From Volvox africanus (Eukaryota; Chlorophyta; Chlorophyceae; Chlamydomonadales; Volvocaceae): a DNA stretch of 64,000 nucleotides. Under the pieces are notes generated by a model. The model worked only from the letters and a program-made list of their open reading frames with translations. It was not told where the DNA came from and ran no database searches. The stretch spans positions 1,240,001 through 1,304,000 of the forward strand of contig BSDZ01000005.1 of the NCBI GenBank assembly GCA_030268105.1, read 5' to 3'. Below are positions 1 through 64,000 of this stretch, one piece after another (position 1 is the first letter of the stretch; the number at the start of each line of letters is the position of its first letter). A program made the position numbers and the translations under genes.

Positions 1-459
1 AACGTATACATAAGGTAAAACGAAATCATGACGAGAGTTAGTATCCTAGGCAAGGGCATCTACGGCTTATATCCGGGGTGACCAGGAATCCCGACATTTG
101 CTAAACGGCCTAATGTTGTATCTCTGTGTTAATATCCGCCAAATTGTTTAGGCCCGATCGGATGATGTCCAGTTTCCTGAACATCCTGCATATTAACCTT
201 AGATACTCTAGTATACTACACCTAAACAGTTTGGCGAATACTACAACACAGATAAGAGATATGGAAAACACGAAACTGGAAGTGTATCATATAAGCACAC
301 CTTTCTTGCAACATGTATATCTTATTAACTTCATACAAAATGGATTCTGGCCGCAGCTTTGTTACACATGCATACAGCTTACAATCTGCACCTCGCTCTC
401 ACCTGCCTCGGCCGCTGCCTGGACATCTCCCACCCCACACCACACACGCGAACGCGCAG
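1..459. other. no supported gene; probable intron of the channel gene
   Basis: AT-rich sequence with no convincing coding exon. Because the downstream gene enters the window in its transmembrane region, this stretch is most likely intron. The 3' end (about 400-459) is pyrimidine/CA-rich and leads into the proposed acceptor at 458-459. Confidence 0.4.
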
Positions 460-3400
460 TCTTCGCTCTTGGCCATAAACATCACCGATGAGAATCCAAA
501 GGCGGGTAGCCCAGGTCGGTACTTATTTCCAGAATACCCGGACGATGAACTGGACGAGCTTGCGCGTGTCCTGGAAATGACCCGTGGCATGGCGCGTGCA
601 TGGACGGTGTATGGCATCGTTCAGGCATTTACTCTGGTGATGCTCATTGGAAGGTAATAATGGTGGTACTTATAGAGTTTCTTGATTTGGATTATATGTG
701 ACGAGAAGGCCTCAGAGCCATAACATGTTCGAAGATGGATATCCTAATTGTCCATATATAAATTAACCAAACAAACTAAACCCATACACAATAATATATT
801 GTTTATGGCCATGCACGAGATGCCATAATGATGGTATATACATTTATGTACTTATAATCATTTATACGGTACATATCTGTGTATGATTGCGACGATTCAT
901 TCACATTAACCTAACGATAGCGGCATTAGCAGAACTTGCTTGCTTAGCTTTCATATTATATATGGCTTAACTAGCTAAGCGTCATGTCAGCCGTGATGAT
1001 GCCTTCATTTCTTCTGATCTTTCTGTTTTCCAGGTTGATCTCTACGTTGGCATTCCAGGGTCGCGTTGGTTCAGTGGTGCGAACACTCTTCCACGCTCTC
1101 CCACCTTTGATGCATCTGGTATGTAAGGCTGACATAGATTGTGTGCCCGGCGGCTATAGGCAAGTAAACCCCAAGGGGAGAGGGACAGGGGAACAGGTGT
1201 TTAATATGTTATCTATCTATGTACTATATATCTATGTACTATCTATCTTTTATGTGTCTGGATAAATGTAAATAACTCGACTCTTAATACTTGTGACATG
1301 ATGTTGTGAATGCATGCATGGGATATGTAGAATCATTTATTATGCATGTGGCTGATGATCCATACTTTGCCAAATCTCCAACCAGAACCTATCTTGATGT
1401 TGACCTTGAAAGAAGCCAATAACCAGCCAGCCAGCAAATATATATTACGTTTGATTTGTGCATTGGCAATAACCGCATCCTCCACAAGCATGCATGACAC
1501 ATGTACATCTCCCCCACCCCCAACAGCTGCTGTTATTGCTAATACTGGCCTTAATGCTGGCCGCCATGGCTCATTTGGTTCTGGGAGATTACGTCGAGTC
1601 GGTGTCTACGTACTCAGGTGCGCTTCCATCCCCAGCTACATGAGATAATAATCAGGAAATAAGTTTTTAGATCAAAGGTAGTTGGTCGGTAGGAGCATCA
1701 TACGATGCAGGGTATGTTTTGGCCCAGTCATATGACTTTCTGTTATAAAATGGTATATCAGTTGGATATAGCGATCCATACTAGCAACAATCCCGCTGTT
1801 GTAGCTGTACTCGGCGATAGGCTATCGACCCGCGATCGTACTGTTTGTAGTGCTATACGCGCAAGTATATGTGCCGACTCCAGAACGAACTATTCGGACT
1901 TCTTTTACTATCAGATAATATGTAACTTATACTTTCTCGTAATTACGTCAGGCTTCCTTATGTCTGATAGTCTACGTCTCAATACTTTCTCTTAGCCCAG
2001 TCATATGACTTGGCCGAGTGATCCTGTGATCCATGTGTAAAAACCAGGTATGCAAGACGTTGTAGAACGCGTGCTTTCCAAGTAAACGCTAGACGATAAG
2101 AGTTGGTGTTAGCTTTCGTGAATCCGGAACAAGGGCGGGGCCCCCAATCCCTGTCAACTATTGGCTAGAATAGTTTAGGCCTAATTAAGTCTGATTAAGC
2201 CTCATTAGGTTTTTTACTCTGAAATCCTAAAATCATACGCCTAATTAGGTCTGACTGGCCTGTCAGGCATAATTAGCCCAGCCCTGTACTTGGCAGGGCA
2301 TTACCTGTACGGTATGATAGCGTAATAGCAGCTTGGACGTTAAGGTATACAGCCGCATACACACACACGCGCATTTCCCAGAGTGCAGGACGAATCAACT
2401 GCATTAATTGGGAATGCTATGCATCGGTTCATCTAGGTTCATGTATGTGCGAGAGTTAAAGGTTGGATTGCGGGATGGGACAATGAAGGCCATGAATCTT
2501 GTTTAAATCATCTCACTTTAGCCGGGCGGCGAATTTAGGGTTGAATACAGGAGGTTTAAATCAATTACTTCATCGTAAATAGTTTGCTAAACACTCGTTC
2601 TTGTCATTCGGCGGGAAGATGGTCGTGAAAGGAACTTTGTCAAATGCTGTTAGCTCACATTGAGATAATGTGAAACACAGCACTTTTCAGAAGTAAATAT
2701 GGCTTGAGAAGGATTGGTGTCACTTTGACCTCGCCAAACCTGTTTGTGCGTATAAAATTTTTGTTGGCTGCAGACGAGATGCCATGCAATATACATCTTT
2801 ATATACCTTTATATATAATATATATTTAATATAGCTTATCTACCATCTACATACATCTTGATTATGTTTGTCGTTTTGGGCGGGGTCCAGCGTGAAGCGT
2901 CTCACGGGGCCCTGCCCTGCCCTAGGATTGCGCATGTCCGCGAGTGTTTGTAACGACCTAACATATTCATCCATCTAAGAAGCAATAGTTACAGCCCTAT
3001 ACATGCTCTCTCTCTCTCTAAACAGTTAATAATAGTTATAGGGTTTATATATATAATAGTTGTGTGTGGGATAGGGGGGTACATCACCCGTGGCCACTAA
3101 CCTGGCAGTCCCTACCTTCCCCGGTATTTCGGGGCACCCTCATCCGGTCTCCCATGCCGACTTCTCCGAAATCAGTGCTTTTCCCAGGTTCAACACCCAC
3201 CACCGGCATCCAGCGGAATCTGCCGAATCAACTAAGGCGTCTACTCCGCTCCTGGTCAGCTCGCAGGTCACTTTAATTGGGGTCGTCACCGTCCATCGTC
3301 ATGGAGGCACACCCTGCCCTCAACTTTGGGTCTTTGGCCCGCACTAGGACGGGGTAGAACCTCGAACTCCAGGGGCATATTAGTCGTACCATAACAGTTG

Positions 3401-5151
3401 TGCCAGAACATATGTTGTAGGGTTGTTATATAAAAATATATATATATAAACCGAGAGAGATATCATGTATAGGGCTGTAACTATTGTTTCTTAGATGGAT
3501 GAATATGTTAGGTCGTTACAAACACTCGCGGACATGCGCAATCCTAGGGCAGGGCAGGGCCCCGTGAGACGCGTCACGCTGGACCCCGCCCAAAACGACA
3601 TACATAATCAAGATGTATGTAGATGGTAGATAAGCTATATTAGCTATTGTATATTATATGTATCGTCAGCTAATGGCTTCTGCATCCTGTTGTGGACGTT
3701 TGCTACTTCATCATGCGTTGTTCATCCACAGGTGCTGTAGACAGTACCATGGGTCTGTTCCTGGGCGGTGGAGTACTGCAATCGTTGAAGCTAATCCTTC
3801 CAGAAAACATTGAGTTTACAGACTCTCAGGTCGGTTGTTGTATGCGTGAGTGATTGAGCCGCCAGTCATCCACCGCCAGCTGCTGTTGCCAGTGTTGCTT
3901 AAGTGTTGCATATAGCTAGATTGAAAACTTGATATGATGATGGTTTATGCAGAGATGTGAAAAATGTAAACAAAGCAAGCGTTCTATCCCCTGACACGTA
4001 ATTAGCTCGCGTTACTTCCACCTGCGTGTATCTTGTAAAAGTATGGAAACGTGTCTGGGCTCAACTGTTAAGGCACAACACTACTGTGTTCCCGGAAGTT
4101 CCAGGATCGATCATGTAGTAGGAGGTAGGGCAAATGCGGCCCTGATGTTGATGGACGGTGCGGACCCAAGTCCTAGTGACTTACGAGCCGAACAGGAGTG
4201 GATTTGAGGCCGCCAATAATTAATCCGACAGATCCCTCTGAATGCTGGTGGTAGGCGTGGAGCCCGGGAAAATCACTGATTTTGGAAAAGCCTATTCACA
4301 TGGGTGAATGGATGATATGAGGGTGCCCTGAGATAGAGGGGAAGGTAGATACTGCCAGGTAAATGGCCGCGGGTGAGGCAAAAAGTACTATCCCACACAA
4401 ATGTGCGTTTTTTTAATGTCGTAAATTTCAGTCAAATTAAGACCTCTTTTCACCCTCACTCGTTCCCTCTTACTGAACTCAATTACTAATTTGCACAGCG
4501 ACTGGTTGCCAGCCTTGTAATGTTGTCCCAAGTTCTGCTGGTCAGCTTTATGCTCATCAATTTCTTTTTCTCGGTTATTGTCACCACGTAAGTCGTAAAA
4601 AATTAATATGTCTAACACGACGATGCTTGATATTGATGTCAACATGCAGAAAGGATTTACAGATCAGGCCGAAGAACCCAGGTAGAAATTTTATATTTAT
4701 GTGATACACACGAATATCTATATCTATATATACCTATCTATAGATATAGATGTAGAAATATGTATTTCATATATAGATATATAGAACGGACCTCAATAAT
4801 AGTAATATAAGCGCAATTACTGTGCCCATGGCCTTGCTTATAAAGCTGTGACATATCCAGCAGCATATCATGCTGATTTGCCGGTATGTGATCTACTATC
4901 CCGGTGTAAATGTTTTTATCCGCTAAATATCACAAATACATGAGCACGATGGCCGCTGATGAGAACTTGCACGAACTGATGCCAGTAGCATGCATTTCAT
5001 AACCACCCTTCGGATATATAATAGCATCTGTATTATATATTCTGTTAGTTCCTGGTAAATGACATCACAAGCGATTCCCCTCTCTTCCTTCTGCAGATTT
5101 CAGAAGGTCAAAAGCACATGGGTATTCCGAAATGGCACGACGATGTGGCAG
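460..5151 (+). CDS. polycystin (PKD2/TRPP)-like cation channel, transmembrane-core exons (5' part outside the window)
   Basis: Six GT-AG exons join without a phase conflict: 460-653, 1034-1118, 1527-1617, 3732-3829, 4499-4587 and 5097-5151. Translated in order they give the S3-S4 loop and S4, then an S4-S5 linker (RLISTLAFQGRVGSVVRTL) with the polycystin 'FQxRxG..xRTL' pattern. Next comes S5 (LLLILALMLAAMAHLVLGD), a pore region (STMGLFLGGG), S6 (LVMLSQVLLVSFMLINFF) and a post-S6 stretch beginning FQKVKSTW. The order and spacing match the ion-transport core of polycystin-2-family channels. These are tetrameric non-selective Ca2+-permeable channels, in green algae known from flagella. S1-S3 and the large extracellular domain must lie upstream of position 1. 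The start at 460 is the least certain boundary, since its acceptor has a weak pyrimidine tract. Family assignment is by motif recognition; ion selectivity and location cannot be read from the sequence. Confidence 0.78.
1739..1994 (-). repeat. R2 SINE-like repeat, copy 1, in an intron
   Basis: The reverse complement aligns along its length with 18190-18425 and 34300-34565, about 75-80% by eye. It is bounded by a 17-bp direct repeat, GCCCAGTCATATGACTT, at 1722-1738 and 1995-2011. I take this as the target-site duplication; its length fits target-primed reverse transcription. The insertion lies in the intron 1618-3731 of the channel gene. Confidence 0.7.
2827..3642. repeat. foldback element with 179-bp inverted arms, in an intron
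   Basis: The left arm 2827-3005 and right arm 3464-3642 are reverse complements with only three mismatches that I can find. The symmetry continues less perfectly into the spacer, with CT-rich and GGGTTTATATATATA-like stretches on both sides. The centre of the spacer is occupied by an R1 SINE-like repeat. No ORF resembles a transposase. The intron RNA would fold into a very long hairpin. Confidence 0.85.
3067..3405 (-). repeat. R1 tRNA-related SINE-like repeat, copy 1
   Basis: The reverse complement matches 33651-33993 over about 335 bp. The head (3' side on the + strand, near 3385-3405) has A-box-like TGGCACAACTG, and B-box-like GGTTCTACCCC follows. The end facing 3067 carries the family terminus CCCCCTATCC-CACAC. 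It sits in the loop of the foldback 2827-3642. A short reading frame here recurs in other copies but looks incidental. Confidence 0.7.
4053..4397 (+). repeat. R1 SINE-like repeat, degenerate copy 2
   Basis: It shares the R1 head (GGGCTCAACTGTTAAGGCAC), the middle (GATGGACGGTG) and the terminus (ACTATCCCACACA) with the other copies, but with many substitutions and small indels, so it is an older insertion. It lies in the intron 3830-4498 of the channel gene. Confidence 0.6.
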
Positions 5152-5209
5152 GTATGCATGCAATAAGAAGCAGCTGAACCCACGCGCAACATGAGCTTGG
5201 GTAGTGCAT

Positions 5210-5248
<39 letters not shown>

Positions 5249-5430
5249 CACAACTACTACTACGATTATATAAGTAATCGCATATGGAGTAGTTGTAGTA
5301 GTCGTATATATATATATATATATAACCCTATATAAAACCCTATAAAACCCTATATATATATACGACTACTACAACTACTCCATATGCGATTACTTATATA
5401 ATCGCATATGGAGTAGTTGTAGTAGTTGTA
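5249..5430. repeat. hairpin-forming inverted repeat around telomere-like AACCCTATA units
   Basis: About 45 bp around 5270-5315 (containing GCATATGGAGTAGTTGTAG) recur inverted at about 5355-5400. The loop holds three AACCCTATA-type units. A third, direct copy of the arm follows at about 5398-5430. It lies in the intron 5152-6408, next to a TA/CA microsatellite. Confidence 0.7.
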
Positions 5431-5941
5431 CATTTACGGTCCACACCAGCACAATATCAAGGTGCAGAAGCAGTCTGTCGGCATCTCGAGAGGCCTTTGC
5501 GGCTCTCAACTATTAAAGTAGTTATCTCACGGCTTTGCAGGATATTTTGAGTATCTGAACGACTGAACCGTGAGATAGTGGGTGTATTGCAATTGCAGGC
5601 GCCGAAGTACCAGTGCAATATTGCTGCACAGTGCAAAGTGCATCTCACACTCACTCGTTACACTTCTCACACCGTCTCATATTATACAATCTATTTTCAT
5701 CGAATATGACGGTCCCGAGGCGCCGCCAGTGCAATGATTATAAATATGCCTTTCACTTAATAAAGCACACACAGCTTGGTGTCTGTTGCATCATGTTCCA
5801 CGATGTTTCCGAGACCCAAGCAATCAGTCTATCCATCTTCTTACCGTATGACCCGATGACACACATAGCATTTGGTATAAAAAGCAGTGCCGTTTGTTTG
5901 TACAAAACAGCAATTTTCCTACTTTCTTTTTTTCTTAATCT

Positions 5942-6267
<326 letters not shown>

Positions 6268-6408
6268 TATTTGTTTTATTCCATTCTATAATATATCATA
6301 TAATATATATTCTATTTTGTAATTACCTCCATACATCTATACGTTCACACAAATCTACATTGTTCCTCACCTCCACGACGGCGCTGTCTCCTAATATCCT
6401 TGCCACAG

Positions 6409-11884
<5,476 letters not shown>

Positions 11885-12547
11885 CGAATCCTCATGCCAT
11901 TAATGTTTAAATACCTGTATCTATGACAGTGAGCATGCTTTGGAGCATAAGTACAAGCAGAAAAATGAAGATAGAGAGCGAGGATCGTATACATTATCGT
12001 GAACTATACTTCTTTTCTATTTATACCCGCCATGTGCGTGTAGCATTGTTTGTTTCAAGTGTTAATAATGCATGCATGCGTTTGAGAATCCGAACCACGC
12101 ATTTCGCATAATTATAAAAACATTTGTACATATCGCGCGTGTGATGATGTTTGTGTTTGAAGGGTAGGGAAGGAGAGGGCAGGCAATCACTCATCAGTCA
12201 GTAATGACCAAATTTGCATGCTTAAATTTAAATGCTTAAGTCGCTCGTGAATGCGAAGAATAGATCAATAATTTGTGAGTAGCTAGTGTATATGTACCTA
12301 CAAACTGAGGTGACGTAAATTGCATATCGTCATTCAATACACGCATACATACATTAGACTACATCATCATTATGGATTAAGCACTGTGCTGCATGAATCC
12401 ACCGAGCGTGATGCAATAAAGCAGATATAGGCATGGACGGTTTCGGGAATTCACAAAGAGAGATTTGTTTTCCTGCTTCATGATACTTATATGTATTGCA
12501 TCGCAATTATTGTACGTGTGCATGCTCATCAATATTGTCAGCCAGAT
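11885..12547. other. 3' flank of the channel gene
   Basis: AT-rich, with no coding signal. It probably includes the 3' UTR; an AATAAA occurs at about 12414 but I cannot confirm it as the polyadenylation signal. It ends at the CAGAT target-site duplication of the Copia element. Confidence 0.45.
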
Positions 12548-12766
12548 TCACGTAAATTGAGCTGTGTGACCTATCGTGCATATCGCTCTTGAGGCGTTCC
12601 TCGAGCCTTACTAGCACATACTGTTACACATCAGCCAAAGATAGGTGTCTCTGTCGGACACAAATATGGTAGTCTTGCAGTACAGATTGTACCACAAAGA
12701 TACCGAAGCTCAGCATAGCATAGAGGTCTGACCGAAAAGGTTTGTTCTAACACACTAATTACAACA
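12548..12766 (-). repeat. Copia-1 3' LTR
   Basis: Identical to 17782-18000. Immediately inside it (12767-12785 on the + strand) the - strand reads GTGGGAG, a short polypurine tract for plus-strand priming. Confidence 0.95.
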
Positions 12767-12854
12767 CTCCCACGCGGTCTGACCTCAGTCGCTCCAGAAC
12801 TAAACTGGAACCAAAACGCCAAATCAAACAATCCAGGGTCGTCGCTGTATCGAA

Positions 12855-15800
12855 TCAGCAGACACCCATTGCGCGCACGAACTTTGAGAAATCCGGGAAA
12901 GGTAGCGGCTTAGTGAGAACATCCGCCACCATGTCCTGCGATTTGCAGTACAGAAACTTGATCTCTCCACGTGCCGCATGCTCACGAATAAAGTGGTAAA
13001 GCACATCAATGTGCTTCGACCTAGGAGTAGTTATCAAATTACTACTCATCTTAAGTGCCGCCTGGTTGTCACACTGGATCGGCACACACGGAACGCGCAG
13101 CTTCAAATCTCGCGCTAGGTGGCGAAACCAAAGCGCCTCCTTAGTCGCCGCTCCACTTGCCATGTATTCAGCCTCAGCAGTAGATGTGGCGACCGTAGCC
13201 TGTAAGCGGCTCGCCCAGCTTACTGCTCCACCCGTTAATAGAAACACGTATCCCGTCGTAGATCGCCTGGTGTCTACACAACCAGCGTAGTCAGAGTCGC
13301 AGTAGCCATGCAGTGTTCCAACGCTCGATTTTGCTGAGTAGGATATGCCTACGTTCTTGGTACCAATCAGATACCTCGAAACACCTTTAGCCGCCTGCCA
13401 ATGCTCAACAGTAGGCTTCGACATGTAGCGGGACAGTGCTCCCACGGAGTATGAAATATCTGGCCTAGTGCCCACGGACAGATATAATAGACTACCAACC
13501 AATTCACCATACGGAAACTGCTGTATATCTAGCCGCTCTCCATCCGAACGGAGTGCCTTCGATAACGGCACTTTGCGGGGATTTGCCTCCTTCAGTCCGT
13601 ACTTCGCAACTAACTCCGTTATGAAACGCTTCTGTGAGAGCTTTAGGGTGCACTCCTTACGGTTCCGCTCAATTTCGTAACCAAGAAACACACGTGCCTC
13701 CCCTAGGTCCCTAATATCAAAGGCAGACATCAGCCTATTCTTTACTGCGCTCACTGTGGTCATTGATTTAGCCGCGACCAGAAGATCATCAACATAAACC
13801 AGCACGTAGACGCGCTCCCCTTGTACATCCTTAAAAAACAGGCCCGGATCAGCCTGCGAAACCTGGAAGCCCATTTGCTCCAGTTCTTCACGAAGTCGTG
13901 CATACCAAGCACGAGGGGCCTGTTTCAGCCCATATAACGACTTCTGCAACCGACAGACCTTCTGTTGATTTCCTTCACCATATCCCGGGGGCTGAAGTAC
14001 ATACACCTCCTCCTCCAGGATTCCGTTCAGGAACGCGGTCTTCACATCCATTTGATGCAATTCCAAATCCGCCGCCGCTACCAATGCCATCAGTACACGC
14101 AGGGTGGTGTGCTTGCTCACCGGCGCAAACACTTCGTCAAAATCTCGACCCTCTACTTGTGCAAGCCCTTTTGCTACCAACCGGGCCTTATACCTGACTA
14201 TCTCGCCATTAATGTCACGCTTAATAGTGAACACCCACTTCACCGGCAAAGCGCGTACCCCTTTTGGCAGTTCTTCCAGGGTCCACACCTGGTTTGCCCT
14301 CAGAGACGCAATCTCTTCGTCCATTGCCTGTTTCCACATCTGGGATGCAGATGATGCCATGGCTTCGTCATATGTCCGAGGTACATCTGGTTGCCTGGCC
14401 ACTACCGCCAGATTCAAACGTTCCCTCGGTATGCCCCGGTTCACTCGAGCTGCCCTTGCCAATTCGGGAGATGCCTCCGGGGAATCCCCTGCCGTACCAG
14501 AATTTGAGCCGGAGCCAATGTTGGGGTCTTCAGACAGAGACCCATCTCCATCTCCCCCTGGCGAGGCTCCCACGATTTCCTCATTCTCATTAGCATTGTC
14601 CTCAAACTCCAGGTCACTCTCATCGTCACCACTGTCCTCCTCGCTGTCGGAATCACTAGCATCGACCAGCGGGGGTTCTTCCTCTTCGTCACAGTCCTCC
14701 ATGAGGACATATTGCTTAGTTGGACGCGGTACACCCTCCCAGCCGAACTTAGACTCATCAAAAACAACATCACGTGCGACCTTAACACGACCATCTGGCA
14801 GCATGACACGATATGCCTTCGTACCCTCGTACCCTACAAACACGCCTTTTGCTGACATGGGATCTAGTTTTGTGCGCTCGCTATCTGGAACGCGAATGTA
14901 CGCACTGCACCCAAATACACGCAGGTTGGACACATCAGGAACTTTGCCGTAAAACCGCTCAAACGGAGTGCCCTCCATGCCCCTCACTGGCGACCTGTTC
15001 CGTAGATGATTTGCAGTACTCACTGCGAAAGACCACATACTCGTTGGTAACTTCGATTCCTGAAGCATGGCTCGCGCCCTTTGTAGCAGGGTCTTGTTCA
15101 GGCGCTCTGCACGACCATTCTGCTGCGGAGTGTAGGGTGCAGACATTTGATGCACTATCCCTTTGTTCGCGTAATATCCACTCAGCTCCAGGTTTAGGTA
15201 CTCACGACCCCGATCCGTACGAACCTCCTTTACCTTCCGGCCTGATTGGTTCTCCAACAAATTCAGGGTCTGCTGCACGGCCCCAATCGCATCTTTCTTA
15301 CTCTTCAAAAACACCACAGCTGATAGTCCTGAGTAATCGTCCAGGAAAGTGGCAACGTATAGATTTCCCGCCTGGGACTCCACAGACATCGGACCACACA
15401 GGTCCATATGCACCAGCTCTAGACATCTCTCTGCCCGGGAGTCAGATTCATGAAACGGTTTGCGTGGGTGATTTGCCATCACACACTCCGCACAAAGCGG
15501 CGTACCCAACTCCCTAAAACGGTCAGAAACAACATCAATGCCCGTGACCATCTTTTCTTCAACTAACCTTGCCACATTGAAGTAGCTTAGGTGACCGTAC
15601 CTTGAATGCCACAGCTTAGCACGATCACGCACGGGAAGCACAGCAGCAACGGGCTTACAGTGCCTAGCACTTGTCATTTCCTGCGCACGGACCGCATACA
15701 CCGACAATATGCAGCTCGCTTCAAAATACCAGTCCTCATGTTGGTGAAACACGCTCATTGACGAACCGTAACCCGAATATTCCGCTCCTCGGGCCGTTAG

Positions 15801-17777
15801 CTGCTTTAGGGAGATAAGCCGGAAGTGAAACTCCGGCACATGAAATACCCCCTTTACTGTGATTAAGACCGGCTCCCCTGTCCGATCCTGTCGAAACGCA
15901 TGCAATGACCTTGACGAGTCAATGCGCAACACAACATCGCCATAACCGATCGCATATAACGGCTTTCCCGTTACTGGTGTAAGCGCAATTGGTTCTTCCA
16001 GTACGCGGTAATTTTGGAGGCTATCTTTATCGGGCGTCACGTGATAAAATGAGCCCGAATCAACGAACCACAACCGCTTGCAATTCAACCCCGAGGCTGA
16101 CTTATCACATAGCAGCGTTTCGCCCTTTGACTGTGGTACCGCCATAGCTGCAGGAGTGGTCGCCCCCATACCCCACTCCTTCTCCAGCCAATCCACATAG
16201 TCAATCATCATCTGACTAATGGCACCCATGGGCAACACGACCTCCGACGATGAGGTCACCTTGTGGTCGTCTAAGAACGGCACCTCAGGTTCCATACTAG
16301 GCTCCTCCATCAGCTCCGCCAGCCTCTCCATTATATACTTTTCCAACCGCTTTCTCATCGACGCCTTTAACTCCTCCAGCAGCTCTTCTGGTGACTCAAT
16401 TTCCGCCGCCACTGACTGCTCCAGCGGCTCCACCATTGGCAACTCAATTGCTGCCGCCGCTGACTGCTCCAGCGGCTCCACCATTGGCAACTCAATTGCT
16501 GCCGCCGCTGACTGCTCCAGCGGCTCCACCATTGGCAACTCAATTTCTGCCGCCGCTGACTGCTCCAGCAACTCCACCATTGGCAACTCAATTGTTGCCG
16601 CCGCTGACTGCTCCAGCGGCTCCACCATTGGCAACTCAATTGCTGCCGCCGCTGACTGCTCCAGCGGCTCCACCATTGACGGCTCAATTGCCGCCGCCAC
16701 GGTCACTTCCCGCGGCACCACGACACGCATTTCGAGCATGTCGTCGTTGTCACCGCACGGCAGGTCTCCTGACGGTTCCCACGACCAAATCGCGGCCTCC
16801 ACCTGCGATTCTAAGTCATAGTCCTCCGTCTTCGCGACCATCACCTGCGGGTCCACCGGGCTCTCAACCAGCTCCGTCGGCAGGAACATGAAGATGGCTC
16901 CATCCTTTGGAAAGTCTTCATCTTCGTCCCGTTCCACCTTCTTCTCTTCACGCTTCCTTGGTGCGCTCCAGCACTGGGCCAGTGTGTGGCCTGTCTTCTT
17001 GCAGTGTGTACAGAAGGGCTTGTCCTCTTTCGGCTTCTTACAGTCAGCCGAACGGTGCCCACGCTGTCCACAATTATAACATCGCCCTCTGAAGCCGCTG
17101 TCGTTGTTGTTGCTGTTGCCACCATCGTCACGCTTACCCTTGTTGTTGCGGTTGTTGAATCGCTCTTGTCCAGCATATAGTGACACGGTTGTCGCCTCCG
17201 TCGCCTCAGCCTCCACCTGCTGTTCCACTAGCAAGAGCTTCCCCTCCAATTCTTCTAGATCTTTAGGCATTGCAATTGCAAAGAAGGAGTTGGTAAATTG
17301 TTTATACGATGACGTGAGGCCGGTTAACGCGTGCGTAATTGCGTTTGAGTCTGATACCGTATCACCGCACTCCTTAAGCTCTGCGACGAGATCCTTGATC
17401 CTTTTCATATAGCTCCTGAGGCTCTCTCCAGGCTTCATCTTTACACTGCTCAGTTGCTTCCAGAGGACCGGCTTTCGCGCGATCATCATGTCCTTGTATC
17501 GCTTCTCCAGAGCCTTGTAGAGCTCGTTGATGTCATCATGTTTCTCCCAGAGGTCTAGATCTCCGTCTTCGAGGAGGTTGACGATTACTGATTTTGCGGA
17601 TTCATGCTTGTCCGTGTTGGTATCGTCTCGGGGCTTCGACAACGCCCCACCGGCCTTGGCTGCAGTGATCGCTGCCTTTGACCTCAGAATCCATACTGAA
17701 CGATTCTTGAGTGAAAGCTTCTCATTATACACTGAGTGAACCGGTGTCTCCATTTCGCCGCCTTTGGCGGGGCTCAT
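12855..17777 (-). CDS. Copia Gag-Pol polyprotein (1640 aa)
   Basis: A single open frame encodes all Copia functions in canonical order (residues approximate). UBN2-type Gag at 25-200; two zinc knuckles at 231-270 (CYNCGQRGHRSADC and CTHCKKTGHTLAQC). A linker at 359-459 is built from 16-residue repeats (core AIELPMVEPLEQ). Aspartic protease at 572 (VDSGSFYHVT); GAG-pre/HHCC near 726; integrase core with D near 792, D in TDRGREY near 859 and E in QNGRAERLN near 889. RVT_2 reverse transcriptase spans 1166-1400 with YVDD near 1327, and RNase H spans 1490-1620 (YCDSDYAGC, STAEAEYMA). The order protease-integrase-RT-RNase H defines Copia/Pseudoviridae. I see no stop or frameshift. The ATG at 17777 lies five bases inside the 5' LTR, within the primer-binding site, so there is essentially no leader. 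Confidence 0.96.
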   Translation of the reverse strand: MSPAKGGEMETPVHSVYNEKLSLKNRSVWILRSKAAITAAKAGGALSKPRDDTNTDKHESAKSVIVNLLEDGDLDLWEKHDDINELYKALEKRYKDMMIARKPVLWKQLSSVKMKPGESLRSYMKRIKDLVAELKECGDTVSDSNAITHALTGLTSSYKQFTNSFFAIAMPKDLEELEGKLLLVEQQVEAEATEATTVSLYAGQERFNNRNNKGKRDDGGNSNNNDSGFRGRCYNCGQRGHRSADCKKPKEDKPFCTHCKKTGHTLAQCWSAPRKREEKKVERDEDEDFPKDGAIFMFLPTELVESPVDPQVMVAKTEDYDLESQVEAAIWSWEPSGDLPCGDNDDMLEMRVVVPREVTVAAAIEPSMVEPLEQSAAAAIELPMVEPLEQSAAATIELPMVELLEQSAAAEIELPMVEPLEQSAAAAIELPMVEPLEQSAAAAIELPMVEPLEQSVAAEIESPEELLEELKASMRKRLEKYIMERLAELMEEPSMEPEVPFLDDHKVTSSSEVVLPMGAISQMMIDYVDWLEKEWGMGATTPAAMAVPQSKGETLLCDKSASGLNCKRLWFVDSGSFYHVTPDKDSLQNYRVLEEPIALTPVTGKPLYAIGYGDVVLRIDSSRSLHAFRQDRTGEPVLITVKGVFHVPEFHFRLISLKQLTARGAEYSGYGSSMSVFHQHEDWYFEASCILSVYAVRAQEMTSARHCKPVAAVLPVRDRAKLWHSRYGHLSYFNVARLVEEKMVTGIDVVSDRFRELGTPLCAECVMANHPRKPFHESDSRAERCLELVHMDLCGPMSVESQAGNLYVATFLDDYSGLSAVVFLKSKKDAIGAVQQTLNLLENQSGRKVKEVRTDRGREYLNLELSGYYANKGIVHQMSAPYTPQQNGRAERLNKTLLQRARAMLQESKLPTSMWSFAVSTANHLRNRSPVRGMEGTPFERFYGKVPDVSNLRVFGCSAYIRVPDSERTKLDPMSAKGVFVGYEGTKAYRVMLPDGRVKVARDVVFDESKFGWEGVPRPTKQYVLMEDCDEEEEPPLVDASDSDSEEDSGDDESDLEFEDNANENEEIVGASPGGDGDGSLSEDPNIGSGSNSGTAGDSPEASPELARAARVNRGIPRERLNLAVVARQPDVPRTYDEAMASSASQMWKQAMDEEIASLRANQVWTLEELPKGVRALPVKWVFTIKRDINGEIVRYKARLVAKGLAQVEGRDFDEVFAPVSKHTTLRVLMALVAAADLELHQMDVKTAFLNGILEEEVYVLQPPGYGEGNQQKVCRLQKSLYGLKQAPRAWYARLREELEQMGFQVSQADPGLFFKDVQGERVYVLVYVDDLLVAAKSMTTVSAVKNRLMSAFDIRDLGEARVFLGYEIERNRKECTLKLSQKRFITELVAKYGLKEANPRKVPLSKALRSDGERLDIQQFPYGELVGSLLYLSVGTRPDISYSVGALSRYMSKPTVEHWQAAKGVSRYLIGTKNVGISYSAKSSVGTLHGYCDSDYAGCVDTRRSTTGYVFLLTGGAVSWASRLQATVATSTAEAEYMASGAATKEALWFRHLARDLKLRVPCVPIQCDNQAALKMSSNLITTPRSKHIDVLYHFIREHAARGEIKFLYCKSQDMVADVLTKPLPFPDFSKFVRAMGVC

Positions 17778-17781
17778 AACC
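17767..17781 (-). other. Copia-1 primer-binding site (initiator tRNA-Met anticodon arm)
   Basis: Directly inside the 5' LTR the - strand reads GGTTATGAGCCCCGC. Its complement, GCGGGGCTCATAACC, looks like the anticodon arm of tRNA-iMet (loop CTCATAA). This fits half-tRNA priming as known for Drosophila copia, rather than priming from a tRNA 3' end. The ATG within it is the Gag-Pol start codon. Confidence 0.75.
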
Positions 17782-18000
17782 TCACGTAAATTGAGCTGTG
17801 TGACCTATCGTGCATATCGCTCTTGAGGCGTTCCTCGAGCCTTACTAGCACATACTGTTACACATCAGCCAAAGATAGGTGTCTCTGTCGGACACAAATA
17901 TGGTAGTCTTGCAGTACAGATTGTACCACAAAGATACCGAAGCTCAGCATAGCATAGAGGTCTGACCGAAAAGGTTTGTTCTAACACACTAATTACAACA
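17782..18000 (-). repeat. Copia-1 5' LTR
   Basis: Identical to the 3' LTR at 12548-12766 and followed by the CAGAT target-site duplication. The element promoter should lie here, but I cannot place a TATA box or start site with confidence. Confidence 0.95.
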
Positions 18001-18189
18001 CAGATAAATGCACCCACGCGCACGTGCATACATATATGTTTGCTTCGTGACCCAGATATGAATGTAAGAGGTCATCTGACACTGCTGACGTTTATATATC
18101 TGATTTCCTGCTGGAAGGTTTTTTCCCTTGCATGACTGTTATTATTATAAAGCCGTCAAGAGGTTCAATTTATTTTGCCTGCACGCGTG

Positions 18190-18425
18190 TTGAAATGTAG
18201 ACTACCGGACATTAGGAAGCCTGAAGTTATTACGAGAAAGTATTCGTTACAAAGTATCCGATATTCAAAAGAAGAATTTATTGTTCGGTCCGGAGTTGGC
18301 ACATATAGTCGCAAGTATAGCACTACAGATGGGACGAGCGTGGGTTCGCTAGTGTACTGCCGAGTACAGCTCCAATAACGCGATTGTTGCTAGAACGGAT
18401 CACTACAACCCCCAACTGATACCCC
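18190..18425 (+). repeat. R2 SINE-like repeat, copy 2
   Basis: Close match to 34300-34565. It contains the R2 internal tRNA-like segment: A-box-like TGGCACATATAG, then B-box-like GGTTCGCTAGT about 45 bp further on. Confidence 0.65.
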
Positions 18426-19131
18426 ATCCTTTAATTAGATCGCGGAAGGTCATTTTGCTGTATAGGAATCAATTCAAATGTCAAGTTGAGGTACGTATTT
18501 GTATAGCCTTACTTTCGTGTGTATTTAAATTCTTGTACGTCAGATGATCGATCGATCGATTAAGGTTTTAGCCTATGTCTTTATTACATATGCGTTGACC
18601 AAGACTAGGGATTGATCTATATATCATACTTGAATTTTAATAGGATTTCTGCACACCAGTTTATTGTTTGTATATCATGTGTTTGAAGATGATGGCACGG
18701 TTGCATCAACAGCGTCATCATCATGTCATATCCTGTTATTTAAAATGAGTGAATGTATCAGGCAGCTATGCTATGCTATGAAAGAACGAAGCTTCGATAC
18801 CTGTATGTAAGTACATTGAGAGAGTATCGTGCCCCAGGCAGGAGTACGCTACCAGTCGTACGAATATGGCGGAACAGTGCGCGGACTGGCCCCGGTCCGC
18901 TACCAGCTATTGCCAAATAATGTCACATTGGTTATGTAAATGTTATGACATGTTTTGCATTCTGACAGGATCCAAAACACCGTTATGAGCGCCCAAAGCA
19001 TCGCTAGGCGTCCGTAGAACTTCACCAGCCTTTGGTTGACCTATTGCAAAACCAGCATCCTAGCAATTGGCTCATACAGATTTATTTTCAAAGAACATGT
19101 TAGATGTGCCCATAGTCCTGCTCTGCCGTCC
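18426..19131. other. no supported feature
   Basis: AT-rich intergenic or intronic sequence between Copia-1 and the possible exon at 19132. I see no coding, RNA or repeat signal beyond short GATC runs near 18546-18560. Confidence 0.4.
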
Positions 19132-19337
19132 ATGGCAACGGGAGCCCGTGGCCAGCATCAGCTCAAAGCGAAGTATGATGCGGCCTCAAACGAAAATTTC
19201 AATGCTTTCCATCGTGGTAAGCTGGAACACTACTTACCGGCTCCCGCTCCCACACTGCACTCCCGCTGGCGCAGTAACGCGCCATGCAGACGCATTCCCT
19301 CGTTTTCCGACGGCTTTCCATCTCTGCCCTGGCTAAG
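19132..19337 (+). CDS. possible exon of an unidentified gene
   Basis: A GC-richer stretch opens with ATG in a favourable context (CCATGG) and reads 68 codons (MATGARGQHQLKAKYDAA...) to a donor, AAG|GTATGT, at 19337/19338, ending in phase 2. I recognise no domain. The base composition resembles the exons of the two neighbouring genes rather than intergenic DNA, but no second exon was found before the Gypsy insertion at 19665. It may be a chance ORF or a gene broken by the retrotransposon nest. Confidence 0.25.
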
Positions 19338-19664
19338 GTATGTATCTGGTGCGTTTACTACTGAATCTAGACTACCCAATGGATAAAAAGTGAGTATAAG
19401 AAGGCAGAAGACCTCCTGACACGGACGGAGACAGGGGACCCTCCGTAACAACTCCCATTAAATGTTTTGTGTTGGAATGTGAGCAACACTCATATACGAA
19501 AGAATGTCAGAGCAAGTAATACGGCCCACGAGGGGCCGGGCGCTTTGCTGACTTCAACATTTTGCATTTGCAAGGTTTGACTCGTAAGGTGGCTTTATTC
19601 TCATATCCATTCGGTCCATGAGGCAACTGTCCTTTCAAACATACATCTTTTATGTAATGATATC

Positions 19665-20018
19665 TGTAGCAGTCCCTTTCAGGATACTACTAGATTTGTG
19701 CGGAAGCGTAGCTTTTGTAGATTTAGAGATAGCTCGCAAGTAAGTTAGCGTCGCGAAATTGTACATCTATTGGGAATAATTGGTGACAGCGGAGTCTTGA
19801 ACTCCGAACAATTAGTAGCGTAATACTAAAATGTCAGGCCTTAGCTCTTCACCAGGGTGACTTTAATATTGGCTCACCTAGCCAAGATGTACGGCAATCT
19901 TCTTTGCCAATCGCGAAGTTTACTCGTAGTTAGTTTTCGGTTAGGCATCATGCTTATTGCATGATTGCCTACCGCTTTATCTGGGCCTATTTCTCTAAGG
20001 TAAATGTAGTTTCCTACA
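19665..20018 (-). repeat. Gypsy A 3' LTR
   Basis: 354 bp, TGTAGC...CCTACA, nearly identical to 33227-33579. A polypurine tract (CCCCCCCC on the + strand, 20021-20028) lies immediately inside. Confidence 0.93.
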
Positions 20019-20116
20019 TTCCCCCCCCTCTGAAGCGAAACGTCCCGGGAGCGTCACCGTCTCCTCTTGGATGAGGTTTCTTTCTCAGTGGGTCTCGGCC
20101 CTTTGGCTTTGAGTCT

Positions 20117-22206
20117 TCACTCATATTCCTCGATGGCTTCCACCAGAGGATCTGATTCTTTCAGTGATGCCTCGGTTTCATATGTATTGTGAGTGGAATC
20201 ATATCCTTCCCACTTGATAAGGTACTCTCGACGAGTTTTACCTCTGCCCCCACGGATTGAGACATCCCGATGATCTACAATGGCTTCAACCATGTAGAAT
20301 GGTTCACCCTCAATAACGAGTGGTGAGGGTGGTTGTCGCTGAGCGTCCTCCTTGAATGGTTTCAGGAGTGACACATGAAAGACCGGGTGTAGGCGAGATT
20401 CAGCTGGTAAGCCAAGTTTTACCGCTGTTTCACCGATATTAGCGACAACTGTATATGGGCCGATGAATTTTGGCATCAGCTTCTTAGTTCCAGGTTTTTT
20501 AAGGTTAATATTCTTGGTACTTAACAGCACTTTTTGCCCAACCTCATAACGCACGGGGCGCCGAGAAGAGTCAGCATCCTGTTTTTGTCTAGATTGTGCA
20601 GCCTGGAGACAAGTTTTAGCGAGTTGCAATCGCTTGCACATGATGGTGGAGTACTCATCAGCAGCTGGCACTTTCGAGGTTCGACCATGCAGGTCAACCG
20701 GCACACGTGGTTGCTGGACACCATTAAGCAAAAATGGTGTCATACCTGTCGAACGTTGTTTGGAGTTATTGATAGCAAACTCAATCAACGGTAAGTGATC
20801 ATCCCAATCATCCTGATTAGGGGAGATATAGTGCCGTAATGTCTCTTCCAGTAAGCGGTTCATTCGCTCTGTTTGTCCATCTGTTTGTGGATGGAAGGCT
20901 GTGCTCATATGGAGGTGGGTGCCCAATAGGCGAAATATTTCCTTCCAGAAATTGCTTGTAAAGCGTGGGTCCCAGTCAGAGATAATGTTCTTTGGAAGGC
21001 CGTGCTGCCGGAATACAGTGGCTACAAAAAGGCGAGCCAACTCTTCCGCTCCTGCGGTCGTGTGTGTGGGAGCAAAGTGCGTCATTTTGCTCAGCCGGTC
21101 CACAAACACTACGATCGCATCATGCCCATTGCGAGTTGTTGGTAGCTGGGTTATCAAATCCATTGATATGCTCTCCCACACGGAAGAAGGTATGGGGAGC
21201 GGCTGCAGCAAACCACCCGGCTTAGTGTTGGTTGGTTTGTTATGCTGACATTGAGGACAAGACTTGACGTAGGCCTTCACGTCAGTATCTAGTCCAGGCC
21301 ACCAGTACGTTTGTGCGATCGCTTGTTTGGTGCGGTCAATGCCGCGGTGGCCAGCGCATGGGGTATCATGATACTCTTTCATGATGACCCATCGTAAGTC
21401 AGCGTGATTAGGGATGTAAATCTGGGACCCATTGTACCAGAAGTTACCCTTCTTTTTGAGCCGCAGCTTTGCTACCTTAGTTTTCGTGAGATTGGGATCA
21501 CCGTCATACCCGCGGATGATTCGGTGTCCTAAGTCGCTGTCAATCAGCGCGGCAGAAAGCAAGTTGAGCACCACGTCGTGGACCCGACTGATAGGGTCAG
21601 CTACGTTCACCCGACCAGGGCGATACTCCCATTTAAATGTGAAATGTTGTAATCGCTCCATCCAACGAGCTTGGCGGCGGGATAGCTTATCCACGCTTTT
21701 CTGTTCTTGGAGGTATACCAGTGGTTGGTGATCCATGATCAACGTTACATCACTGGCGCCTTCAAGGTAACAACGCCACTCTTCCAGGGCTAAGACAGTG
21801 CCGAGGCACTCTTGGTCTGTTGTCGAGTAGTTGTACTCTGCCTTATTGAATTTAGAACTGGTATAGGCGACAGGGTGGTCATCCTGCAAGAGGACGGCTC
21901 CTGTGCCATGTATTGAGGCATCAGACCAAACCGTGAAAGGTTTATCAAGCTCGGGGAGTTTAAGTACTGGTGCATTTGTCAAGGCATGCTTCACACCCTG
22001 GAAGGCTGCCTCGCAGGCTTCGGTCCAGTGGAAGGGCACTTTCTCACTGGTAAGGGTTGTGAGGGGGGCCACAAGGGAGGAATAACCCTGAATAAACCTC
22101 CTGAAATAATTGGCTAAGCCAAGGAACGCCCGCAGTCGCTTAATATCCGTGGGGACAGGCCAGTCTTTAATGGCTGTTACTTTGCAGTCGTCCACCTTTA
22201 AGCCTT
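20117..22206 (-). pseudogene. Gypsy A pol, 3' portion (RT end, RNase H, integrase, chromodomain)
   Basis: An open frame continues the reverse transcriptase interrupted at 22206. It starts with the RT thumb (GLKVDDCKVTAIKDWPVP), then RNase H (VWSDASIHGTGAVLLQ). The integrase zinc finger (HDTPCAGHRG and CPQCQHNKP) is followed by the integrase core (SMDLITQLP, IISDWDPRFTSNFW, HPQTDGQTER). The C-terminal chromodomain (EYLIKWEGYDSTHNTYE) defines a chromovirus and is thought to steer integration to modified chromatin. This half has no stops. It is severed from its 5' half by the 7.47-kb insertion of element B and so cannot be expressed as one protein. Confidence 0.92.
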
Positions 22207-22211
22207 CTTGG

Positions 22212-23035
22212 TGTTGTACCTCTCGTTCGCGTTTGCTCATAAGTATCTGCACGTCTGGAGACTATCGACACCGATGCGCGAGCACTTGCAAGTACAGCAA
22301 GGCAAGCGAGAGCAAACAGAGACAGCGGAAGACTTCAAGACGAAGAGAGATATAACTTACGGTCTTACAGATCGGAATGATGCAATGGACGAAATCGCCG
22401 TCAGCGCCGGAAGCAAGCAATCATCACGCGGCGGTGATTAGCGAAGTTCAGGCTTAGCTCGGGCTAAGTAGAATATCGTATAGCAATAGTAATGTAGAAC
22501 ACACAAGTGTTCTCCGGTATCGAATGTCTTGTCTAGCTTAGCCGTCCTTGCATCTGTTATACTTGCAGCATCGCAGTGCCGTACGATTCACATTAGGAGG
22601 CCGATCCTAGATGTGACAACCCTACTGCGTATGGGCGATGTCTACTCGTAACAACGTATAAGCCTTTCCGGCATTCGCATGATACAAGGGTCCGGATAAC
22701 GATATCCGGTTGCAGGGCATGTATCGCGACGAGGGCGGCGCTCTCAACGTGTGCTTAAATGAAGTAATATTATATCAGATAATATTACTTATCGTTTCGT
22801 AGCACGAGCATAATGCGCACTTCAATGATTCGGTCATTCATGCATGCTAGGCGGATTTGCCATGATGCGATGTCGCGATGGATAATGACAACATGCCAGA
22901 TGCATACATAAATGTATGCGAATACATTTATATCATGCAGATTCATTCATATGTAATGCGTTCATCACAAAAGCACTTCGCCTCATAGGATCGCGTCGAC
23001 CTACGCGTCGGCGGGAAATGAACCGTAGCACAACA
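22212..23035 (-). repeat. Gypsy B 3' LTR
   Basis: TGTTGT...ACAACA, 824 bp, with a polypurine tract (CCCCCCTCCC on the + strand, about 23041-23050) just inside. Related LTRs occur at 49543-50376, 50524-51136 (inverted, truncated) and 61011-61135 (fragment). Confidence 0.94.
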
Positions 23036-23094
23036 ATTATCCCCCCTCCCGTATGCAGCGTCCTCGCTGCATCATACAGCATCGACTGCAAGGG

Positions 23095-26000
23095 TCATTG
23101 GGCTTGCGTGGCACGTTTGCGGGCTTCTTCAAGCAGGGGTTTCATGTCCTGTGAGAAGTTGCGTGCCGGTTCCCATGAGTTGTGCTCGTCGGTATACCCT
23201 GTCCACTTAACCAAGTACTCGTGCACTGTTCGCTTACGTTGGTGTCGGCCCACACGACGCGCGCGATAATCTAACACCCGCTCCACATCGTAAAACTTCT
23301 GTTTACCAGCGATCCAGGTCTCGGGAACTGGTTCGATCGCTGCGGGGGCGTTAGCAGGCTCAGGGACGGGTCCCGTACTACGATACGGACGAACAAGCGA
23401 TATGTGAAACGTGGGGTGAATGGTCATATCAGTGGGCAATGCAAGCTCCACAGCCACATTCCCAACCATGCGCACGACAGGATACGGACCAATCCAGCGG
23501 GGTAAGAGTTTTCGGGATCCGTCGGCCAAGGAACGCAAGTTCTTGGTGCTTAGCAACACGAGTTGCCCCTCCGAAAACGTCACATCCTGCTTGGATTTGT
23601 TATAGTATTCCGTCGTTTGTTGCTGCGCCGCGTCCAAACACGACTTAGCGTCTGTGATTCGGGACATAAAAGACTTGGCAAAAAGTTTAGCAGCAGGCAC
23701 GTTCACTTCCAGCTCACGCCACACGGGTAGCGCGGGATGAAATCCGTAGTTAAGAAAGAACGGACTTTTGCCTGTAGAGCGGTTAACAGCATTGTTAAGC
23801 GCGAATTCTGCCGCAGTCAAATACGTATCCCAAACAAGTGGTGTGCGACCAGCATAATTGCGCAACATATCACCCAACGTGCGGTTTGTACGTTCGGTTT
23901 GACCATCAGTCTGCGGGTGATACGCCGTGCTCAGGTTGACACGCATGCCAACTAGTTTGCAGAGCGCTTCCCAAAACTTAGACGTGAACTGTCCACCGCG
24001 GTCCGAGATCACATTTTTGGGAATCCCGTGTAACCGAACCACATTATCGAAAAACAAACGTGCGGTTTGCTCAGCCGTGCAGGATGATGTGCATGGTGCT
24101 AGGTGAACCATCTTAGTCAGACGATCGACCATTACGAACATCGCATCGTATCCCCCCTCAGTTTTGGGCAGCGCGACTACGAAGTCCATGGAAACACTTT
24201 CCCAAGGCGCATCCGGGACAGGCAACGGTTGCAACAACCCATGGCCCTTACCGGACAAAGCCTTATTGCGCTGGCACAGACTGCATGTCTGGACGAAGTT
24301 CGCCGCATCCTTAGCCAAACGAGGCCACTAAAAGGAACGTTGCACCAAGTCGATCAATCGCTTGCTACCAGGGTGTCCTGCTAACGGGTCCTCGTGGAAC
24401 CGCGCAAGGATGTCGTAGCGTAGCACGTCGTCGTTCGGAACGACGATTTGCGTAGCTGCACCCTCCGTCCGTAGCCAAAGGCCATTCTGCTTGCGAAGGT
24501 TTTCTACATTAGCCGGGTCCGCGAACCAGGCGTCTGCGTTGTAGGCAACCTTCAACCGCTCCGCGAGGTCCGTCGCGATCGGTACCTCCTCGCTACGCGG
24601 CTGCACGACGGGCGCTGCCAAAATTGCAGCGTGTAGCGACGGATGTCGACTGAGAGCATCGGCAATATTCAATTTACCAGAAATATACTCCCAGGTGCAG
24701 TTGAACCTAGCTAGATATTCCATCCACCTAGCTTGACGGCGGTTCAACGTCGGAACGCTTTGCTAAAACGTTAGGGGCTTGTGGTCAGTCTTTAAAGTAA
24801 ACGGGCGTCCCTCGAGGTAACAGCGCCATTCCTTTAAAGCATGCAGCACGGCCAGAAGCTCCTGTTCCCCGGTGGTGTAGCGAATCTCCGCACCAGAAAA
24901 CTTCTTACTCGTGAAGGCGATTGGTCGCCCTTCCTGTAACAATACAGCGCCACTTCCAAATATTGAGGCATCAGACACTACCTCAACACGAAATGGCAAC
25001 GAGTAATCAGGGAATGCAAGGGTGACATCTTCGGCAATGATTCGTTTGAGCTCTTCGAATGCCTGCTGGCATTGTGACGTCCACGACTCGAGCGAAACGA
25101 AAACGCCTTTGCGAGTTAAGTTAGTAAGCGGGACCGCAATGATGGAATATTTTTCAATGAACTTTCGGAAATAATTGGTCAAGCCAAGGAACTTACGCAG
25201 CTCCGTGAGGTTCTGAGGCGCGGGCCAATCGCGAACCATGGCGACCTTCCGCGGGTCCATCTTCACACCGGTGGCCGACACAATGTGACCCAAATATTCC
25301 ACCTGAGGCTGCGCCCAAAAACATTTGGCGCGTTTAGCAAACAATTGCTCCCGCCTCATAACGTCGAGCACGAGCCGCAGATGCTCCAAGTGCTCCTCGC
25401 GCGTCTTAGAATAAACCAAGATGTCATCCAGGTAGCAAACAACGAACCTGTTGATAAACGGCCTAAACATTCGGTCCATAACCGCCTGAAACGTCGCAGG
25501 GGCATTAGTCAAACCAAACGATAGGACCGTATACTCAAAGTGACCGAAGGGCGTCCGAAAAGCGGTTTTCGGGATATCAGAGGCAGCGATGCGAATCTGA
25601 TTGTAGCCCTGTTGTAAGTCAATTGAGGAAAAATAAGCCGAGCCCTTAAGCTTATCCAACAGGTCGTCGACGCGTGGCAAAGGGTAGCGATTTTTCATCG
25701 TATTCGCATTCAACCCCCGGTAATCGATGCACATGCGCAAGGTCCCATCCTTCTTACCGACAAATAAAATCGGTGCAGAATACGGGGATGTGCTGGGGCG
25801 TATCATACCCTTCGCAAGCAAATCCGTCACCTGGCGCTTTACCTCGTCCAGCTCCAATGGACTCAACCTGTACATTGGCCGGGCTGTAGGCTGCGCTCCA
25901 GGCATGAGAGGGATTGTGTGATCAACAGGACGCATAGGTGGTAGGCCAGGGATATCTTTAAAGACGTCCTCATACTGCGACAGTAGGGCCTCAACCTCAG

Positions 26001-27156
26001 GATCCGCAGAAATCTGCGCGGTGGTGACACAACAGCTCACCCGCGGCCTCAAAAGCAGTCCGTGGGCACCCTTCCGTAACAAACGGACGGCCTCCTTACG
26101 CCCGACTAGCTCTGGTTCGCTTCGCGCGGCCATTGCGGTCACAGCGAAATTAACCATAGGCACCGCCTCAGTTTCGCCCTCCTTTGGTGTGACATGTTCG
26201 AACGACAGGAAAGGTACCTTAATCGACAGAGTACACTTGCACATATGCAGGGTTGCGGTCTCCATGTCGATGCGCGCGCGGTACTGTCGTAATGTCGACG
26301 ACCCCATTATGTACGGTGCAGTCTCTGCTAAGCCCTGCAGCACGTACGGCCGGGTCACAACACGCAAAGGGCCTATCGATAGGCTAAGGGTAATCCTGCC
26401 CACGATGGGATGCTTACCCCCGTCAGCAAGGGTAACCTGTGGACAATCAGACGACTCTGGGGACAACCCCAGCGCGTTCACCTCTGCGACAGAGATGAAG
26501 TCGTCGCTGGCACCGGTGTCAACAAGTGCCTTCAGAGTACGGCCATTCAAACCGATCTGAACCACAGGGACACGGTTATCTACGAGCGATTGCCCAGCAG
26601 ACAACGTCAGTGCACTTAAGGCGGGTCCGTAACCAACGGCACCCCCATCAGGAGCTTCGTACCAAACGTCAACCGAGTAGGATAGGCGTGGCCACGGAGC
26701 CAGCGTACCCTCCCAATCCACACCATTAAACAAAACGGTGCCCGGCTCGAATCGGTGGACATGCCGCATACCCCTTAACGATGCCTCTGCCTTGCGCCGA
26801 CAGAAAGCAGGGAGTAATACACATGCGGCAGTGCCTGGATATTGACGCCTACATCTCCTGTATATGGCCAACTGTTCCGACATCTCACGCAGAGACGAGG
26901 GGATGAACAAAACCACGTGGTTAGACAGATCGATAGACGACAGGGGACGGCAAGGTGTAAACAAATTACACAACGGGTCGAAGCAGAGAAGTCCCGTGCG
27001 TCCGTCAAGCGTGATGCGTCACGCAATGACTCGCTCGATGTGTCCAAGTACACAAGGCAACAATGCCTTAACGGCTGGCCATAAGGATGACCACCGACCA
27101 CGCGTTAGTTCGGAAATCCCAGGTGGTGCCCCCTCCACAGGAACCCGGGCAAGCCC
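23095..27156 (-). pseudogene. Gypsy B pol (methyltransferase-like region, protease, RT, RNase H, integrase, chromodomain)
   Basis: One reading frame follows the Gag-end UAG and holds, in order: the degenerate methyltransferase-like region ([18 protein letters not shown] instead of NPPY), protease ([13 protein letters not shown]), RT ([31 protein letters not shown]), RNase H ([15 protein letters not shown]), integrase (CQRNKA, SMDFVVALP, HPQTDGQTERTNR) and chromodomain (EYLVKWTGYTDEHNSWEP). Stops interrupt it at 27019-27021 (TGA), 24763-24765 (TAG in place of a Leu codon of sister copies) and 24328-24330 (TAG in place of Trp). The first is shared with copy D, so it predates the split of these copies; the other two are private. 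The copy is not autonomous. Confidence 0.93.
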
Positions 27157-28392
27157 CTATTTCGGCTGAGGTACAAACGGCGGCATTAGAGGGCAATCCT
27201 TCGTGGAATGGTTCTCCGCACACCGTAGACAAACGTTGGCCAATTTTCGACGCTCGAATTCGGAACGATTGCAATTCCATTTTGGCATAAATGTGTCGTC
27301 CGTACGAGTACGCTTCACGTTGGGGTCGGAACGCTGTGCGGCTGCCGACGACGGCGCACCACCACGCTTCCTGTTCCTAGCTGGGTCCGAGCTCGGACCT
27401 GCTCCTCCTGTACCACGGACACCCGAGCTAGCGCCCCCGCGCGCCTTGCGTTGCCCGTTGCTGCGTCGCGTCGCGGCAGTAGGCGTGGGGCGGGTCGCGC
27501 CGAGGTCCTGGTCGAGAGCTACAGCTTCCCCAAGCGGATCCTGCACTTGCACGGCATTTGCACGAGGGGCAGACTTGACTTCTTCCTCGCCGGCAAGGAG
27601 TCGTATCTCCGCGCCCTTAGCAAAAGCGACCAACGCGTCATACGACTTGATCTGCGCTCCAACCAAGTCAGTGGCGCACCATTTAGCCAAAAGTTTCGTT
27701 AGGCCTCGCCTAAACCAAAAGACACGCTCAGATTCGGTGAGGTCAGCAATGGGAGTCACAAGTGCTTCGAAGCGTGACTGGTACGCAGGTACATTTTCAT
27801 CCCGACGCATGTGGTAGCTACCGGCTGCCAAAACGTTACGAGCTTCCACATCGCGTGCTTGAACCTCAGTAGCGAATCGTGCAAGCAAAGCGGCGACCAA
27901 CTCGTCAAAAGTATAGCTGCCCCGGGCGTTGGTCCAATTGCGATACCAGTCCTTCGCTGCGCCCTCGAGGGTGTTACCAACGAAGAGACACCTGATACCG
28001 TCATTATCGCCACCATGAACAGCCTGGAGATACTTTTTAGCGTCACGCACGTACGCACGAGTTGCATCGGCTATGCTATGCCCTGGTGTCTTGTCGGTCA
28101 GCGAAATATTGAGCCTAGGAACGGGAATCGACAATCTCATCACCTCAGGGATGTCATCATGCCCTCGAGCTTGAGGTAATGGCAGAACCCTTGGTCCAGC
28201 AGTGTTGTCCATATTCGTGTTCACTGCTGAATGCGGCACAATTAAGTGAGCAGGGGTCTGAAGGAAAAGGGGCTCTTGAGTGGCTCGCGCGCCAACAGTC
28301 TCAAGACCTCTATCCGGTGCTCTAGCAGCCACAACAAAATCGGGTTGGCTAGCTAGGCTAGTGTGCGGTGTATCGTCGTGTTCCGCGGACAT
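27157..28392 (-). CDS. Gypsy B Gag
   Basis: 411 residues. The N-terminal third is variable. A retrotransposon-gag capsid segment follows around residues 115-270 (KKYLQAVHGGDNDGIRCLFV, AKDWYRNWTNARGSYTFDEL, YQSRFEALVTPIADLTESER). A basic Ala/Gly/Pro-rich linker leads to a CCHC zinc knuckle near the C-terminus (CLRCAENHSTKDC). The frame ends in TAG followed by G, with pol continuing in the same frame. Gag forms the particle that packages element RNA. The true N-terminus may lie upstream through a spliced leader (see 28393-28858). Confidence 0.88.
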   Translation of the reverse strand: MSAEHDDTPHTSLASQPDFVVAARAPDRGLETVGARATQEPLFLQTPAHLIVPHSAVNTNMDNTAGPRVLPLPQARGHDDIPEVMRLSIPVPRLNISLTDKTPGHSIADATRAYVRDAKKYLQAVHGGDNDGIRCLFVGNTLEGAAKDWYRNWTNARGSYTFDELVAALLARFATEVQARDVEARNVLAAGSYHMRRDENVPAYQSRFEALVTPIADLTESERVFWFRRGLTKLLAKWCATDLVGAQIKSYDALVAFAKGAEIRLLAGEEEVKSAPRANAVQVQDPLGEAVALDQDLGATRPTPTAATRRSNGQRKARGGASSGVRGTGGAGPSSDPARNRKRGGAPSSAAAQRSDPNVKRTRTDDTFMPKWNCNRSEFERRKLANVCLRCAENHSTKDCPLMPPFVPQPK

Positions 28393-28858
28393 GAAGCACG
28401 AAACGATACCCTAGGTTTGCGTAATAGAAGCCGACTTCTATCGCAAAGGCAAGAGTACAAAACAACTCGGTGAGCCTACCGACAGTACTCTTGAGAAGAT
28501 TCAGCAAATTCAGCAAGTAATTGCCCAGCTGAGTCCTGATCTCCGTAGTTTGGGCAATGAGAGTCGCCAACTGGTCCGGACGAAAGCCGGTCTCAGTCGC
28601 CGCGGCAAGCAATGCCGGTGCACTGAGATTACCTGCGACTCAGAGCGTACACTTACACAACAAGTGCAGCAATCTAAGCAAAAGCAATTAAACAATTACA
28701 AACCGGAAGTGGCGGCGTCCAAAACGGCGCGGCCTAAGTCTTCGGCAAAAGTATCTAGCGGTCCTCGTGGTTCGTCGCTGGAACTCGCCATAGAAAGAAC
28801 CTACTTCCGATTAGACAAAGAGAGACAGTTAGGCAACGAACCTGTCTCGATACCAAAT
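28393..28858 (-). other. Gypsy B leader, with possible spliced Gag N-terminus
   Basis: An upstream ATG (28788-28790 on the - strand) opens a short frame, MASSSDEPRGPLDTFAEDLG, resembling the N-terminal region of element C Gag. It ends at a TAA inside what looks like an intron (donor GTTTGT, acceptor GCAG, about 75 bp). Past the acceptor an open frame containing TGFRPDQLATLI follows, but this is not in frame with the main gag ATG, so a second event would be needed. Copy D keeps the same short frame. Confidence 0.35.
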
Positions 28859-29676
28859 TGTTGTACCTCTCGTTCGCGTTTGCTCATAAGTATCTGCACG
28901 TCTGGAGACTATCGACACCGATGCGCGAGCACTTGCAAGTACAGCAAGGCAAGCGAGAGCAAACAGAGACAGCGGAAGACTTCAAGACGAAGAGAGATAT
29001 AACTTACGGTCTTACAGATCAGAATGATGCAATGGACGAAATCGCCGTCAGCGCCGGAAGCAAGCAATCATCACGCGGCGGTGATTAGCGAAGTTCAGGC
29101 TTAGCTCGGGCTAAGTAGAATATCGTATAGCAATGTAGAACACACAAGTGTTCTCCGGTATCGAATGTCTTGTCTAGCTTAGCCGTCCTCGCATCTGTTA
29201 TACTCGCAGCATCGCAGTGCCGTACGATTCACATTAGGAGGCCGATCCTAGATGTGACAACCCTACTGCGTATGGGCGATGTCTACTCGTAACAACGTAT
29301 AAGCCTTTCCGGCATTCGCATGATACAAGGGTCCGGATAACGATATCCGGTTGCAGGGCATGTATCGCGATGAGGGCGGCGCTCTCAACGTGTGCTTAAA
29401 TGAAGTAATATTATATCAGATAATATTACTTATCGTTTCGTAGCACGAGCATAATGCGCACTTCAATGATTCGGTCATTCATGCATGCTAGGCGGATTTG
29501 CCATGATGCGATGTCGCGATGGATAATGACAACATGCCAGATGCATATATAAATGTATGCGAATACATTTATATCATGCAGATTCATTCATATGTAATGC
29601 GTTCATCACAAAAGCACTTCGCCTCGTAGGATCGCGTCGACCTACGCGTCGGCGGGAAATGAACCGTAGCACAACA
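28859..29676 (-). repeat. Gypsy B 5' LTR
   Basis: 818 bp; differs from 22212-23035 by a few substitutions and a 6-bp deletion. Confidence 0.94.
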
Positions 29677-29681
29677 CTTGG

Positions 29682-31579
29682 CTTACTTTGTGGCCAAGGA
29701 AGTGCAGTTCGAACCGGTTGAACTGACACTTTGACAATTTTGCCTTGTATTGGTGCTTTCGGAGCAAGGACAGTACCAAACGGAGGTGCTGTTCATGCTC
29801 GGCTGGGGTCTTACTAAAGACCAGTATATCGTCCAAGTACACTAGCACAAATTTGCCAATGTAGTCAGTGAAGACACGATTCATCACTGCTTGGAACATT
29901 GCAGGGGGATTGGTCAGTCCAAAGCAAAGTACCTTAAACTGAAACTGGCCCATGCCTGGGGCTATGAAGGCCGTTTTCTCCACATCCTCGGGAGAGATCA
30001 GTATTTGATGATACCCCTGCTGTAAGTCCAGGGAGCTGAAAATGGTAGCTCCTTGGAGTTGGTCGAAAAGGTCCGTAATATTGGGCATGGGATACCGCCG
30101 TTTGATGGTCAGTTTATTAAGCGCACGGTAGTCTAAGACAATGCGTAGTCCTTGCCCATTTGCCTTTTCGACAAAGAGAACTGGAGCCCCATAGGGTGAG
30201 GTAGAGGGTTCGATATATCCCTTATTGAGCAGTTCGGTAACTTGCTTCTTGACCTCTTGTTGCTCCAGTTGGGTGAGCCTATAGGCTCGTTTAGCGGGTG
30301 GTATGGCACCATCCACTAAAGGAATCGTGTGACCAATGTCCCGGTCGGGGGGGAGGCCTTGAAGGTCCTCGAATACATCCTTGTATTCCTCCAGTAATTC
30401 TGATAACTTCAAATTAGCTAGGAGATTATTCCCACCGCAACTGGGGTCAGGAGTTGGAGTGTGCTCCTCTGCTTGCACAAGTAGGAGATAACTCCGTGCT
30501 CCTTTAGCAATTCGTTTGCCTGCTGCTTTCGCAGATACCGTCTCGACAGTAGTCGCTGCATAAAGTGTTGCAGTGACATAGTTCATGAGGGTAATCGCAT
30601 CAAGGTTAGCGTCGATACCCGGGGAAGACCAAAGGGATGGCGTAAACGTATACACATCATTTGGCTTCTTATACACTGTCAGGGTATGAGTTGCCCAGCA
30701 CATTGTGGCTTTTCGTTTTCCTAACCAGTCATTAGCCAGGATAATATCAACACCTGGGACATCTTGCTTTAGAACAAGGAGTTTGACTGTGTCGCGGAAC
30801 TTGTCAATTTGAAGATTGGTAACAACTGAGCCCTCAATCAGTTCTGTGTTGCCATTAGCCACTTTAACTGAGCTGGTAAGTGTGGGTTTGAGAGCAAGGG
30901 CCATTTTCGTAACGGCTGTTAGGGATATAAACCCGTCTGCGGTACCTTTACAATTGGCACCGGAATCAGCCAAGACTTTGCAGGCTGTTTGGCACAGTTG
31001 AGCATCAAAGATCATAGAAGGTGTAGAACCAACTATGGAGTTCAAGTGCACGGTAGTGGACGGTCGGTCATACCATAGCTGGAGAGGCCATGGGACACCG
31101 GGCATAAGCTCCCGTACTCCTGTGCAACTTTTCTTCAGGAACAATTGTTTCCCTGGTGCATATGTTTTGATCAGGCGAAAGCCTGCTGCTCACATACTGT
31201 GCTCTATTGAGCTCCACTTGGGGACTACAAAGACTGCAGAGGTATTTTCTGGATCTTTGTGTTTGCAGGAGATATAGTGTTTTTGCCATTGAGCAATGTG
31301 ATTGTAAGGAGGATTAATCCAAGCAAACTCACCCGCAAGATTATGGGTCGCAAATGGGTTTGATGGAGAGGCAAAACGTGGACAGAGACTATTATTGCCC
31401 GAATCGTTACATGTGGCGTCAAAGGTAAATTGACGGCCGAGTTGGGTCTCAACCTGACGGAATTCATCAGGCCGGAACATCCGAGCAGTCTGAGGGCTGT
31501 CGGTCATGGGCAACACAAACTCTCCATCTGGTGCAACCAGTTTAACTGGTTCACATTCCTCCACACGTTTGCCAGGGTC
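29682..31579 (-). pseudogene. Gypsy A pol, 5' portion (methyltransferase-like domain, protease, RT)
   Basis: Immediately after the Gag-end UAG the same frame continues into about 130 residues with FTFDATCND, AGEFAWINPPYNHIAQWQ and TSAVFVVPKWSS. This resembles the fold and NPPY catalytic motif of phage-type DNA N6-adenine methyltransferases (NPPY codons at 31304-31315). A TGA at 31190-31192 interrupts its end. A retropepsin-like segment follows (KVLADSGANCKG), then RVT_1 with LDLQQGYHQ and the catalytic YLDD (VLVYLDDILVFSK). The frame is cut at RT residue motif LHFLGHKVSQ by element B. The domain's methyltransferase identity is a motif-based inference. Confidence 0.82.
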
Positions 31580-33178
31580 CTATTCGTGCATTTTAGATTC
31601 GAGCCGGGCAGCAAGCGCCAACTTCTTTTCCGCCTCAGCCTTGATCACCTTGGAACAGTCCACTACGTGGTCCGGCCAAGACTGGCCTGGCTTCTTAAAG
31701 CCATGGCAATAGCGGCACCGGGTACTAGGAGGCTTGTCAGAAGTGTGGTCGGTCCGGGGCTTCTTGTTCACGGACTGCCAGCCCTGTTGAAATCGGGAAA
31801 TAGGGCGTTTTTGGTAGGGATGTCTGGATTTAGGGGTGGTTACCGTAGCCGCTTTCAGCTCAACGGTGGCAGTCTTATCTTTCCCTGCCTTCCACCGGAC
31901 CTCTTGGCCGACTGCATATAGGATGCATTTATCTAAATCCTGCCAGTCCTTGCCCTCATCGTCGGTTGCACACCGACCCCGAAGTGTTGGAACTAAGCCT
32001 TTGATGTACCAGCTAATCTGGTCGGCTTTATCCATGTCCTTAGCTTCGCGTAGGACATCATGGAAGCGCTGTGTGTACTCAGCAACGGTTTCAGCAGTTT
32101 TCATGTCATATTCGTGAGAGTGCAAGCGATCCCTTGCTGCCATGGCAGTGTTGCGTTGCGTGTCCCCATATTGCAGGAGAAATGCCGCCCTTAAGGTTTC
32201 GCGTGTGAGGGGTTTCTTGCCCGACTTGTGCATCTCTAGGACATCTGCTGCCCAGACCTGTGCTTTGCCCGTTAAGAAGTACACTATGTGCTCAAATGGG
32301 TCCATGTTCATCAGGTCGAAATATTGCATGAGTACATTGAACTAGGACCGGGTGCAAGTGATGGTGCTATCCTTCTTCCCAGAAAATTTGGGGGGATGCG
32401 GAACCCGTCTATTAGGGCTTACCTCACTTGGCCGGCTGGATTTTGGGGCGGTTGTCTGAGAATCGCTACCCCCAGCTAGGTGTGCGGTTGCTTCCACCCA
32501 AAGGGACTGAACCTCTTCGAGTGTTGGCACCGGAACTAGGTGTTTCTCTAGGATGGCTTGCAGCGTTGTTTGCTGGAGGGCATCCTTAGGCAAAAGGGTT
32601 GCGATGCTCGACCCAGCGATTGTGGAAATAATATCTAGGATCGCTTTTTTGCGTGAGTCGGCCGCTTCAGATGATTGTGAACGCTCCGAAAGGCGTTCGA
32701 AAATCTGTTCTAATAGGGCTCGCGTGCGGTCCGTATCCGCGCGGAGGGCACCCATCTGATTTTCGAAGGACTCCTTAAGGTGCGTGATTTCGCTTTCTAA
32801 TGCAACAACACGATTATGTGTTGCGTTGCGCATTGTTTCTGCGACGTGTTGGGCCGCGCGCGTTTGTTCTGGTGTGCGCTGCGGAAAGCCATTGGGAGGT
32901 AACGCGACATCTCCTTCATCCGGCATTGGTTCTTGGGACCCGCGGATAATAGGAATATTATTATTAAAATTATTGGTGGGAATTACTGGAGCCGAAGGCA
33001 CCGTTTCCGTAGGTTCAATGTTTATCCGATGAGGTCGTCGATTGGCGGCTATGGCGGCTAAACGCTCTAGTCGCAAAATTTTATTGAGATTTTTACGTTT
33101 AAAACGTAAGAGTTCCTTCCGCGCTTTTGCTGCGGAGGATTTGTGGTTGTGGTGGGAGTGTCGCGTGGCATTGCGCAA
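31580..33178 (-). pseudogene. Gypsy A gag (one internal stop)
   Basis: The frame starts with ATG at 33178, 48 bp inside the 5' LTR, and reads a basic, Arg/Lys-rich N-terminus. It then has a helical region, a capsid-like retrotransposon-gag segment (FEHIVYFLTGKAQVWAADVL, YTQRFHDVLREAKDMDKADQ) and a zinc-knuckle variant (CRYCHGF...HVVDC). One TAG at 32342-32344 breaks gag between the N-terminal and capsid parts in the same frame, most simply a point mutation. The frame ends with TAG at 31580-31582, the conserved Gag/Pol boundary stop. Confidence 0.85.
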
Positions 33179-33226
33179 GTTTATCTCACCTGAGGAGGAT
33201 CGTTGCTCAGACCCTCGCTACCAATT

Positions 33227-33579
33227 GTAGCAGTCCCTTTCAGGATACTACTAGATTTGTGCGGAAGCGTAGCTTTTGTAGATTTAGAGATAGCTCGCAA
33301 GTAAGTTAGCGTCGCGAAATTGTACATCTATTGGGAATAATTGGTGACAGCGGAGTCTTGAACTCCGAACAATTAGTAGCGTAATACTAAAATGTCAGGC
33401 CTTAGCTCTTCACCAGGGTGACTTTAATATTGGCTCACCTAGCCAAGGTGTACGGCAATCTTCTTTGCCAATCGCGAAGTTTACTCGTAGTTAGTTTTCG
33501 GTTAGGCATCATGCTTATTGCATGATTGCCTACCGCTTTATCTGGGCCTATTTCTCTAAGGTAAATGTAGTTTCCTACA
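33227..33579 (-). repeat. Gypsy A 5' LTR
   Basis: 353 bp, near-identical to 19665-20018. The primer-binding site lies directly inside at about 33207-33224, complementary to a tRNA ending ...CTCGCTACCA. Confidence 0.93.
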
Positions 33580-33650
33580 ATATCCGCCACACAATGGTCC
33601 CTCGGTGGGGGCTCTACAGCAATAGTCCACTTCACACAATATACACTTGT

Positions 33651-33993
33651 TCAGGCACGACTGTTATGGCACGACTAATATGCCCCTGGAGGTCCAGGTT
33701 CTACCCCGACCGAGAGCGGGCCAAAGACCCTAACGTTAAGGGCAGGGTGCCCCCATGTCGATGGACGGTGACGACCCCAATTAAAGTGACCTGCGAGCTG
33801 ACCAGTAGCGGAGTTGACGCCTTAGTTGATTCGGCAGATTCCGCTAGATGCTGGTGGTGGGTGCTGAACCTGGGAAAACCACTGATTTTGGAGAAGTCGG
33901 CATGGGAGACTGGATGAGGGTGCCCCGAAACACCGGGGAAGGTAGGGACTGCCAGGTTAGTGGCCACGGGTGATGTACCCCCCTATCCTACAC
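33651..33993 (+). repeat. R1 tRNA-related SINE-like repeat, copy 3 (best preserved)
   Basis: It is bounded by an 8-bp direct repeat ACACTTGT (33643-33650 and 33994-34001), interpreted as the target-site duplication. The head has GGCACGACTGTTATGG (A-box-like) and GGTTCTACCCC (B-box-like). The body contains GATGGACGGTGACGACC. The terminus is CCCCCCTATCCTACAC. It inserted just beside the 5' LTR of Gypsy A. Confidence 0.78.
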
Positions 33994-34299
33994 ACACTTG
34001 TAAAAAGGGTGGTTACGGCAGTCTGCTCCACAATGTTCGACGCGTAAAGGGGGTCCACGGCAAAGCGCAACGCAATATTTAATGGGTAGACCCCCGCTAC
34101 AGCAAAGCGCTTTGGATTAGCTAAGGCAATCCCACAAACAGTGTTTGCTGTATCAGGCGGGCCTATAGAAATTTGCCACATGGTGTTCACTTTAAGTTAC
34201 GTTCTTCAAATTATTTTGGGATAGCTTTTGCGTATTCGGATTTGCCGAAGGGATGGTCATGGTATGACGATTTGTTGTCGAATTCTTGAAATGCTGTTG

Positions 34300-34565
34300 A
34301 AATGTAGACTACCGGACGTTAGGAAGCCTGACGTTGTTACAAGAAAGTATTCGTTACATGTTATCCGATGGTCAAAAGAAGGCTTTATAGTTCGGTCCGG
34401 AGTTGGCTCAAATAGTCGCGCGTTTAGCACTACAGATGGAACGAGCACGGGTTCGCTAACGTACTGCCGAGTACAGCTCCATTCGTACTGCCGAGTACAG
34501 CTCCATAACGCGATTGTTGCTAGAACGGATCGCTATAGATCCCAACTGATACATCATTTGATAAC
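34300..34565 (+). repeat. R2 SINE-like repeat, copy 3
   Basis: The best copy for seeing the tRNA-related segment: A-box-like TGGCTCAAATAG at 34404-34415, a mid segment with a possible anticodon arm, and B-box-like GGTTCGCTAAC at 34450-34460. This puts the tRNA-like part in the middle to 3' half rather than at the 5' end. A 23-bp unit containing TGCCGAGTACAGCTCCAT is tandemly duplicated just after it. Confidence 0.68.
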
Positions 34566-34852
34566 ATTTCCTCGCCGGGATACGTACCTCATTTCTCATT
34601 TTATTTCTTATATACGGTAAACATCATAAATACAGAATGCAGCGTTTTCTGTGTTGCACAATGCGCGCTTCTGCATGAGCTCTTGTCCGCATAAATGAAC
34701 AATAATATTGAAATGGACCGGCAAACATATGGAGAGATTCGAATATGGCAAAGGAATGTGGGAAATTAACGCAGGATGGAATGTGCGGAGCCAAACAAGG
34801 AAGCAAGGCAACAACAAGAGCTCCACTGCGCGGACGGCATTGCGTGCAGTGC

Positions 34853-35036
34853 ATATACATATGTATAGAACTGTATAGAACTGTAATAAGGCATTATAAA
34901 TAAATAGATGGCATGTCTGTTATTTTCGTTAAAGTTTATAAGTACATATTCATCCGCCTGCCTTGGGACATGCCATCTATTTATTCATGATGCCTTCTTA
35001 CAGTTCTAATATTAAGAAGTATATACATCTATACAG
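34853..35036. repeat. imperfect inverted repeat
   Basis: TAAATAGATGGCATGTC (about 34901-34917) and its complement GACATGCCATCTATTTA (about 34967-34983) form the core of longer imperfect arms that also pair ACAGTTCTA-type segments on both sides. There is no coding capacity; it could be a short foldback/MITE. Confidence 0.5.
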
Positions 35037-35128
35037 ACGCATGGTTATGCCTTGTGTACGCTGCCGCCAGCTGGTAGGAGGCCGAATCCTTGCTTTGTCA
35101 TGCATGAACACATACATATACATATACA

Positions 35129-35449
35129 TATGCCCCTGGAGGTCCAGGTTCTACCCCGACCGAGAGCGGGCCAAAGACCCTAACGTTAAGGGCAGGGTGC
35201 CCCCATGTCGATGGACGGTGACGACCCCAATTAAAGTGACCTGCGAGCTGACCAGTAGCGGAGTTGACGCCTTAGTTGATTCGGCAGATTCCGCTGGATG
35301 CTGGTGGTGGGTGCTGAACCTGGGAAAACTACTGATTTCGGAGAAGTCGGCATGGGAGACTGGATGAGGGTGCCCCGAAACACCGGGGAAGGTAGGGACT
35401 GCCAGGTTAGTGGCCACGGGTGATGTACCCCCCTATCCTACACACATAT
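35129..35449 (+). repeat. R1 SINE-like repeat, copy 4 (5'-truncated)
   Basis: More than 95% identical by eye to 33670-33993, but it begins at TGCCCCTGGAGG and lacks the A-box part of the head. 5' truncation is expected of incomplete reverse transcription. It is flanked by CATATA-rich DNA, so a target-site duplication cannot be fixed. Confidence 0.78.
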
Positions 35450-35642
35450 ATAAATATGTTATCGACATGTGTCAGCATTAGCTATCCAGTTCGTTGCTGG
35501 ATAGTTCGATCGCACGCAAAAATGAACTTGATATGTCAAAAATGAAAATTCAGATACCAGTCCTGCTTGATCCGGATATTTATTTGTTCGGCATCTGGTT
35601 CATTTATTATAAATAATGTATGTATTCGTTTCTACCAGATGC

Positions 35643-35688
<46 letters not shown>

Positions 35689-36548
35689 TCAGTGCGTTAC
35701 AGTGTTTCTAGTAAGCCGAGTATAAGCCGAATTCGTTTATCCCAGACCTGCTATATGTAAATACGTTATCATATACAGACCCTCGTTGGCTTAAATAAGA
35801 ATAATTATTTATTACCACACTTAATTAATGAAATAGATAAATAGGTGGATGAGTAGATAGGGTTGACGTGCGTGAGCGCACGCACGCAGCTGCTGGCTGA
35901 TATGCAATCTACCTTGATATTAACCACGTATATAATCTTCGCAGATATATATCGCCACTGCATCGATAGATCTTCGATACATCTTCGATCCAACGACGCA
36001 GAACCATATATATGCGTTAGAGGTCGGTAATCGATCATAGTACCACCGCCGTACTGCTAGATAGATAGCTAGTCGAAACATAATCGTCGTCCCTACAAAT
36101 ATAAATCTGCATCCCCAGAGAAAATCAATGAACTTAGATTTTTGAATCCCTACAATCGGACTCCTTAACCATCATCTTCATTAATACCTTTGAAGGTGCC
36201 ACCGCCTCCATCCCTCCCCAACTCGCATGCAGTGACCAAGCAACTTACCGAACCACGCACCCGTCATCCCTTGCTTGCCGCATTAGTGCCCTTGCTTTCA
36301 GCTGATAACCAGCTTCAAACAAGTGTTAGCCTTGCCCTTTCCTGAGAGAAACAGCCCCAACAATCCCATTTATAGCATGATGCACGACCCATCATGCATT
36401 TAATAAATCAATTTCCCTCAACTTCATCGCCAACATACGTACATCGTCATCATTGACTTCATCGATCACCATTATAATCATACCCATTTCTATATTCCAT
36501 AGAAATAAATCGATCACGCATAATCTAGATGAATGCATGTGCTTCAAT
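35450..36548. other. 3' flank of the minus-strand gene
   Basis: AT-rich, with a (GT)n microsatellite at about 35651-35686 and GATA/ATAG-rich stretches. The part next to 36548 should hold the 3' UTR of the - strand gene. No coding signal. Confidence 0.4.
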
Positions 36549-43761
<7,213 letters not shown>

Positions 43762-46562
43762 CTAGGCATAAATGGGAATGAATTTAGGAATTTTGGATAC
43801 ATTTTAGCTGATGTACGCTTAAAAAACGATTAATTGACTTTCATGAAGCCACGAACATGCATGTTATGAACAAGAATACGAATGAAAACATGATCATCGA
43901 GCCTGCCTTTCCAACATGATAAACGACGCAAAGATAATTTCAAAATTAATTATATTGTTAATGGATGGACTTCTGCAAGTTGCATTGCGTGCAACGGAAG
44001 GCAGCGACATGATACAGAAAAGTGCCTTGTTAATCGCTATTAGCTATTTCGATGTATTAGGGACTGTATCAAATGATTTATCATTTGTGAATTATGGCTA
44101 TCCTATCTAGCAACAATCGCGTTAATGGAGCGGCACACGGCAGTACACTATCAACGTATTTTGGGTCGGAAGGCATTTCATGCATATGCGTGCGTGCACC
44201 TATCTTACTGAGAGATTATTCAGAAAACCTATTCCTATTATTCCATAAGTTTTCATGCTATTTATTGACGTGGTTTGCTTGCATTACCGACTGCTGCTGC
44301 TCGTCCAACCTGTAGTGCTATACGCGAAACTACTTATCTTGCATTTTTTGGAGTATCGGATACTATGTAACGAATACTTTCTGGGATAACTTCAAGCTTC
44401 CTTATGTCTGGTAGTCTATATCTTTACAGTGCCACATGCATACATGGCGCACGCTTCACAAAAAATTGAACACGGAATTGATGAGCGAGCGACGTTGGAT
44501 GAAACATTGAAAATGGCAAAGATTGATTCCTGCAATCGTTAAGTTTATTCACCTATAGATGTATCCATGCGTGAATTTGAAGGGAATCAACCGCCGAATG
44601 AATCGCCGTACATAAATATGTAGGTGTATGCCTGCGTTCGAATGCCTACAAGATTTGTCTATCTGTCTCGTTTGCTCGCTACTTGCTACTTGCTGGAAGT
44701 GCTGCATAAATACAATAAATCAACTGACCGCAACAGAGTCGCCCCAAGCAAGGCGTTGGAAAGCAATCACTTGTAGAAAAAGCGCGAGCCAAAGAACCGG
44801 ACGGACGGACGGGACGAGGCGTCCGCCCGTCCACGACGAGGCAGTCATGGGAGACAGGGTGTGGTGATGAAGATGGACTCTCTGTCTTTATCTGGAGCAT
44901 GAGGACAAGACATGCGTCGGGTTAATGGAAAGTACAATCGTCAATGTATGTATGATGAAGGTAAGACAAGGAGGTAAGCAAAAAGCCATTAGCAAGAGCA
45001 CTCGATGGGTTACATTGTCCGTATAATATGCGTTATCGAACGTGTTCGACCTAGCGTTAGTTTAGGGCGAGTTGGCGCATCCTTACCAATCAAGAAGAAT
45101 GTAGGGAAAAGAAAGCGTAGATGTGGCCTCGTACTTTATCAGCCCTTGTACGTTGTAATTAGAAATTAAAACGGTTTATATATCACAGTCAGAAGCGATG
45201 TGCAGTGCCCGCTGTGATGCTTCGGCTCGGGCAGGTAAGGTAGGTAGGTGACGGGGCAAAAGCAAATGAATGAAATTTCTGGCGGTGAAGGTAAAGCTTG
45301 TCACTTGTTAACTTTATGTGTAGATATAATATGCTTAACTAAAGTAGAACTTGACGATTTGGCCTTTTTGTACCCGACCCCTTTCACGGCAAGGACTGAC
45401 GACTTACTAACGTTACCATGAATCGACACAGTACGGACGTCGCTTCGGCCACCTCGCACTATTCAAGAAGGCAATAACTATTGTGCAAATTATTGGAAGT
45501 TATTCTTTTAAAGTTATTCCAAGATTTCGTGACACTACCAAGCAAGGTTGGCAGCGACGTGCAGTGTATCGCTCGCGGCGCGCATACAGAGCGAGCAAGC
45601 GAGTGAATGAGTAAAAAATGAACATCTACCTGCAATGAACAAATATTGCAAATGTTAAGTAAAATTATGAAAATAAGTAGCGATCGTGAATCGCTGAGCT
45701 CTTAATAAATGTGAGGCTACGGTAAATAACAATCGATTTATAGTCAGGTACGCTTGCATTGGTTGCGTATGTATTATATAATCAGAATGTTCAGAAATAT
45801 CATGTCGCCTTCCCCTAGCTACTGCGATTCGGACCAGAGTAGCATCGATTCCCTAGGAGTCTTAAGATTTAATCAGTTTAATTATGTCGGAGGGAACATA
45901 CAGGTAACACTTAACAATGTTAAATATTATATACAAAGAACGGTGACATGGAAAGGAAACTCCATTACGTAACATATTGTTTGTACCTTTTTAGTACATT
46001 CATCTTTCATCTTTGATGTGGTCGATATATACGAACATCATTTTCACTTCGTAACCCAACAGGATAGGTTACGACATAATGGTATCCGCCGCCTTACAGG
46101 AAAGGCCCTATCGGACGGTAGAAAGATGTCCAGCAGGTTCTTGGACATCTCGGACAGTAGCCGTAGATCCCCCCATACACCTTGGATACTACATAATTCT
46201 TGCTACAGACAGACCTGGTAGGATGCAAGCCTACCTTCATTTAACTTATTAATCAACATCCATCTGGATGTGAGCGGTGTCGTATGCAACGTCCTAAAAT
46301 GGTCTGCTAAGTCCTACCTTGGTAGGCGGAACTTCACAAGAAGTTTGATGACATGCGTCACTGGTAGTTCAGGATATCGACTATTCCATCGTATAAACTA
46401 TCTATCGGTTGATAAATATAAGTCGAAACTATTATTAGGACTACGAATCAACTATCACGAGGATAGTCCGATCCATCGTACGGGATCTTGCAAACGCTAT
46501 TAGAAGTCTTGCGCCCAATCAACCGGTATTTATCACTACCACCAATTATTAAATGATTTATT
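43762..46562. other. upstream region of the minus-strand gene; no exon resolved
   Basis: The missing 5' exon(s) of the - strand gene should lie here. I checked for signal-peptide-like starts and in-phase donors and found none convincing. It contains an R2 repeat at 44060-44435. Reading frames at 45754-46503 (+) show no recognisable domain. Confidence 0.35.
44060..44435 (-). repeat. R2 SINE-like repeat, copy 4 (degenerate, interrupted)
   Basis: The reverse complement matches the R2 ends at 44305-44435 (ATAGACTACCAGACATAAGG) and 44060-44160 (GCGATTGTTGCTAGATAGGA). About 140 bp of unrelated sequence lies between them. Confidence 0.5.
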
Positions 46563-46990
46563 TGTTGTGAAATACGACTACTTGCAGCCGGGAAGTTCCC
46601 ACAGAGGACCATCGCTGTCCCACCTGCGGTCGGACCTCACGCCCTGCGTCCGCGGCTCTTCCTTACGAAGCGAGTGCGGATTTTAGTTTTTATCCTTCTC
46701 ATCTTGTTGTTTAAGACGTCGAAATGTCCTACTCGCAGCTCTTAGCTTTAGCGCATTCGCGCGGTGCTCCAATGGCGGAAGCCACAACTTCTGCATCCAA
46801 TGTATGTTGAACATCGGTCGGAACAATAGTGGAGACCATGCGCGATAGACAGGACAAATGCGAGTACGGCATTGGTACGAATGTCTATTCTCCCTATTAT
46901 ATGGAGTCAGTGCGATATGCTAAGACTTTAGCACTTATGTAACAAACTACGGAGTTGCTTCCTTGTCCAACTGCGTGTCGCATTCTAACA
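46563..46990 (+). repeat. probable Copia-2 5' LTR
   Basis: The right border is set by the primer-binding site at 46991. The left border is set only by the TGTTGT start shared with Copia-1, since no second LTR is in the window for comparison. Confidence 0.45.
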
Positions 46991-47093
46991 GGTTATGAGC
47001 CTCGAGTCAACGCATTAGGCGGCAATTCCTAGTTTAGGTATCTTTCCTCTGTTTCGCTGGTCTAGCGACGCTCTGGTCTAGAGCAAGGAAGAT

Positions 47094-49542
47094 ATGGGTG
47101 CTGAAGACAAGGCTGTTCAATGGGCCCTGGATGGCAAGAACTATTGGACTTGGCAGCGCACTGCCAAGTATCACCTGATCGAGAAGGACCTCTGGGATTC
47201 AAATCAGGATCTACCAGCTGCAACTCCTGCATTATCATTGAAGGCCAAGTGCAGGCTTATAAAGATAACAGATCAGAGATATCACAAGCTGATTGACCAG
47301 GCAGCTACGGCGGCTGACGCTTGGACAGAAATCAGGAACACCTTTATTAAAATATCGGCTCTTACTTCCTTGGTAATACACGAGGAACTGCGTGAGCTAA
47401 AGCAGACAAGCGGGAAGAGCATCGAGGAGTACTACGATGCGGTCGACGAATTGCAGGAGAAAGCTAAGTCCATCAATTGCGTCATCACTGAAGATCATCT
47501 TTTAAGTTCCTTCGTCAAGGGTCTTCTACCACAGTTCAACGTGACGGTAGAAGCATACCTCGCTGGTAAGAAGTCCGACGAGGTAAACATCAAGAGTCTA
47601 AAGGAGTCTCTACAGGCTGCCGAGTTACGACTCAACCAAAACCAGGAAGCTCCTCGTGTAGCCGCCCTAGCTACTGGGTACAGTGGTGGAGGCGGCGGTG
47701 GCCGCGGCCGGTTTGGCAGCGACAGTCGGCGACATAACAGTGATTTCTGTGACAACGCCAACGGTGGTGAATCCGGAAGCGCGGGGGGATCTCGACAATG
47801 CACCAACCCTCACGCTGACTACCGCTGTCGCAAGTGCAATGTACTAGGACACATCAAACGCGACTGCCCGCTGCTGAAACACCCATCCCGGGAGGGCGCT
47901 AGAGGTGAGGGTGGTGGCGGCAAGGACAACGGCGGCAGAAAGCAACAGCGCAATGATGATTGTCGCAGTCGTCAGTATGCGTTCGTGACGAGGGCAGCCA
48001 CGGATACGGCTGCCAGAGCACCCATTGTGGCGGAGGTTCGCTCTGCTGTACTATCAGTCAACCACACGTACCATTGGAAGCTGGACTCCGCGTGTCAGAC
48101 TCACATCACCGACACACTTGATGACCTCGTGAACTACCGGTCAGTGTCGAATGGGCCAATCATAGAAGGGATTGCGGGTGCGGAGTGCCGGGTCCTGGGG
48201 TACGGAGATGTTGAGCTGAAGATGGATGATGGGGTCATGGTCACACTCAAGGATGTTGCTCATGTCCCGGTGGCTGGACACCGGCTGATCTCGTTAGGCA
48301 AGATGGTTCAAGCAGGCTGGAACTTCTTAGCAAAGGAGGGGCACCTTCTTCCACCCAAACGGAGGGTGGTGCGAGAAGCAAGGTGGTATAGCCCTAGGAT
48401 TTGCTTCATGAAACAGGACCCGCCTCTGGAAGCGATCATGATAGACCGCATGTGGTTCTTAAAAGCCCACCTAGGGTACGACAACCTAGGAAAAGCAACA
48501 AAAAATGGTAGACGGGATGTCAGTAAACGTCGACCAGATTCGAGAGTATGCGCAGAAAAAGGGGAAGTGTGACGTGTGCGTTGAAACCAAGGCAACTCGT
48601 GCGTCCTACCCAGAGTTTAATGACAGACCTAGGGGTGTAATGGACAGAGTACACACGGATGTAGTCGAAATGCCTGTGCAGTCCCTTGGAGGTGCTAGGT
48701 ACGTTCTCACTATCCTAGATGAAGCATCGAACTTTGGGGTGGTGCGTTGTGTGGCAAAGAAGAATATGGTCGCGTCGACCATGAAGGAAGTTCTCCTGTA
48801 CATGGAGAAACAGTCGTGATGCGAGCTGCGGTCTGTACACAGTGACCGTGGTGGTGAGTACCTGAATCGTGAAATGGAAGCGTTCTTTGCAGAGCATGGT
48901 ATCAAACATGATAAATCCGCACCCAGCACGCCCGAGCAGAACGGCAAAGCCGAAAGGCTCAATCGCACATTATTAGACCGGGTCCGAGCCATGTTGCGGG
49001 ATTCAGGGTTGAAGCATGACATGTGGGCTGAAGCGATCCATACAGCATGTGCAATTCACAACTGTTCCCCAAGTCAAGGTCTTACCGTAACACCCTTTGA
49101 GGCGTTCCTGGGTGTGCGGCCTGACGTGTCTGGTTTTCGAGTGTTTGGCTGCACTGCATGGGTTTATCAGGACCAGCAGCCGTGCAACAAGCTGGATCCT
49201 ACAGCCGTCAAGGGAGTGTTCGTAGGATACAAACGTGGCAGCAAAGCGTATAGTGTTTTGGTCGGGGACAAGGTCCTGGCGAGCTCTAACGTAGCTTTTG
49301 ATGAGAAACGCAAGCTGTTGGAGGAAGACAGCCGTCTAAGTGACAGTTGCAGCAGTGATGGAACAGAGTCGGCTGATGAAATTCCCATGGTAGAATTCTC
49401 GGCGGAAAATGATCAGCTCCAAGTTATGCAAGTGGCTGCTCAGGAGCAGAGTGAAGAGCCGGGTGAAGAGAGCCAAGACGGTGATGAGATGCAGGTAGAT
49501 GTCCGTGATCAAAACGTCGGCGCAGCTGGAGGGGGTGATGAG
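47094..49542 (+). pseudogene. Copia-2 gag-protease-integrase, broken
   Basis: It starts with ATG at 47094 and reads UBN2-type Gag, a Gly-rich segment, a zinc knuckle (CRKCNVLGHIKRDC) and a protease-like motif where Copia normally has DSG but this copy has LDSACQTHITD. A GAG-pre segment is followed by a frame change at the A6 tract 48501-48506. The integrase zinc-binding end and core continue in another frame (CDVCVETKATR, HTDVVE, SDRGGEY, TPEQNGKAERLNR). A TGA at 48817-48819 interrupts the core. The frame runs to the acidic post-integrase linker, where the Gypsy insertion begins. RT and RNase H are absent here. The two lesions make this copy non-functional. Confidence 0.88.
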
Positions 49543-50376
49543 TGTTGTACCTCTCCTTCGTGTTTGCTCATAAGTATCTGCGTGTCTGAAGGCTTTCGAC
49601 ACCGATGCGCGAGCACTTGCAAGTACAGCAAGACAAGCGCGAGCAAACAGAGACAGCGGAAGACTTCAAGACAAGAAGAGATATAACTTACAGTCTTACA
49701 GATCGAAGCGGTGCAATGGACGTAATCGCCGTCAGCGCCGGAAGCAAGCAATCATCACACGGCGGTGAATAGTGAAGTTTAGGCTTAGCTCGGGCTAAGT
49801 AGAGTAGCGTATAGCAATAGTAATGTAGAACACACGAGTGTTCTCTGGTATCGAATGTCTTATCTTGCTTAGCCGTCCTCGCATCTGTTATACTCGTAGC
49901 ATCGCGATGCCGTACAATTCACACTAGGAGGCCGATCCTAAGTGTGACAACCCTACTGCGTATAGGCGATGTCCATGTATAACAACGTATAAGCCTTTCC
50001 GGCATTTGCATGATGCAAGGGTCCGAATAAGGATATTCGGTTGCAAGGCATGCATCGTGACGAGTGCGGCGCTCTCAATGTGTGCTGTAATGAAGTAATA
50101 TTATATCAAATAATATTACTTATCGTTTCGTAGCACGAGCATAGTGCACACTTCAATGATTCGGTATTTCATGCATGCTAGGCGGATTTGCCATGATGCG
50201 ATGTCGTGATGGATAATGATAACATGCCAAATGCATATATAAATGTATGCGAATACATCTATATCATGCAGGTTCATTCATATGCAATAGTCATTCATGC
50301 GTTCATCAAGATAACACTTCACCTTGTAGGGTCGCATCGACCTACGAATCGGCGGGAAATGAACCGTAGCACAACA
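49543..50376 (-). repeat. Gypsy F LTR (B family)
   Basis: 834 bp, roughly 90-95% identical by eye to the B LTRs, TGTTGT...ACAACA. Confidence 0.9.
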
Positions 50377-50523
50377 ATTATCCCCCCTCCCGTATGCAGC
50401 GTCCTCGCTGCTTCATACAGCATTGACTGCAAGGGTCATTGGGCTTGCGTGGCACATTTGCGGGCTTCTTCGAGCAGGGGCTTCATGTCCTGCGAGAAGT
50501 TGCGTGCCGGTTCCCATGAGTTG
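49543..50523 (-). mobile_element. Gypsy B-family remnant F (LTR plus 3' end of pol)
   Basis: A full-length B-type LTR (49543-50376) is followed by the polypurine tract and 147 bp encoding the chromodomain end (SWEPARNF...). It is then broken at about 50523, where inverted B-family sequence begins. The left boundary is sharp against Copia-2. Confidence 0.85.
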
Positions 50524-51136
50524 TTGAAGTGCGCATTATGCTCGTGCTATGAAACGATAAGTAATATTATCTGATATAATATTACTTCATTACAGCACAC
50601 GTTGAGAGCGCCGCACTCGTCGCGATGCATGCCTTGCAACCGAATATCGTTATTCGGACCCTTGCATCATGCGAATGCCGGAAAGGCTTATACATTGTTA
50701 TACATGGACATCGCCTATACGCAGTAGGGTTGTCACACTTAGGATCGGCCTCCTAGTGTGAATCGTACGGCATCGTGATGCTATGAGTATAACAGATGCG
50801 AGGACGGCTAAGCAAGATAAGATATTCGACACCGGAGAACACTCGTGTGTTCTACATTATCGTTGCTATACGCTACTCTACTTAGCCCGAGCTAAGCCTG
50901 AACTTCGCTATCACCGCCGCGTGATGATTGCTTGCTTCCAGCGCTGACGGTGATTACGTCCATTGCACCGCTTCTATCTGTAAGATCATAAGTTATATCT
51001 CTTCCTGTCTTGAAGTCTTCCGCTGTCTCTGTTTGCTCGCGCTTGTCTTGCTGTACTTGCAAGTACTCGCGCATCGGTGTCAAAAGCCTTCAGACGTGCA
51101 GATACTTATGAGCAAACACGAAGGAGAGGTACAACA
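50524..51136 (+). repeat. Gypsy D 5' LTR, truncated
   Basis: The reverse complement of the first three-quarters of the B LTR. It ends GGTACAACA and lacks about 210 bp at its outer end, exactly where the junction with F occurs. Confidence 0.9.
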
Positions 51137-51503
51137 AATTGGTATCGAGACAGGTTCGCTGCCTAACTGTCTCTCTTTGTCTAATCGGAAGTAGGCTCTT
51201 TCTATGGCGAGTTCCAGCGACGAACCACGAGGACCGCTAGATACTTTTGCCGAAGACCTAGGCCGCGCCGTTTTGGACGCCGCCGCTTCCGGTTTGTAAT
51301 TGTTTAATTGATTTTACTTAGATTGCTGCACTTGTTGTGTAAGTGTACGCTCTGAGTCGCAGGTAATCTCAGTGCACCGGCATTGCTTGCCGCGGCGACT
51401 GAGACCGGCTTTTGTCCGGACCATTTGGTGACTCTCATTGCCCAAACTACGGAGATCAGGACTCAGCTGGGCAAGTACCCCGCATTCAGCAGTTAACACC
51501 AAT

Positions 51504-52559
51504 ATGGACAACACTGCTGGACCAAGGGTTCTGCCATTACCTCAAGCTTGAGGGCATGATGACATCCCTGAGGTGATGAGATTGTCAATTCCCGTTCCTA
51601 GGCTCAATATTTTGCTAACTGAAAAGACAGCAGGACATAGCATAGCAGATGCAACTCGTGCGTAAGTGTGTGACGCTAAAAAGTATCTCCAGGCTGTTCA
51701 TGGTGGCGATAATGATGGTATCAGGTGTCTCTTCGTTGGTAACACCCTCGAGGGCTCAGCGAAGGACTGGTATCGTGAATGGACCACCGCCCGGGGTGAC
51801 TATACTTTTGACGAGATGATCGCCGCTTTGCTCGCACGGTTCGCTACTGAGGTTCAAGCACGTGATGTGGAGGCTCGTAAGGTTTTGGCAGCCGGTAGCT
51901 ACCACATGCGTCGGGGTGAAAATGTACCTGTGTACCAGTCACGCTTCGAAGCACTAGTGACCCCCATTGCTGATCTCACCGAAACCGAACGTGTCTTTTG
52001 GTTTAAGCGAGGCCTGACGAAACTTTTGGCTAAATGGTGCGCTACTGACTTGGCTGGGGTGCCGATCAAGTCGTATGATGCCTTGGTCACTTTTGCTAAG
52101 GGTACGGAGATACGACTCCTTGCCGGTGAGGAAGAAGTCAAGTCTGTCCCTCGTGCAAATGCCGTGCAAGTGCAGGATCTGCTTGGGGAAGCTGTAGCTC
52201 TCGACCAGGAACTCGGAGCGACCCGCCCCACGCCTACTGCCACAACGCGATGCAGCAACCGGCAACACCAGGCGCGTGGGGGCGCTAGCTCGGGTGTCCG
52301 CGGGTCAGGAGGAGCAGGTCCGAGCTCGGACCCGGCTAAGAGCAGGAAGCGTGGTGGTGCGCCGTCGTCGGCAGCCGCACAGCGCTCTGACCCCAATGCG
52401 AAGCGGACTCGCACGGATGACTCGTTTATGCCACAATGGAATTGCAATCATTCCGAGTTCGAACGTCGGAAAGCGGCCAATGTTTGTCTACGGTGCGCGG
52501 AGAGTCATCCTACGAAGGATTGCCCGTTACTGCCGCCGTTTGTACCTCAGCCAAAATAG
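51504..52559 (+). pseudogene. Gypsy D gag
   Basis: Homologous to Gypsy B Gag from its MDNTAGPRVLPLPQ segment onward, including the capsid-like region and the CLRCAESHPTKDC zinc knuckle. Stops at 51549-51551 (TGA) and 51663-51665 (TAA) disable it. The leader is shorter than in B because about 300 bp are deleted. The frame ends in TAG at 52557-52559 followed by G, the conserved Gag/Pol boundary. Confidence 0.88.
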
Positions 52560-53599
52560 GGGCTTGCCCGGGTTCCTGTGGAGGGGGCACCACCCGGGAT
52601 TTCTGAACTCACACGTGGTCGGTGGTCATCCTTACAGCCAGCCGTGAAGGCATTGTTGCCTTGCGTACTTGGACACATCGAGCGAGTCATTGCGTGACAC
52701 ATCACGCTTGACGGACGCACGGGACTTCTCTGCTTCGATCCGTTGTGTAATTTGTTTACACCTCGCCGTCCCCTGTCGTCTATTGATCTGTCTAACCACG
52801 TGGTTTTGTTCATCCCCTCGTCTCTGTGTGAGATGTTGGAACAGTTGGCCGTTTATAGGAGATGTAGGCGTCAATATCCAGGCACCACCGCATGTGTATT
52901 ACTCCCCGCTTTCTGTCGGCGCAAGGCAGAGGCATCGTTAAGGGGTATGCGGCATGTCCACCGGTTCGAGCCGGGCACCGTTTTGTTTTGGATAATGGTG
53001 TGGATCGGGAGGGTATGCTGGCTCCGTGGCCAGGCACATCCTACTCAGTTGACGTTTGGATAATGGTGTGGATCGGGAGGGTATGCTGGCTCCGTGGCCA
53101 GGCACATCCTACTCGGTTGACGTTTGGTACGAAGCTCCTGATGAGGGTGCCGTAGGTTACGGACCCGCCCTAAGTGCACTAACGTTATCTGCTGGGCAGT
53201 CGCTCGTAGATAACCGTGTCCCAGTGGTTCAGATCGGTTTGAATGGCTGTACTCTGAAGGCACTTGTTGACACCGGTGCCAGCGATGACTTCATCTCTGT
53301 CGCAGAGGTGAATGCGCTGGGGTTGACCCCAGAGTCGTCTGATTGTCCACAGGTTACCCTTGCTGACGGGGGTAAGCATCCCATCGTGGGCAGGATTACC
53401 CTTAGCCTATCGATAGGCCCTTTGCGCGTTGTGACCCGGCCGTACGTGCTGCAGGGCTTAGCAGAGACTGCACCGTACATAATGGGGTCTTCGACATTAC
53501 GGCAGTACAGCGCGTGCATCGACATGGAGACCGCAACCCTGCATATGTGCAAGGGTACTCTGTCGATTAAGGTACCTTTCCTGTCGTTCGAACATGTCA
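52560..53599 (+). pseudogene. Gypsy D pol, 5' portion (methyltransferase-like region, protease)
   Basis: It continues in frame after the UAG, with the same early TGA as copy B (near 52695), then the degenerate methyltransferase-like region ([12 protein letters not shown]). A 68-bp tandem duplication (52990-53057 and 53058-53125) shifts the frame. The protease ([13 protein letters not shown]) follows and is cut at 53599 by element C. Confidence 0.85.
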
Positions 53600-53604
53600 C
53601 ACCA

Positions 53605-54027
53605 TGTTGTATATGGTACCCACGAAGGGTGGTATCAAAAGATACCGGTTGTTGTGCCAGAGCCCGATTAAGTAGAGCCGCCGACTAGGTCGTACTTGAG
53701 AGACCATAAGGCCTCGAACCGGGCGTGACCTTCAGAAGTCACCACTACAAACGGAGATTCAGTGAACCAGGAACCAGATGTTCCACCATTTACCATTCAG
53801 GCGGTAAATGGCCCATTCCATACAGGTTATGGAGTAACCGACAGGTTCGGATGTTTCAGGAAGTCGGTTAGTATTGGTCGTCGACAGCCGAGACCAAATC
53901 CACAAATCGAATGCCAGATGGAAACATGAAACAGTTAATATGATAATTAAATATATTATATTATAAAATAATAAACAGATAATTATTATATCTTAATGAA
54001 TTACCGAAATGCATTAAGGATACAACA
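53605..54027 (-). repeat. Gypsy C 3' LTR
   Basis: 423 bp, TGTTGTATATGG...GATACAACA. A polypurine tract (TTCCCCCTC on the + strand) lies just inside. Confidence 0.95.
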
Positions 54028-54096
54028 ATTGTTCCCCCTCTAGATGCAGCGTCCCGATGCATGAAACGAGAGCAGACAGGTTGAGGTAGGACAGCG

Positions 54097-57000
54097 TCAG
54101 AGAGGTCCGTCCTTAGACTGTGCCCGCAGCCTAGCTTCATCAAGCAGGGGTTTCATGTCAGGGGTGAAGTTACGTGCCGGTTCCCAGCTATTGTGCTCAG
54201 ACGAATACCCAGACCACTTAACCAGGTACTCATGTACGTTACGCTTACGCCTGCCTTTGCCAACACGTCGTGCACGGTAATCCAGGATACGTTCGACAGC
54301 ATACAGGGTCTGCTTACCCGATAACCAGGTAGAGGGATTAGCTTCCGTAACAGGAGGGATGCTATCGTTAGCCTCAGGCAGAGTACCCCGATATGGACGT
54401 ACGAGAGATACATGAAATGTGGGATGAATGCGTAGGTCAGATGGGAGTTGTAACTCTACAGCCACCGACCCTACCATGCGTACGACAGGATAAGGCCCCA
54501 CAAAGCGCGGTAATAACTTGCGAGACCCATCAGCCAGGGAACGAAGGTTCTTCGTGCTCAACATAACCAGCTGGCCCTTGGTGAACGTGACGTCCTTTTT
54601 GGACTTGTTATAATAGTCCATAGCCCGTTGCTGTGCAGCTTCCAGGCAAGCTTTAGCGTCAGTTAGTCGGGACACGAAAGACTTAGCAAACGTTTTTGCA
54701 GCTGGAACATTTACGTCCAACTCCCGCCAAACAGGCAAAGCAGGGTTAAAACCGTAATTCAGGAAAAACGGACTATTACCAACGGACCGGTTAGTAGCGT
54801 TATTAATGGCAAACTCAGCAGCGGCTAGGTAGGTATCCCATGCAGTAGGGGTGCGTCCTGCAAAGTTACGGAGCATATCACCCAGGACACGGTTAACACG
54901 CTCTGTTTGCCCATCAGATTGGGGGTGGTAGGCGGTGGACAGGTTCACCCGCATTCCTACCAGAGTCCCCAGGGCGCCCCAAAACTTACTTGCAAATTGA
55001 GTGCCGCGGTCAGATACCACGGACTTGGGGACCCCATGCAAACGTACCACATTGTCGAAAAATAGACGGGCCGTTTGCTCAGCTGTGCAGGATGATGTCG
55101 TGGGGGCCAGGTGGACCATCTTGGTGAAACGGTCGACCAGGACCAGCACGGCATCGTATCCTCCCTCAGTTTTGGGCAGCGCAACAATAAAGTCCATAGA
55201 GACGCTTTCCCACGGAGCGTCAGGAATAGGAAGAGGTTGGAGATGCCCATGTGCTTTACCAGACTGGGCCTTATTGCGCTGGCACAGGTCGCAACAGAGG
55301 ACATAATTTTCGGTGTCCTTAGCCATGCGGGGCCACCAGAATTGACGCCGCAAAAGCTCTAGTAACCGCGTGCAGCCCGGATGCCCAGCAAGAGGGCCGT
55401 CATGAAAACGTGAGAGAAGTTCACGACGTAATGAATCGTCGTTAGGTACGACAATCTGACGGTGGGATCCTTCCGATCGGATCCATAAGCCATGCTCCTG
55501 TACCAAGTGCCCCGTGTTGTTGTGAATTGTGAACCACGGGTCGGCTGCATAAGCCTGTTTCAAGCGCTTGGTAAAATCGGAGGGCACGAAGTTAGGTTTT
55601 GCCTGAGACCTACTCCGTGTGCTTACCGCCAGAATGGCTGCATGCAGTGAGGGGTGCCTACTGAGAGCATCAGCTATGTTAAGTGAGCCGCTCAGGTACT
55701 CCCAATCAAAGTTAAACCGTGCCAGGTATTCCATCCAGCGGGCCTGGCGTGGGTTAAGGGAGGGCACACCTTGCAGAAACGTAAGGGGTTTGTGATCAGT
55801 CTTGAGGGCAAAAGGCCGGCCCTCAAGGTAACATCGCCATTCCTTCAAGGCATGTAGGACCGCCAGAAATTCCTGTTCCCCAGTGGTATAACGGGTTTCA
55901 GCCCCCGAAAACTTCTTACTCGTGTATGCAATGGGGCGTCCCTGCTGCAACAGAACTGCCCCCGTCCCATGTATAGATGCATCAGTTATGACCTCTACAC
56001 GGAACGGCAATGAGTAGTCAGGGAAGTGCAGGATAATATCATCAGAGATAGCACGCTTCAAAGCATCAAAAGCTTCTTGGCATGCGGGGGTCCAGGCCTC
56101 AGGTGAAGAGAAGGCTCCCTTACGTGTGAGGTTTGTTAGCGGTGCAGCAATGACTGAGTAGCGCTCTATGAACTTACGAAAGTAGTTGGTCAGGCCCAAA
56201 AACTTACGCAGTTCCTGAAGGTTGGAGGGCACTGGCCAATCCCGAACAACAGCAGTTTTCCGGGGGTCCATCTGTATGCCACCCTGAGACACTATATGCC
56301 CCAGATACTCCACCTGTGGTTGTGCCCAGTGGCACTTAGAACGCTTAGCATACAGCTGCTCACGCCACAGAACCTCAAAGACCAGGCGGAGGTGTTGTAT
56401 GTGCTCCTCACGGGTCTTTGAAAACACCAGGATATCGTCCAGATAACAGATGACGAATTTGTCGATGTATGGCCTGAAGATGCGGTCCATGACGGCTTGG
56501 AACGTTGCAGGGGCGTTCGTCAGTCCGAAACTAAGGACGGTATATTCAAAATGGCCAAACGGCGTACGGAAAGCCGTTTTAGGGATGTCAGATTCTGCTA
56601 TACGAATCTGATTATACCCCTGCTGGAGGTCAATAGAGCTAAAGAATGCAGAATCTTTTAGCTTATCCAGCAGATCATCGACGCGTGGGAGGGGGTAACG
56701 GTTCTTAACTGTTGCGGCATTTAACCCCCTATAGTCAATGCACATTCTCAGAGTCCCATCCTTCTTTCCCACAAACAGAATAGGGGCGGAGTATGGGGAT
56801 GTGCTTGGCCGTATCATACCTTTTTTCAGCAGCTCAGTAACCTGTCGTTTGACCTCGTCCAGCTCCAAGGGGCTTAGCCGATACATGGGGCGGGAAACGG
56901 GTACTGCACCAGGCACCAAAGGTATGGTGTGATCCACAGGCCGCATTGGAGGCTTACCAGGGACCTCCTGGAATATATCTGCATATTCCTGTAACAGGGC

Positions 57001-58167
57001 CTCAAGCTCAGGGTCAGTGGCATCAGCTGGGATAGAAGTTGCATTCAGGTGCAACTTGGGCCGTACTAGTAAAGCATGGGCCCCCTTGCGAATCATGTGA
57101 ACTGCTGCTTTTCTGCCAACAACTTCAGGTTCAGTGTGCTGACAGATAGCAGTGGTTGCATAATTAAAGCAAGGCGCAGGTGTCATCTGATCTGGTGGCT
57201 GTCCGGCAGTAGTAAAGGGTACCTTGCAGACTAGATTCCCCTTGCGCAGGCGCAAAGATTTAGCCTCATAGTCAAGGACAGCCCCATACTGTGCTAGCGT
57301 GGAAGAACCCAAGATATACGTGGCAGCGTCAGTTAGCTCAGGCAACACGTATGGGCGGACATTTAACCTTAAAGGACCTGCAGATAGACGAAGATTAACC
57401 TGCCCCAAGATAGCCTGCTTACCCCCATCAGCAAGGGTAACTTCTGACCAGGAGCATGGGCTAGGTTTCAGGCCAAGCTGCGTAACCACTGATGCCGAAA
57501 TGAAATCATCACTGGCTCCAGAGTCGGCTAGGGCGGTGAACGTACGACCTGCCGTACTTACGGTGATCAGAGGTACGCCAGCACCTATCAGGGCAGCAGC
57601 TTTAGGCAAGCAGAGAACTGAAATACAGGGTTCAGTCTCAGGCAAGCCCTCCTGAACCGATTTAGGAGCAGCAAACCAGACGTCAACAGAGTATGGGCTT
57701 CCAGGGAGTTGAACAACCTCCCCTGCCATATCAAGGCTATGGAAAAGAGCCGTCCCTGGATTAAACCTTAAGACCCGTTGCATTCCCGACAGAAAAGAAG
57801 GGTTGCGTCGGGACACATACTCAGGCAGCAAGATGCATGCTGAGGTATCAGGGTGTTGACGTTTGCATGCCCTAAAGAGAGCTAATTGCTTCTGTAGCTC
57901 GCAGAGTGAAGAGGGAGTGAACAAGATAGTATGCCCACCCAAGTTAGCGGAGGATAGGGGGCGACCTTGAGGCTCAAACAGATTACAAAAGCCATCAAAG
58001 CCGGCACGGACAGTTCGTGCATCAAAAGAAAAACGTCTCCCTATCACCTGCTCCACTTGGTTTAAAACAGAGGGCAAAAGAGCCCATACTGCACGGCACT
58101 TTGCTACCATCTGGCCCACAGCAAAGACCCCAGGTGGTGATCCCTCTATACCAACCTGGGCAAGTTC
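54097..58167 (-). CDS. Gypsy C Pol (reached through the UAG at 58168-58170)
   Basis: About 1356 codons open from the UAG to TGA at 54097-54099. In order: the methyltransferase-like region (GRRFSFDAR, LGGHTILFTPSSLCELQK, TSACILLPEYV), in which the NPPY motif of element A is replaced by TPSS; retropepsin ([12 protein letters not shown]); RVT_1 ([31 protein letters not shown]); RNase H (ITDASIHGTGAVLLQ). The integrase has an H2C2 finger (HDGPLAGHPG, CDLCQRNKA) and core motifs (SMDFIVALP, VVSDRGTQFASKFW, HPQSDGQTERVNR). The chromodomain is EYLVKWSGYSSEHNSWEP. Domain order and chromodomain identify a chromovirus. No AUG is well placed at the start, supporting expression as a Gag-Pol fusion. Confidence 0.93.
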   Translation of the reverse strand, partial: ELAQVGIEGSPPGVFAVGQMVAKCRAVWALLPSVLNQVEQVIGRRFSFDARTVRAGFDGFCNLFEPQGRPLSSANLGGHTILFTPSSLCELQKQLALFRACKRQHPDTSACILLPEYVSRRNPSFLSGMQRVLRFNPGTALFHSLDMAGEVVQLPGSPYSVDVWFAAPKSVQEGLPETEPCISVLCLPKAAALIGAGVPLITVSTAGRTFTALADSGASDDFISASVVTQLGLKPSPCSWSEVTLADGGKQAILGQVNLRLSAGPLRLNVRPYVLPELTDAATYILGSSTLAQYGAVLDYEAKSLRLRKGNLVCKVPFTTAGQPPDQMTPAPCFNYATTAICQHTEPEVVGRKAAVHMIRKGAHALLVRPKLHLNATSIPADATDPELEALLQEYADIFQEVPGKPPMRPVDHTIPLVPGAVPVSRPMYRLSPLELDEVKRQVTELLKKGMIRPSTSPYSAPILFVGKKDGTLRMCIDYRGLNAATVKNRYPLPRVDDLLDKLKDSAFFSSIDLQQGYNQIRIAESDIPKTAFRTPFGHFEYTVLSFGLTNAPATFQAVMDRIFRPYIDKFVICYLDDILVFSKTREEHIQHLRLVFEVLWREQLYAKRSKCHWAQPQVEYLGHIVSQGGIQMDPRKTAVVRDWPVPSNLQELRKFLGLTNYFRKFIERYSVIAAPLTNLTRKGAFSSPEAWTPACQEAFDALKRAISDDIILHFPDYSLPFRVEVITDASIHGTGAVLLQQGRPIAYTSKKFSGAETRYTTGEQEFLAVLHALKEWRCYLEGRPFALKTDHKPLTFLQGVPSLNPRQARWMEYLARFNFDWEYLSGSLNIADALSRHPSLHAAILAVSTRSRSQAKPNFVPSDFTKRLKQAYAADPWFTIHNNTGHLVQEHGLWIRSEGSHRQIVVPNDDSLRRELLSRFHDGPLAGHPGCTRLLELLRRQFWWPRMAKDTENYVLCCDLCQRNKAQSGKAHGHLQPLPIPDAPWESVSMDFIVALPKTEGGYDAVLVLVDRFTKMVHLAPTTSSCTAEQTARLFFDNVVRLHGVPKSVVSDRGTQFASKFWGALGTLVGMRVNLSTAYHPQSDGQTERVNRVLGDMLRNFAGRTPTAWDTYLAAAEFAINNATNRSVGNSPFFLNYGFNPALPVWRELDVNVPAAKTFAKSFVSRLTDAKACLEAAQQRAMDYYNKSKKDVTFTKGQLVMLSTKNLRSLADGSRKLLPRFVGPYPVVRMVGSVAVELQLPSDLRIHPTFHVSLVRPYRGTLPEANDSIPPVTEANPSTWLSGKQTLYAVERILDYRARRVGKGRRKRNVHEYLVKWSGYSSEHNSWEPARNFTPDMKPLLDEARLRAQSKDGPL

Positions 58168-58884
58168 CTAGTGGTCCTTACCCTTATTTTTCTCCGCCCC
58201 CAGCATTGGGCAGGAGTCAACCCTATGTTGGTCGGAACCGCAACGGAGGCACATCCCATGTTGTTTACGAAAATGGAACTCCCGTCTAGTACATTTGAAT
58301 GTGGTTAAATATTCCGCTAGGTTCTGCTTGGGCCCCTTCTTCTGCACGTGGCCCCCTTTTGGGGCCAAGTGCCTCCCCTGCTGTCCGCTGCCCCTCTTAG
58401 ACTTACCGGCGCCCTTAACCTGCCGCGGCTGATCCTCGTGCCCGGTGATGCCTGGACGAACGGATGCAGCCCGCGGTTTTTTGGTCGGGGGCGCCGGGGT
58501 CTCCTCGTCAGGGTCGTCGCAGGCCATGTCCTCGTCCTCATGTCCAGTATGAGGAGGCCCAGGTGGCCTGGAAGAGGTGCCCGCAACAGCAGCACAAGTT
58601 GTTGCGGCAGCAGCGGGAGCCATCCCAGGAATATCCACGGCACCAGGTGTCAAATGGTTTGACACCAACGCTTGGATGCCTTCGATGAACTTCAAAAATT
58701 TTGAAGTCCGCGCGTGAAGTTGATTTGCGATGGATCGGAGTGACTGGGCAGAAGTGCCGCTCCGAAGGGTCTGAGGTGTTGACACGGTGGTAGCCGCAGC
58801 GAAAATGGCGGCGCTCAGCTCCTCAGGCAATGTCTCCATGTCCAGAGGGATGTCGGCAGGAGGAAGATCGTGGTCGATGTCCAT
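58168..58884 (-). CDS. Gypsy C Gag
   Basis: 238 residues starting MDIDHDLPPADIP. The N-terminal half is helical (LPEELSAAIFAAATTV, LRSIANQLHARTSKFLKFIE). A Pro-rich acidic middle leads to a very basic segment and a CCHC-like knuckle (CLRCGSDQHRVDSC). It is much shorter than B-family Gag and I see no clear capsid segment. TAG at 58168-58170 is followed by G, and Pol is in the same frame. Confidence 0.88.
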   Translation of the reverse strand: MDIDHDLPPADIPLDMETLPEELSAAIFAAATTVSTPQTLRSGTSAQSLRSIANQLHARTSKFLKFIEGIQALVSNHLTPGAVDIPGMAPAAAATTCAAVAGTSSRPPGPPHTGHEDEDMACDDPDEETPAPPTKKPRAASVRPGITGHEDQPRQVKGAGKSKRGSGQQGRHLAPKGGHVQKKGPKQNLAEYLTTFKCTRREFHFRKQHGMCLRCGSDQHRVDSCPMLGAEKNKGKDH

Positions 58885-59031
58885 TTATAAAAGGGCAGCT
58901 TGAGTGGCTTGAGCGCGTTGCGCGGTTAGAGTGGCTTGAGCAGTTACCACAGAAAGACTTGAGAAGGCTTGAACGATTTCAGCGGAAGACTTGACGAGAC
59001 GTCCCAGGGAGGAACGGTCTCGATACCAGCT
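58885..59031 (-). other. Gypsy C leader with primer-binding site
   Basis: 147 bp between the 5' LTR and the gag ATG. The tRNA primer site TGGTATCGAGACCG starts three bases inside the LTR, complementary to a tRNA ending ...CTCGATACCA. This fits an initiator-Met-type 3' end. Confidence 0.75.
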
Positions 59032-59454
59032 TGTTGTATATGGTACCCACGAAGGGTGGTATCAAAAGATACCGGTTGTTGTGCCAGAGCCCGATTAAGT
59101 AGAGCCGCCGACTAGGTCGTACTTGAGAGACCATAAGGCCTCGAACCGGGCGTGACCTTCAGAAGTCACCACTACAAACGGAGATTCAGTGAACCAGGAA
59201 CCAGATGTTCCACCATTTACCATTCAGGCGGTAAATGGCCCATTCCATACAGGTTATGGAGTAACCGACAGGTTCGGATGTTTCAGGAAGTCGGTTAGTA
59301 TTGGTCGTCGACAGCCGAGACCAAATCCACAAATCGAATGCCAGATGGAAACATGAAACAGTTAATATGATAATTAAATATATTATATTATAAAATAATA
59401 AACAGATCATTATTATATCTTAATGAATTACCGAAATGCATTAAGGATACAACA
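59032..59454 (-). repeat. Gypsy C 5' LTR
   Basis: 423 bp. The one difference seen from 53605-54027 is C instead of A in AACAGATMATTATTA. Confidence 0.95.
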
Positions 59455-59459
59455 CACCA

Positions 59460-61008
59460 AAGGAGGGCGAAGCTGAGGCGGTGCCTATGGTTAATTTCGC
59501 TGTGACCACAATGGCCGCGTGAATCGAACCAGAGCTAGTCGGGCGTAAGGAAGCCGTCCGTTTGTTACGGAAGGGTGCCCACGGACTGCTTTTGAGACCG
59601 CGGGTGGGCTGTTGTGCCACCACCGCGCAGATTTCTGTCCATCCTGAGGTTGAGGCCCTACTGTCGCAGTATGAGGACGTCTTTAAAGATATCCCTGGCC
59701 TACCACCTATGCGTCCTGTTGATCACACAATCCCTCTCATGCCTGGAGTGCAGCCTACGGCCTGGCCAATGTACAGGTTGAGTCCATTGGAGCTGGACGA
59801 GGTAAAGCGCCAGGTGACGGATTTGCTCGCGAAGGGTATGATACGCCCCAGCACATCCCCGTATTCTGCACCGATTTTGTTTGTCGGTAAGAAGGATGGG
59901 ACCTTGCGCATGTGCATCGATTACCGGGGGTTGAATGCGAGTACGGTGAAAAATCGCTACCCTTTGCCACGCATTGACGACCTGTTGGATAAGCTTAAGG
60001 GCTCGGCTTATTTTTCCTCAATTGACTTACAACAGGGCTATAATCAGATTCGCATCGCTGCCTCTGATATTCCGAAAACTGCTTTTCGGACGCCCTTCGG
60101 TCACTTCGAGTATACGGTTCTATCGTTTGGTTTGACTAATGCCCCTGCGACGTTTCAGGCGGTCATGGACCGAATGTTTAGACCGTTTATCGACAGGTTC
60201 GTTGTTTGCTACCTGGATGACATCTTGGTTTATTCTAAGACGTGCGAGGAGCACTTGGAGCATCTTTAGCTCGTGCTCGACGTTATGAGGCGGGAGCAAT
60301 TGTTTGCTAAATGCGCCAAATGCTTTTGGGCGCAGCCTCAGGTGGAATATTTGGGCCATATTGTGTCGGCCACTGGTGTGAAGATGGACCCGCGGAAGGT
60401 CGCCGTGGTTCACGATTGGCCCGCGGCTCAGAACCTCACGGAGCTGCGTAAGTTCCTTGGCTTGACCAATTATTTCCGAAAGTTCATTGAAAAATATTCC
60501 ATCATTGCGGCCCCGCTTACTAACTTAACTCACAAAGGTGTTTTCGTTTCGCTCGAGTCGTGGACGTCGCAATGCCAGCGGGCATTCGAAGAGCTCAAGC
60601 GAACCGTTGCCGAAGATGTCACCCTTGCATTCCCTGATTACTCGTTGCCGTTTCGTGTTGAGGTAGTGTCTGATGCCTCAATATTTGGAAGCGGCGCTGT
60701 ATTGTTACAGGAAGGGCGACCGATTGCCTTCACGAGTAAGAAGTTTTCTGGTGCGGAGATTCGCTACACCACCGGGGAACAGGAGCTTCTGGCAGTGCTG
60801 CATGCTTTAAAGGAATGGCGCTGTTACCTCGAGGGACGCCCATTTACTTTAAAGACTGACCACAAGCCCCTAACGTTTTTGCAAAGCGTTCCAACGTTGA
60901 GCCGCCGTCAGGCTAGGTGGATGGAATACCTAGCTAGGTTCGACTGCACCTGGGAGTACATTTCTGGTAAACTGAATATTGCCGATGCTCTCAGTCGACA
61001 TCCGTCTA
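59460..61008 (+). pseudogene. Gypsy D pol, 3' portion (RT, RNase H)
   Basis: Resumes exactly where 53599 stopped once element C and one CACCA are removed. RT ([31 protein letters not shown]) and RNase H ([15 protein letters not shown]) are recognisable. Stops are at 59520-59522 (TGA) and 60267-60269 (TAG). It ends abruptly before the integrase. Confidence 0.88.
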
Positions 61009-61010
61009 CT

Positions 61011-64000
61011 AATACATTTATATCATGCAAGTTCATTCATATGCATTGATGGTTCATGCGTTCATCAAGATAGCACTTCGCCTCGTAGGGTCGCATCGAC
61101 CTACGCGTCGGCGGGAAACGAACCGTAGCACAACAATTATCCCCCCTCCCGTATGCAGCGTCCTCGCTGCTTCATACAGCATTGACTGCAAGGGTCATTG
61201 GGCTTGCGTGGCACGTTTGCGGGCTTCTTCGAGCAGGGGCTTCATGTCCTGCGAGAAGTTGCGTGCCGGTTCCCATGAGTTGTGCTCGCTGGTATACCCT
61301 GTCCACTTGACCAAGTACTCGTGTACTGTCCGCTTACGTCGGTGTCGGCCCACATGACGCGCACGATAATCTAACACCCGCTCCACATCGTAAAACTTCT
61401 GTTTACCGGCGATCCAGGTCTCGGGAACTGGTTCGATCGCTGTGGGGGCGTTAGTAGGCTCAGGGACAGGTTCCGTACCACGATAAGTATGAACAAGCGA
61501 CACGTGAAACGTGGGGTGAATGGTCATATCAGCGGGAAATGCAAGCTCCACAGCCACATTCCCAACCATGCGCATGACAGGATACGGACCAATCCAGCGG
61601 GGTAAGAGTTTTCGGGATCCGTCGGCCAAGGAACGCAAGTTCTTGGTGCTTAGCAACACGAGTTGCCCTTCCGAAAACGTCACATCCTGCTTGGATTTGT
61701 TGTAGTATTCCGTCGTTCGTTGCTGCGCCGCGTCCAAGCACGACTTCGCGTCTGTGATTCGGGACATAAAAGACTTGGCAAAAAGTTTAGCAGCAGGCAC
61801 GTTCACTTCCAACTCACGCCACACGGGTAGCGCGGGATGAAACCCATAGTTAAGAAAGAATGGACTTTGGCCTGTAGAGCGGTTAACAGTGTTGTTAAGC
61901 GTGAATTCTGCCGCAGTCAAATACGTATCCCAAACGAGTGGTGTGCGACCAGCATAATTGCGCAACATATCACCCAACGTGCGGTTTGTGCGTTCGGTTT
62001 GACCATCAGTCTGCGGGTGGTACGCTGTGCTCAGGTTGACACGCATGCCAACTAGCTTGCAGAGCGCTTCCCAAAACTTAGACGTGAACTGCCCACCGCG
62101 GTCCGAGATCACATTTTTGGGAACCCCATGTAACCGAACCACATTATCGAAAAACAAACGTGCGGTTTGCTCAGCCGTGCAGGATGATGTGCATGGTGCT
62201 AGGTGGACCATCTTAGTCAGACGATCGACCATTACGAACACCGCATCATATCCCCCCTCAGTTTTGGGCAGCGCGACTACGAAGTCCATGGAAACACTTT
62301 CCCAAGGCGCATCCGGGACAGGCAACGGTTGCAACAACCCATGACCCTTACCGGACAAAGCCTTATTACGCTGGCACAGACTGCATGTCTGTACGAAGTT
62401 CGCCGCATCGTTAGCCAAACAAGGCCACCAAAAGGAACGTTGCACCAACTCGACCAACCGCTTGCTACCAGGGTGTCCTGCTAACGGGTCCTCGTGGAAC
62501 CGCGCAAGGATGTCGTAGCGTAGCGCGTCGTCGTTCGGAACGACGATTTGTGTAGCTGCACCCTCCGTCCGTAGCCAAAGGCCATTCTGCTTGTGAAGGT
62601 TTTCTACATTAGCCGGCTCCGAGAACCAGGCGTCTGCGTTGTAGGCCACCTTCAACCGCTCTGCGAGGTCCGTCGTGATCGGCACCTCCTCGTTATGCGG
62701 TCGCACAACGGGCGCTGCTAAAATTGCAGCGTGTAGCAACGGATGTCGACTGAGAGCATCGGCAATATTCAATTTACCAAAAATGTACTCCCAGGTGCAG
62801 TCGAACCTAGCTAGGTATTCCATCCACCTAGCCTGACGGCGGTTCAACGTCGGAACGCTTTGCAAAAACGTTAGGGGCTTGTGGTCAGTCTTTAAAGTAA
62901 ATGGGCGTCCCTCGAGGTAACAGCGCCATTCCTTTAAAGCATGCAGCACTGCCAGAAGCTCCTGTTCCCCGGTGGTGTAGCGATTTCCGCACCAGAAAAC
63001 TTCTTACTCGTGAAGGCGATCGGTCGCCCTTCCTGTAACAATACAGCGCCGCTTCCAAATACTGAGGCATCAGACACTACCTCAACACGAAACGGCAACG
63101 AGTAATCAGGGAATGCAAGGGTGACATCTTCGGCAACGGTTCGCTTGAGCTCTTCGAATGCCCGCTGGCATTGCGACGTCCACGACTCGAGCGAAACAAA
63201 AACGCCTTTGCGAGTTAAGTTAGTAAGCGGGGCCGCAATGATGGAATATTTTTCAATGAACTTTCGGAAATAATTGGTCAAGCCAAGGAACTTACGCAGC
63301 TCCGTGAGGTTCTGAGGCGCGGGCCAATCGCGAACCACGGCGACCTTCCGCGGGTCCATCTTCACACCAGTGGCCGACACAATATGGCCCAAATATTCCA
63401 CCTGAGGCTGCGCCCAAAAGCATTTGGCGCGTTTAGCAAACAATTGCTCCCGCCTCATAACGTCGAGCACGAGCCGAAGATGCTCCAAGTGCTCCTCGCG
63501 CGTCTTAGAATAAACCAAGATGTCATCCAGGTAGCAAACAACGAACCTGTTGATAAACGGCCTAAACATTCGGTCCATAACCGCCTGAAACGTCGCAGGG
63601 GCATTAGTCAAACCAAATGATAGAACCGTATACTCGAAATGACCGAAGGGCGTCCGAAAAGCGGTTTTCGGAATATCAGAGGCAACGATGCGGATCTGAT
63701 TATAGCCCTGTTGCAAGTCAATCGAGGAAAAATAAGCCGATCCCTTCAGCTTATCCAACAGGTCGTCAACGCGTGGCAAAGGGTAGCGATTTTTCACCGT
63801 ACTCGCATTCAACCCCCGGTAATCGATGCACATGCGCAAGGTCCCATCCTTCTTACCGACAAACAAAATCGGTGCAGAATACGGGGATGTGCTGGGGCGT
63901 ATCATACCCTTCGCGAGCAAATCCGTCACCTGGCGCTTTACCTCGTCCAGCTCCAATGGACTCAACCTGTACATTGGCCGGGCCGTAGGCTGCGCTCCAG
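61011..64000 (-). mobile_element. Gypsy B-family copy E (runs off the window)
   Basis: A 125-bp outer LTR fragment (61011-61135, ending ACAACA) and the polypurine tract are followed by a - strand pol that continues past 64000. It is about 95% identical to copy B by eye. The rest of its LTR is lost at the junction with copy D. Confidence 0.88.
61195..64000 (-). pseudogene. Gypsy E pol (RT, RNase H, integrase, chromodomain; one frameshift)
   Basis: From the window end leftward: RT ([39 protein letters not shown]) and RNase H ([15 protein letters not shown]). A one-base loss near 62982-62987 relative to copies B and D then changes frame inside RNase H. In the second frame the rest of RNase H, the integrase (CQRNKA, SMDFVVALP, HPQTDGQTERTNR) and chromodomain (EYLVKWTGYTSEHNSWEP) are open to the TGA before 61195. 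Apart from the frameshift no stop is seen, so this copy decayed less than B or D. Confidence 0.9.

Follow-up and report, generated by a model that had tools for sequence, protein, structure and literature searches.

A Dam-like domain between Gag and protease in Ty3/Gypsy chromoviruses of Volvox africanus, with motif IV kept in one family and lost in others

The 64,000-nucleotide stretch of Volvox africanus DNA analysed here (the window; contig BSDZ01000005.1, positions 1,240,001 to 1,304,000) contains four LTR retrotransposons, A to D, arranged in nests, as outlined in Table 1. In element A, Gag ends at a UAG and is followed by a domain of roughly 136 residues; protease, reverse transcriptase, RNase H, integrase and chromodomain come after it. 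Pfam scans find protease, reverse transcriptase, RNase H and integrase with a C-terminal chromodomain in a single frame in C and in pieces in A and B; the rve match of A, at 24.7 bits, lies below the cut-off of 32.6. All frames of C are open, with 238 aa in the Gag frame and 1356 aa in Pol. The LTRs have TG..CA ends, and 5-base target duplications flank A, B and C, which are Ty3/Gypsy chromoviruses by their domain order, chromodomain and LTRs. A DIRS identity was rejected for all three on the strength of their DDE integrase matches and direct LTRs, with no recombinase in the Pfam scans, and a cytosine-5 methyltransferase in Pol was rejected as well, there being no Pfam match to one in the scanned pieces. 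Elsewhere in the window, at least 300 bases are repeated almost identically and in direct orientation just upstream of A (33678-33977 and 35128-35427, 1450 bases apart); the repeat is possibly a short non-autonomous element. An open 1649-aa frame on the minus strand (12855-17804) carries tandem repeats (LPMVEPLEQSAAAAIE) between zinc knuckles and protease and reads as a putative Copia-type polyprotein. Long tetranucleotide-type microsatellites occur at about 5940-6270 and 8010-8270, giving (YLSI)n in one frame.

Table 1. Elements, Dam-like domains and short motifs in the window
Feature	Position	Strand	Remark
Element A, 5' LTR	33226..33579	-	1 mismatch in 354 against the 3' LTR; target duplication ATATC
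Element A, Gag region	31583..33217	-	window copy with in-frame TAG at 32342-32344
Element A, Gag-Pol UAG, then G	31580..31582	-	probable readthrough stop
Element A, Dam-like domain	31067..31474	-	residues 36-171 after the Gag UAG
Element A, FTFDA	31415..31429	-	phage Dams: F-x-x-D
Element A, NSLC	31382..31393	-	cysteine kept in 6 of 7 aligned phage Dams
Element A, NPPY (motif IV)	31304..31315	-	within W-I-NPPY-N-H-I-A-Q-W
Element A, CKHKDP	31250..31267	-	
Element A, VVPKW	31214..31228	-	strand following motif IV
Element A, in-frame TGA in domain	31190..31192	-	window copy
Element A, linker, protease and reverse transcriptase	29677..31066	-	LADSGA at 30956-30973; interrupted by B
Element A, RNase H, integrase and chromodomain	20117..22211	-	on the far side of nested B
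Element A, 3' LTR	19665..20018	-	
Element B	22212..29676	-	in the reverse transcriptase gene of A; duplication CTTGG
Element B, Gag-Pol UAG	27157-27159	-	
Element B, Dam-like domain	26650..27018	-	motif IV = FIPSS 26893-26907; open frame starts at 27018 in the window copy
Element C	53605..59454	-	open Gag, UAG, 1356-aa Pol; inside D; duplication CACCA
Element C, Gag-Pol UAG	58168..58170	-	
Element C, Dam-like domain	57658..58089	-	FSFDA 58018-58032; motif IV = FTPSS 57907-57921
Element D, Dam-like domain (damaged copy)	52560..52988	+	FIPSS 52809-52823

An in-frame TAG followed by G marks the Gag/Pol border of A, B and C alike. In A this codon is TAG in 19 of the 20 copies examined, the window copy among them, and TTG in the other. 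Because an in-frame UAG followed by G recurs in three families, programmed readthrough is suggested as the Gag-Pol strategy that these chromoviruses share. The window copy of A has two stops of its own, the TAG in Gag and the TGA in the domain. Of 26 copies counted for the latter codon, one has the TGA, and copies L003 and L017, for instance, lack it.

A sequence-only reading of this locus had proposed a DNA-adenine-methyltransferase-like domain at 31145..31579 and had quoted motifs from all four elements. Every quoted motif was found, with NPPY of A exactly where it had been placed and the motifs of A on the minus strand. The proposed span does hold these motifs, but the domain does not end with the stop-to-stop frame of 129 aa (31190-31579); it continues to about 31067 through GKQLF and PWPLQLWYD, up to the linker that precedes the protease.

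The sole Pfam match of the A domain is PF05869 (Dam), at E 9.2e-6. Scores of 25.9, 24.8 and 24.0 bits for A, and of 26.4 for P0001, which carries PF05869.17 in the protein database, fall below the curated cut-off of 28.1, and the domain is therefore called homologous to Dam and not a filed member of the family. The domains of B and C had no PF05869 match in the Pfam scan. The A domain also matches phrog_111 (E 2.2e-6) and a C-type copy (29% over 159 aa, E 2e-21), values that carry the proposed resemblance to Dam beyond chance. In profile-profile comparison, A with P0001 matches phage Dams at 97.7% (E 1.7e-12), the phage rows having been chosen by their match to A; the C family alone reaches 0.3% and is joined through A (99.4%). 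A search with C as the query returned no protein at E 0.01, and no viral contig was matched by exact peptide patterns from the A domain taken as 196 aa. Like the PF05869 Dams of Proteus phage Privateer and Escherichia phage 121Q, the A domain has F-x-x-D, a conserved cysteine (C66 of A, present in six of seven phage rows), W-x-NPPY-x-x-I-x-x-W and a P and G-x-x-x-F series. The phage proteins differ in being free-standing and in scoring far higher against Pfam, at 93 and 111 bits in the two that were scanned, and C105-K106, the C-K of CKHKDP, is absent at that place in all seven aligned. This pair sits at the distal end of the helix after motif IV, plausibly in a binding surface distant from the active site. 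Together with G61 and C66 (A numbering), it is invariant in 13 aligned Gypsy rows, several of which are close kin; B has C-R, with R for K106.

The A domain is predicted to have an AdoMet-methyltransferase fold. Its best solved-structure match is CAPAM/PCIF1, at 10-17% identity, a cap-specific adenosine methyltransferase that is a much larger cellular mRNA-cap enzyme with about 490 residues solved; the same protein is the best, weak match of the C domain. No relative of the domain came up when the PDB was searched by sequence, and in a Foldseek comparison with the PDB none of 1065 matches reached E 0.001 or better. The outcome named beforehand as fatal to the reading, namely the absence of a methyltransferase fold or a stronger profile match to an unrelated domain, did not occur. 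The domain of these Gypsy elements is almost certainly homologous to phage-type Dam.

Both NPPY and F-x-x-D are present in A and P0001, with NPPY intact in A and its ENA relative. The other families differ in what they retain: C keeps FxxDA and has SACILLPEY but has lost NPPY, and B, with TLDG, has lost it too. That B, C and D have lost motif IV, as the sequence-only reading had noticed, is confirmed, and intermediates exist; judged by its sequence, motif IV forms a decay series across these other families. In amino-methyltransferase chemistry, losing the motif IV Asn and the P-Y should abolish methyl transfer. Because these residues are gone from B, C and D, their domains should be unable to transfer a methyl group.

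A tree of 21 domains has a branch, with support of 100/98, that sets the 10 Gypsy rows apart from the others. Rooting it at the phage end makes A and P0001 separate first (84/92); L055 (80/51, weak) is next, L054 (96/96) comes after it, and the C group (100/99) is last. Homology, shared position and a single clade for the ten Gypsy rows support the claim that an adenine-methyltransferase domain was captured in chromovirus Pol, and a single capture for these families is very probable. A DIRS retrotransposon that already had such a domain could also have been its source, instead of a direct transfer from a phage or bacterium. The same genome has many copies of DIRS elements with RT-RNase H-MT. 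In the unrooted tree, the branch that sets Gypsy and DIRS apart from phage has support of 49/79, which neither establishes nor overturns this grouping; the branch leading to the four local DIRS domains is long, and the tree program warns of long branches meeting. However, A reaches no profile similarity to the local DIRS domain (0.4%, against 97.7% for phage Dams), a contrast that is only suggestive given a DIRS profile of six rows from one genome and phage rows selected through A; the DIRS profile itself matches the same phage Dams at 95.2%. The DIRS domain, moreover, follows RNase H and in most loci read has CPPL as its motif IV. We regard a DIRS origin as rather unlikely and tentatively favour a Gypsy capture separate from the DIRS one. 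The local DIRS loci (L021-L050, e.g., L041:1396-1905 and L022:1426-1935) have CPPL in place of NPPY in 27 of the 30 read, so catalysis may be lost or altered in the DIRS lineage of this genome too.

Copy-level selection in A was counted in 26 of 32 aligned copies; L005 and L013 were dropped for numerous differences and gaps outside the domain, and L008-L010 and L070 because they repeat L002 and L064 exactly or nearly so. Among these recent copies, whose changes are mostly singletons, pN/pS is 0.82 for the domain, 0.89 for linker plus protease and 0.60 for reverse transcriptase. NPPY is unchanged in all 32 copies, which were chosen to be at least 95% identical; about one change would be expected by our own estimate, and the result is not significant on its own. 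In the comparison of C with B, dN is 0.44 for the dead domain (pS 0.86, saturated), 0.38 for the protease, 1.10 for the linker (24 codons) and 0.11 for the reverse transcriptase. A and P0001 are 62% identical in the domain, 58% in the protease and 88% in the reverse transcriptase; C and P0004 are 60% identical in the domain, 73% in the protease and 44% in the linker. On the evidence of these deeper sequence comparisons the domain is clearly constrained, at a level equal to or somewhat under that of the protease. The recent A copies are uninformative on this point.

In the 141 Mb of genome searched, with 150 of 496 candidates scored, the 129-aa piece of A has at least 58 copies at 95-100% identity with full cover and no internal stop, 11 of them in open frames of more than 1000 aa. 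Scoring of C took in the best 150 of 2231 candidates; none of these is less than 97% identical, and frames of exactly 1356 aa hold more than 60 of them. C outnumbers A, and both counts are lower bounds. Constraint and the abundance of C lend support to the idea that a dead but useful domain persisted, and the constraint remaining on the domain of B, C and D points to a structural or binding role.

These results can be brought together in a model that we consider probable overall, in which an ancestral chromovirus made the capture, A is probably active, and the C lineage is inactive with a second role. A chromovirus ancestor of these algal families would have gained a bacterial or phage-type N6-adenine methyltransferase at the N terminus of Pol, right after the Gag UAG. 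Because it lies behind this stop, the domain would be confined to the Gag-Pol product made on readthrough and would be expected to enter the particle together with Pol. There, the A domain would bind AdoMet and methylate adenine. We think it somewhat more probable than the contrary that this domain is catalytically competent. Its likeliest substrate would be the element's own cDNA in the particle, an assignment we make tentatively, with packaged RNA as the main alternative. In the C lineage, methyl transfer would have been lost and a second role, in Gag-Pol assembly or nucleic-acid binding and perhaps through the Gypsy-specific C-K region, would preserve the fold.

Alternatively, the domain may be a pseudo-enzyme in every family, structural or nucleic-acid-binding in Pol, with NPPY of A as a relic. 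C thrives without the motif; C66, C105 and K106 are invariant in the 13 Gypsy rows and NPPY is not, with B again the case of R for K; and selection on catalysis is without a copy-level signal. Against this, the Dam-diagnostic motifs are identical in A and P0001, though 38% of domain residues differ, and we hold it to be unlikely that all families are inactive. Less likely still is that the A domain acts, like CAPAM on host mRNA, as an RNA adenosine methyltransferase on element RNA in the particle, at a cap-adjacent or internal A. LTR-element particles package RNA, the nearest solved structure is CAPAM/PCIF1, and PCIF1-like proteins of giant viruses turn up among the viral matches. However, the sequence profiles point to phage DNA N-6-adenine methyltransferases, and CAPAM may come first simply because sequence searches turned up no solved relative from PF05869. 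Chance resemblance of short motifs can be given hardly any credence: NPPY by itself is a short motif, and the Pfam match stays below its curated cut-off, but two profile libraries, the profile-profile comparison and the fold all concur, and on these grounds it was rejected.

Methyltransferases on retrotransposons are recurrent and unexplained, with Dam in DIRS and Dnmt3 in both Gypsy and DIRS. According to PMC3266345 and PMC3783388, DIRS-group retrotransposons encode RT-RNase H-MT with a Dam-type domain, and the Gypsy elements described here resemble them in carrying an adenine-type methyltransferase domain in Pol. DIRS elements have a tyrosine recombinase, whereas Gypsy A has LTRs, protease, DDE integrase and chromodomain, its domain lies ahead of the protease, and NPPY is kept. 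KnitGypsy-Dnmt3 of Klebsormidium (PMC5890265) is likewise a DNA methyltransferase captured in Ty3/Gypsy Pol and is reported to be under purifying selection; the same paper records Dnmt3 in dinoflagellate DIRS. That enzyme is a cytosine-5 methyltransferase, whereas the Volvox domain is adenine-type and phage-like, with motif-less descendants. An orchid Ty3/Gypsy element has likewise acquired a nucleic-acid modification enzyme, the AlkB m6A demethylase, but this is an RNA m6A eraser in a separate ORF (PMC9289625), and a brown algal Sola1 transposon encodes a ParB-methyltransferase protein (PMC12477816). Among the literature matches listed, none describes a Dam domain in Ty3/Gypsy; PMC6338049 has a single ambiguous sentence bearing on it, and an earlier mention in subscription papers or Repbase is possible.

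In one genome here, a family whose adenine-type active site is intact occurs together with intermediates and a numerous dead family, all with the domain at the same Pol position. Two questions can thereby be put to direct test: what use a captured enzyme is to the element, and what preserves the fold after catalysis is lost. In chlorophytes such as Chlamydomonas, 6mA is found on active genes and 5mC is confined to transposons, according to PMC12695648. One could imagine that A carries its own 6mA writer and marks fresh cDNA, that its new insertions are thereby taken for active chromatin and avoid silencing, and that its sisters later gave up the writing step but keep the dead enzyme as an obligatory particle part. 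We consider this improbable; if true, an adenine writer carried by the element would offer a direct way around silencing in this host group. Internal GATC sites number 16 against 22 expected in A and 12 against 19 in C, which gives no usable signal, and the LTRs of A, B and C contain 0, 3 and 1. In the host genome, MT-A70 matches comprise eight exon pieces at three places (contigs C8, C9 and C11) and are consistent with host adenine methylation.
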